Assembly (NCBI RefSeq): GCF_047663525.1 | Contig: NC_092588.1 | Span: forward strand, 44,522,001-44,586,000 | Direction: 5' to 3' | DNA: 64,000 bases | Source of the DNA: Anas platyrhynchos | Taxonomy: Eukaryota > Chordata > Aves > Anseriformes > Anatidae | Position numbers and translations under genes: made by a program | Notes under the pieces: generated by a model | Told to the model about the DNA's origin: nothing | What the model saw: only the letters and a program-made list of their open reading frames with translations | The model's database searches: none | Shown here: positions 1 to 64,000 of the stretch, piece after piece | How positions within the stretch are numbered: position 1 is the first letter of the stretch | How the letters are laid out: each line of letters opens with the position of its first letter

Positions 1-276
1 AGTTTTTGTTCTTAACACAAAACACAGGCTACAACTTTTTAATGATGTTACCGTATGATCTTTTCTCCTTTCATGAAAACATTGAAGTTCATCTTTGTCG
101 GAAACAAACTTGACCTTTAATGTTGCTTCATTCTCATCAAACACTGACAAACAGTCACCACCAAACACAATATCATTATCATACTTACCAAATACCATAT
201 AACATATGCCAACAACAATATCAGCTTCTTCAGTTATTTTGGACTGGAATGTTGAATTAGAAAAAAATGGGCCCAT
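1..276 (-). other. Putative coding exon or exon plus read-through, unrecognised
   Basis: On the minus strand a long pyrimidine tract ending in CCCAG (rc of 277-295) is followed by one frame that stays open from 276 to the window edge, about 91 codons in AT-rich DNA where stops are common. A strong donor, GTAAGTAT (rc of 181-188), lies inside, so the exon may be only 189-276 (88 bp, starting ATG GGC). The open frame reads like real protein (ADIVVGICYMVFG, then FGGDCLSVFDENEATLKVKF) and has an N-glycosylation-type NST. I do not recognise the family. The frame continuing past the donor argues for a larger exon cut by the window edge. It could also be chance. Confidence 0.35.
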
Positions 277-2825
277 CTGGGAAAAAAAAAAAAAAAGTAT
301 TAAAAACTAAAAATTAAATATCTAAGCTTGTACCTGCAAGCTCTCTACAGGGCTACAAGATGTTCTTTGGGGGAAAGATGGGGAGAATTTAATTTTATTT
401 TTTGAATTAGGAGTTAATTTATCTGAATACAGGGTGTGAAGAAGACAGAGACAGGTTCTTTTCAGTGGTTCCCTGTGAACATGCCAGAGGCAATGGGCAT
501 AAACTGCCCGTATTGCTCAGCTTTCCCTAGCAAATTCTTTTGTGAAAACATTTACATTAATGAAAAAGAGCTTCTGCCAACTGTCTTTATATTGGTCTGA
601 GCTGAGTTACTTGCGTAACTCAGAAAAATGCCAGAATTACCATTTATTGTCATCTGCCATTCCTTTATTCAAGGAGTCTGCTATGGGGCCGACCCTGTGA
701 CCCGGTCCAGACCTTACTGTCCATATGAAGAACGGCAGTACCAAAGTAAGGACACTAACTGCTTATATTGCAATACTTAACCTCATAGATGCACTCACAC
801 AAAGGGTTTAACACATCATCTAATTTAAGGGAGAATACCTAAGTTGAAGTTTTCTCCTAGAACTATAAATAAATAAAAAGTCCATCAGATGTGAATCTTT
901 TGTTGGTTTGTTTTTCCTTTCTCACAGATGCCATTGCTGTATTATTTTAGGAGTATTGGAGAGATTATCTGGAGCTGTTCTTGGCAAATTGAAGTTATTA
1001 CAAAAATATGGCAATGAAAGTTCAACGAAATCTTCTAAACATATTCACAAACCTTAGTCGGATAATGATACATTTCCACTGCTGGTCACATCTCACTTTC
1101 TCTGAGCTCCCATTGAGTTTCTTGTTGCAAAAAGAAAGTCTTTTTTGTGTGGTCACTGCAACCAGCCACACTCTTTCAACACACACTCAGCACAACAGCT
1201 CCCAGTGAAGTAGGAAGGACAGCTTTAGGCCTTTGGCTTGAGGGTATGAAAAAAGTCAAAGAAAAAAGCATCTGGAGACATGAAGTCACCTTAGAAAATA
1301 ATACAGCATCTAATTCATACAGCTCTACAACCCTCTGGTTCTTATTTAACCAGTGTATATCCACATTAAATAATGATCTCATAGCTGCATTACATTCTTC
1401 CAGTGTAATAAAGCTGATTACCTAAATTCATCATGTCCACCTTCCCATAGGCTGCTTATTCTCTCAGTGGTCCATCAATCCCTATTTCCTCAGTTGCTAA
1501 ATCCAGGACACCACTACGGAAACCAAAGGGTTTACATGTTTGTTCACCAGAAGTTCCATCAGAAGGAATTTTAGGCCTTCTGCATAACAGCAATAATGTT
1601 TATACTCTAATCCTTTTCCCAATATTTCTTCTATTCATTAAGCAGAAGCAGCGACAGCAAGATTTTGTATTAGAAGCCTCAGCTTTACCATTTTCCTAGT
1701 GGCCAGTGCTGCAGCATGTGACTGCCCTCAAGAGAAAATAACAAAAATAATGACAGGACATTCATCTGCCTTCTCCCTGAGGCAATCTCTTCGCAAGTTG
1801 GAAGAGACTATGTGAAGGCCAAGAACTGCCAAAAATCCAGCATTTCTGTCCATAATAAAAACATGTTAATTCTTTTGTCAGTTAAATAACAAAATATAAA
1901 AAGATAGAAGTGATATCAGATTCAAATAAAAACAACCCAGTTAAGACAGAACTAGAAGTATAATAATTTTCAAATACCTTTAAATAATAATTTATTTTTT
2001 CTACTAAAGAAGCATCATACGTAGTTCTGTATGAGTTGTTTTTTTTTTTTAAATTGGTTCTCCATACTTTTTAATCACCTGTATCCATTAGATGTGTGAC
2101 ATAAAGCAAATTACTATGTTCCAATTAAAAAAAAAAAAAAAAATCTCAGAAATCTTCTCATTTTCCATTTTTAAAAAGGTTTACTATCTGTAATTTTGAC
2201 AAAAAAAAAAAAAAAAAAAAAAAAGCTATCAGAACACAGAACATACAGACAGAAACTTGCATGATTTTACAATACATGAAAGAATAAGGAGCAGACAGAA
2301 ATCTTTACTGATAAACAACAGATTTTTCTTTTTTTGTCATGGCCATAAAAGTGAAGTCATGATATTAGCTGCCATAAAAATGTATTAGACTTCAACTACT
2401 CATTCACTTGTATGAATAAACATTTTTATATACAAATTTCTGTTCGCTTATTTTGTTCACTTACATTGTCATTTCAGCATGCAATCATAAAGCAAGTTGG
2501 CTATGCATGCATGCATGGATGCATTGAGATCCTATCATTGTTCAGCCTTATGGAAAATTCTTTTAGAAATTAATTTGTTTTTCATTCTGGTTATAAATGG
2601 CCATATTTTTGGAGCACAGGATTGAAATCATGCTCATCTCCAACATCATGTCACTCCACCTTCTATAAATAATGCTTGCTGGAAGGACTAATTAGAAGTC
2701 AAAGAGCATTGTGTCATGTGTGCAGTAGCTTATCCTTGAATGTGCAAGGGCTATTTCTGCAAGAAAAATCAAAGATACATATCAAGGGCTCTGATGCGAC
2801 AAATCAATAAATTACCTTTAGGTCT
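277..2825. other. AT-rich non-coding stretch
   Basis: No convincing gene. It holds a CR1 shard (432-507), A-runs at about 2127-2143 and 2201-2224, and a short ATGC repeat near 2504. The small open frames have no family features. Confidence 0.5.
432..507 (+). mobile_element. CR1 LINE shard
   Basis: The stretch with TTCTTTTCAGTGGTTCCC and GAGGCAATGGGCATAAACTG matches the late ORF2 region of CR1 (the 'gacaggacaagaggcaatgggcacaaactg' segment known from avian copies). It is short, old and non-coding. Confidence 0.5.
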
Positions 2826-2910
2826 TAAAATCATAGAATCATAGAAAGGCTTGGGTTGGAATGGACCTTAAAGATCACATAGTTCCAACTGCCTGCTATG
2901 GGCAGAATAC
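2826..2910 (-). mobile_element. CR1 3' end fragment
   Basis: Read on the minus strand it ends in ATTCTATGATT, preceded by the usual CR1 3' UTR (rc of TTGGGTTGGAATGGACCTTA). Only the 3' UTR remains. Confidence 0.75.
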
Positions 2911-2940
2911 ATTGAGTAAAGATATGTTTATGAAGTATGG

Positions 2941-2970
2941 ATTCTATAGTCCTATCCTATCCTATCCTAT
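2941..2970. repeat. (TCCTA)n short tandem repeat
   Basis: Four to five copies of TCCTA lie between a minus-strand CR1 tail and the start of a plus-strand CR1. It may be a decayed CR1-type 3' microsatellite. Confidence 0.6.
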
Positions 2971-4186
2971 GGCACATGGAAAATAAAGAGGTGATTGGTG
3001 ACAGCTTACATGGCTTCACCTGACAAATCTGGTTACCTTCTATGATGGGTTACAACATTGGTGGATAAAGGAAGAGCAACTGACATCATCTACCTGGACT
3101 TGTACCAAGCATTTGACACTGTCACCCATGATATCCTGGTCTTTAAATTGGAGCAAGATGTGTTTGACAAATGGATCACTCAGTGGGTAAGGAATTGGTT
3201 GAACGGTTGCACTCAAATAGTTGTGGTCAACGGCTCAATGTCCAGGTAGAAATCAGTAGAGTGGTGTTCCTCAGGGATCAGTATTGGGACCAATGTTTAA
3301 CACTTTTGTCAGTGATATGGACAGTGAAACTGAGTGCACCCTCAGCAAGTTTGCTGATGACACCAAGATATATGGTGTGGGCAGAGGGACCTGGACAGGC
3401 TTGAGAAGTTGGCCTATGTGAAACTCATGAAGTTCAACAAGGTCAAGTGCAAAGTCCTGCATCTGTTATGGGGCAATGCCAAGCACAAATAGAGGCTGGG
3501 CAGAGAATGGATTGAGAACAGTCCTGAGGAGAAAGACCTGGGGGTGCTGGTGGATGATAATCTTGACATGAGCTGTCAATGTGCATTTGCAGCCCAGAAG
3601 GCCAACTGTATTCGGGGCTGCATCAAGAGAAGTGAGGACAGCAGGTCAAGGGAGGTCATTCTCCCCTTCTTCTCTGCTCTTGTGAGTCCCCCACGTGGAG
3701 TGTTGTGTTCAGCTCTGGGACCCCCAACATAAAGACATAGATATGAATCTAGAGGATGGTCATGAAAATGACTAAGGGGCTGAAGCACCCATTAAGGTGG
3801 ATGATCAAGGGGCTGGAGCCTATGAAGGCTCCAGGGAGATCTTGTAGTGTCCTTCCAGTACCTACAGGGGGCCTACAGATAATATGGGGAGGGACTTTTA
3901 TCAGGCAGATAGAACAATGGGGAATAGTTTTAAAATAAAAGAGGGTAGATTTAGATTAGATATTAGGAATATTTTTTTTTATTTAAGAGGGTGCTGAGAC
4001 ACTGGCACAGGTTGCGCAGAGGATTTGTGATGCCCCATCCTTGGAAATGTTCCAAGGCCAGACTGGATGAGGCTTTGAGCTACATGGTCTAGTGTGACAT
4101 GTCACAGCCTGTGGCAGGGGAGATGGAATTACATGTATATGATCTTTAAGGTCCCTTTCAACCCAAACCTTTTTATGGTTCTAAAA
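2970..4186 (+). mobile_element. CR1 LINE, 5'-truncated, decayed ORF2
   Basis: It starts in the reverse transcriptase domain (HGFT, then a degraded [16 protein letters not shown] that corresponds to the CR1 motif [13 protein letters not shown]) and runs through the KFADDT-equivalent region at about 3348 to a 3' UTR ending near 4186 (TCCCTTTCAACCCAAACC). The reading frame is broken by several frameshifts and stops, so only pieces of 60-77 codons remain open. It is an old, dead copy lacking ORF1 and the endonuclease. Confidence 0.85.
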
Positions 4187-4599
4187 TGGTACAGATACAG
4201 AACAAAACAATGACAATTGAGTGACAATTTACAACAGAAACATGTTAGTTTTGTCTCTCAAAACGTGATAAAGAAGATTACTTGCTATACTGCCATGTCT
4301 TCTAAGCTGAAACCACCTTTCTGAAGTTTTAAAAATAAATTATCAGTACAATATAACAGAAAGGTTATTGCTTGCTAGAAAAAGAACTGACTGAGAATAA
4401 AGAATTGACAGAGTGAAACAGTATTTTTTTTGTCCACACAACAAAAAGTCTCATCAATCTTGACTAGGTCACAGTTATCCAGGGAACAACTGGGTCCAAC
4501 GGAATTTATTTTCATCCACACTTAGTGAAATGGTTATTATAATTTACATAAATGCACACTGCTGCTGTTAACATTTATGCTTTGACTTAGCAAACTAGG
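4187..4599. other. AT-rich spacer
   Basis: Unique-looking AT-rich sequence between two CR1 fragments. I see nothing in it. Confidence 0.5.
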
Positions 4600-4874
4600 C
4601 TATATTGGAAGAGAAAAAAGAAGCAGAAGCTGATGAGAAAATAAGGAAAAAATTCTTTATTCAGAGCAGGGTGAGGCACTGGAACAGGTTGCCCAGAGAA
4701 GCAGTGGATGCCCCTTCCCTGTTAATGTTCAAGACCAGGTTGAATATTCAAGGCCAGGCTGGATGGGGCTTTGAACAACCTGATCTAGTGGGATGTATCC
4801 CTGCCCATGATGGGGGGAGGGAATTTTAAGATGTTTAAGGTCCCTTCCAACCCAAACCATTCTATGATTCTACA
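4600..4874 (+). mobile_element. CR1 3' fragment
   Basis: It encodes the end of ORF2 ([22 protein letters not shown]) and continues through the 3' UTR to CATTCTATGATTCTA at about 4874. Severely 5'-truncated, with a small internal duplication around 4733-4760. Confidence 0.8.
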
Positions 4875-5390
4875 TGATCCCACCACACTGGGCATGTCCT
4901 GATTAAAAAAAAAAAAAAAAAGGAAAATACATTAATGAAATGCTATATTTAATAGTACTTGACACATTACTTCAAGATTTACTTTGGTTTTATTTCAAAA
5001 GATTTGAAAGCAGATTGCTTTACTGAAATTTTTGCACAACCCAAAATTTTTCTTTTTTTTTCAACACGGCTAAATTACCTGGAATACCACTTATTTACAA
5101 AGTTTTTATCTCAATGTCAGCAATTCATGGAGGTTACCCATTGCATTCCATATGGATTTATATTCTGTGAATGACTAGATATTTGCAGTTTGGTTGCCTA
5201 AGAAGTCTCTTCCCTTCCTGCAATAATAATTACTGCTTATAGTAGCAGTGGACAGCTGTTCATTTCTGTCATTGCTCTAAAGTAGATGGAACAGTCACCC
5301 CTGTGTTTTGTGCATGGGGTCCATGACTTGAAGTCATTTCCCAGTGAGTCTGCCAGCATCTCAATTGATTAGCCTCTTAGTAAGTCTTAG
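4875..5390. other. AT-rich spacer with A-run
   Basis: Contains an A-run at about 4904-4921 and AT-rich DNA. No gene seen. Confidence 0.5.
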
Positions 5391-5480
5391 AATAACAGAA
5401 TCATAAAACATCTGAGTTGGAACTGACCCACAAGGATCATCAAGTCCTGGGTCCACCAACTCACATAGTAGTCACAGCCT
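5391..5480 (-). mobile_element. Older CR1 3' UTR fragment
   Basis: Minus-strand CR1 3' end: the rc of CAGAATCATAAAACATCTG plus the 'ggatcatcaagtcctgggtccacca' type 3' UTR. It directly adjoins the 3' end of the young CR1 at 5492. Its TCCTGGGTCCACCAA (5445-5459) recurs at 9288-9302. Confidence 0.6.
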
Positions 5481-5578
5481 GTTGAAGTTTACAGAATCAC
5501 AGAATCACAGAATTTCTAGGTTGGAAGAGACCTCAAGATCATCGAGTCCAACCTCTAACCTAACACTAACAGTCCCCA

Positions 5579-8377
5579 CTAAACCATATCCCTAAGCTCT
5601 ACATCTAAACGGCTTTTGAAGACTTCCAGGGATGGTGACTCCACCACCTCCCTGGGCAGCCGGTTCCAGTGCCTAACAACCCTTTCAGTAAAGAAATTCT
5701 TCCTAACATCTAACCTAAAACTCCCCTGGCGTAACTTTAGCCCATTCCCCCTCGTCCTGTCACCAGGCACATGGGAGAACAGGCCAACCCCCACCTCGCT
5801 ACAGCCTCCTTTAATGTACTTATACAGAGCAATAAGGTCACCCCTGAGACTCCTCTTCTCTAGGCTGAACAAGCCCAGCTCCTTCAGCCGCTCCTCGTAG
5901 GACTTGTTCTCCAGGCCCCTCACCAGCTTCGTCGCCCTTCTTTGGACCCGCTCAAGCACCTCGATGTCCTTCTTGTAGCGAGGGGCCCAAAACTGAACAC
6001 AGTACTCGAGGTGCGGCCTCACCAGAGCCGAGTACAGGGGGACGATCACCTCCCTAGCCCTGCTGGTCACAGTGTTTCTGATACAAGCCAGGATGCCGTT
6101 GGCCTTCTTGGCCACCTGAGCACACTGCTGGCTCATATTCAGCCGACTGTCCACCATCACTCCCAGGTCCTTCTCTGCCTGGCAGCTCTCCAACCATTCC
6201 TCTCCCAGCCTGTAGTTCTGCTTGGGGTTATTGCGGCCCAGGTGCAGGACCCGGCACTTGGCCTTGTTGAATTTCATACAGTTGACCTCAGCCCATCGGT
6301 GCAGCCTATCCAGATCCTCCTGCAGAGCCTTCCTACCCTCGAACAGATCGACACACGCACCTAGCTTGGTGTCATCTGCAAACTTACTGAGGGTGCACTC
6401 AGTGCCGTCATCCAGATCATTGATGAAGATGTTAAAGAGGACCGGCCCCAGCACCAAGCCCTGGGGGATGCCACTAGTGACTGGCCTCCAACTAGACTTG
6501 GCTCCATTTACCACAACTCTTTGGGCCCGGCTATCCAGCCAGTTTCTAACCCAACGAAGCGTGCGCCAGTCCAAGCCAAGAGCAGCCAGTTTCTTGAGGA
6601 GAATGCTGTGGGAGGCGGTGTCAAAAGCCTTGCTGAAGTCAAGGTAGACCACATCCACAGCCTTTCCCTCATCCACCGAGCGCGTCACTTTGTCGTAGAA
6701 GGAGATCAGGTTCGTCAAGCAGGACCTGCCTTTCATAAACCCATGCTGGCTGGGCCTGATCGCCTGCTTGCCCTTCAAGTGCCGCATGATGACTCCCAAG
6801 AGGATCTGCTCCATGAGCTTCCCTGGTACTGAGGTCAAACTGACCGGCCTGTAGTTCCCCGGGTCTGCCCTCCGGCCCTTCTTGTAGATGGGCGTCACAT
6901 TTGCTAGCCGCCAGTCAGCTGGGACCTCCCCCGATAGCCAGGACTGCTGATAAATGATGGATAGGGGCTTGGCCAGCTCCTCTGCCAGTTCTCTCAGTAC
7001 CCTTGGGTGGATTCCATCCGGCCCCATCGACTTGTGCACATCCAAGTGCCGTAGCAGGTCACCAACCAGTTCTTCGTGGATGGTGAGGGCCACATCCTGC
7101 TCCCCGTCCCCTTCCACCAGTTCTGGGTACTGGGTATCCAGAGAGCAACCGGTTTTGCCGCTAAAGACTGAGGCAAAGAAGGCATTAAGCACCTCCGCCT
7201 TTTCCTCATCTCTTGTAACTAAGTTTCCCCCTGCATCCAGTAAAGGATGGAGATTCTCCCTAGTCCTCCTTTTTGTGTTGATGTATTTATAAAAGCGTTT
7301 TTTGTTATCTTTAACAGCAGTAGCCAGATTGAGCTCCAGATGAGCTTTGGCCTTCCTAATCTTGTCCCTGCACAGCCTCGCTACATCCTTATAGTCCTCC
7401 TTAGTGGCCTGCCCAATTTTCCAAAGATTATAAACCCTCTTTTTTCTCCTAAGCTCAAGCCACAATTCTCTGTTGAGCCAGGCTGGTCTTCTTCCCCGCT
7501 GGCTCATCTTTGGGCGCATGGGAATAGACCGCTCCTGCGCCATTAGGATTTGCCTCTTAAAGAGCGCCCAGCCTTTCTGGACCCCTCTGCCCTTCAGAAC
7601 CGCCTCCCATGGGACTCCACCAACTAGTGTCCTGAGCAGCCCAAAGTCAGCCCTCCGAAAGTCCAATACAGTGGTTTTACTGGTTCCCTTCCTGGCCCCG
7701 CCAAGAATAGTGAACTCCACCATTTCGTGGTCACTCTGCCCAAGACAGCTCCCGACAATCACATCCTCCACCAGTCCTTCTCTGTTTGTGAAGAGAAGGT
7801 CTAGCAGGGCACCACCCCTGGTAGGTTCACTAATCAGCTGCGTCAGGAAGCTATCTTCCACTTTCTCCAGAAACCTCCTAGACTGCTTCCTCTGGGCTGT
7901 GTTGTGCTTCCAGCATATGTCAGGGAAGTTGAAGTCACCCACGAGTACAAGCGCCGACGATTTCGCAACTTCTGTCAGCTGCCTGTAGAACTCCTCATCC
8001 ATCTCCTCATCCTGGTTCGGCGGTCTATAGCAGACCCCGACCAGGACACTAGCCTTGTTGTCCCTGCCGATCCTAACCCAAAGGGACTCGATCTTGTCAT
8101 TCCTAGCCTCGAGTTCTACAACATCGAAAGACTCTGTAATATAGAGAGCCACACCGCCACCCCTTCTGTGCTGCCTGTCCCTTCTGAAGAGCCTATAGCC
8201 AGGCATCGCAGCACTCCAGACATGAGACTGGTCCCACCACGTTTCCGTGATGGCAACCAAGTCGTAGCCTGCCCGCTGCACGATGGCTTCCAGCTCCTCC
8301 TGTTTGTTACCCATGCTGCGTGCATTGGTGTAGATGCACTTCAGCTGGGCCTTTACCTTATCCTCCGGCCTTGCCAT
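5579..8377 (-). CDS. CR1 ORF2: endonuclease-reverse transcriptase
   Basis: This is the CR1 ORF2 protein, which nicks target DNA and copies the element RNA by target-primed reverse transcription. The ATG at 8377 (MARPEDKVK) is preferred; the frame extends 5 codons upstream only through a GTG. The product is 932 aa. The N-terminal APE-type endonuclease shows TNARS, AITETWW, VLVGDFN and QSDHEM. The reverse transcriptase shows [46 protein letters not shown] and the catalytic KFADDTKLG. The usual C-terminal region follows ([29 protein letters not shown]). All catalytic motifs I expect are present and no stop interrupts it. Whether it is active cannot be told: the copy lacks its 5' promoter region. 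Confidence 0.9.
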
Positions 8378-8433
8378 TGCTCCCCCTGGCACAGCCTCAA
8401 CAGTTCTTGCTTCAGCCCCATCCCCCTTCTTAC

Positions 8434-9152
8434 CTAGTTTAAAGCCCTATCAATGAGCCCCGCCAGCTCCTGGCCCAGGATCCTTTTTCCCCTAAAGGAT
8501 AGGGACCCGTCTACGGCCATCAGACCAGGTGCTGAGTAAACTGCCCCATGGTCGAAAAACCCAAGATTTCTGCGTAGGCACCAGCCCCGGAGCCACGTGT
8601 TTAACAGGTGGGCTTTCCTTGTCCTCTCCGTACCCCTCCCTGTCAACGTAGGGATGGACGAAAATACTACCTGCACTCCTGCTCCGTCCACTAACTGTCC
8701 CAGCCCCCTAAAGTCTCTTTTGATAGCCTTCAGGCTTCTGTCATCAATGTCATCACTGCCCGCCTGGACTATCAGGAGAGGATAATAATCAGAGGTGCGT
8801 ACCAGGTAGGGGAGCTTCCTGGCAACATCCCTGACCCTGGCCCCAGGGAGGCAGCAGACTTCCCTACGGGTAGGGTCAGGCCGACAAATAGGGCCCTCTG
8901 TCCCCCTAAGGATAGAGTCTCCCACGACAATCACCCTTCTTTCTTTCTTGGTGGAGGCAGTCCTGATGCGTGGAGTTGACCTCCTCGCCCTAGGCATCCT
9001 CCTGGGAACACTTTCTATCCCTTCCTCAGTTGCTGGTCTCTCAATCTCCAGGGCCTCAAACCTGTTTCGTAAGGGCACCTGGGAAGGTGGGGCCGGAAGG
9101 GGAGGGCATCGCCTGCCATGTCGCGCAGGGACCTGTCTCCACTCCTCCTCAG
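8434..9152 (-). CDS. CR1 ORF1, 5'-truncated esterase (SGNH-type) region
   Basis: ORF1 of CR1 encodes a nucleic-acid chaperone-like protein with an SGNH hydrolase (esterase) domain. The open frame ends at 8434, 57 bases before the ORF2 ATG. The block I motif is clear ([11 protein letters not shown]), followed by [14 protein letters not shown] and [12 protein letters not shown]. The C-terminal block reads [13 protein letters not shown] where related ORF1 proteins usually have DG-x-H-LS, so the catalytic histidine seems missing. The start is lost: the nearest in-frame start-like codon at 9078 is GTG, and the frame stays open upstream ([12 protein letters not shown]) to the truncation point. Confidence 0.7.
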
Positions 9153-9285
9153 AGTTTAAGAAGTGTTTGAACTGTGCACCTAGTCACATAGTCTGAATTT
9201 TTGGGTAGACCTGTGTGGTGCCAGGGGTTGGACTCAATGATCCTTATGGGTACCTTCCAACTTGGGATATTCTATGATTCTATGA
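9153..9285 (+). mobile_element. CR1 3' tail, opposite orientation
   Basis: It encodes the last residues of ORF2 (KKCLNCAPSHIV, stop) and continues with the CR1 3' UTR (GGTTGGACTCAATGATCC, CCTTCCAAC) to ATTCTATGATTCTATG at 9285. It abuts the 5' end of the minus-strand CR1 head to head, and is followed at once by a copy of the 15-bp word seen at 5445. Confidence 0.8.
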
Positions 9286-9302
9286 ACTCCTGGGTCCACC
9301 AA

Positions 9303-12300
9303 AGAAAAAAAAAAAAAACACCAAGCCTTAGGACTCAGAGGTGCATTTAGAATTTCCCTCATTTTTTTCCAGATATCTATAGACTAGACAAATTAAACAA
9401 GTTGATCTGCTGCTCATACCATCAAAATAGTGAATGTGAATAATTCCTTGCAGTATTAAGAAAAAATAAATGAAATTACAGATACTTCCATAATATTTCA
9501 TAGGCAAAAGGATAGTAAAAATACCTAGATTTACTACTAGTCACTTTAAAAGTAAAATGCAAAATAAATTAAATAAATTTGCATTTGCCTGTTCAGTGCA
9601 TCTATTGATGTTTCTTGTGATTATTCAACTAATGAATTGGTCTACATTTGCACAAATTCTTTTATTTATTTCAAGGCAGAAATCTGCATTGTCTACATTT
9701 GAGATAAAAAGTAGGCTTTGTACAGAAGTTATGTCTTAAGCATCTTATGTTCTCTATATAATTTCTCATACTCAAAGTAATAAACTGATAAGATGGGACA
9801 AAGAAGGTTTGATCTAGATGACTCCAATTTCTTCTCATTTTCTCTTTTCCAGTAAAGCATCCCCCTAAATCACGGTTATTTCTCCTCAACCTCATCATCT
9901 ATTCTCTTCACTGCCTTTTCTCTTCCCACAATCAATTTTTAATGTAAAATATACTAGCAAAATCACATTTTAATATTCTTGCAGTTATCAATTTCAAAAT
10001 TTCTTTATAAATCTTGCTTGTATATGCAACCAGAGAAGAACAGGGGGAAATGAGAAATAAATGCTTTGTTTCAGTATTGCTCCTTTATGAATCTGAAGAT
10101 AAAGCATTCAGATAAAACAAATAAATGGAAAAATAAAAATAAAAAGCCACTTACGAACCTATACGAACCTATAAGAACATATGTTCCATGTTCAGAGTAA
10201 GGTCTTCAAATATCAGTTTATACATAGGAGCTAGGTCTTCAACTGATTTACATTTCTGTAACTCATATACTGTAATCAGCAAAGGACCCATCAACTTCCA
10301 GACCAGCCCCCTGAATTACAAAGCATGAGCACATTATAATTTCTTTTTGCAGAAGCTTATAGTTTTAGCTTATAGTTTTAAGTCAACTTTTCTAAATCCC
10401 TAGTCAACATTTTCTAAAGGTTAATTATTCTCAATATGGATTTTTTTTTTTACGTCTTTCTTTTTTCATAATTAACCTGAATTTGTCTAGCATCAGCTGC
10501 CAAACACTGACTTATATTTTTACCCTTAAGCACTGAAAACAAAACAAAACAAAACAAAGCAAAACAAAAAACACCACTCTGATATTAGAAATCTGCTCCC
10601 CAAATACACAGTTGCATAGGATATTGCAGTTGTCTTCATCACCTGGGTTAAATAGATTGAGTTTCTTAATTATCTTACGAGGGAACTTTTTAAATCATTC
10701 TTGAAGATTTTCCTGGCTCCTTCCCATTTCTACAGTCTGTATTTCTCTTGCTGTGGGACAAGGATTCTAACTCCCTAAAAAATCTTAATGAATGCAGTAC
10801 CTAACTTCTCCTATTTAATATTTCCCTATTTAGATATGCAAAACTAATATTTCTTCTCAGTCACAGAGTTGCAATGGGAACTCATTGGTCAAGCATAAAT
10901 TACTGTTGCTGTTAAGCTTTTTTTTTTTCTAATACTGTGGACTGTTTGATGAACGTAGGTGTATGCCTTTGTATTTGATTGGTCTGTCTCTCTTTATAAC
11001 AAAGCAAAGATTTCTTCTAAACCACTACTGGAAAAATAAATAAATAAATGAATAAATAAAATAAAGTCAGACAGGAGCAGTCCTATGGATTATCTAGTTT
11101 ATATTTTTCCCCCTCTGCTACTTTTCAAGTTCCTTCAGATAAGCATTTTAGAAACCTGATATATTACACATTGATTTTTTATTGTTCTTTCTAGCAAAAT
11201 AACTATACATATGCCAAATAACACTACTAAAGAACCAAGCCAGTAGTACTTACAACCACCAATGAAACAGTGCACTAAGTTCTTGAAAAATTCTGGCCAA
11301 ATTCAAGGTATATCTCTGTTGGAGTGTTTTATTTTGCTTTCCACAAAATTCAAAGCACTATGGTGCCTGAAACAAATTCGTAGGAGATGTTAACAAGCTG
11401 CTTCCTCAGGTGATTATTTCTATAGTTACAGTAGATTATTCCTCTATAGTCATTTACCTGCTTGCTGTGGATCAGTGGCAGACCTGGCCATTATATGAGC
11501 AGTACAAAGAGAATTTTGAATTGCCAACTTAATTAATACATTTCCATTTTATACCATAAAATATCTATACTCAATTAAAAACAGGAAAAACACTTCATGG
11601 ATTATATATTTAACCAACACAATATGGACAATACTTCCACTGTACTTTTACCAACAACTATTAGCTGAAGAACTCTCCGAATTAATTTCAAGTAGAGATT
11701 TTATTTGAATATCTTGGGGCCTCCTAGCAAATGGGAGAAAAAATGTCAAGTTTTACTTTCTAATTATTTGCACATAGCCATATTACAAAGTACTAAAACT
11801 TAAGGGAAAAAAAATATATATATTCTCTTTACTCCATTGTTATAATCTCCTTGTCAGATCATTAAATTATGATTTTAGCTGTTCATCTGAGCATTGTAAT
11901 TAATGACAGAAACAATTAATTTGACACTGAGGCCTAAAACAATTGATTCCTCTTGGGGAAATTAAATTCTCCTATTGGTCTTTGGGGAAAAGAGGAATAA
12001 CAGAAAAAATGTCAAATAAATAATGCTCAAATTTATTCATAGAGCACGTGAACTCTTTAGAAAGACTTTCTGTTCTAATCATCAAGTGTTTGTTTCATTA
12101 AAGGATGTGAATGTTTAGTAGCATATACAGAAGATCATTGACTCTTAAAAGATATATGTAGATGCTTTACAAAATGAAAAGAACTCTGAAAGAGTTCTTC
12201 ACTGAAAGAACTCTGCCTGAGGTAGGATATTTTTCCATTTTATTCACACAGAACTTCACGTCATGCAAGAGATATATGATGGGGATGTATGGTGCTGTAT

Positions 12301-15300
12301 GACTAGCAGAACAACAAAGCACAGACCCTTAGGTAAAAGCACTCTCTCAGAGATCTAATGGAGCTGGATGAAGAAAGGGCATGTTTTAACTAGAGGAATA
12401 GTATCTATAAAGATTAAGCTGAAGCTCATTTAGTCATCTGTCACATCTGAAAGTGAGATGAAATGAAAGAAGAGGAGAACAAATAAAAACTCAGGATTGT
12501 ATGGCAGTTGGTTCATTGCTACATCAGAGACATCTGCTCACTGACACCAAATTTATTCAGCAGATAAAGGAACTAAAATAATACAAACTTACAGTATTAA
12601 TATATTATAAAACATCAGCACAAAAGGCCTGTCTTTAGTTTAAGATTATGACATTGGTTTAGATCTCCTTGGCACTCCAGTAGTGTAGCATAGAAAAGCA
12701 GCTGAAAAGGGATGGACTGAGAACCTCCAGGACAGACATAGTGAAAATGTTGATGCTTTGGTAAATTTTGTTTCAAGCACCCTAATCATAATCATAAAGG
12801 AACAAACACTAAAACACTGAGTTGTTTTTCTCCTGACACTTTCTAAATTTTGAAGACTTTCACTTCCTTTTTTTCACATTGTTAGAGCAACTTTTTATTC
12901 AGAAATAATACAGAAAATATTCGTACAATCAAAAGAACAACCTTTTCACCTCTGTTCATTGTTAAGGTAAAACCCCGCCTTCCGTAAATTGATATTATTT
13001 ACAGTAGTAAAGATAGGGTGCAGAAAACAGCTGAAGAATCAAAAGGAATCAAATGGATCAAAATGAACAGCTTGGAACACAAGATACCACAATTAGGGAA
13101 AAAAAAAAAAAAAAAACTCAGGCATTACCAATTCAGGGAAGATGTATCTGAAAGAGTAAGAAGTTTGCTTTTCAAGAAATCAAAATGTTTCATTCATGTT
13201 TGCAAGAAAATTTCCAAGGAAATTTCCTACCAGCTCTATTTTTAAATGCCTTACTTGTTGTCAGAAAAAATAGGCTGAACAGTCTAAAACACAAGGTTAC
13301 AAACACATGGAGCTGAACATATAGAAACTTCTAGGATGCACTAGAAAGAATGCAGATGTATTTATATTCACAGGTAAAAACCAACAAATATTTCTTACAA
13401 AATTATGTACTGGAAAGTACAAAATTATGTAGCTGGAAAGTTAACATTCCAGCCAGACCCAGTACAACTTCTCAGATCTCTACCAATCTAAGCAGTATTG
13501 TTACAGATTCATCAACTTCATCTGTTCATCAGTACCACCAAACTCATTAACAGTAAATCATTGAACCCTACCTCTACCTTTTCTCATATGGCAAGCAGGC
13601 AGACAGTGAGCTTACAAGCAACAAAATCCAACCCTCTTCAGATCCTCTGAAGGATAAAATTAATCTTTTTTTCCTCACAGTAGGAGACTGCATGCTTATC
13701 AGTGAGGTGTCCAGCTCTGATTATATTGCAGGATGCTCACCTCATTCTAAACTAGAATGTTTTCCTGTAACCATCCACCCATGCCTTCAATATACCCAGG
13801 GGATGTACTCTTACAACTTTTTTTGTGTTTCAGTTTGTAATTACAATCCTAGTTTATGTAGCAGCAAAGAGAAGAATTGGAACAAGCAACAACCTATTCC
13901 TTCTGCTCTACAAAGTATGAGCCAGGAGAACAAAACCTACAAGATAGAATACAAGCTCTTGATATTTAAATTCTTATACCAAAACAGGAGGGAACTAATG
14001 TAATTATACATTAGTCATTAGACTAACTCAACTCTCTTAACATGAATATTTCAAAAGAACGTATTTAGGCCTGACATGAACAAAGTTATCAAGGAATAAT
14101 AATCTTTAGCCTAGTGGAATGTTTGCACAGAGTTCTCTATTCTGCTTATTTCACTTACTCCTTAAATTATTATTTTTTTCCACCTACTAAAGACTTTCTG
14201 GATTTAAAACTTTTCTTTCAGCAAGGAAGTCAGGAGTTTCATCATCAACGAGACTGTGTTAGCTGCTACTGAATATGACCATCTTCATAAAACATGAAAT
14301 TTGGATCTTAAACAGATTTAGAGGGCTGGCAGGGGAATGATTTGCAGGAATTTACTGCCAGGAAAAACATTGGCATCAACTAAATTGCTGATCTTGAAAA
14401 GCCCTAGCAAGAATAAACTCAGCTTTTGCTGAGCACAGACAATATATGGTTCACTTCAGATACATTAAAACATGCTACAGTCCAAAGGCATAGCTGCTGG
14501 GAGCTGTGTTCCTTGCTAATAATAAGTGCCCTTGGAACAAGAAAGACATTGCAAAGTGATCATATAATTTACTCTTATTTTTTCCCTTAAAAAAAATAAA
14601 AAAATAAAAATCTATGGATTCAGATAACATAGCCACTCCAAAAGGAAGCGTATTACTATTTTGATGAATAAAAGAAATAAATAACCAGCTGTTATTGTAA
14701 CCTGATCAATTACAAACCACCAACCATCAGCAAAGTAAACTGAATGTGCAAAAGCTCAGAATAACATAACCCAGTGTTAATAATATGAATTGCTGAAAAA
14801 AAAAATAAAAGTTCTGCAAGCACCATTCCTCATGGAGTAAATCAAATCAAAATGAACCAAGGGGAAAGACAGTAACTGCATGTTTAGATGATCAAGGCTT
14901 TGAAAGAGGTGTCTGACAATGATGTTACCTACAGAGAGAGAAGAAATATCATTAAATCGTAGTGTCACAGAATCTGTTAACAGGTAAACAAGGAAAACAA
15001 TTTCAGGTAATCTTCTACTGACCTTTACATTTGTAACAACATCAAATCCATACAGTTTCCCTACCCATTAAAAACTCTAATACCAGAGTGGAAAATATAT
15101 CTTCTGAGAAACACATTAAATAACAAAAATTAAATCAAATTAAATTAAATGAAGAGAGACACCACTCATGAAAAGAGTGGTTAGGGCTCTCACTACAACA
15201 AATAGATCTGGTTCTTGAACTAGTTCTATATCACACTTCGCATTGCTTTTATTTTTAATGGTAATCCTCCCAGCACACCTAAAAACAGATGCAAAATGCA

Positions 15301-16876
15301 ATGATGGAGGCTGGTTTGGGTCCAACAGTACAGATCAGAGCATGGAAGGTAAACATGATAGATAGCTCTCAGAACAGTTGAAGTTCTCCTATTTTGACTG
15401 GTTGTAACTACTCGTCTGATTCATTGGCTTCATACTGTGTTTTTGCCCCAGAGGAGAGGGGAAAGATAGCATCCACGAAATGAGAAAGCATCTTCCTTGC
15501 ATGGTTCTGGTTTCATTAGTTAATTCATTATTCTTGCCGTGCCTTCCAATTTATCCAGTGTAATTACTAGTGTTCGTACTTTTAATCTACTTGTTTCAAT
15601 AACTGAAACAGCAATAAGACTCCTGTCCATTTCATATAAATCTCCAACTGTCCTTAAATAATCTATTTCCCATCTCATTTGTAAGAAGGAAAATGACAGT
15701 TGGACATTCTGTTTTCCACATAGCAATTTGCCTCAATGCCTTTGGGAAGTAGCTATTTTCCTCATTTTGGTTTAAATAAAATCTATATTTAAGACCCTTT
15801 CTTTGGTTTTGTGAATCCTGGCCAAAACAAAATTCAGTAATAAATGACTTAAAGATACTTAAGATAAAGATACAACTTACTTCCACAATGTAAATGCAAT
15901 AGATCCCTAAATCAATATAAGAACAGGGTTTGTGGCCTACAGGAGAAGCTGAGAGAAGACAGTTTTGCTTTTTAACAAGAATTCAATAATTAAATGTGTT
16001 TTCAGGTTCAGATGATAAGAACCTCCTTGAGGCCATGAAGTTCAATGAGAAGAACTTAATTCTGGAAAAGAAAAAAAAAAAAAAAAGAGTAAATACCAGA
16101 GGTGACAATAACAAATAGATGGAAAAAAATGCCTTGTTACCCTTGTGGAAACTTACTGTTTCAATTTCTTTTCTCACTCTGGGTAGGATAAATACCTGAA
16201 AACTTTCTCATTCTGCTCCTGCCCTGCAGGCTCTTCTGTAGTTATTCTGGTATTGTCACAGTACCACTAGGAAACACAAATCATGTTTTAAGAGACTGTT
16301 ACTAATGGAAAATCCTGCAACCAAGATTCAGTTGGAAAACGATTGGTGCTGGATGCTAGTTGCCAAATGAAAAAGATAAGTGGTTTGAAAACAGCCAGTT
16401 ATTAGCCCAAGTGCTACTTTCTTCATAAAAATATTGCATCTCTTTTACTTCACAGCTGACAATACCCAGCTGTACCTCACTGATATACACATGACCACAT
16501 ACATATTCACAGAATCAACCATTTCTTAGAAATTAAGAGCTTAAAAATATGAGGAAATCTGAAATCTGACTCCATACTGCTAGTCTCCCTCTCATGAGAG
16601 GAATGTTGTACCACTTCAGACCTACATCCTAGGCCTGTCAAAACAAGGACAGGAGGTTGGTGGTCAAGTCCACCATACAAACTAGGAAACTAGAAAATAG
16701 AGGGGCCAATGGCTGAAAGGATCAAACACACTGCCAAAGAACAATGCCAGTGCTGGAATGATGGGCTCCAGAATAGGCCATGCTTGCCAGCTTTGAGCTG
16801 AAAAAGACATATCTGCAGTATGATCGTGTGCTTTGATAATGCCACCAGTCATGTATTGGTTGTCTCTTTGCAGAAT
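9303..16876. other. AT-rich gene desert
   Basis: About 7.6 kb without a recognisable gene or transposon. Simple repeats: an A-run at about 9304-9318, (AAAAC)n at about 10537-10570, (AAAT)n at about 11030-11064 and an A-run at about 13098-13116. Open frames here are short and low-complexity in composition. Confidence 0.5.
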
Positions 16877-17104
16877 GATCATAGAAACATAGAATCATCA
16901 AGGTTGGAAAAGACCTCCAAGATTGTCTGGTCCAACCATCCCCCAACCACCAACGTCACCCACTAAACCATGTCTCTAAGTACCACATCCAACCTTGCCT
17001 TAAACAACCCCAGGTATGGTGACTCTACCACCCCCTAGGCAACCTGCTCCAATGCCTAACCACTCTTTCAGAGAAGAAATTTTTCCTAATTTCCAACCTG
17101 AAAT
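16877..17104 (-). mobile_element. CR1 3' end fragment
   Basis: Minus-strand CR1: tail at 16877 (rc of CATAGAATCATCAAGGTTGG) through the 3' UTR into the end of ORF2 (the rc encodes remnants of FFSERVVRHWSRLPRGV). Decayed and truncated near 17104. Confidence 0.8.
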
Positions 17105-20100
17105 GATGCTACAGAATTATGCCACAGAATGTTATATTTGTCCAAGAAAGAGGTCATAACCCTTAAGATACCCCACTTCTTCTGATCCTGAGGGTATCTA
17201 GATAGTCATTTCAGACTATATGCCTGAATTATTTGCTGAAGAAAAGTAATATGAATTTCACTCCTAACCACACCAACTACAACTAAGATAGTTAATAGTA
17301 TCATCCAAACCTATCTTCATGATTTTAACAGTCTTTGAGCCTAACAGCTGTGATGTATGTATAAAGTACACCAGCTTGTCCAGTTGCAAAATACACTTTC
17401 TCAAACTTGTCATGACAAATTAACCTGTACAAAAAATAAATAAAAAAGTCTGCATGAGGAAGGCAATCAACCAACTACTACACCACAAAAACAGTGTGTA
17501 TTACTCAGCCATGTTTCCACTCAAGGCCAAGAGGAGATAACCCGTTATGCAGCAGTGCTTATAAAAGTCAAAAGTATATGCAAGTGCCTTCTTTCCGTAA
17601 AGATTAAGAAAACAGTTGCATGAGGTACCTCTAACATAAAAAGAGACAATCTTTTAAACAAGGATTTAAAGGGAGAGCAATGGAGGAGGAGCCTGAGAAT
17701 TATTCCCAGAGAACACAGACTGATTACTTGTGTCAGTAAAGTTGTCCATAGAAAGATTACACTCTGGTACTAGAACACTTAATTTTTTAATTGCACAAGA
17801 ACCTTTCCTTATGAGATTGTTCTTTAATACAACAACAACAAATCCCATGGAAAACAAAACAAGAAAAAGAAAATATGCAAACATAATAGGAAATCCAACG
17901 AGGCTATTAAAGTGCCTTCAATATAATTCTTGCAGCTGCTGGTATCTGGCCCTTTCAGAACAGCAATTTAAAGAGCCATAGTTAGCTTCTTAAATGATGG
18001 AGAGTAATACATAAATACCTAGAGCCTGAACAGGTTAAGAGTGAGCTGAGTGAGCTTAGGCTTGCGTATGAATTTTACCTTCTCCCTAGACTTTGATGAA
18101 AAGTTCCCCATGGTAAAAGGCCAAGGATTCTAAAAATATTTGCCTGCTGTATCTCTGCCAAATGGCTACAGATAGAGACACCTGCGGCATGCATTTCAGG
18201 ACCTAGGGACTTCTTAGTCAATATTCCCCATTTCTGAGAGGAACACAAAAACCACCAGGTTACAGCAGAGTGGGAGAAGGGTTACTCTGTTAAGGAGAAT
18301 CTATGATCCATGCAGATACAAGCTTGACTCTGTAACTGAGTGTTTGGGACATTTGCCTTGGAGAAGAGAAGAGGATGTTAAATTTAGCCCTTTTCCCATC
18401 TACCTCTTCTCCCCCTACCCTGATATCCATGCTGTCTTCTTTACCTTTTCATTTTGCTTAGTTTATATCATCTTTCTAATTAAATCCAGCATTACTCCAG
18501 TGTCCATATAGCTGTGATATATTGCGTTAGATGGCCCTGGCCTCAAGAACAATGGATACATCAAACATCTCATGGGGTCCATACACACAAAGGTATAATA
18601 CAAGCCCACTATTCTTATTAGCAATAGTGATAACAGAAAGATGTATCTTTGCTTTTAAAAATCTACCTCTCCTCCACTTACTGAGAGAAAGATATAAATG
18701 GTCCTTGGATACCTTAGAGAAGGAAATTGGAGAAAGGACATGTGGCAGACAGGCTCATCTCCTTAGAAAGTCTAATCTTGTGAAAAAGGGCCAGTGGGAA
18801 AGTTCTCTACTTCTGAGCTAGCCAGCCCAAACCCCCTGGCGCAGGCAGCCTTGCCAGCGTGTCCAGGCCATGAAGACCTTATCCTTCACAGGATCCCTGC
18901 AAGAACATGTATTCCTCACCAATATAAGACAATAATAGCTCTGCTACAAGAAGCTGCTGACAAAGTCTCTGGCCTTGTTCCAAAGCCTAACTGATACCTG
19001 GAGTAAACACCATAGCAATTCTAGACCTCAGCCAATTGCAGATGGAATAGAAAAATATGTTAAACCACAGAGCTTTCATAGCCAGTGTTCTCCAGTGATA
19101 GATAACAGTAAATCTGTAGAAGATAAATGTTTTGAAGAAACCACAGACAAGGTACTACCAGACTCCAGGGGACAGAGGGAAGGATTGATTCAGATCATTT
19201 TCTTTGATAAACCCCAGAACTACCAAACTAGCAAACACAGAAGACCAAATTTGTTTAGAAACTAAGAACTTTGAAGCAGAAATAGATAGTTCAGACTTCA
19301 GACAGATGAACTTTTCATAGATATATGAAAGGTCTTTAGTCTTTTAAAATTAGAATTAGCTGAGAATGGATCCAAAGTATTTCTTCACAAGTGTCATTTA
19401 TGTTCCTAATGATCCCATTTGCCACAAATAAATTGACATTGGACAATGAATGGGAAATATCTCCTTGCTATCACTTCAACCTCTTCATTGAAAAATGAAA
19501 ATGGACTGGGACAGCCTTCTAACTGCTGTTTTTCTGAGTTGACAGGGCCAAGATTTACGTATCTACAAATGCTGTTATTTTGGGAATATTTTATGTTAGA
19601 AATTCAGACAGAATTTTTTCAGCAGCTAGAAAAAGCTGTTTACTTCTCAGACCAGAACCTTGAGTTTGGGTCAAAAGAAAAATTCAAAGGCATTGTTTAT
19701 GTATAGCTTTCAAAAACTATCTTTGTATCCAAGTAACACAGTGGCCAAGCATGAAGGAAAAGGGGGACCTTTGCTGGGAATATGAATCAGCTAAGATACT
19801 TTGGAGGAGCTATTACTTCAGTGCACAAAGAAAAATTGTTAGAAATCAAGATTTTCAGTTACATGATGAGACCAGACATGATTATGTGACTCATGCCAAG
19901 GGGTTCTAAAATTGTTTTAATACCATGGTTCTGTTCCAAAAGTTTACAAAGTTGTTACTTTTTGCCAAACATCAAAGGACAAACACTAAACTATTTTCCT
20001 GGGATTTTTATTGCTCCAGATTCTTGCTAGTGTTTAGAATGACTCCTTGGAGGAAAGAAACCAGACAAAAATAGGAGAAAATAACCATTAATAAAAAATA

Positions 20101-20116
20101 AATAATTATATAAAAA
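17105..20116. other. AT-rich non-coding stretch
   Basis: No gene or transposon recognised. Several open frames of 70-96 codons show no domain or composition signal. Confidence 0.45.
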
Positions 20117-20264
<148 letters not shown>

Positions 20265-20384
20265 AGAATGCCCAGCAATGTGCAGAAGGAGGTCTTTCAA
20301 GTGACAAGTGACATGCATTCTTTGTTCCTGAAGGAATCAGTGCCATATCTCAATATAAACAACTCATTTTTGCTAAAGATTTCT

Positions 20385-20845
20385 TGAGTTGCCTTTGCCT
20401 GAGGGTATCCTCCTGGGGTCCCCAGCACAAGAAGGACATGGAAGTATTAGAATGAGTCCAGAGGAGGGCCATGAAGGGCTGAAGCACCTCTTCTATGAAG
20501 ACAGGTTGAGAGAGTTGGGGTTGTACAGCCTGGAGAAGAGAAGGTTCCAGGGAGAGCTTACAGCAGCCTTCCAGTACCTAAAGGGGGCCTACAAAAAAGC
20601 TGGGGAGGGACTCTTTGTCAGTGAGTGTAGTGGCAGAAAAAATGTGATGTCTTTAAACTAAAGGAAGGTAGATTTAGATTAGACACATGGAAGAAATTCT
20701 TCACTGTGGTGAGGCGCTGGCACAGGCTGCCCAGAGAAGCTGTGGATGCCCCATCCCTGGAGGTGTTCAAGCCCAGGCTGGGTGGGGCTTTGGGCAACCT
20801 GGGCTGGTGGGAGGTGGCAGTGGAGTTGGAACTAGGGGATCTTTT
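20385..20845 (+). mobile_element. CR1 3' fragment, old
   Basis: It encodes degraded ORF2 C-terminus (YEDRLRELGLYSLEKRRFQGEL, then FQYLKGAYKKAGEGLF) followed by the GCCCAGAGAAGCTGTGGATG and GGTGTTCAAGCCCAGGCTGG segments of CR1. The 3' microsatellite tail is not visible. Frames are broken. Confidence 0.8.
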
Positions 20846-23565
20846 ATACTACTTATATTGTTACTACTTTTAAGTATATTTAGCCTTTTTTTTTTTCCTC
20901 AATCACTATTGATTTATTCCATCTTTGTTTCACATTTTACACTTAGCGATAGATTCATGAGGTTTTATTTAACTGCACTCTTTTATCGATTATCAATTCT
21001 TTCCCATTTTATGTGTATCTTTGCTTAACAACCCTACTCTTTCAAAATCTCAGGAAACCTGTTACACTACAGCTGGTCCTGCAAGTCTAACATCCCTTTT
21101 GCTGTTGGTGCTGTGGTTTAGGCAGAAGGTTATGTTAAATAAATAAAAAGTACTTTAACTTATTTTCATTTAGAGGATGGTAGCAGGTGTACAACCAGTG
21201 TAACCATTTTCCTCACTCATTACTCTCTCTGATCTGACATAATGCAAACCTTGGAGTCACAAAGTTACAATGAAAGGTGGATTACACCGTGACACGTAAA
21301 ATGACTGCTTATGAATTCCTGCAATGAACGGTACAATCGGAGCAATGGTGCAAATGAATGGTAACAACATTAGCTAAGCTACATATCCATTATCTTTTGA
21401 AAATGTAGTCTCTACTACAGTTGATTACTTACTGCATGCAGCACTCGCCAAAACTTACTAACTTGTCTGTGGTCTTCTGGCTACTTTTAGCAGAGTCAGA
21501 CTCGTAGCTAAAAGCAGGAAATATTAGGATAAATGTGAAACCTCTGCACTGTCTCAGCTTTACCATAAAAGCCAATTGTTTATAGGCAAACTTGCCATGC
21601 CAGGGGAATATAGAGAAAAATCTCAGTCCTGCTGCAGTGAGTGTCACACTGACATCAGCAAGGATAGGATCTCTCCTTCCATTTAGCTGATAGAAAAGAG
21701 CACAAAGTGATTTTATTCTATGACAGTCTGGGTCATGATGTAACAGACTGGCAGATCTCAAGCAGTTATCTAAAGGTTTTAGATCTAGAAGAAGTTTAGA
21801 TTTTTGAACAAAAATATCATATTTTAGCAAAAAAAAAAAAAAAAAAAGACTCTGGAATCAACAAGAATTTGCTATTAAGGTTTGGAGAATGACAAAAAAC
21901 ATCTATGCCATGCATGAATCCTGATTGCTATCAACAAGAAATCTTCTTGAAAACCCTAACAGTTATTTACTGAATTCATACATTCAAATCTAATAGGCAA
22001 AAGGCAAAAGCTGACTCAGCTTCAGATAACAAGGGAACTGCCATCATCATTCATTTATGATCAAACAGAAACAATTTTATTCTTTATTTTGTTATTATCC
22101 AATAGAATATAACCACAGCATGGCAAGTATTGATGCTCCCCAGTCCATTCCAGTATTCCTCTGTGAACAGCAAAACCTTCCAGTTTGGGAAGATACATAT
22201 TAAAGGTTGGCCAGCTACCTTCTACTGTCATATTTGCCCCTGAGTATAACCCAGAGGGATTACAGGTCCAGAAATGTAATGCACTCTTCTAAACTTCATT
22301 ACATTCTAACGCAGAAACCCTCAGCCACATCATATTCAGGGAATGAATGTGAATGAAATGGGAAATACCAGGCCTAAAAAAATTCTCCAATTATATAAAA
22401 AAAGTGCAGTTCCACAAAAAAATAAATAAATAAATAAATAATTCTTTAAAACATCTGGTTTTGAGATTTTCCAGGAAATAAAATATACACTTCTTTTTCT
22501 TACAGATTCTTCTTCAGAGTTAAGTTCACCAGCTGATAAGTGAGAAAAATAGAGGTGAATTGTGTCTTTATTGGGTCACTAGTCCCTGTCTGTTTCTGTT
22601 TTCTTTGTATCTTAGGTACATCATTGGTACACCTCATGAAGTAGAATGTTTGGCTCATATTTGTTTTGTTTGGGGATATCTACAACTTATAAAATTAGGC
22701 CCATAAAAATGACTCTAGCTCATTAGTTGCAGATAAGCATTAGGCACTCTGTTGTGGGAACAAGAATCAGCATGCCTATACTTGGAAAAAAGTACCACTA
22801 AAACTGGATGGTAAAAAATTGCTTTCCAGTACTATTTGGGATAATATGCCAAGTTCCCAAAAATTTGGTTTTGGTATTTACATAGTCTGACAAAGAAACT
22901 TAATGCATATCATAGGCAGCCAAGACTGTTTCTACTTTTATCTGATCTTACAGTACTACCCTAAAGCACATTGCAGTCCTATCTGTGAGCACTGTTTATA
23001 AGTACTGTGTTTCAGCAAGTCTATTCCCCTGTAATCGCAACAACCTAACACCACTACCAAGGCAAGTTCTACAAAGTCATGAGGAAGTACAGGAAAAAAT
23101 ACATTATGTCATCAAAAAATGTTTTGCAACATGTTTTGTACAAACAATAATAATAAAAACCTTAAAATATTTATCAGGCTCTTACCAGGCTTGACTAAAA
23201 AACTTAGCAAGGGTTAAGTATAGCTGAAATTTTTTGTTAAAGAAAGAATGGTCATTAGAAATAAATAAAGATGTGGGGAAAAAAGAAATAGAGATTCAGT
23301 TTCAAAGATTTTTTCAATAATTCCCCTTCCCAAAACAATTAAATTGGTATCCTTGAAAGACCTTTTGAGAAATAAAAAAAAAAAAAAAAAAAAAAAATCT
23401 TATTGTTAACAAGGTCATATTAAACAGTTATGAAAAAGTTGTATATTTGCCACAAAAAAATATCCTTGAAAAAAAAAAAAAAAAAAAAAAAAAAACAGAG
23501 GAAAAGAAGGGAGTTGTTTAGTTCTTCTTTCATTGGAGCATAGGGAAAGGTAGACTTATAGCATG
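20846..23565. other. AT-rich left flank of the gene array
   Basis: It has A-runs at about 21829-21847, 23374-23397 and 23469-23495 and (AAAT)n near 22421. The last two A-runs lie within 200 bp of the array boundary. One low-confidence exon candidate (21459-21686) is listed separately. Confidence 0.5.
21459..21686 (-). other. Possible exon, low confidence
   Basis: On the minus strand a good acceptor (CTCTTTTCTATCAG, rc of 21687-21700) precedes 76 open codons (LNGRRDPILADVSV through SSQKTTDKL) that end at a donor, GTAAGT (21453-21458). A second GTAAGT lies 26 bases further. The whole frame is open for 133 codons. No family recognised. Confidence 0.2.
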
Positions 23566-24104
23566 TATAGTTTTTAAAAAAGAAATCACTGCTGCTTCAC
23601 AGCACTAGTTATGTGTGGCTACTATAAAAAGAGATTCACTTCGGAAGTAGCCTGATATCACAGAAGTTTCATGCCTTTTTACAAGAAATTAAACTGTCCC
23701 TATTCAATGAAGTGGCCAAATGGGGAGGTGATCAGACGTTTGCACACCCTGAGTATGTAAGTTTGCACACCCTATCAGCAATGCTGTCTGGGAAAGGAAT
23801 AGCTTCAGGGGAAACCAGGTATTATTTTTGTTTTTCTTCTAGTCAGAAAGTGCCAGCTTGACCAAAGTGAAACATGGGAAAGTGGTAGCAGTTTCAGCGG
23901 GAAAAGGAGCTCTGGTTCAAACAGGGCCTTGAAAAGCAGGTCTTATGGTGACATGGCATGCCCAAAAGAATTGAATCAGATAATGGGACTCATTTCTGAA
24001 ACAACCTCTTGCATTCCTTTGGTCTACCGGCCACTTGATGTCTCCAGCACAACTGTGCTAGCCGGTCAGGGGAAGGGATCGCTGTGCTCTGCTCTGTGCT
24101 CTTT

Positions 24105-24530
24105 CAGCTTCACCTCCAGTCCTGTGTGCAGTTTTGGGCACCACAGTAACAGAAGGACATAAAACTATTGGAGTGCCCAAAGGAGGGCTTCAAGCTAGTG
24201 GAGGATCTGGAGGGCAAGATGGAGGAGGAGCGGCTGAGGTCTCTGCTTTTGTTCGGCCTGCAGGAGACTGAAGAGAGGTCTCATGGTGGCCTACATTTTC
24301 CTCAGGAGGGGAGCAGAGGGCCTGGCACAGAGCTCTGCTCTCTGGGGACAGTGACAAAACTCAAGGGAACGGCATGAGGCTGTGACAGGGGAGGGTCTGG
24401 CTGGAGGTGAGGAAAAGACTCTTCACTGGCGGGGGTCTCGGCCACTGAAACAGGCCTCCCAGTGAAGTGGTGAGGGCAGGAAGCCTGCTGAAGTTCACAA
24501 AGCGTCTGGGCAATGCTCTCAGACATGTCA
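24105..24530 (+). mobile_element. Old CR1 remnant upstream of unit 1 promoter
   Basis: CAGTTTTGGGCACCACAGTAA, then AGAAGGACATAAAACTATTG and the CR1-like GAACGGCATGAGGCTGTG, match the late ORF2 region of CR1 in sense orientation. The match runs to AGCGTCTGGGCAATGCTCTC (ORF2 end) at about 24525. It is heavily decayed and lacks a 3' tail. It ends only some 10-60 bp before the promoter elements of the RING gene. Confidence 0.7.
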
Positions 24531-24536
24531 CACAGA

Positions 24537-24600
24537 GCGATGGGCTGTGATGTCACCCAGCGATAGGCTGTGACCTCACGGCCCTCACTGCTTATATAGG
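24537..24600 (+). promoter_or_regulatory. Unit 1 promoter: duplicated CRE-like motif plus TATA box
   Basis: Two imperfect 23-bp direct repeats (24537-24559, 24560-24582) each contain a CRE-like octamer: TGATGTCA (24548-24555) and TGACCTCA (24571-24578), against the consensus TGACGTCA. A TATA box (TTATATAGG) follows at 24592-24600, so transcription would start near 24623-24630. CRE-type sites with TATA are common in post-meiotic testis promoters; that reading is inference. Confidence 0.65.
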
Positions 24601-24817
24601 GGCGCTGGCAGAGCCCGCCCCAGCCTGGCTCGTGCCTGGACTCCTGCTGAGCGAGTGTGCGAGGCTTGGAGAGACGAGCAAGGGTTTGGTGGAGCTGTGC
24701 TGGGGGGCCACTGGCAGCTGTTCTCAGTGCCTGTCCCCACAGCCAGTACCCGTGTTTCCCCGGCCCTGCCTGGCTCAGGCAGCCGGGGCCCTGTGAGGCG
24801 CGCTTGCAGCAACACAG

Positions 24818-24938
24818 GTGAGCTGTGTGGGGACACGTACCCTGGGGTGGCCCGCAGGGGGCACGGGATGGCTCAGCCGCGGGGATGGGGATGGGTCTGG
24901 GGGTTTCCTGCTGACCCTGGCCTCTCTCCTCCTTGCAG
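24818..24938 (+). other. Predicted 5' UTR intron of unit 1 gene
   Basis: Donor ACACAG|GTGAGC at 24818 and acceptor CTCCTCCTTGCAG at 24938 bound a 121-bp GC-rich intron. Exon 1 (about 24625-24817) contains no ATG, and neither does exon 2 before 25026. The same intron recurs at +3898 in every later unit (28716, 32614, 36512, 40410). Confidence 0.7.
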
Positions 24939-25025
24939 CGCGCAGCACCTGTCTCGGCGGCACCAGAGAGGGGAAGCAGCTCACCACCCGCAGCTCTCCC
25001 CAGCCTGCCGCAGCGAGACAGCACC

Positions 25026-26057
25026 ATGGCCACAGAGGCTGAAGTCACCTGCCCTGTGTGCCAGGGGTCCCTGAAGGAGCCCAGCGTCATCAGCCCCTGT
25101 CAGCACCAGTTCTGCTTCGGCTGCATCATGCGCTGGGCCAAGAGGAGCGTCAGCTGCCCCCTCTGCAGGCAGGACATCACCTCCATACGCTACTCCATCT
25201 GGTCCGAAGACGACTTTCTGGAGGTCCAAGTTGTCAGCCATGCAGAGAACCAAGAGGACAGCCAGCAGGACGAGCAGGGGGCTGCAGTGCCGGTGCCCCC
25301 GGCTGCCGTGAGCGGCCTCCTGCCAGAGGAATGGGCGGCCCTCTTCAGGGAGCATCCTGAAATCCTCGGTCCTCTGAGGCCCTGGGTGCGCCAGCAAGCC
25401 AGGGAGTTGTTTGGGGCTGCCTGGTGGGACCAGGATGTGCTAGAGGCCAAGGTCATTGCTTGGCTGTGCCGCTTTGGGCTGGAGGAGGTGGTCTTGGTTC
25501 GCGAGATGCAGCCGTTCCTGCAGGGCCATACAGAGCGCTTTGTGAACCAGCTCATTGATAGAGCTGTAGACATGTGCAGCGATGAGTTCCTCGAGGAGCT
25601 GGGGCTCCTGGAGCCCCCTCCTGCAAGCCAGCACCAGAATGGCCCTGAGGTGGACCTGGGGTGCTCCCATGTCCGGGAGCCAGAAAACAGCACTGAAGCC
25701 ACCCCCAGCCATGCTGCCTCCTGCCAGGATGCTCCTCTCACCATCGTGCTGTCCTCCAGCAGCTCAGAGGATTCTGATATCGAGGAGCTCCCCAGCACCT
25801 CCAGTGCCGCCCTGCGTGGGGGTCCTGCCCACCCTCCCACTGCACCCATCCCCACAGAGCGGGAGGAGCCCTGCAGAGAGCCGGGACAGGCGGCAACAGA
25901 AGGTGCCGCGATGCAGGGCTGCAGCCACAGGCCGTCTCCTCCTGGCCAGGGCAGGGACAGTTCTCCTGGGGGGCCCCGGCGCCCCCCGAAGAGAAGATCC
26001 AACAGCAGCCCGGACTCTCCCAAACCCTGCAAGAGGCCGCCTCCCCGGCGCCTTTAG
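25026..26057 (+). CDS. TOPORS-like RING-finger E3 ligase, array copy 1
   Basis: Predicted nuclear E3 ligase of 343 aa. The start at 25026 is the first ATG of the spliced transcript and has a strong context (GCACCATGG); the open frame extends upstream only to a TTG inside the intron end. A C3HC4 RING uses C9, C12, C25, H27, C30, C33, C44 and C47, followed by a TOPORS-type SEDDFLEV. Residues 100-195 resemble the conserved mid domain of TOPORS (FREHPEILGPLRPWV, ELFGA, MQPFLQGHTERFVNQLID). LTIVLSSSSSEDSD (238-251) fits a phosphorylatable SUMO-interacting motif, and the basic tail (317-343, RRPPKRR, CKRPPPRRL) fits a nuclear signal. Human TOPORS has about 1045 aa, so this lacks the long RS-rich C-terminus. 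TOPORS ligates ubiquitin and SUMO; which of these this short form does is unknown. AATAAA lies at 26083. Confidence 0.85.
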   Translation: MATEAEVTCPVCQGSLKEPSVISPCQHQFCFGCIMRWAKRSVSCPLCRQDITSIRYSIWSEDDFLEVQVVSHAENQEDSQQDEQGAAVPVPPAAVSGLLPEEWAALFREHPEILGPLRPWVRQQARELFGAAWWDQDVLEAKVIAWLCRFGLEEVVLVREMQPFLQGHTERFVNQLIDRAVDMCSDEFLEELGLLEPPPASQHQNGPEVDLGCSHVREPENSTEATPSHAASCQDAPLTIVLSSSSSEDSDIEELPSTSSAALRGGPAHPPTAPIPTEREEPCREPGQAATEGAAMQGCSHRPSPPGQGRDSSPGGPRRPPKRRSNSSPDSPKPCKRPPPRRL

Positions 26058-26082
26058 CAGGGCATGTTTAGTTTTGAATTAA

Positions 26083-26088
26083 AATAAA
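26083..26088 (+). terminator. Polyadenylation signal, unit 1
   Basis: AATAAA 26 bases after the stop codon, overlapping ATTAAA at 26078. The same hexamer recurs at 29981, 33879 and 37777, but not in unit 5. Confidence 0.7.
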
Positions 26089-26486
26089 TCTATAAAAGCA
26101 GTGACTCTGACACAGTGTCTTGCTCTTACTCCAAAGAGAGTTCAGGGCAGAGCCTACGAGTGATGTCACAAATGAGGGGTGGGAGGTGGGATGGGTGTTC
26201 CAGGAAACAGGGCCCAAAACTCTATAGTTTTTAAAAAAGAAATCACTGCTGCTTCACAGCACTAGTTATGTGTGGCTACTATAAAAAGAGATTCACTTCG
26301 GAAGTAGCCTGATATCACAGAAGTTTCATGCCTTTTTACAAGAAATTAAACTGTCCCTATTCAATGAAGTGGCCAAATGGGGAGGTGATCAGACGTTTGC
26401 ACACCCTGAGTATGTAAGTTTGCACACCCTATCAGCAAGGCTGTCTGGGAAAGGAATAGCTTCAGGGGAAACCAGGTATTATTTTT

Positions 26487-27721
26487 CCTTTATTTTCCTG
26501 ATTTCCTTTTATGATAAGATCACCCGTATGGTGGACCAAGGGAAACCAGCTGATGTGATTTTTTTGGACTTCAGCAAGGCTTTTGACACGGTTTCCCATA
26601 GGATCCTACTGGACAAAATGTCCACCATACAGCTAAATAAAAACATCATACGATGGGTGAGCAATTGGCTAACGGGCAGGGCCCAAAGGGTTATGGTGAA
26701 TGGCGCTGCGTCAGGCTGGCGGGCGGTCACTAGTGGGGTCCCTCAAGGCTCCATTTTAGGGCCGGTACTTTTCAATATTTTTATAAACAATCTGGATGTA
26801 GGAATAGAAGGTATTTTGAGCAAGTTTGCTGATGACACCAAACTTGGAGGAGCTGTGGACTCGAATGAGGGTGGAAGGGCCTTGCAGAGGGATCTGGATA
26901 GGTTGGAGAGCTGGGCGATCGCCAACCGCATGAAGTTCAATAAGAGCAAGTGCCGGGTCCTGCACCTGGGACGGGGAAACCCTGGCTGCACGTACAGACT
27001 GGGCGATGAGACGCTGGAGAGCAGCCTAGAAGAGAGGGATCTGGGGGTCGTGGTAGACAACAAGTTGAATATGAGCCGGCAGTGTGCCCTGGCAGCCAGG
27101 AGGGCCAACCGTGTCCTGGGATGCATCAAGCACGGCATCGCTAGTAGGTCGAGGGAGGTTATTGTCCCGCTCTACTCTGCGCTGGTGCGACCTCACCTCG
27201 AGTACTGTGTGCAGTTCTGGGCACCACAGTATAAAAAGGACATGAAACTGTTGGAGAGTGTCCAGAGGAGGGCTACGAAGATGGTGAAAGGCCTGGAGGG
27301 GAAGACGTACGAGGAACGGCTGAGGGCACTGGGCCTGTTCAGCCTGGAGAAGAGGAGGCTGAGGGGAGACCTCATCGCAGTCTACAACTTCCTCGTAAGG
27401 GGGTGTCGAGAGGCAGGAGACCTTTTCTCCATTAACACCAGCGACAGGACCCGCGGGAACAGGGTTAAGCTGAGGCAGGGGAAGTTTAGACTTGACATCA
27501 GGAGGGGGTTCTTCACAGAGAGGGTGGTTGCACACTGGAACAGGCTCCCCAGGGAAGTGGTCACTGCACCGAGCCTGACTGAATTTAAGAAGAGATTGGA
27601 CTGTGCACTTAGTCACATGGTCTGAACTTTTGGGTAGACCTGTGCGGTGTCAAGAGTTGGACTTGATGATCCTTAAGGGTCCCTTCCAACTCAGGATATT
27701 CTATGATTCTATGATTCTATG
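26487..27721 (+). mobile_element. 5'-truncated CR1 in unit 2
   Basis: A 1235-bp CR1 flanked by ATTTTT target duplications (26481-26486, 27722-27727), both boundaries being defined by the empty site in unit 1. It begins inside the reverse transcriptase ([19 protein letters not shown]) and stays open to the ORF2 stop at 27625, with [29 protein letters not shown] and [10 protein letters not shown] intact. The endonuclease and first RT blocks are absent. The tail is three ATTCTATG repeats. In this copy the residue after INIF is changed: FINN where other units have FIND. The open frame extends 5' into unit DNA (GTG at 26369), but no ATG starts that fusion. Confidence 0.95.
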
Positions 27722-28002
27722 ATTTTTGTTTTTCTTCTAGTCAGAAAGTGCCAGCTTGACCAAAGTGAAACATGGGAAAGTGGTAGCAGTTTCAGCGGGA
27801 AAAGGAGCTCTGGTTCAAACAGGGCCTTGAAAAGCAGGTCTTATGGTGACATGGCATGCCCAAAAGAATTGAATCAGATAATGGGACTCATTTCTGAAAC
27901 AACCTCTTGCATTCCTTTGGTCTACCGGCCACTTGATGTCTCCAGCACAACTGTGCTAGCCGGTCAGGGGAAGGGATCGCTGTGCTCTGCTCTGTGCTCT
28001 TT

Positions 28003-28428
28003 CAGCTTCACCTCCAGTCCTGTGTGCAGTTTTGGGCACCACAGTAACAGAAGGACATAAAACTATTGGAGTGCCCAAAGGAGGGCTTCAAGCTAGTGGA
28101 GGATCTGGAGGGCAAGATGGAGGAGGAGCGGCTGAGGTCTCTGCTTTTGTTCGGCCTGCAGGAGACTGAAGAGAGGTCTCATGGTGGCCTACATTTTCCT
28201 CAGGAGGGGAGCAGAGGGCCTGGCACAGAGCTCTGCTCTCTGGGGACAGTGACAAAACTCAAGGGAACGGCATGAGGCTGTGACAGGGGAGGGTCTGGCT
28301 GGAGGTGAGGAAAAGACTCTTCACTGGCGGGGGTCTCGGCCACTGAAACAGGCCTCCCAGTGAAGTGGTGAGGGCAGGAAGCCTGCTGAAGTTCACAAAG
28401 CGTCTGGGCAATGCTCTCAGACATGTCA
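28003..28428 (+). mobile_element. Old CR1 remnant, unit 2
   Basis: Same remnant as at 24105, shifted by 3898 bp. No difference seen. Confidence 0.7.
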
Positions 28429-28434
28429 CACAGA

Positions 28435-28498
28435 GCGATGGGCTGTGATGTCACCCAGCGATAGGCTGTGACCTCACGGCCCTCACTGCTTATATAGG
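28435..28498 (+). promoter_or_regulatory. Unit 2 promoter: CRE-like pair and TATA
   Basis: The TATA box is at 28491. Unlike unit 1, the next element upstream of the old CR1 remnant is the young CR1 tail, about 280 bp before the remnant. Confidence 0.65.
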
Positions 28499-28923
28499 GG
28501 CGCTGGCAGAGCCCGCCCCAGCCTGGCTCGTGCCTGGACTCCTGCTGAGCGAGTGTGCGAGGCTTGGAGAGACGAGCAAGGGTTTGGTGGAGCTGTGCTG
28601 GGGGGCCACTGGCAGCTGTTCTCAGTGCCTGTCCCCACAGCCAGTACCCGTGTTTCCCCGGCCCTGCCTGGCTCAGGCAGCCGGGGCCCTGTGAGGCGCG
28701 CTTGCAGCAACACAGGTGAGCTGTGTGGGGACACGTACCCTGGGGTGGCCCGCAGGGGGCACGGGATGGCTCAGCCGCGGGGATGGGGATGGGTCTGGGG
28801 GTTTCCTGCTGACCCTGGCCTCTCTCCTCCTTGCAGCGCGCAGCACCTGTCTCGGCGGCACCAGAGAGGGGAAGCAGCTCACCACCCGCAGCTCTCCCCA
28901 GCCTGCCGCAGCGAGACAGCACC

Positions 28924-29955
28924 ATGGCCACAGAGGCTGAAGTCACCTGCCCTGTGTGCCAGGGGTCCCTGAAGGAGCCCAGCGTCATCAGCCCCTGTCA
29001 GCACCAGTTCTGCTTCGGCTGCATCATGCGCTGGGCCAAGAGGAGCGTCAGCTGCCCCCTCTGCAGGCAGGACATCACCTCCATACGCTACTCCATCTGG
29101 TCCGAAGACGACTTTCTGGAGGTCCAAGTTGTCAGCCATGCAGAGAACCAAGAGGACAGCCAGCAGGACGAGCAGGGGGCTGCAGTGCCGGTGCCCCCGG
29201 CTGCCGTGAGCGGCCTCCTGCCAGAGGAATGGGCGGCCCTCTTCAGGGAGCATCCTGAAATCCTCGGTCCTCTGAGGCCCTGGGTGCGCCAGCAAGCCAG
29301 GGAGTTGTTTGGGGCTGCCTGGTGGGACCAGGATGTGCTAGAGGCCAAGGTCATTGCTTGGCTGTGCCGCTTTGGGCTGGAGGAGGTGGTCTTGGTTCGC
29401 GAGATGCAGCCGTTCCTGCAGGGCCATACAGAGCGCTTTGTGAACCAGCTCATTGATAGAGCTGTAGACATGTGCAGCGATGAGTTCCTCGAGGAGCTGG
29501 GGCTCCTGGAGCCCCCTCCTGCAAGCCAGCACCAGAATGGCCCTGAGGTGGACCTGGGGTGCTCCCATGTCCGGGAGCCAGAAAACAGCACTGAAGCCAC
29601 CCCCAGCCATGCTGCCTCCTGCCAGGATGCTCCTCTCACCATCGTGCTGTCCTCCAGCAGCTCAGAGGATTCTGATATCGAGGAGCTCCCCAGCACCTCC
29701 AGTGCCGCCCTGCGTGGGGGTCCTGCCCACCCTCCCACTGCACCCATCCCCACAGAGCGGGAGGAGCCCTGCAGAGAGCCGGGACAGGCGGCAACAGAAG
29801 GTGCCGCGATGCAGGGCTGCAGCCACAGGCCGTCTCCTCCTGGCCAGGGCAGGGACAGTTCTCCTGGGGGGCCCCGGCGCCCCCCGAAGAGAAGATCCAA
29901 CAGCAGCCCGGACTCTCCCAAACCCTGCAAGAGGCCGCCTCCCCGGCGCCTTTAG
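28924..29955 (+). CDS. TOPORS-like RING-finger E3 ligase, array copy 2
   Basis: The predicted 343-aa protein is identical to copy 1. The leader intron is at 28716-28836 and AATAAA at 29981. This is the first copy with the young CR1 upstream (ending at 27721, about 770 bp before the TATA box), so its distal upstream DNA differs from that of copy 1. Confidence 0.85.
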   Translation: MATEAEVTCPVCQGSLKEPSVISPCQHQFCFGCIMRWAKRSVSCPLCRQDITSIRYSIWSEDDFLEVQVVSHAENQEDSQQDEQGAAVPVPPAAVSGLLPEEWAALFREHPEILGPLRPWVRQQARELFGAAWWDQDVLEAKVIAWLCRFGLEEVVLVREMQPFLQGHTERFVNQLIDRAVDMCSDEFLEELGLLEPPPASQHQNGPEVDLGCSHVREPENSTEATPSHAASCQDAPLTIVLSSSSSEDSDIEELPSTSSAALRGGPAHPPTAPIPTEREEPCREPGQAATEGAAMQGCSHRPSPPGQGRDSSPGGPRRPPKRRSNSSPDSPKPCKRPPPRRL

Positions 29956-30384
29956 CAGGGCATGTTTAGTTTTGAATTAAAATAAATCTATAAAAGCAGT
30001 GACTCTGACACAGTGTCTTGCTCTTACTCCAAAGAGAGTTCAGGGCAGAGCCTACGAGTGATGTCACAAATGAGGGGTGGGAGGTGGGATGGGTGTTCCA
30101 GGAAACAGGGCCCAAAACTCTATAGTTTTTAAAAAAGAAATCACTGCTGCTTCACAGCACTAGTTATGTGTGGCTACTATAAAAAGAGATTCACTTCGGA
30201 AGTAGCCTGATATCACAGAAGTTTCATGCCTTTTTACAAGAAATTAAACTGTCCCTATTCAATGAAGTGGCCAAATGGGGAGGTGATCAGACGTTTGCAC
30301 ACCCTGAGTATGTAAGTTTGCACACCCTATCAGCAAGGCTGTCTGGGAAAGGAATAGCTTCAGGGGAAACCAGGTATTATTTTT

Positions 30385-31619
30385 CCTTTATTTTCCTGAT
30401 TTCCTTTTATGATAAGATCACCCGTATGGTGGACCAAGGGAAACCAGCTGATGTGATTTTTTTGGACTTCAGCAAGGCTTTTGACACGGTTTCCCATAGG
30501 ATCCTACTGGACAAAATGTCCACCATACAGCTAAATAAAAACATCATACGATGGGTGAGCAATTGGCTAACGGGCAGGGCCCAAAGGGTTATGGTGAATG
30601 GCGCTGCGTCAGGCTGGCGGGCGGTCACTAGTGGGGTCCCTCAAGGCTCCATTTTAGGGCCGGTACTTTTCAATATTTTTATAAACGATCTGGATGTAGG
30701 AATAGAAGGTATTTTGAGCAAGTTTGCTGATGACACCAAACTTGGAGGAGCTGTGGACTCGAATGAGGGTGGAAGGGCCTTGCAGAGGGATCTGGATAGG
30801 TTGGAGAGCTGGGCGATCGCCAACCGCATGAAGTTCAATAAGAGCAAGTGCCGGGTCCTGCACCTGGGACGGGGAAACCCTGGCTGCACGTACAGACTAG
30901 GCGATGAGACGCTGGAGAGCAGCCTAGAAGAGAGGGATCTGGGGGTCGTGGTAGACAACAAGTTGAATATGAGCCGGCAGTGTGCCCTGGCAGCCAGGAG
31001 GGCCAACCGTGTCCTGGGGTGCATCAAGCACGGCATCGCTAGTAGGTCGAGGGAGGTTATTGTCCCGCTCTACTCTGCGCTGGTGCGACCTCACCTCGAG
31101 TACTGTGTGCAGTTCTGGGCACCACAGTATAAAAAGGACATGAAACTGTTGGAGAGTGTCCAGAGGAGGGCTACGAAGATGGTGAAAGGCCTGGAGGGGA
31201 AGACGTACGAGGAACGGCTGAGGGCACTGGGCCTGTTCAGCCTGGAGAAGAGGAGGCTGAGGGGAGACCTCATCGCAGTCTACAACTTCCTCGTAAGGGG
31301 GTGTCGAGAGGCAGGAGACCTTTTCTCCATTAACACCAGCGACAGGACCCGCGGGAACAGGGTTAAGCTGAGGCAGGGGAAGTTTAGACTTGACATCAGG
31401 AGGGGGTTCTTCACAGAGAGGGTGGTTGCACACTGGAACAGGCTCCCCAGGGAAGTGGTCACTGCACCGAGCCTGACTGAATTTAAGAAGAGATTGGACT
31501 GTGCACTTAGTCACATGGTCTGAACTTTTGGGTAGACCTGTGCGGTGTCAAGAGTTGGACTTGATGATCCTTAAGGGTCCCTTCCAACTCAGGATATTCT
31601 ATGATTCTATGATTCTATG
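30385..31619 (+). mobile_element. 5'-truncated CR1 in unit 3
   Basis: Same insertion, same ends and same ATTTTT duplications as in unit 2, hence one ancestral insertion copied with the unit. ORF2 remnant open to 31523. Reads FINDLD at the residue altered in unit 2. Confidence 0.95.
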
Positions 31620-31900
31620 ATTTTTGTTTTTCTTCTAGTCAGAAAGTGCCAGCTTGACCAAAGTGAAACATGGGAAAGTGGTAGCAGTTTCAGCGGGAAA
31701 AGGAGCTCTGGTTCAAACAGGGCCTTGAAAAGCAGGTCTTATGGTGACATGGCATGCCCAAAAGAATTGAATCAGATAATGGGACTCATTTCTGAAACAA
31801 CCTCTTGCATTCCTTTGGTCTACCGGCCACTTGATGTCTCCAGCACAACTGTGCTAGCCGGTCAGGGGAAGGGATCGCTGTGCTCTGCTCTGTGCTCTTT

Positions 31901-32326
31901 CAGCTTCACCTCCAGTCCTGTGTGCAGTTTTGGGCACCACAGTAACAGAAGGACATAAAACTATTGGAGTGCCCAAAGGAGGGCTTCAAGCTAGTGGAGG
32001 ATCTGGAGGGCAAGATGGAGGAGGAGCGGCTGAGGTCTCTGCTTTTGTTCGGCCTGCAGGAGACTGAAGAGAGGTCTCATGGTGGCCTACATTTTCCTCA
32101 GGAGGGGAGCAGAGGGCCTGGCACAGAGCTCTGCTCTCTGGGGACAGTGACAAAACTCAAGGGAACGGCATGAGGCTGTGACAGGGGAGGGTCTGGCTGG
32201 AGGTGAGGAAAAGACTCTTCACTGGCGGGGGTCTCGGCCACTGAAACAGGCCTCCCAGTGAAGTGGTGAGGGCAGGAAGCCTGCTGAAGTTCACAAAGCG
32301 TCTGGGCAATGCTCTCAGACATGTCA
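31901..32326 (+). mobile_element. Old CR1 remnant, unit 3
   Basis: Copy of the 24105 remnant at +7796 bp. Confidence 0.7.
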
Positions 32327-32332
32327 CACAGA

Positions 32333-32396
32333 GCGATGGGCTGTGATGTCACCCAGCGATAGGCTGTGACCTCACGGCCCTCACTGCTTATATAGG
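32333..32396 (+). promoter_or_regulatory. Unit 3 promoter: CRE-like pair and TATA
   Basis: TATA box at 32389; both CRE-like octamers unchanged. Confidence 0.65.
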
Positions 32397-32821
32397 GGCG
32401 CTGGCAGAGCCCGCCCCAGCCTGGCTCGTGCCTGGACTCCTGCTGAGCGAGTGTGCGAGGCTTGGAGAGACGAGCAAGGGTTTGGTGGAGCTGTGCTGGG
32501 GGGCCACTGGCAGCTGTTCTCAGTGCCTGTCCCCACAGCCAGTACCCGTGTTTCCCCGGCCCTGCCTGGCTCAGGCAGCCGGGGCCCTGTGAGGCGCGCT
32601 TGCAGCAACACAGGTGAGCTGTGTGGGGACACGTACCCTGGGGTGGCCCGCAGGGGGCACGGGATGGCTCAGCCGCGGGGATGGGGATGGGTCTGGGGGT
32701 TTCCTGCTGACCCTGGCCTCTCTCCTCCTTGCAGCGCGCAGCACCTGTCTCGGCGGCACCAGAGAGGGGAAGCAGCTCACCACCCGCAGCTCTCCCCAGC
32801 CTGCCGCAGCGAGACAGCACC

Positions 32822-33853
32822 ATGGCCACAGAGGCTGAAGTCACCTGCCCTGTGTGCCAGGGGTCCCTGAAGGAGCCCAGCGTCATCAGCCCCTGTCAGC
32901 ACCAGTTCTGCTTCGGCTGCATCATGCGCTGGGCCAAGAGGAGCGTCAGCTGCCCCCTCTGCAGGCAGGACATCACCTCCATACGCTACTCCATCTGGTC
33001 CGAAGACGACTTTCTGGAGGTCCAAGTTGTCAGCCATGCAGAGAACCAAGAGGACAGCCAGCAGGACGAGCAGGGGGCTGCAGTGCCGGTGCCCCCGGCT
33101 GCCGTGAGCGGCCTCCTGCCAGAGGAATGGGCGGCCCTCTTCAGGGAGCATCCTGAAATCCTCGGTCCTCTGAGGCCCTGGGTGCGCCAGCAAGCCAGGG
33201 AGTTGTTTGGGGCTGCCTGGTGGGACCAGGATGTGCTAGAGGCCAAGGTCATTGCTTGGCTGTGCCGCTTTGGGCTGGAGGAGGTGGTCTTGGTTCGCGA
33301 GATGCAGCCGTTCCTGCAGGGCCATACAGAGCGCTTTGTGAACCAGCTCATTGATAGAGCTGTAGACATGTGCAGCGATGAGTTCCTCGAGGAGCTGGGG
33401 CTCCTGGAGCCCCCTCCTGCAAGCCAGCACCAGAATGGCCCTGAGGTGGACCTGGGGTGCTCCCATGTCCGGGAGCCAGAAAACAGCACTGAAGCCACCC
33501 CCAGCCATGCTGCCTCCTGCCAGGATGCTCCTCTCACCATCGTGCTGTCCTCCAGCAGCTCAGAGGATTCTGATATCGAGGAGCTCCCCAGCACCTCCAG
33601 TGCCGCCCTGCGTGGGGGTCCTGCCCACCCTCCCACTGCACCCATCCCCACAGAGCGGGAGGAGCCCTGCAGAGAGCCGGGACAGGCGGCAACAGAAGGT
33701 GCCGCGATGCAGGGCTGCAGCCACAGGCCGTCTCCTCCTGGCCAGGGCAGGGACAGTTCTCCTGGGGGGCCCCGGCGCCCCCCGAAGAGAAGATCCAACA
33801 GCAGCCCGGACTCTCCCAAACCCTGCAAGAGGCCGCCTCCCCGGCGCCTTTAG
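32822..33853 (+). CDS. TOPORS-like RING-finger E3 ligase, array copy 3
   Basis: Predicted protein identical to copy 1. Leader intron 32614-32734, AATAAA at 33879. Central copy of the array; I saw no unit-specific base in its coding part. Confidence 0.85.
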   Translation: MATEAEVTCPVCQGSLKEPSVISPCQHQFCFGCIMRWAKRSVSCPLCRQDITSIRYSIWSEDDFLEVQVVSHAENQEDSQQDEQGAAVPVPPAAVSGLLPEEWAALFREHPEILGPLRPWVRQQARELFGAAWWDQDVLEAKVIAWLCRFGLEEVVLVREMQPFLQGHTERFVNQLIDRAVDMCSDEFLEELGLLEPPPASQHQNGPEVDLGCSHVREPENSTEATPSHAASCQDAPLTIVLSSSSSEDSDIEELPSTSSAALRGGPAHPPTAPIPTEREEPCREPGQAATEGAAMQGCSHRPSPPGQGRDSSPGGPRRPPKRRSNSSPDSPKPCKRPPPRRL

Positions 33854-34282
33854 CAGGGCATGTTTAGTTTTGAATTAAAATAAATCTATAAAAGCAGTGA
33901 CTCTGACACAGTGTCTTGCTCTTACTCCAAAGAGAGTTCAGGGCAGAGCCTACGAGTGATGTCACAAATGAGGGGTGGGAGGTGGGATGGGTGTTCCAGG
34001 AAACAGGGCCCAAAACTCTATAGTTTTTAAAAAAGAAATCACTGCTGCTTCACAGCACTAGTTATGTGTGGCTACTATAAAAAGAGATTCACTTCGGAAG
34101 TAGCCTGATATCACAGAAGTTTCATGCCTTTTTACAAGAAATTAAACTGTCCCTATTCAATGAAGTGGCCAAATGGGGAGGTGATCAGACGTTTGCACAC
34201 CCTGAGTATGTAAGTTTGCACACCCTATCAGCAAGGCTGTCTGGGAAAGGAATAGCTTCAGGGGAAACCAGGTATTATTTTT

Positions 34283-35517
34283 CCTTTATTTTCCTGATTT
34301 CCTTTTATGATAAGATCACCCGTATGGTGGACCAAGGGAAACCAGCTGATGTGATTTTTTTGGACTTCAGCAAGGCTTTTGACACGGTTTCCCATAGGAT
34401 CCTACTGGACAAAATGTCCACCATACAGCTAAATAAAAACATCATACGATGGGTGAGCAATTGGCTAACGGGCAGGGCCCAAAGGGTTATGGTGAATGGC
34501 GCTGCGTCAGGCTGGCGGGCGGTCACTAGTGGGGTCCCTCAAGGCTCCATTTTAGGGCCGGTACTTTTCAATATTTTTATAAACGATCTGGATGTAGGAA
34601 TAGAAGGTATTTTGAGCAAGTTTGCTGATGACACCAAACTTGGAGGAGCTGTGGACTCGAATGAGGGTGGAAGGGCCTTGCAGAGGGATCTGGATAGGTT
34701 GGAGAGCTGGGCGATCGCCAACCGCATGAAGTTCAATAAGAGCAAGTGCCGGGTCCTGCACCTGGGACGGGGAAACCCTGGCTGCACGTACAGACTAGGC
34801 GATGAGACGCTGGAGAGCAGCCTAGAAGAGAGGGATCTGGGGGTCGTGGTAGACAACAAGTTGAATATGAGCCGGCAGTGTGCCCTGGCAGCCAGGAGGG
34901 CCAACCGTGTCCTGGGGTGCATCAAGCACGGCATCGCTAGTAGGTCGAGGGAGGTTATTGTCCCGCTCTACTCTGCGCTGGTGCGACCTCACCTCGAGTA
35001 CTGTGTGCAGTTCTGGGCACCACAGTATAAAAAGGACATGAAACTGTTGGAGAGTGTCCAGAGGAGGGCTACGAAGATGGTGAAAGGCCTGGAGGGGAAG
35101 ACGTACGAGGAACGGCTGAGGGCACTGGGCCTGTTCAGCCTGGAGAAGAGGAGGCTGAGGGGAGACCTCATCGCAGTCTACAACTTCCTCGTAAGGGGGT
35201 GTCGAGAGGCAGGAGACCTTTTCTCCATTAACACCAGCGACAGGACCCGCGGGAACAGGGTTAAGCTGAGGCAGGGGAAGTTTAGACTTGACATCAGGAG
35301 GGGGTTCTTCACAGAGAGGGTGGTTGCACACTGGAACAGGCTCCCCAGGGAAGTGGTCACTGCACCGAGCCTGACTGAATTTAAGAAGAGATTGGACTGT
35401 GCACTTAGTCACATGGTCTGAACTTTTGGGTAGACCTGTGCGGTGTCAAGAGTTGGACTTGATGATCCTTAAGGGTCCCTTCCAACTCAGGATATTCTAT
35501 GATTCTATGATTCTATG
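34283..35517 (+). mobile_element. 5'-truncated CR1 in unit 4
   Basis: Same orthologous insertion; ORF2 remnant open to 35421. Shares the CAGACTAGGC variant with unit 3. Confidence 0.95.
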
Positions 35518-35798
35518 ATTTTTGTTTTTCTTCTAGTCAGAAAGTGCCAGCTTGACCAAAGTGAAACATGGGAAAGTGGTAGCAGTTTCAGCGGGAAAAG
35601 GAGCTCTGGTTCAAACAGGGCCTTGAAAAGCAGGTCTTATGGTGACATGGCATGCCCAAAAGAATTGAATCAGATAATGGGACTCATTTCTGAAACAACC
35701 TCTTGCATTCCTTTGGTCTACCGGCCACTTGATGTCTCCAGCACAACTGTGCTAGCCGGTCAGGGGAAGGGATCGCTGTGCTCTGCTCTGTGCTCTTT

Positions 35799-36224
35799 CA
35801 GCTTCACCTCCAGTCCTGTGTGCAGTTTTGGGCACCACAGTAACAGAAGGACATAAAACTATTGGAGTGCCCAAAGGAGGGCTTCAAGCTAGTGGAGGAT
35901 CTGGAGGGCAAGATGGAGGAGGAGCGGCTGAGGTCTCTGCTTTTGTTCGGCCTGCAGGAGACTGAAGAGAGGTCTCATGGTGGCCTACATTTTCCTCAGG
36001 AGGGGAGCAGAGGGCCTGGCACAGAGCTCTGCTCTCTGGGGACAGTGACAAAACTCAAGGGAACGGCATGAGGCTGTGACAGGGGAGGGTCTGGCTGGAG
36101 GTGAGGAAAAGACTCTTCACTGGCGGGGGTCTCGGCCACTGAAACAGGCCTCCCAGTGAAGTGGTGAGGGCAGGAAGCCTGCTGAAGTTCACAAAGCGTC
36201 TGGGCAATGCTCTCAGACATGTCA
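35799..36224 (+). mobile_element. Old CR1 remnant, unit 4
   Basis: Copy of the 24105 remnant at +11694 bp. Confidence 0.7.
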
Positions 36225-36230
36225 CACAGA

Positions 36231-36294
36231 GCGATGGGCTGTGATGTCACCCAGCGATAGGCTGTGACCTCACGGCCCTCACTGCTTATATAGG
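36231..36294 (+). promoter_or_regulatory. Unit 4 promoter: CRE-like pair and TATA
   Basis: TATA box at 36287; no change seen. Confidence 0.65.
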
Positions 36295-36719
36295 GGCGCT
36301 GGCAGAGCCCGCCCCAGCCTGGCTCGTGCCTGGACTCCTGCTGAGCGAGTGTGCGAGGCTTGGAGAGACGAGCAAGGGTTTGGTGGAGCTGTGCTGGGGG
36401 GCCACTGGCAGCTGTTCTCAGTGCCTGTCCCCACAGCCAGTACCCGTGTTTCCCCGGCCCTGCCTGGCTCAGGCAGCCGGGGCCCTGTGAGGCGCGCTTG
36501 CAGCAACACAGGTGAGCTGTGTGGGGACACGTACCCTGGGGTGGCCCGCAGGGGGCACGGGATGGCTCAGCCGCGGGGATGGGGATGGGTCTGGGGGTTT
36601 CCTGCTGACCCTGGCCTCTCTCCTCCTTGCAGCGCGCAGCACCTGTCTCGGCGGCACCAGAGAGGGGAAGCAGCTCACCACCCGCAGCTCTCCCCAGCCT
36701 GCCGCAGCGAGACAGCACC

Positions 36720-37751
36720 ATGGCCACAGAGGCTGAAGTCACCTGCCCTGTGTGCCAGGGGTCCCTGAAGGAGCCCAGCGTCATCAGCCCCTGTCAGCAC
36801 CAGTTCTGCTTCGGCTGCATCATGCGCTGGGCCAAGAGGAGCGTCAGCTGCCCCCTCTGCAGGCAGGACATCACCTCCATACGCTACTCCATCTGGTCCG
36901 AAGACGACTTTCTGGAGGTCCAAGTTGTCAGCCATGCAGAGAACCAAGAGGACAGCCAGCAGGACGAGCAGGGGGCTGCAGTGCCGGTGCCCCCGGCTGC
37001 CGTGAGCGGCCTCCTGCCAGAGGAATGGGCGGCCCTCTTCAGGGAGCATCCTGAAATCCTCGGTCCTCTGAGGCCCTGGGTGCGCCAGCAAGCCAGGGAG
37101 TTGTTTGGGGCTGCCTGGTGGGACCAGGATGTGCTAGAGGCCAAGGTCATTGCTTGGCTGTGCCGCTTTGGGCTGGAGGAGGTGGTCTTGGTTCGCGAGA
37201 TGCAGCCGTTCCTGCAGGGCCATACAGAGCGCTTTGTGAACCAGCTCATTGATAGAGCTGTAGACATGTGCAGCGATGAGTTCCTCGAGGAGCTGGGGCT
37301 CCTGGAGCCCCCTCCTGCAAGCCAGCACCAGAATGGCCCTGAGGTGGACCTGGGGTGCTCCCATGTCCGGGAGCCAGAAAACAGCACTGAAGCCACCCCC
37401 AGCCATGCTGCCTCCTGCCAGGATGCTCCTCTCACCATCGTGCTGTCCTCCAGCAGCTCAGAGGATTCTGATATCGAGGAGCTCCCCAGCACCTCCAGTG
37501 CCGCCCTGCGTGGGGGTCCTGCCCACCCTCCCACTGCACCCATCCCCACAGAGCGGGAGGAGCCCTGCAGAGAGCCGGGACAGGCGGCAACAGAAGGTGC
37601 CGCGATGCAGGGCTGCAGCCACAGGCCGTCTCCTCCTGGCCAGGGCAGGGACAGTTCTCCTGGGGGGCCCCGGCGCCCCCCGAAGAGAAGATCCAACAGC
37701 AGCCCGGACTCTCCCAAACCCTGCAAGAGGCCGCCTCCCCGGCGCCTTTAG
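36720..37751 (+). CDS. TOPORS-like RING-finger E3 ligase, array copy 4
   Basis: Predicted protein identical to copy 1. Leader intron 36512-36632, AATAAA at 37777. Confidence 0.85.
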   Translation: MATEAEVTCPVCQGSLKEPSVISPCQHQFCFGCIMRWAKRSVSCPLCRQDITSIRYSIWSEDDFLEVQVVSHAENQEDSQQDEQGAAVPVPPAAVSGLLPEEWAALFREHPEILGPLRPWVRQQARELFGAAWWDQDVLEAKVIAWLCRFGLEEVVLVREMQPFLQGHTERFVNQLIDRAVDMCSDEFLEELGLLEPPPASQHQNGPEVDLGCSHVREPENSTEATPSHAASCQDAPLTIVLSSSSSEDSDIEELPSTSSAALRGGPAHPPTAPIPTEREEPCREPGQAATEGAAMQGCSHRPSPPGQGRDSSPGGPRRPPKRRSNSSPDSPKPCKRPPPRRL

Positions 37752-38180
37752 CAGGGCATGTTTAGTTTTGAATTAAAATAAATCTATAAAAGCAGTGACT
37801 CTGACACAGTGTCTTGCTCTTACTCCAAAGAGAGTTCAGGGCAGAGCCTACGAGTGATGTCACAAATGAGGGGTGGGAGGTGGGATGGGTGTTCCAGGAA
37901 ACAGGGCCCAAAACTCTATAGTTTTTAAAAAAGAAATCACTGCTGCTTCACAGCACTAGTTATGTGTGGCTACTATAAAAAGAGATTCACTTCGGAAGTA
38001 GCCTGATATCACAGAAGTTTCATGCCTTTTTACAAGAAATTAAACTGTCCCTATTCAATGAAGTGGCCAAATGGGGAGGTGATCAGACGTTTGCACACCC
38101 TGAGTATGTAAGTTTGCACACCCTATCAGCAAGGCTGTCTGGGAAAGGAATAGCTTCAGGGGAAACCAGGTATTATTTTT

Positions 38181-39415
38181 CCTTTATTTTCCTGATTTCC
38201 TTTTATGATAAGATCACCCGTATGGTGGACCAAGGGAAACCAGCTGATGTGATTTTTTTGGACTTCAGCAAGGCTTTTGACACGGTTTCCCATAGGATCC
38301 TACTGGACAAAATGTCCACCATACAGCTAAATAAAAACATCATACGATGGGTGAGCAATTGGCTAACGGGCAGGGCCCAAAGGGTTATGGTGAATGGCGC
38401 TGCGTCAGGCTGGCGGGCGGTCACTAGTGGGGTCCCTCAAGGCTCCATTTTAGGGCCGGTACTTTTCAATATTTTTATAAACGATCTGGATGTAGGAATA
38501 GAAGGTATTTTGAGCAAGTTTGCTGATGACACCAAACTTGGAGGAGCTGTGGACTCGAATGAGGGTGGAAGGGCCTTGCAGAGGGATCTGGATAGGTTGG
38601 AGAGCTGGGCGATCGCCAACCGCATGAAGTTCAATAAGAGCAAGTGCCGGGTCCTGCACCTGGGACGGGGAAACCCTGGCTGCACGTACAGACTGGGCGA
38701 TGAGACGCTGGAGAGCAGCCTAGAAGAGAGGGATCTGGGGGTCGTGGTAGACAACAAGTTGAATATGAGCCGGCAGTGTGCCCTGGCAGCCAGGAGGGCC
38801 AACCGTGTCCTGGGGTGCATCAAGCACGGCATCGCTAGTAGGTCGAGGGAGGTGATTGTCCCGCTCTACTCTGCGCTGGTGCGACCTCACCTCGAGTACT
38901 GTGTGCAGTTCTGGGCACCACAGTATAAAAAGGACATGAAACTGTTGGAGAGTGTCCAGAGGAGGGCTACGAAGATGGTGAAAGGCCTGGAGGGGAAGAC
39001 GTACGAGGAACGGCTGAGGGCACTGGGCCTGTTCAGCCTGGAGAAGAGGAGGCTGAGGGGAGACCTCATCGCAGTCTACAACTTCCTCGTAAGGGGGTGT
39101 CGAGAGGCAGGAGACCTTTTCTCCATTAACACCAGCGACAGGACCCGCGGGAACAGGGTTAAGCTGAGGCAGGGGAAGTTTAGACTTGACATCAGGAGGG
39201 GGTTCTTCACAGAGAGGGTGGTTGCACACTGGAACAGGCTCCCCAGGGAAGTGGTCACTGCACCGAGCCTGACTGAATTTAAGAAGAGATTGGACTGTGC
39301 ACTTAGTCACATGGTCTGAACTTTTGGGTAGACCTGTGCGGTGTCAAGAGTTGGACTTGATGATCCTTAAGGGTCCCTTCCAACTCAGGATATTCTATGA
39401 TTCTATGATTCTATG
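38181..39415 (+). mobile_element. 5'-truncated CR1 in unit 5
   Basis: Same insertion as in units 2-4; ORF2 remnant open to 39319. It shares CAGACTGGGC with unit 2 and FINDLD with units 3-4, a mosaic that suggests exchange between units. Confidence 0.95.
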
Positions 39416-39696
39416 ATTTTTGTTTTTCTTCTAGTCAGAAAGTGACAGCTTGACCAAAGTGAAACATGGGAAAGTGGTAGCAGTTTCAGCGGGAAAAGGA
39501 GCTCTGGTTCAAACAGGGCCTTGAAAAGCAGGTCTTATGGTGACATGGCATGCCCAAAAGAATTGAATCAGATAATGGGACTCATTTCTGAAACAACCTC
39601 TTGCATTCCTTTGGTCTACCGGCCACTTGATGTCTCCAGCACAACTGTGCTAGCCGGTCAGGGGAAGGGATCGCTGTGCTCTGCTCTGTGCTCTTT

Positions 39697-40122
39697 CAGC
39701 TTCACCTCCAGTCCTGTGTGCAGTTTTGGGCACCACAGTAACAGAAGGACATAAAACTATTGGAGTGCCCAAAGGAGGGCTTCAAGCTAGTGGAGGATCT
39801 GGAGGGCAAGATGGAGGAGGAGCGGCTGAGGTCTCTGCTTTTGTTCGGCCTGCAGGAGACTGAAGAGAGGTCTCATGGTGGCCTACATTTTCCTCAGGAG
39901 GGGAGCAGAGGGCCTGGCACAGAGCTCTGCTCTCTGGGGACAGTGACAAAACTCAAGGGAACGGCATGAGGCTGTGACAGGGGAGGGTCTGGCTGGAGGT
40001 GAGGAAAAGACTCTTCACTGGCGGGGGTCTCGGCCACTGAAACAGGCCTCCCAGTGAAGTGGTGAGGGCAGGAAGCCTGCTGAAGTTCACAAAGCGTCTG
40101 GGCAATGCTCTCAGACATGTCA
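39697..40122 (+). mobile_element. Old CR1 remnant, unit 5
   Basis: Copy of the 24105 remnant at +15592 bp. Confidence 0.7.
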
Positions 40123-40128
40123 CACAGA

Positions 40129-40192
40129 GCGATGGGCTGTGATGTCACCCAGCGATAGGCTGTGACCTCACGGCCCTCACTGCTTATATAGG
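40129..40192 (+). promoter_or_regulatory. Unit 5 promoter: CRE-like pair and TATA
   Basis: TATA box at 40185; both CRE-like octamers intact although the unit's 3' end has diverged. Confidence 0.65.
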
Positions 40193-40617
40193 GGCGCTGG
40201 CAGAGCCCGCCCCAGCCTGGCTCGTGCCTGGACTCCTGCTGAGCGAGTGTGCGAGGCTTGGAGAGACGAGCAAGGGTTTGGTGGAGCTGTGCTGGGGGGC
40301 CACTGGCAGCTGTTCTCAGTGCCTGTCCCCACAGCCAGTACCCGTGTTTCCCCGGCCCTGCCTGGCTCAGGCAGCCGGGGCCCTGTGAGGCGCGCTTGCA
40401 GCAACACAGGTGAGCTGTGTGGGGACACGTACCCTGGGGTGGCCCGCAGGGGGCACGGGATGGCTCAGCCGCGGGGATGGGGATGGGTCTGGGGGTTTCC
40501 TGCTGACCCTGGCCTCTCTCCTCCTTGCAGCGCGCAGCACCTGTCTCGGCGGCACCAGAGAGGGGAAGCAGCTCACCACCCGCAGCTCTCCCCAGCCTGC
40601 CGCAGCGAGACAGCACC

Positions 40618-41649
40618 ATGGCCACAGAGGCTGAAGTCACCTGCCCTGTGTGCCAGGGGTCCCTGAAGGAGCCCAGCGTCATCAGCCCCTGTCAGCACCA
40701 GTTCTGCTTCGGCTGCATCATGCGCTGGGCCAAGAGGAGCGTCAGCTGCCCCCTCTGCAGGCAGGACATCACCTCCATACGCTACTCCATCTGGTCCGAA
40801 GACGACTTTCTGGAGGTCCAAGTTGTCAGCCATGCAGAGAACCAAGAGGACAGCCAGCAGGACGAGCAGGGGGCTGCAGTGCCGGTGCCCCCGGCTGCCG
40901 TGAGCGGCCTCCTGCCAGAGGAATGGGCGGCCCTCTTCAGGGAGCATCCTGAAATCCTCGGTCCTCTGAGGCCCTGGGTGCGCCAGCAAGCCAGGGAGTT
41001 GTTTGGGGCTGCCTGGTGGGACCAGGATGTGCTAGAGGCCAAGGTCATTGCTTGGCTGTGCCGCTTTGGGCTGGAGGAGGTGGTCTTGGTTCGCGAGATG
41101 CAGCCGTTCCTGCAGGGCCATACAGAGCGCTTTGTGAACCAGCTCATTGATAGAGCTGTAGACATGTGCAGCGATGAGTTCCTCGAGGAGCTGGGGCTCC
41201 TGGAGCCCCCTCCTGCAAGCCAGCACCAGAATGGCCCTGAGGTGGACCTGGGGTGCTCCCATGTCCGGGAGCCAGAAAACAGCACTGAAGCCACCCCCAG
41301 CCATGCTGCCTCCTGCCAGGATGCTCCTCTCACCATCGTGCTGTCCTCCAGCAGCTCAGAGGATTCTGATATCGAGGAGCTCCCCAGCACCTCCAGTGCC
41401 GCCCTGCGTGGGGGTCCTGCCCACCCTCCCACTGCACCCATCCCCACAGAGCGGGAGGAGCCCTGCAGAGAGCCGGGACAGGCGGCAACAGAAGGTGCCG
41501 CGATGCAGGGCTGCAGCCACAGGCCGTCTCCTCCTGGCCAGGGCAGGGACAGTTCTCCTGGGGGGCCCCGGCGCCCCCCGAAGAGAAGATCCAACAGCAG
41601 CCCGGACTCTCCCAAACCCTGCAAGAGGCCGCCTCCCCGGCGCCTTTAG
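40618..41649 (+). CDS. TOPORS-like RING-finger E3 ligase, array copy 5
   Basis: Predicted protein identical to copy 1. Leader intron 40410-40530. Its 3' UTR differs: the AATAAA of the other copies is replaced by an uninterrupted A-tract (about 41673-41681), leaving only the weaker overlapping ATTAAA. Transcripts of this copy may therefore end less efficiently or elsewhere, in the single-copy flank after 41812. Confidence 0.85.
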   Translation: MATEAEVTCPVCQGSLKEPSVISPCQHQFCFGCIMRWAKRSVSCPLCRQDITSIRYSIWSEDDFLEVQVVSHAENQEDSQQDEQGAAVPVPPAAVSGLLPEEWAALFREHPEILGPLRPWVRQQARELFGAAWWDQDVLEAKVIAWLCRFGLEEVVLVREMQPFLQGHTERFVNQLIDRAVDMCSDEFLEELGLLEPPPASQHQNGPEVDLGCSHVREPENSTEATPSHAASCQDAPLTIVLSSSSSEDSDIEELPSTSSAALRGGPAHPPTAPIPTEREEPCREPGQAATEGAAMQGCSHRPSPPGQGRDSSPGGPRRPPKRRSNSSPDSPKPCKRPPPRRL

Positions 41650-41812
41650 CAGGGCATGTTTAGTTTTGAATTAAAAAAAAATCTATAAAAGCAGTGACTC
41701 TGACACAGTGTCTTGCTCTTACTCCAAAGAGAGTTCAGGGCAGAGCCTACGTGTGATGCCACAAATGAGGGGTGGGATGTGGGATGGGTGTTCCAGGAAA
41801 CAGGGCCCAAAA

Positions 41813-44800
41813 GGGGTGCTGCAAGAGGCCCCCACGAGGGTGGGGATAGGAGGTTGGTTGAGGCTCAGCTTCAGGGACAAGTAGAGACACCATCCCCTGG
41901 GCTTGGATCCCACTGCCCCAACTGGAAATGCCTTAGTCTGAACGCTTCCTCGGGGGGCTCTGTTTTTAGCAAAGAAGGTGGTCACTGGAAACCACCTCCT
42001 GGTGTGATCCAGGTGTGTTAAAAGCACTTGGTGACTGACTGCTGAGGCCTGTCATGCATGCACTTGCAGTTGCAAAAGGGGTAGAGCAATGCTGCTCATG
42101 GATGTGGGCAGCATGTCCCAATGCACATTCAACTCCAAGAAATGGCACTGCCTTCAACACACTCTGCCTTCTGGTCTCTCCAGAGCCTTTTCAGGCATGT
42201 TTGCCAGGAAGGCAACATCCATGTCACCCCAGCTGCTGGTGCTGGGCTGGAAGCTCCTGAACACCCATAAGAATACACTGATGACAGCGTGTGGGGCAAC
42301 ACAGCAGCAGCAGGAGTTTCTGGGAAAGGGAAGAAAATGGTCTAAATGCTTCTGAAAGGGGGTTTTGCCAGAAAGCCAAAGAAGGTCAAAGGAAGTTTTT
42401 TATGAAGAAAACAGCAAATAGGTGTCAGATCCCCACAGACGTGACCAACAAAGGAACAGCAATGGCTCTATTTTCTCTAAACCCCAAACCCCACATTACT
42501 CTGCACTCTAAACTCCTTCCTTCAGTCAGACTCCTCAAAGCTGTGCCCATGACCCCTGCAGCCCATGGCGAAAATCTCTGAGTTCTGCCTCTCTCCTCTT
42601 AAGTCTGGACCCCTCAAGCAGCCAGAACAACCTCCAGGGTCCTGACCTCAACAGGGAGCTGTCTGGGGGCACAGACACACAAATCTTGACATCAGTCAGC
42701 TGTGGACTCACCACAAGTTACAGAATTAAGTTTCCAACAATCATTCGCATTTCTATAACCCAGATGTATCTTGTCTGCTTCCATGTGTTTTCCCCATGAA
42801 GTCAGCCTGTCCTCAATAAAATAATGGTAAAAATGTTTATGTAAATATAATTATATATTCCCACCTTTTCTCTCTTGTAATAAAGGAATTTGAAATATAT
42901 TTTTCCATCATGGGAAACAAAATGAATTTTCCTAGGTTCCTCTCCATGAGGGCGTACACAACCACACAGACAGAAGAGCTTCAGTGCGTAGCCGAAACTC
43001 TTTCAGGATGTTTTTGAAAACCATCACTGAACATGGAGAAAATAATGCATTTTTACCCATTACTTCACAAACACCAGGTAAGTTTCTGAAGCACATAGTC
43101 ATACTCTTCCTGATCTGAACCACTAATAAAAGCAAAGTCAAAATTCTGGGCATGCTGTGACTTCTTGGTAATATCCATCCAAAAAAAAAAAAAATAAACA
43201 TCAAAAGGAATACACAGAGCTCCTGAATATATCAGTGAGCCAGAGCTGCCATCTCTGCAGGTGCAAACTTTTAGTTTTAGAGTTAGTCACTTTCATTCAA
43301 CAGTTCTTTTCACTTTAACATTTTCACATAGAATCTATTCAATCTCTTCATGCAGTATAAAATCTTTGTTACACTATCACTGCTCCTTAATCAAGGACAA
43401 ATTCTAAAGTTTTGCTTGTTTTCTTTTAAGTCTATTTATAAAAACTGGCATCTTTCTGTAGTCACTGGCGGCTTTGGAAATGGGCAGTTTTATGGATTTT
43501 CCACTCTGAGTAAAACCTTTTTTTCTCCCATACATGTTTAAAATAGGTCATTAAAAGACACAGTGGGTTATAAATGCTAATACCTCACAAATTGATCAAA
43601 TTGCCATCTCTCTCAGCAGTTAACATTGCTGACAGATAAACACTGTGTAGAGCTTTGAGAGCACGCAGAACGTTTGCCCACAGCCCTACAAAAGTCTGAT
43701 TTTTTCTGAACAGTAAGACATTTTAAAACTTTTTATTATTATTATTATTATTTATCCCTGTCTAACTCACAGGCCCTGTTGGTTGCAGGCTGCTTTTTCC
43801 CTTTCATTTTCATCATGCCTCAACAGTTTCCCCATGCCAATAGTATTGGTGAGATGAGACCCAACTCTGCAGTCGGTGGTGTCTTCTGCTCTTTACCTGA
43901 ACGTAATGAAAGGGACATGCCAACATCCTAATCACCCCCTTTACTGACTATGCACACACTAGGGCCAAACTGCCTCTGCATACCGCTGTTCTGCCAGGGC
44001 TCAGGAAGCTCCTGATGTGTAGGAGATGGGAAGCACCACAAGAAAACCTAACAATTCTCAACAGGGATTTCATACAGTCTCTGTAGACTCACAGAAGTCA
44101 TCATTTGAAGATATTTGCAAAAAGTACAAATTAATTATAAAGCAAGCCTGGATCAGTGCTCCACAGCCTAAAACTGTGGAGACCAGAATCACAAATAGTA
44201 CCAATACATTATTGAACAACGCAGTGAAAAAATCAAGTTCTCTGTGTTGTTTTCTAGTTGATGTTTTGCAATTTATTTTTTTTTTCTTGTTGATAGCTGC
44301 TAGACACTAAATAACTGTTAAAGAGAACTGACCATTAGGAATACCTAACTTATTTTCTGAGCTGTGATAGCTAGCTGTTGCTCCTCAAGTTATTTACTCT
44401 TTACTCATAGTTACTTATAGTTATTTACTCTTTACTCCACACTCAAAGTTAATTTTTTTGGGTCTACCAGCAAGTCTCTCAGTACCATCATACCTATTCA
44501 CACTGCTTTAGGGTCAGTTTTACTCTGATCATTTATTATTAGCAACTGAAATGACAGAAGGGTAGTTTTGTCTGTCTCTTCTCTCCCAGTCTTCTCCAAT
44601 GATTAATCACCTTGTGAAGAATGTGGAAATATCCTGTCATTTTCCCCCCCTACCAGCCATATTTCTACTGCTGTGAATCCATCCTGTACTTCAGTGGTTA
44701 GCTCATTACCAGTATTTTATCAGAAATACCCATCACAGTCTAGGGTCACATCTGTCTCCTTTGTATAAGCACCACAATCACTTTATACATCTTATTCCAC

Positions 44801-47569
44801 AGAGGAAAAGATGTGAGTTTACTCCCAAGAAGGTGAGGAGCCGACTATGCGCTGCCATCACCTGGCTGCTAGCAACAGCTACCCTAGCCTTTTTTGTTCT
44901 CTGCATTAATCTGCAGGTTGTTTTCAGACAGTTAAAATGTACTAAGGCCACTATCTGTATTGATGTCTCTATAAATCAACCTTGAAAACTTATAACAAAC
45001 ACTTGTTGCTTCAACCCCAACAAAGCCTCTATTTGAAACCATCCTTTCCTGTTCTGCTAAGTAAGTTTTCTCCAGAGAACACCTGCTTTATCCTTGTGAT
45101 TTTTCTTCATTTCTCTGGAACATATAGCTGTTTTCTTAGAAAAGGATTTCTTCATGCACACTTTCACATCTGTCTTTGGCCAGGACATATTCTTCCTTAT
45201 CTGTAGATGAGTCACAGCTGCTTTCACGCCTTTATTCCACCAGCCCTTTAAAAGACTTTGTTACACACCAAAGGCTTAAGATACTTGATTTTCTTCAATA
45301 CTCAAAGCTCTTTATTTAAATAATTAAGGATTTCTGTTGTCTCTCATTTACCTTGTCCAAATTCTTAATAGGACAGATACTTTCATCTAACTGCACCATT
45401 TTTGTGCCCGTCGTTGTCCTCAGCTGTTTCTCTTAGCTGTCCCTTATTCTCTTCTCGATGTATTTTGATTTTTAATTTTCCCAATGACATCTTTTCATGT
45501 TTTGAAGCTACGTATGAAGATCACATATCTCTCCTGCCTTCTTCCTCTCTTTGTTTTATTCAAATTTTTATTGGCTGTAGTATCTTGACACTACAAAACT
45601 CACAGCAAGTCTCTGGAAATCAGTGTAAAGAACTCTCCTTCCATGAGCTTCCTCAGGGGCAGCTTTAAAAGAGCCCTCGGATCTCTTTCGTGGCATCAGG
45701 CTTAGACGCATTTGCTCTGAAGCATGGAGTAAGGAGTCTAATTGTGTGTGACTCAAGGAAGCATTTCTTATGTCTCATGATATTTTTGTTAGCCTTGAGG
45801 TCTTGCAGGATGTTTCGAAAGCTGCCTCAAGGTTTTTCTCCATTTCTAGAGTTCAGAGGTTCTTGAGACTTCACTGATTCCTGGCCTGGTGTTATGGGGA
45901 GACACTACAGGGTGCTAAAGAGAATCTGCTGCAGACCTACATTTCAGCAAAACGAATCCCATCTGGGTATAGCTCGTCCCAGGTATTTCCTCAATTCTGG
46001 GGAACAGAAGGATGGTGAGACAAAGCAGGAAAAACTTAAGATTGGGTTTGGCCCCGTCAATAGATGTCTTTAAGCCACCCCAGATAATTCTCCTTTATGG
46101 AGAAGTTTCTTTCCACAGTGTCTTACAAACTGTTTTCTCTCCCAGAATGAATCACTTGCAGTTCCCCACCCTAACAGAGAAAACAGCTCACACGACATCA
46201 TTGCTGCAGCCTGAACCTGAAGCCATGCACACCCTATTCGCAGCAAAACCATGCCCCCCACCGCCTGGTGGCTACGCACTTGGAAAGGACTCCGTCTCTA
46301 CAAACCTTTTTAGAGCTCAAAGAAAGTCTGCCCAAATGCACAAAGGCACAGCTGCCTCATTTCTCGGTATTACACAACAGAGATCTTGCTTCTCTCTGCA
46401 GAAAAGGGTTAAAACACATTGCTGCAAAAAAATAGCATTATCCCTTTCCTGTATGACAAGTTGTATCAAAGCGAAGGCAGGCGCAGTTGCTAGCACTCGC
46501 ATTTTGCTGGACTTTTGCAGATAGTTTGAAAATACATATTACTCTGATATACTCTACTTTGCCCCACAGATCTTGCCTTGTTCCCAGGATGCAAACACCA
46601 TGACACCAGCCTTAGTGAACAAAAATGTTGGACTTGTCATATTCCCCCAGTATCTGATAATTTCAGTAATCAAACTAGCTCAGAACCACTTAGCAGCATC
46701 ACTGTTAAACAGTCTTGGTGTAAAAGTGCATATCTGAATCCTTCTGGTTGTTGATTGGGCTGCAACCACTTCTAAATGCAAAAGATAACAGATACCTCAG
46801 TAAGCCACTAGTACCCACAAAGGCTGCATCGCACAGTGTTACACCATGTCCTTCTTTAAAAATCTTTCATTTCCTCACTACCAGTGAAAAAGTGAAGCTG
46901 ACCCGCGAACAAATATCAAAACCAGTAATCTATTTCTGTATGAGAATAAAACTACTCTTCCTGGTATTCAGCTTTCTTTTGATTGGAAGACATCTGAACT
47001 GAATTTAGAGCTGCTGTTCACAAAAAGCAAGTTGGAAATTCACAGCTTCGATTTGTTTCATATCTAAGAAACATTTTTTGCTTCACATCCAGCTATAACC
47101 AGTACACGAGGGGCTGCAGAAACAACAAACAAATCCATGTCCCATACCTTCACTAATCAAAGCTCAACTTTGTTAACAAATGTCCAGAGACTCAGAGAAA
47201 CAATTTTCTATGCTGCCACAAGCAGCAATACGTTTGAAAACAAAATACTCAAAGCCACTACATAATGAATAAATTAAATCAGCCATCCTACCAACCTCAG
47301 GAGCATTCAATCCACACAGTTCAGCTCTCAGCTATCATCTATTTTTTATAGATCATGGGATTTTTAGAGTAAATTCCAGATTTGCATTCTTTGTCTAATG
47401 GTTTGAGAGACTAAGCTGAATGGATAGCAGCATAATTAATTTCAATGTAGGATTTTCCTATAATTCCCTGAATCCTGGGACTGGTGGCCCAAAAGCATCA
47501 ATGTGGCAGGATGGAAAAAAAAAAGCAGCCAAAGCGTGGAGAAGACCCACTACATGAAACGGCTGGGTT
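41813..47569. other. Right flank of the array, no clear gene
   Basis: GC content falls with distance from the array. Simple repeats include an A-run at about 43180-43194 and (ATT)n at about 43734-43752. A 170-codon ATG frame at 46012-46524 shows no domain, repeat or signal peptide and is left uncalled. One weak exon candidate (43007-43077) is listed separately. Confidence 0.45.
43007..43077 (+). other. Possible small exon, low confidence
   Basis: Acceptor AAACTCTTTCAG before 43007 and donor ACACCAG|GTAAGTTT after 43077 bound 71 bases with a single open frame (MFLKTITEHGENNAFLPIT). No family recognised and no partner exon found. Confidence 0.18.
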
Positions 47570-48260
47570 AAAAACCCGGCATTCGCGGGTTTGCAAAGCT
47601 CGAATAAGTTAGGAGGAGGAGGAAGAAGAAGAGGAGGAGGAGGAGGGGGATGTACTCACGCACAGCCGCTCCCCACACGAACACCTGAGAGCCTCGGGCG
47701 CCGGCTCCCCTCGCGAGTCCCCCACAGCCCCTGCAGGCTCCGGGCACCCCCACGAAGCCCCCGCAGCCCCCCGGCCCCAGCCCCGCTGCTGCCCACCTCG
47801 GAGCCGGGCTGCGGCGCTGCTGCCGAGCCCAGGGCAGCCCGGCCCTCCGGGGGGCTCCGCGGGACAGGGGGAGCCGAGCCCGGCCGCCCCACAGCGGGCT
47901 GGGGCCGGCCAGGTGCCCCCGGTCCCTCCGGGGGATGCTTTGCCCCAAATCCGCCGGGTGCGACTGAGGAGCTGTGGCCGCGCCGATCTGGCTGGAAAGA
48001 GCAGCAGTAATAAAGCTCGGCACTGGGGTGAAACACAGCCAAATAAAACCAGCCCCCTTATCTTCGCCATAAAAACTGGTATGTTCCCAGCGCTTCGCGA
48101 AAGCCCATCCCTCGACATCATCTTCTGCGCACCGAGGGGAAGAGGCAGCCCGGCTGCTGTAACAACTGAGGCAGATCTAAAGAGCACAGGATTTGGACTT
48201 GGACTCCCCGGGTTGTGGACGGGGGCCTGGGGCTCCCCACCCCGCAAGCCCAAATGCTCC
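47570..48260. promoter_or_regulatory. CpG island with minus-strand splice donor
   Basis: GC-rich, CpG-dense block in AT-rich surroundings, typical of a vertebrate promoter. On the minus strand GGCTGTGC|GTGAGTACATCC (GTGAGT is the rc of 47654-47659) is a near-consensus donor, so a first exon could lie at about 47660-48050 and be read leftwards. It is followed by a GGA/GAA purine tract (47610-47649). The Pro/Gly/Ala-rich open frames on both strands have no recognisable domain and may be 5' UTR. A plus-strand or divergent start is not excluded. Confidence 0.55.
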
Positions 48261-51200
48261 ACGCTTGGCTGCTGCACAGCCTCAGCAGGGAGCTGGGTCT
48301 CCAGCAGCACCTGAGCACAAGTACCCCTGGATCTGGTGAAGACAACCTCTTCTAGGTTGCACAGGCTCTACAGGAGGTCAAATATGGCAAAAACTATAAA
48401 AGAAACTATTTTCTTTATAGTTTGCATCTGTTCCTGTAAAACTCTGATACTGAAACAGAGGATGATGCCAGTCAAAACCTGATCTCACCTCTTTATTTTC
48501 CCTCCATCAGGATGTTAATATTAAATATATCAATTTATTCTCATTCCCACAAAGTCACGTAGACATTTAATGTTACAAACATAACTATGGGACGGTGTAC
48601 AATTCCCAGATACAAGCACATCTCCCAGAACACTTAAATCTTTTTTCAAAATTAATACACATCTAGAAACTGCTCTGACTTGGCCAACTCTATCAGCTGG
48701 CCTCCAAAATATCACCATGCTCTGAACTTCACCTTGCAAGCACTCTGTAGCAGCAGTTCACAGGACACCAGCATGTTAACCAGTTCCTCTCTATGCCTCC
48801 ACACCTGTTGTTACCAGAGCCTTCCACATCCCCCAGTCTCCAAGGCCACTGCTCCTCGGCTTAGAGACCCTTAGAACTTAAGAGAGCATCTTCCTCAGCC
48901 TCTGCAGCTACAGTGATCATTACTTGCTTCTCTGTGTTAAACTTTAACAGGCAGGAGGAGAAATCTGGCTGCTCAGCATGTCTTCATCCCTTCATAAAAT
49001 GAATGAGGCCTGGATGGAAATATCTGTATGGCTGTGGTCCATCCTTGGTACTGTCGTGAGTTTATTAGTAGTTTCTGAACACCGGTCTTTGCAGCATTAA
49101 GAGGAGGCAATGAAGACCCTGCCCCCAAGGGGTCTTTTTCTCAGCATTAGGTTCCACACCAGTTTAAAGCTGATACAAAGCAGCACAGCTGTAGTGCTGC
49201 CCCATCTCTTGGAGCTGCAAGAAGATTAAGAGAATTCAAGCCATTCAAACAAAACTATAAGAGCAACTAGATCATCCTCCTGAAACATCTCATTGAGAGC
49301 AGGAGCCTCTGTGTAACCACATGCTTTCAGATGAAATTGGTTCAGGTGTACAACAGAAAAAGGTAGAGTCTTCTTAATCCTCCTTAATTAATCTGTGATT
49401 TATCATACAGGTCCCAAACGGTTATATTAATACAAACAGCAAAAGAAGCCAAAGGCAAGAGTGTATAGATTGGTTTAAGTCAGCTATACATTGTGAAAGA
49501 ACATTTGTGGGATAACAGCAAGAAGGGCCAGCAGGCCTCTGACTTTGGATAAGTGCCTTTGCCCTTCACATTCCTCCAAGAGCTGCTCAGAGCAATCTTA
49601 AATTTGGTACCTGAGACGTGCTGCACATCTCAGTTTTGCTCCAGATTTGCTGTTCACAAACAGAGGCTGACGCTGTACCCATTGAAATAATATCTACCAC
49701 TGGCTTCATTAAATGCAGAATTAGGAGGTTACTACACCCTGGTTTGCATCAGGAGCAATTCATTCCAAGTCAATGTTAATTCTTGAGAATAAAACAGATG
49801 TAAGACTCAAATTAAGTGAGTAGCATTCAATGGCTGCTTGCCATTTCTTAATCAGTTTTGTAGTTTTACCTCTTCAAATGTAATTTGGAAAGACATATAT
49901 ACGTTTTAGGTCATTTCCTTAACAGTAAAATACCTAATAATAGCCTATGTGAGAACAACTCTTTTTACTGTAATGTTGCCGAAATTCTGGGATTGAAATC
50001 TAGAGAAAAAGAAGTTAGATGCTGTTTTTTGTTTCCCATCAAAAAAAAAAAAATCCTTTGGGTGGAAGAAGAAGGAGACTATAACTGCTTAGTAAGTTTT
50101 AACCAGTTAACAAATCACTGTTATATAACATAAAACATTTTATAATCCAGTGCACTGCTCTAAGAAACATAACAACATATATACTTCTTAAAGACTTTGT
50201 AATAGAACTGTCATCATATTTGTACCTTGCAGACCATGAATTTATCTCAGGCCCAGTACAGTTAAGTATCCAGGAGCTGTGTATCTTGTAGTTTCATTAA
50301 ATTGAGTGTAACTTTGGCCTCATACTTATCAGTCCAGGTATATTTATCAATTTCTCTTTCCCCTTTTTAATTAAGAGTTGTTAGCTTTTTCTGTGGGAGG
50401 ATATCCACACACAAAGCCATTGCTCATCTCTCAAGAGTACTTCACTTTTGGCTTTTAAAATCCATGAGAGTGAGGATCCTTTAATTCACTGGTGTTATAG
50501 ATGCCATTCTTGGTCAAGCAAGCTGGCAAAAACTATTTAAAATATTTCACAGTCAAATCAGATTAATTTTTAGTCTATTTATATTTATGAAATTGGGATG
50601 CACTCCACAGACTTTTAAAATGTGGGAAGTAAAAGACAGGTAGTTTCTGTAGCCTCAAGATGTCTCAGTCACTACCTTCAGGGTTGTTATGCTGGCTGCT
50701 GCTGCACTGACGGACAATGAGAATTTGGGGATGAATGTTTGGGGATGCCTCCTCTGCACCTGAAAAAACTGGCTCAAGACCAGAAGGTACTGTGAGCTTC
50801 AGTCAGCTGAGAATAAAGTCTGCTGTACTTTACCTCTGGCTTGGACACCAGTTTTTTTGTGGCTGCAATCAAGTTATTTAATCTTCATCCTTCTTTCTTC
50901 CATCCATAACACAGGGCACCAGTACTCACTGTGTTAAAACTTTCAGAAGGATGAACATCATGACTCAGCCCCAGTGTGAGATAGCCAATTGGCCAGTGGC
51001 TTGTGAGTCCTCATATGCAGGCCATTGTATTTTTCTTAGGTTTTCTATTTGACATAAGTTTCTGTAGCTCCTGGAGTTGTCTAGAATCCTACCTGCCAAG
51101 TCTATCTAATCTTCGCTGGACAGTAACCAGCAGTAGGTGGTTCTGGCTGTTTTGGGATACTCAGATCCTCACATTAAATCTCCTCTGGACATTAAATAAC

Positions 51201-54200
51201 TTCAGAAATAATTTTCTGAAAGTTCTGTAACCAAATTCTGGGCAGATGTGCACAGCTGGAGAGTTACTTTCTGCATAACAGGAAAAAAAGAAAAAATTGT
51301 GATGTGCTCCAAAGAGTCAGGCCATGAACCCACACTAGATCCCTCAGAGTGGCCCATGTCACCAGACAGCTGCACCATATTGTGATGGACAGGAGCTGGG
51401 TATGCTTGAAAAACAAGTCTATATTTAGTAACGGTCCTTAGGGGCCAAAAATGCCACAGGCAGATCTAGGGGCAATAGATGCAAAGGACTAACCTTGTTT
51501 TCCAGTTAGCCATGGATGACCTTAGTTCCTTGTAAAAGAAAGGGTATTTTTCCTGTTTTTGTAGACAATTACTTATGTAACTGACTTTCCCATTGGCATA
51601 ACTCGAGGTTTTGTTTTCTTGCTGACTTCCACTCATGCAGTGCTAATAGGATCAAAGTCTCCCATCCATGTGTTCTGTAGCCTTCGAGAATAAGATGGTA
51701 TACACCATGAAAGGTTTTGTGGTTTAGTCTTGTATGAGCTCTCTCATTTAGTACATTTACATTTTCCTGATGCTAAGAAGAGCTTTTAAAGACAAATCAA
51801 AACAATGAGAGATATCCACATTGCTCCTACTGCTAAGCAGTACTGATGTAACTGTCACTTTATTCTCATCATCCACCTCCGTTGGATGCATCGATGTTCA
51901 CTGAGGACATTAATGGGACGGTCTTTCATTTACTTGAATGATTTTACCATAGCTTTCGCCAGCTGAGGATCTGTGTCTGCCAAATGCAAAAAATGATGAG
52001 ACAGCTGGCATCTGAAGTGACGATTTTCGGATGTGAATAAGTAGACTGTAATAAATGACAACCCATTACTCAAGACAAAGAAGAAAACATACTGTATACT
52101 CTTTGCTTTGAGGCATTTCAATGATCTTAAAGTCATGGATCTGAACTATTAATTCTAGATTTCCCTCCTGTGCCCAAATGACATATATGAAATGAAAAAT
52201 AGCAGCATCAGGCAAGGACTGGAACAATTCCCCAGGGAATAAATGCTGAATATATTGTTAAATATTTTAGCAACTACCTAGGTAAATATTTTGAATTATT
52301 TAGGTGTCCAATTAAAGGTAGACAACATACAAGCAAAAAATAAAATTAAAAAAAAAGCCTACATTATTATAGAAAAATATACATTCCTCATACAGAATAA
52401 GTATAGTAAAACCACTAACCACTTTTCCAGATTAACTGTCAGATTCTGCAAAACTCTGGTCTATTTTGTTAGTAAATATAAGTAATTTTGTGGAGTTTTT
52501 TGATTTATTATGTAGACAAAATTAAAGCTTTTTCTTGATCTCTAACATTAGTTTCCATAACTTTCTAAGTCTTTTTCTAGCAAATTCAAATGACTAAAAT
52601 ATGTCCCTGAAAATACAGGCTTGAGAATTAGTTTTATATTATACTCTTACTGGGTTTGAAAGCTGTGTGACTTCAAATTAAAGGTACCACCTCCTTTCAG
52701 GAGACACTTATGGGGTTACAGAAATCATTACAATTATATGGTGCTACTAGCAAGGGTGTATAGTGATTATTTAAATATTCAGTGGTTATTTAAGTTACCA
52801 GGCCCTAAATTTCATCCTTCAAATTAAGATTTTTTTTTTGACTTGCACATAAGAACACAATATGAAATGAGCCCTATTGGTTCCTTGGACATCAATGGTT
52901 ATATGCATCCATATGCATGTGTTCTTCACAAGAACCCAAAAACAAGATTGTCATCATTGTTACAGGCATTCAAAATGTGTTAATGCTAAGCTCAGAATTT
53001 ATTTATATACAGAGATGTTATTGTTTAGAGGATATAACACAACATTATTAAGATAGTGGAATTGAAGGACCTGTAGGTAATTACTGATCCACTCTGACTA
53101 TAAAATATCTTTCCCAGTGGAACAAAATACCTTACCACAGAAGAGGTTTTTATGTATTACAATAAATTGTGCAGTGAGTCATTTAGCATGAACCATTCAA
53201 CAGTGCTCATCATTTTTTTTCTCGACTGGAGTAATATGAAAAGCTGTTGAAATACACAGTTGAGAAACTGAAGATTTTTGGGTACTACAAATAAATTTAG
53301 AAAGATAGATTTTCAAAGCACTGCTGAAGAATTTCAAGATGAAATGAAGATCATAAAAGATTTATTAAAAAAAAAAATGAAAAAATAAACTGAAGAGAAA
53401 GCACTGAGCTCTAGTCACATTGTTTATAAGAAATGGAATACGGGTGCCTACAAAAGTTATTTTTTTAAAACGACTCTATCAGCATGCAGCAACATAGTTT
53501 TGGAAATATGACCGCTTTCAGCAATAACTTAAATAACATATCTGAGAAGGGCTTTTGTGCAAAAATGGATTATGGCCTCAGAAACACTTTCTGTAGTGGT
53601 TTGTAAGGCCAAATATTTTGCCTATATAAGATATTGCAATAAATTTTCTTTTGGCTTTTAGTCAAAAAGTTCCCCTGTTTTGTTGCTGAAGAGAATTCTA
53701 TAAAATCTGCCAATTATAAGTGTAATATTTATCCAAGATAGCACTAGTATCATAGGAAAAATCTGATATTTATAATATAATTAAATAAAACATCAGAAAC
53801 ATGAGATATAGACCAATCATGATAAGTTGTTGTTTGTTGGTTTTTTTTTGTTTGTTTGTTTGTTTCATGCAGGAAGATAAAGCAGCATGCACCTCTTGAG
53901 AGACTATGGATAGATTACTCACATCATCTTTATTGTAACCTCTAACATCCTTACTCAATTCAGGTTGATTTTTTTCTTCTATCTTTCATATTTTTTCTGT
54001 GTGTGTACATACACACACACACACACTGTTTCTTGGTTACAAATGATTTCTTTGTCACTGTCTCTGCTCTGCCTTTTTGTGTTGTTTTTTTTTTTTTTCA
54101 GCTTGAATCAACATATCTGGTCCTGTATTAATGAATACAACTACTTTGAACCAGTATCTGAACGCCAGTAACCTTTCATTTGGAAGTTCTTTTACAGTGT

Positions 54201-54631
54201 CTCATCTGTTGCTGTCAACAGCGCATTATCTAGGATCTTAAGTATCACAAGCAATCCTGTCTTTAATTGGGAATATCATGTCCATATTTGTACATGGGTA
54301 TCAGATCTCAGCTTAATCATATCCTTTGTTTTGTTTTGTTTTGTTTGTAGTCATCAAAATCTAATTCTGAAGCCATAGAGCAATTCAAAGGTAATCATTT
54401 GACCTTTACAGTAGCATTCAATTATTAATTTTTGTAATAATATTTCTCAAATAATTTCTCTCTCCTAATAAAACTTGACTTGCCTTTTCATGCCTTGATC
54501 TCCCATGGACAGTTTTTTTCAGACAAGATTATTATTATTATTTTTTATTTGCATCCTTGTGCAATTTCCTACAGCTGCAGTATGCATTCTTCATATATGT
54601 CTGTTCCTCATATGTAGATCTTTGCCCATTA
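48261..54631. other. AT-rich non-coding stretch
   Basis: No gene recognised. Simple repeats: (TTTG)n about 53848-53866, (CA)n about 54008-54026 and (TTTTG)n about 54328-54348. Confidence 0.45.
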
Positions 54632-54700
54632 TCATAGAATGGCTTGGGTTGGAAGAGACCTTAAAGATCATCTACATGTAGTTCCATCTCCAGCATGCAG
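54632..54700 (-). mobile_element. CR1 3' end fragment
   Basis: The rc of ATCATAGAATGGCTTGGGTT, plus GGAAGAGACCTTAAAGATCA, is the CR1 3' terminus. Only about 70 bp of 3' UTR remain. Confidence 0.75.
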
Positions 54701-56201
54701 ACACAAGCAGGGATGCTACCCACAAGAGTACTGTTATACTCTTCCTACTAAGTAGAGATCCCATTAGCAGAAGCGTCACATTGTGTTTCATTTAAAACAT
54801 TCTGGGTACTAACTGAAAAGATGCTGCAAAACAATATCAGCTTCTTATTAAAATAATAATTTAGTTTCATCTGCTTCTCATACATAGATTAGCGAAAAGA
54901 GAGTCTTCTCCTTTAATGTCCTTCCAGAACCTCAGCAACTGGCTAAAATCTCCACAGAAGGATTCAACAAAATAACAGTTCTTGGCAAAATTACAATGTG
55001 TAGCTGAAACACTCTCTTGCTTTCCAAAAACAGCATTTGTAAAGAAAACTGAATTTCCTAGGAAACTTTATACAACCTTTTGGCACTTTTGACCTGAACA
55101 ATTAATATTCAGGGAATTGGGATTGATTTGCACTGATAATTAAAATGAAGTAATACTATGACAGAATGCTAGTGGTTTACCAGGAAAAAAAATAAAATGA
55201 CAAATAAATAAATAAATAAATAAATCAGGGAGACCTTTCTTTCCCAACTGCATTTGATAATGACGGAAAGCCAGGAGTCCAGGAAGTCACTACCTTTCCC
55301 AGTTCTCAATCTGCCCCTTCACTTTTTGGAGTTCAGCCCCAAAGCTGCCTACCTTGTTGCTTAAAGAAATATAGCAAATTTCAAATTCATTTTATAGACA
55401 CAGGGACTCTATTAGTCCGTGGTATCCAGTGCCAAAGACTTGTTTTTGCATGCTTCATGCATAAAAGCAGTATCTTGAAATAAAGACTTTAATCTCCTGA
55501 GCCAGAAGTCAGTGTCCACTGTGGGGCTGTCAAGGTTGGATCTATTTCTCATTTCAGTGTCTTTGGAAATGCTACATTGGTTAATGCATCTATCATGCAG
55601 ATACTGTTTAAGTAACACCATGCTGAAATATTATCATCATTCCTAGGAAGCCATACCTGACTAAACTCTCCTGACAAGAATAATTACCTGTTTAACCAAC
55701 TTAACTGTCTACTGCAGCATATAAGATTTTTATTAAGAGCTGGTGCACGGCATTCATAATGAGCAGAGCCATATATATATATTCAGGACACAGTTTTATT
55801 TGGTAAACTGTTCCAACTAGTTAAGATTGTTGAGAGTACAGTCATTTACCACCAGACAGTGCAGCAACATAAGCTCTTCTAGCAAGCATGGGTTTCTGAA
55901 CTGCTGTCCCATCTGCTCCTGAGGATGCTAACACCGGTGCTTTGGCTGGTACAGCTGGCTTGGTGGTCATTTCAATATATAATCAATGTAAGAGCAGGAG
56001 CTTGAGCTCTTATTTCCATACTCTTCTTCCAAAGCTGCTTGGCACTACTACAGGGCTTCTGCAAGGCTGGCACTTCCCTGACAGCTCAGGCAGAACATTC
56101 ACTTGGATAAGCTCTCTTAGTTTTAAACCTTTACACTTAAGTTTATGGATTTTCATTGTAAATATTATGTTTGAGACAAAAGAAAATATGCAGCAGTGCT
56201 G

Positions 56202-56248
<47 letters not shown>

Positions 56249-58133
56249 AATTTCTATCAATAATTAGCAGCCAAAGTAATGAGGAAGATGGCAGCATAGT
56301 GAAGAAAGTTTCCATTACATACTTGCCCTGCCACTGTCATCCCAATGCATACATTCTCATTCCTCTTGTGTAGCGGAGGCGTATAAATATGCAAAGATCT
56401 TCAATGAAAGGGGTTTAAACAACCTGTTTTCAATGGCAAGTTATCAATACTGAGAAAATTTAAGATTTTTCTTGGCAATCTTCATCAACACCAAGTTTCA
56501 CACCTTCAGAAAGGATATTAGAGAATACTAAAAATAGGTACAGAGTCTTCAGAAAAGTTACAGCCAGCAGCCAGCTTAATAAAATACTGAACAAAACTAT
56601 AGCAATATCTTGGACAGAAGAAAACTTTTCTGATGAGTATGTTCAGCACCCATTCATTTTCTCTGAACCCTAGCATGTACAGAAGAAATTCCTTACCTGG
56701 TAGGAAAAAAAAAATAAAATAAAAGACCCAGACAAACAATAAAATATTCCTTTTTTCCTTGTAACCTTTTAAGGTTCTGTTATGTAAAAGTTCTACATAT
56801 TATTCTAAAAATACAAATATTTCTAAATGGGATTTCAGTAAGTTAAAGGTAATTTCTGCTGTAATATATGTCTATAAAAGAATAAAGGAATTTAATAGTG
56901 GTTTTTTGCGTAGCTGAGAATACAATTCATTCAGAATGCTTGAGGCTCTTTTGACCTATAGATAACCAGGGAGGATTTGAAAAACAGCCAGAAACAGAAC
57001 ATGAACCTCTAAGGCATCTCTCCTCTGCGGTCTGGAAAATAAAACTGTGATCTTTAAGGACAGATGTTAAGATGAAAAATGGTATTAGTTGTGATTCCTG
57101 AGCCACAGCCCCTGAACTCAAGTGATGCATTCAATCAGTTCTGTCACAACAGGAAAACATTCTGGAGTATTCTTTCCTCCTACTCCTTCTCCCAAGCAGA
57201 GCTAGAAGTGCTTTGAGCCACCACTGCCGTTTCCCTCCTACAGCAGCTCCCTTTGGTAGCCCATGGCAGCGCAATAGGGAGAGATGCAATGTTTTGCCTG
57301 TTTGTTTTATTTTTAATTTGTCTTGTGGCAGCTGAGCTTTTTGGTACACTCAGATCATGTATTCAAGTGTAAGTATTTATTTTCTTGGTCAGAAGTAATT
57401 GTTACTTTCTCTGCAATCTCCTCAACATACAAAAATATCTTCTGTGGCCTAGGGCATCAAAATACCCAGAGACACTTGTTTAAGGACTACCATTAAGTTA
57501 TTTCCTTCCGTAAGTAAAATTCTTTTTTTTTTTTTTTTTTTTTTTTTTGAGCAGCATTTCCATTTTCCTGGAGGAAACAGGGTAAGGAAGTATGCCACAG
57601 TTATCAGGAGGAGAACACCACATCTATTCTAACTTAAAAAGAGGAAAACCCAAGAAACTAAATTCACAAGCATCAGCTGAATTGATTTATACACTGCTAT
57701 AGTCCATAAGCAACATCTTTAAAACATTAATTTTTCACTTTTTCACCTACTACTAAGGCAATTAGCAGAACTCATAAACCAAGTGACATTTTACAAATTG
57801 ATGATTTACTCTTGTAAACCGATAGAAATGCATAGTAAATAAATCTTGATTTAAATGGGATCAGGAAATCACTCAGTCCTGGAATACATTTAATCAGCAT
57901 TCATGGTTAAAACAGAAGTGTTGAGAAAATGATTATCCTCTGCACCAGCCTACTTTTTACTCTATTTTTTTTTTCTTTTCCATGAAATTATTCAAGGGTA
58001 ATAAGTTTGAAAGGACAGCAAATATTAATAGACTGAGATAATGACAATATGCATATGAAGAAAGGTTGAAGTTCCTTCGGTGGATTTCTACTACTGCAAA
58101 TATATTTTACAATACTCAGAAATAATCTCTTAC
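54701..58133. other. AT-rich non-coding stretch
   Basis: Contains a 41-base A-run (56206-56246) and a 26-base T-run (57523-57548). No gene recognised. Confidence 0.45.
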
Positions 58134-58268
58134 CTCACTGGAGTAACAGGAGAATAAGCAGAAAAGATCCAGGAGTCATTGCTATATCCACTGCAATTCA
58201 GAGACCTGATTTCTCTTATCTGTGCTAGACGACACTTCCATGTAGACAGCTCTGAATCACAGTAGATG
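58134..58268 (-). other. Putative coding exon, 135 bp, unrecognised gene
   Basis: On the minus strand the acceptor AGCTCTTCTATTTCAG and the donor CCAGTGAG|GTAAGAG frame exactly 135 bases. Only one frame is open, and it is open throughout: 44 complete codons with one leading and two trailing bases, so skipping would keep frame. The peptide (IYCDSELSTWKCRLAQIREI, then NCSGYSNDSWIFSAYSP) has three cysteines and N-glycosylation sites (NCS, NDS), which suggests an extracellular protein. I do not recognise the family. Neighbouring exons were not found with confidence. Confidence 0.45.
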
Positions 58269-61200
58269 CTGAAATAGAAGAGCTTTAAAATTAAAACTTT
58301 TTAGTAAAATTAGAAGGTAGGTTTTACATATTTCATAAATATAATTGAGAATAATATTGAAGAGAAACTCCGTCCCCATTAACCTGATCATAGCCATGAC
58401 TTTACCACATATGATTCCATTCTCCTTTAAGCAGTCTCACTGACACTGACTGCTAGTAAAGCAGCCACGCTTGCGTTTTCAAAAAGAAGAATATTAGAAA
58501 TGTTGATTTTGTGGTTTCATTGGTGGATTGAAAAGGAAATCAGTAAGGAAGCTTTGGTTTATTACTGAGCTTCCTCAAAATGTTCAGTTATTATGACCTC
58601 AGGTTTAAATAATGTAAGCCATCCAAAACCTGTATTTTTTATTATCGTTATTTTCATTGTATTATTTATAATACAAGCTCCCTCAGCAAAGTATAGGTAT
58701 TTTCCACTCATTCTACCACTTTGGCAGAGTGTTTCTTACAACTTAAAACAATTGATTTTACTTATCTTTTTATCTTAACAAATTTGCTGTACATAAATGG
58801 CAACAGAAAAGAGAATCCTTTTGGTAACAGTTCAAAACACAAACTGTGCACTGAGACCCACAAAGGCCACAGGTACTGAGCATTATTTCTACTGCACAGG
58901 AATTCTGTCAATAAACAGACACTAAATGTGAAAAATCTTCTGTTTTTATTTTGACACCTTTTGTGTTTAGTTTATTTTGATGTAGTTTATCCTGAGTAGA
59001 GACATCTAATTTCAGGACTCCCAAGCTACTTAGTAAACAAAGCTAGAACAAAAGTTTTTAAACACATTGAACCAAGGAATACATAATCCTCATTATGAAA
59101 AAGATGTTTCAAGGCACAAGTCACTAGAAAATTTGTATCTTTCATTTGACTGACAAGGATTTACTCAAAGTAAATCTGTACTCATTCTCTGCTGTCTTGA
59201 AATCTTGAATCCTGACAGTAGGTAACATTTATCTATAATCTACGACACCAAGAAGAATGAAGACTATTATTTGGCTCTCTACAGAAGGTCTCACTGGGAG
59301 AGAAATAGATCTCCAACACCTCTCTCTTGAAAATTTTCTAATTGCTGAATCAAGCATTTTACTTTTTTTCTGTCTTTTACCTGAAGCTCTGAACAATAGC
59401 AACATGATGTCAGGAGTTGCAAATACATATATGCAGAATAGAGAATCCCCTCACCTAGGAAAATAGTTAGAAAATGAGTTAATAACAATGCAGGACAGAC
59501 CGTGATAGTCAGGCACTGGGTATGGCTGGACATGCACCCTGACCAGCAGCTCGCTTACACTAGACTGATCCTTTCCGTCCTTTTTGCCCCATGTTTGTCC
59601 CTCCACAAATCACTGTGATCTCTTTTCTTTTCCCACCTTGGGTTCCCCCCCTCCAAACTGTCATGAGTTTTGTACAGTCTCAAGAGGATCTTTCCTTGCA
59701 TGCCATAGAGATTTCCATAGCCCTAGGCAGTAACCCCTCTCAATCTGTCAGGGGATTTGGGGAACCTGCCCCATTATCTCAGTGGGCATCACACACAGAC
59801 CATGGGGCTGTTGGCTCACCTTGGACTGCTCTGGGAGAAGCCAAGTCATGGTGCCTCATTTCTCTGGTTAGATTATTGGGGTTTCTCCACCTGCCATTGG
59901 TCTTCTCTGCTCCTCTGTTTTTGTGGAGAAGAGTCTTTTATCATATAACCTAACAAATTAGACTTTTCCTGAAAATAAAAAGTCACCTCCACCTCCTGAT
60001 GAGACAGAACACGTTTAGGAGCTGAAAGCACTAGATGGCAGCAGTGCTTAACTCATATAATTTGGATACAAAAGTAGGAGAGCAGCCACCCACACAGCAA
60101 TACAATGGAGTTTCTATGTATTTCCCGTGGCACCCGAGGCACGAATTTAAAACTAAAGACAATGTAGATAAATCTCACAAAACTGTTGATAAAATGCCAG
60201 TGAATACAGAAGGCAATAGCAGAATCAAGATTTTCCAATTTCATGCCAATGTAAAACAGGAATAGTAGTAATATGACATGAAGTAACAATTTAGTAGTAA
60301 CTACTGAATGCATTTTTCAATGTCAGAGATAAAAATATTGCAGAACTGGAATACAGTGCTCCTAAATTAAACCCTGTATACAGACAAGAAAAAATACAAA
60401 GTGCCTAGACATTCCTGGGGGGACATTCTTGGGACAGGGTGCTCTCTACCCTCTTTCATACCTAGATAAATACTCACTTCCACTCTTTTTTCATGCCTGT
60501 TCCCACATCCATCATCGTTTTTTTCAATCTTTTTGCTTCACCACATTCTCCTGCGATCCATTTCAAGGCCTTCTTGCTTTTCATGTTAACTTGACCTCAG
60601 CTGTCTCCAGTTCTTTGCATTTCCCTGTATTTTAAGCTTGCCTTATGTACCCTGCACTCCCTGACCTACCAGATGTTTCTTTGTGTTTACCCTCTGCTTC
60701 TCATGACATCTCCTTATTGTCTTCACCTTGCTTGCCTGCATAGACAGCTGCTTTATTTCAGAATGGTTGTCCTAGTTCTAACCTTGTTTGACAGAAGTAC
60801 TGCTTCCCCTAAAAGTTTAAAGCTCCCAATATTTTTTTTGTTTGTTTTTGATTTTGTTTTCTTTTTTCTTTCTTCCCTTCTGAGGTTTATGTCCCTTCAA
60901 GCACCTACATAATTCTGTCCCATCGTCTACCTCCCACTTCCATTTGGCTGGGCAATATCACCCCTCTCCCCTCTGCCTGCCTACCCTGGCAGTGCCAGCA
61001 CTACCCTGATGCTGCTGAAGAGAAGGAGGAAGACACATGAGAAACCCCACAGTGCCAAGGACTGCCAACATCTGTGCAATTAATGGCAATTAGTGGTTAT
61101 TTTTGATAAGGCTTAAACTCCAGATGGTTGAAGCGTCATAAGACCCAGTGAAAAAGTGTGATTGTGGGGCTTTTTGCTCAGGCAATGATAGATACAGTCC

Positions 61201-61599
61201 GTGAGGAAACCTTGCTGCTGGAGAAATACTCTGATAGCTCCTCTTCATTCAAGAATTCATCTCCTCGGCACATCCCCAGCCCAATCCAGCCAGAATCTGT
61301 CCCTGTCTGGGGTCCCCTGGGCAGTGCACCCCTCAGCAGCAGCCGCCTCTGCCACATGCGGCCACTGACAGAGAAACCTCACCGGGAGGGGAGGAGCCGG
61401 CTGCCGCCATGTTCTGCACAGCCCCCGCTGCCACTTGTCCCAGCCCTTCAGCACGGCCCTCAGCCCTCCAGGAGCCAGGGACTCGGTGCTTTAGCCTTGG
61501 TGGGCACTGGTGGCCGGGTTGTGGCTCTGCTCGTAGGGCAGCAGGGACACCTTGGATTGCAGCCACGTGTAGCGGGCATAAGCGATACTTTTTGGCCTC
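58269..61599. other. Mixed non-coding stretch
   Basis: AT-rich to 59500, then pyrimidine-rich. GC content rises at 61280-61570, just before the CATSPERD copy. No gene recognised; an open frame at 59591-59953 has no domain features. Confidence 0.4.
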
Positions 61600-63644
61600 A
61601 CAGTGACATTGATGAGAGGAACCTACATGAGCTACTACAGTGCCAGCCCCACCATCCTGCAGCACCCCCGTGAAGGGTTTGGCTCTAAGAGGCAGCCAAA
61701 GGTATCCACACACCTGGAGAAGGATGTTTTCATCAGCATGGATGCTTCTGAGAGCAGCATCTCTGCTCTCCCCATCCCAGAAGAACTTAAGGCCAAAGAA
61801 GCTGCCATCAGCACCATCACCTGTGTGCACACAGTCACGATAATGATCAATGGTCAGGTTTACCTGTACTTCAAGAGCCTTGACAGATGGAGCCCATCAG
61901 CAGGAGTCACTTCCCCTGGGTTTGAACACTCATACACACATTGCTGTTACTTGGTGGCAGACTCCCAGTGCAAGGAGCTCAGCTGGACCCTTTTTGCTTA
62001 TGACACCAGGTGCTCAGTCTCCAACAGTTGCATCTTTGTTTCAAAGGATGGGAGTTACACATTTACATCTATCAAGAGTAATATAAGAAAGCAAAGAGCA
62101 CTGTTTGGGGTTTACAACTTCATCTCCCTTGCCATGACCGGCTTGCTTATCAGCAGAACTGGAGAGGATGAGGCAGGGAAGGTGGCAGCAGGGACCCATT
62201 TCAGATACAATGGAAGATCATGGAAGAAGTGGCTGTCCTGCCTTCAAAGAGGTTTCAAAGTACTACTTTTCCTGACAATGGTTTCCTCCTTGTAACTGCA
62301 GGTGTCTCCCAAATTGTAGCCTTGACCCAGAACAGACATCTCCTGTGGCAGCATCAGGCTTGTCACTAGCATGATGCGTGTTGCCATGGATGAGAACATG
62401 GATTTGAAAAACAGATATCATTTGAAGAAAGAGGGTGGTTGACCATGCTCAGCCCTGTGATCAGCAATTTTTCTCAGCTGTTATGACCAAGAAATGCAAA
62501 CTTGACTTGAAGTTAGCAGTCTGGAAATCTCAGCAGTCCTGCACTGTGGAGATCCTCACAGGAAACTTTGGGAACAATATCTATTACATTGACATGCATA
62601 GAAATATAACTTTGAAAACTCTATTTGTGCCCAAGCCTGACAAAATGTTCATTCACTTGGTGACAGGCAGCAATTCACATGTGCTGGCTTTCAGTGCAAA
62701 TGTAATATAAATTGGACTTATATATGACAGAAACATCCAATAACTCTTGCATATAATTCTGGAGCAGCAGAACGTCTCTTCTTTTGCATAGGCTGACTTC
62801 TGTGATGGCATATGTGACGGAGACATGTCTACTGCCACTGTGGATATCCCTGACAATATCATTGGCTATACTGATACAGCTCCCACAACTGCACTTACTG
62901 CAGCGCCCTGCCCACCTACAGGAAACAGCACTGAGAAGTAAATTCAGTTATACAAACAGCCAAAAACATATGACTCACAGTTTCTTGCCAGAGAAAATGC
63001 ACAGCCATCTATAGAGCAAATTTAACTTTAAATCTATGGAGCAAAGCTAACTTTACAAATCTGGGATGCCCTCTCCTGACACATTACAAAAATCTTCAGG
63101 TGGCAGGTCTTGAGTTATGGGAAGACAGTAAGTACCAGAAGCATGTCTTCCAACTTTATGTTTGAAATACACAGAATGCATAACTATGATTATCTCTGAA
63201 CTGCATATGATGCAAAGTGCTTCTCTCAGCCTCAGAATTGGACTTCTTTGCTGGAAGAACAGTCCATATACTACATGGTCCAAAAGAAACTATATGGGCT
63301 GTAAGAATAGAAGTGAAGCTGAGTTAAAGTGGCCCTCCATCAAGCATCCCATTCTTCATAAAGATTAAAATAAGATCATTTTCCCTCCATATAGTGGTCT
63401 ATACATCTTTAAAGCCAGTGTAGTGGCTACATTGTATAGGTATTATGATTTATCTGTAACCTCATTATATATACGTGGTGCTTTTCCCACAAGCTATCTA
63501 AGCTTTTGGACAGCACCGTCAGGCATTCTGATTTTATTTTTGATTTTTACAAGATGTTGCCTACCCTATTTATCACTAAAAACTGAATGCCAAAAAATGC
63601 CAAAAACTCCAAGTATTTTCACTGCAATTTTTGAAAGCTTCTAG
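61600..63644 (+). pseudogene. CATSPERD: CATSPERD processed pseudogene
   Basis: An intronless copy covering nearly all of CATSPERD (auxiliary delta subunit of the sperm CatSper calcium channel, about 800 aa in human, many exons). Colinear anchors against recalled human CATSPERD: VFISMDASESS (VFLTIDNFESS), SHxxCC..CKELSWTLFAY (CC..CLELSNNLFAY), SKDGSYTF (SDNGGFSF), QRGFKVL, IDMHRN..LVTGSNSHVLAFSAN (IDMNSK..SNPHALGFKAN), TVDIPDN (TVDIADK), LGCP..ELW, SQPQNW (identical), W..NYMGC, then GLYIFKASVV and a C-terminal hydrophobic segment at about 63516-63560. The first 230 codons (61603-62295) are one open frame. After that the match hops between frames with several in-frame stops (at least five breaks), and about 50 codons are missing after QRGF. 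The loss of all introns indicates retrocopying. The signal peptide region and a poly-A tail are not visible. Confidence 0.8.
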
Positions 63645-64000
63645 GAGAGCTAATTGCAGAAGTTCTTTTGTTTGGGAAAATTTTTTGATATTACAAAAAT
63701 CTGATGGGGAAACTATCCCAGTGTCCTCTTCCTAATTATAAAATTAAATTTTTGATATTTTGAAGTTGTAAAAAAAAAGTTCATTTCACAATGGTTTTTA
63801 ACTTGTTAACCGGTTTTACCCATTTTTTCCCCCCATTTATCATTCTAAACTTATCGCTGACCACGTGTGGCTAGAGACAGTATAGGTTTTTTTCCAAGCA
63901 TATAATCTCAGAAACATGACAGTTTAATTTTAGGAAATAACTTTTACATCAAGTGGACTGAAGATAATTTTTTGTTAGTAAGAATGAAGACTGTGACAAA
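63645..64000. other. AT-rich end of window
   Basis: Nothing recognised. A short A-run at about 63770 could be a decayed tail of the retrocopy, but there is no way to tell from sequence alone. Confidence 0.4.

What the first reader, a model, noticed from the sequence alone, without database searches (positions are those of the whole stretch)
61600..63644. Fossil retrocopy of CATSPERD, a subunit of a sperm channel reported lost in birds
Seen: a colinear, intronless match to nearly the whole of CATSPERD, from the N-terminal region to the transmembrane segment, with frame breaks. Known: CatSper channel genes have been reported absent from birds. Inferred: if the host is a bird, this retrocopy records a time when CATSPERD was still expressed in the germ line, and could date or reconstruct the loss. 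The first 230 codons being open is surprising for something that old.
Basis: partly seen in the sequence, partly recalled or inferred. Interest (0 to 1): 0.8.

Follow-up and report, generated by a model that had tools for sequence, protein, structure and literature searches.

The report
Dead intronless CATSPERD copy in duck
A bird chromosome, probably a duck's, carries a nearly complete but broken, intron-free copy of CATSPERD, a gene for part of the sperm calcium channel that many birds have lost, so it looks like a molecular fossil of the lost channel rather than a working gene.

Summary
Window 61612-63613 (+) is colinear with CATSPERD from about human residue 41 to just past the transmembrane segment: 718 reference columns in 2002 bp, with no room for introns. 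A frame-aware alignment scores 503.5, against at most 45.5 in 36 controls. The three Pfam CATSPERD domains match in order. The path has 8 frameshifts and 7 stops, all from 62272 on.

It is the only CATSPERD found in the 1.26-Gb host genome. CATSPERB and CATSPERG gave nothing above cut-off; of CATSPERE one decayed exon was found. The copy lies about 4 kb from TRAPPC8, not beside LONP1, the parent's neighbour in human (recalled).

Best reading: a processed pseudogene that outlived its parent. The open N-terminal stretch is no better conserved than the rest and only mildly long for chance. Stop decay suggests 34-126 My of neutral drift (95% limits 11-226). No target-site duplication was found and the poly(A) trace is weak. 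CATSPERD 'fragments' published for zebra finch and chicken may be this same copy. A formerly functional retrogene is not excluded.

The parts
61612..63613 (+). Intronless CATSPERD copy, colinear with about human residues 41-750, broken frame
   Evidence: frame-aware alignment score 503.5, max of 36 controls 45.5
61582..62292 (+). 237-codon open frame holding the first part of the beta-propeller; its first 10 codons have no CATSPERD match
   Evidence: PF15020 positions 2-179 at 61621-62166
62272..62545 (+). Damaged second half of the beta-propeller: four inferred frameshifts and missing columns (largest run 28); alignment poor here, so lesion positions uncertain
62546..62899 (+). Ig-like CATSPERD domain with three in-frame stops
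   Evidence: PF23747 1-118, 109.2 bits, 1 TAG and 2 TAA
63007..63055 (+). 25-bp tandem duplication inside the copy, a likely frame-shifting lesion
   Evidence: Tandem Repeats Finder, 2.0 copies, 87% matches
63043..63572 (+). C-terminal CATSPERD/E domain up to the transmembrane segment, in three frame pieces with stops
   Evidence: PF22850 in three pieces, two over cut-off; CATSPERD chain residues 676-720 in PDB, E 0.0026
63743..63778 (+). ATTAAA followed by a run of nine A: possible end of the copied mRNA (weak)
   Evidence: such pairs occur 5 times on + (this one included) and 3 times on - in 88 kb
61585..61603 (+). Pyrimidine-rich stretch ending in CAG just before the first matched residue; splice-acceptor-like by eye, unproven
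   Evidence: sequence read

Best explanation
A processed (retrotransposed) copy of CATSPERD mRNA, made in the germ line of an ancestor that still expressed CatSper, inserted beside TRAPPC8 on the host's chromosome C2. It lacks the signal-peptide end, has drifted neutrally since it stopped being constrained, and now most likely codes for nothing. The intron-bearing parent has since become unrecognisable in this genome; CATSPERB and CATSPERG were not found over cut-off either, and of CATSPERE one decayed exon was found. Shown: identity, lack of introns, frame damage, no second copy found, the search results for three other subunits. Inferred: reverse transcription as the mechanism, germ-line expression at that time, and the age.
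For: Intronless and colinear over 2 kb. 8 frameshifts and 7 stops on the alignment path. No other copy found by family, protein or DNA search. Not at LONP1, which is at C29:3.82 Mb (mitochondrial Lon by PDB match). CATSPERB best 19.8 bits and CATSPERG best 17.3 bits, cut-off 27. CATSPERE-like relic exon at C3:30783933, 24 kb from an adenylosuccinate-synthase first exon. No LTR or other repeat recognised in the flanks. The open part is no better conserved than the rest.
Against: No target-site duplication of 9 bp or more found between 61101-61625 and 63561-64110 beyond a chance-level 11-mer with one mismatch; shorter ones were not sought. The poly(A) trace is weak. Retrocopies are rare in a bird: 78 counted in chicken in PMC3136929 (passages). 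That the parent gene has introns is recalled, not tested. The open 660 bp is mildly long for pure drift (0.04 at 15 lesions). The genome DNA search skips very common words, so flanking repeats of that kind could be missed (its own note).
Confidence: 0.75

Rival explanations
1. The copy was once the working CATSPERD: an old retrogene that replaced its intron-bearing parent in the line to birds, gained an upstream 5' exon, and died when neognaths lost CatSper.
For: Seven stops on the path give d about 0.09-0.10, so constraint could have ended as late as about crown neognaths. No CATSPERD trace above control in 40 kb at LONP1. Acceptor-like CAG at the first matched residue, where a new 5' exon would join. 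Eight upstream ATG frames with a hydrophobic core exist in 56001-61610 and were not followed. PMC6679542 gives one zebra finch CATSPERD fragment at position 10.2 Mb of a scaffold, with synteny 'traced through phylogenetic relationships'.
Against: The CATSPERD N-terminus is not recognisable in the 311 bp upstream: 179 and 184 of 200 shuffles score as well. No ortholog in CatSper-bearing palaeognaths or reptiles could be read here. The acceptor-like motif was judged by eye and is of a common kind.
Confidence: 0.15
2. The open N-terminal frame is a surviving short protein derived from CATSPERD under selection.
For: Open for 237 codons while the rest has about 15 lesions; chance of the first 660 bp being free 0.0025-0.027 if that end had been named beforehand.
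Against: Conserved residues are kept no better than in the broken part (38 of 103 against 101 of 233; 31 of 89 against 108 of 247 with the border at 62170). The chance rises to 0.04-0.27 when the gap may lie anywhere. No signal peptide recognised just upstream. The frame breaks off inside the propeller.
Confidence: 0.07
3. A gene whose introns were lost by deletion, or a single giant exon, rather than an RNA copy.
For: No target-site duplication and weak poly(A).
Against: Human CATSPERD is recalled as having some twenty exons; precise loss of every intron by deletion is implausible.
Confidence: 0.03

Closest known systems
CATSPERD (TMEM146), auxiliary subunit delta of the CatSper channel
   Same: The three CATSPERD Pfam domains in order; 25-31% identity to human (recalled letters) and mouse in the two main parts of the path
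   Different: No introns, broken frame, no signal-peptide end found, not beside LONP1
CatSper fragments in zebra finch and chicken (PMC6679542, passages and Table 1 rows seen; PMC2572835, passages seen)
   Same: Relics of CatSper genes in neognath birds; CATSPERD listed as a fragment in zebra finch (267 bp by its coordinates), and chicken said to share the pattern
   Different: The passages seen speak of fragments or truncation, not of a retrocopy. Here it is nearly full length and intronless. Whether it is the same locus could not be checked
Processed pseudogenes / orphan retrocopies
   Same: Intronless, decayed, at a new place, parent not found
   Different: No target-site duplication and only a doubtful poly(A) trace recognised
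CATSPERE
   Same: Shares the C-terminal domain model; a relic exon resembling it is in this genome on C3
   Different: Propeller and Ig-like parts of the window copy match CATSPERD models, and the N-terminal, Ig-like and C-terminal pieces hit CATSPERD chains first in the PDB

Membership tests
CATSPERD by descent | CATSPERD propeller, CATSPERD Ig-like domain, shared C-terminal domain, in order | tested here: met
Functional CatSper subunit | Intact reading frame with signal peptide and transmembrane helix | tested here: not met
   8 frameshifts, 7 stops, match starts at about residue 41; N-terminus not recognised in 311 bp upstream
Functional CatSper subunit | Partner subunits in the same genome | tested here: not met
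   CATSPERB and CATSPERG below cut-off; of CATSPERE only its shared C-terminal domain was sought, giving one relic piece; CATSPER1-4 not tested
Processed pseudogene | Introns absent over the length of the copied mRNA | tested here: met
   2002 bp for 718 columns; presence of introns in the parent is recalled
Processed pseudogene | Lies away from the parent locus | tested here: met
   beside TRAPPC8 on C2, while LONP1 is on C29; parent-LONP1 adjacency in human is recalled
Processed pseudogene | Poly(A) tail at the 3' end | tested here: inconclusive
   ATTAAA then nine A, but such pairs are not rare
Processed pseudogene | Target-site duplication | tested here: not met
   only a chance-level 11-mer with one mismatch; under 9 bp not sought; can erode with age
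LTR-mediated retrocopy | LTR sequences around the copy | tested here: not met
   no paired repeats: best 60 self-match rows for 56-70 kb are A/T runs; flanks match only themselves and three short places
Retained coding gene (open N-terminal frame) | Excess conservation of the open part | tested here: not met
   38 of 103 against 101 of 233
Retained coding gene (open N-terminal frame) | dN/dS among relatives, transcription | not testable with these tools
   no other bird genomes or RNA data held

The most novel reading that the evidence does not exclude
In the line leading to birds the working CATSPERD was itself this intronless retrogene beside TRAPPC8, having replaced its parent. The copy then records, in one place and with lesions shared among orders, the moment at which neognaths lost CatSper.
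Probability: 0.15. Interest if true: 0.7.

Novelty: new member of a known kind. Interest (0 to 1): 0.45.

Why it matters
CatSper drives hyperactivated sperm swimming in mammals, yet neognath birds are reported to have lost most of its subunits (PMC6679542, passages), and I know of no firm date for it. A nearly full-length copy that decays in one piece is a better clock and a better source of ancestral bird sequence than scattered relic exons. If the same insertion sits beside TRAPPC8 in chicken and songbirds, its shared and private lesions would bracket the loss. It would also mean that CATSPERD 'fragments' reported in birds are a retrocopy rather than remains of the native gene.

Tried and rejected
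Better match to another family: rejected; over cut-off there are only CATSPERD(/E) models, and PDB searches of three pieces put CATSPERD chains first. Parent gene in the host: not found. Protein search at E<=10 reported 3 places, the window and two at E 2.05 and 2.42. DNA search gave only itself (that search skips very common words). tblastn of recalled human, mouse and the copy's own path in 40 kb at LONP1 gave best E 0.57, while a control 40 kb gave a better one, 0.077, and the window 4.6e-32. Of 10 open frames tried there, 1 hit Pfam, below cut-off (zf-UBR), so the neighbours on that side are unnamed and synteny there is unproven. Only 40 of the 150 kb first asked for at LONP1 was read. Signal-peptide end: N-terminus not recognised in 311 bp upstream; eight ATG frames with a hydrophobic core in 56001-61610 were listed and not followed. 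Target-site duplication: none of 9 bp or more. LTR-borne copy: no sign. A second C-terminal match on C3 (E 0.045) was followed: its only PDB hits at E<=10 are the two CATSPERE chains (0.049, 0.053), and it lies 24 kb from an adenylosuccinate-synthase first exon, so I take it as a CATSPERE relic, on weak numbers; the 80 kb fetched around it was not scanned for more CATSPERE exons. Low matches not followed: C5 for CATSPERB (E 0.27), C1 for CATSPERG (0.72), C1 for the Ig domain (7.29).

Papers: PMC6660944, PMC11289002, PMC4290089, PMC2572835, PMC3136929 and PMC6679542 were seen as found passages only; supplements could not be read. Other papers were seen as listings with the start of the abstract.

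Full report
What is there. The open frame 61582-62292 (237 codons) matches the CATSPERD beta-propeller model at 124.8 bits. The Ig-like CATSPERD domain follows at 62546-62899 with three stops inside, and the C-terminal CATSPERD/E domain at 63043-63572 in three pieces in three frames, two of them over cut-off. PDB searches with three separate pieces (N-terminal, Ig-like, C-terminal) each put the two CATSPERD chains first. It has 8 frameshifts, 72 missing columns and 19 inserted codons; the longest inserted run is 7 codons. The reverse strand scores 37.5, and 36 control segments (18 places of this genome, both strands) score 37.2 on average, 45.5 at most. The span, 2002 bp, is shorter than three times its 718 columns, so no introns remain.

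Frame damage. On the path there are 8 frameshifts and 7 stops, all at or after 62272. Positions in 62272-62545 are uncertain because the alignment there is poor. A 25-bp tandem duplication lies at 63007-63055. The lesion-free first 660 bp would have probability 0.0025 to 0.027 if that end had been named beforehand, and 0.040 to 0.27 as the longest gap anywhere, for 15 down to 9 lesions. With the border set at 62172 the corresponding ranges, for 15 down to 10 lesions, are 0.007-0.038 and 0.12-0.40. Residues shared by human and mouse are kept at 38 of 103 places in the open part and 101 of 233 in the rest, Fisher p 0.28. So the open stretch looks like the long tail of chance, not selection.

Host. 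The window is C2:44522001-44586000 of a 1,261,873,621-base genome in 42 contigs. Lengths include C1 207.5 Mb, C2 160.2 Mb, C3 121.4 Mb and a 16,604-base C42. Of 10 globin places three exons were searched in the PDB. The alpha-A-like exon hits 3eok best among single chains (146.1 bits; next 1faw 142.5, 1a4f 140.9; 3a59 138.5); engineered fused chains rank above it because they hold two copies. The beta-like exon hits 3eok and 3a59 equally (165.7 bits), so it does not decide. The alpha-D-like exon hits 1hbr best among single chains and does not decide either. I recall 3eok as mallard, 1faw and 1a4f as goose, 3a59 as ostrich and 1hbr as chicken haemoglobin, and 16,604 bp as a mallard mtDNA length; these names are recall. 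On this the host is an anseriform, probably a duck, hence a neognath.

CatSper in this host. CATSPERD: one place only by propeller model (3 candidates scored, 1 match at E<=0.001), one over cut-off by Ig model, one credible by protein and one by DNA. CATSPERB best 19.8 bits and CATSPERG best 17.3 bits, both below the cut-off of 27. The exon-wise search does find multi-exon genes: two Lon loci in 6 pieces and two adenylosuccinate synthase loci in 16 pieces. A piece at C3:30783933 matches the shared C-terminal domain at E 0.045, below cut-off and with a stop. Its only PDB hits at E<=10 are the two CATSPERE chains, 0.049 and 0.053, and it lies 24 kb from an adenylosuccinate synthase first exon. 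ADSS2-CATSPERE adjacency in human is recalled. Other CATSPERE domains and CATSPER1-4 were not searched.

Place. Open frames on the minus strand at 67445-67960 and 85895-86416 of the extended contig match TRAPPC8 domains, so the copy lies about 4 kb from the C-terminal coding exon of TRAPPC8. LONP1, the parent's neighbour in human (recalled), is at C29:3822226-3823774: its exon hits mitochondrial Lon chains best, whereas the C12 Lon locus hits bacterial-type Lon chains better than mitochondrial ones. In 40 kb at LONP1 no CATSPERD trace rose above a control. The CATSPERE relic shows how little a native gene may leave, so this does not prove absence.

Mechanism. Lack of introns and a new place argue for an RNA copy. 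The 3' end has ATTAAA at 63743 and nine A at 63770-63778, but similar pairs occur 5 times on + (this one included) and 3 times on - in 88 kb. No target-site duplication of 9 bp or more was found. The flanks match nothing else in the genome but three short places of 38-50 bp, with the tool's caveat that very common words are skipped. Which enzyme made the copy is open: CR1 elements are said to make few retrocopies, with 78 counted in chicken (PMC3136929, passages).

Age. Treating stops as a clock, the 7 stops on the path give d = 0.090-0.104 substitutions per site, or 47-80 My at recalled avian rates of 1.9 and 1.3 per 1e9 years. Allowing S = 5 to 11 for uncertain lesions gives d = 0.064-0.164 and 34-126 My, with 95% limits from 11 to 226 My. 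It is consistent with decay since roughly the neognath radiation and too loose to say more.

Literature. Birds are not uniformly without CatSper. Apteryx and Tinamus keep it, and ostrich keeps three alpha subunits (PMC6660944, passages). CATSPERB among birds was seen only in a ratite (PMC4290089, passage). Zebra finch has fragments of CATSPER3, B, D and E, and chicken shares the pattern with CATSPER2 fragments in addition; CATSPER1, CATSPER4 and CATSPERG are listed as missing in Neognathae (PMC6679542, passages). PMC2572835 reports degenerate CatSper fragments in chicken and zebra finch (passages). PMC11289002, by contrast, reports CatSper2-4 in some birds and only CatSper1 missing (passages). 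The finch CATSPERD fragment is given as MUGN01000898.1:10200480-10200746. A coordinate above 10 Mb does not fit a chromosome of the size that holds LONP1 here (C29, 8.85 Mb), so the finch fragment may be the same copy; this is inference. Searches for CATSPERD with birds, TMEM146 with birds, and CATSPERD with pseudogene listed 2, 1 and 4 papers. Of these only PMC6679542 was opened, and the passages seen describe no CATSPERD retrocopy.

Verdict. A real, nearly full-length, most likely dead retrocopy of CATSPERD in what is probably a duck: a new member of a known kind, useful for dating a gene loss, with a bolder reading (a former working retrogene) left open at about 0.15.

Noticed in passing
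window 23817-41683: About 4.6 tandem copies of a 3898-bp unit, full copies 99.9% identical, with a RING-finger open frame (380 codons) and a reverse-transcriptase-like open frame (446 codons) in the first unit by Pfam and same-length frames in the others (the fifth, partial unit has only the 380-codon one). Recent amplification; origin not worked out.
   Followed up: partly
window 5582-9183, minus strand: A LINE-like element: a 955-codon frame with endonuclease and reverse transcriptase domains and a 249-codon upstream frame with a below-cut-off GDSL-lipase match; CR1-like by recall.
   Followed up: partly
L007 1501-1665 (C3:30783933-30784097): Single decayed exon resembling CATSPERE, 24 kb from an adenylosuccinate synthase first exon: probably remains of native CATSPERE.
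   Followed up: partly
window 61201-61600: GC-rich (0.59-0.64) block, richer in CpG than its neighbours, ending right at the start of the CATSPERD match and without other long matches in the genome; could be an old promoter or exon.
   Followed up: partly
67445-86416 of the extended contig (L002, L004), minus strand: Two open frames with TRAPPC8 domains, the nearest recognised gene.
   Followed up: no
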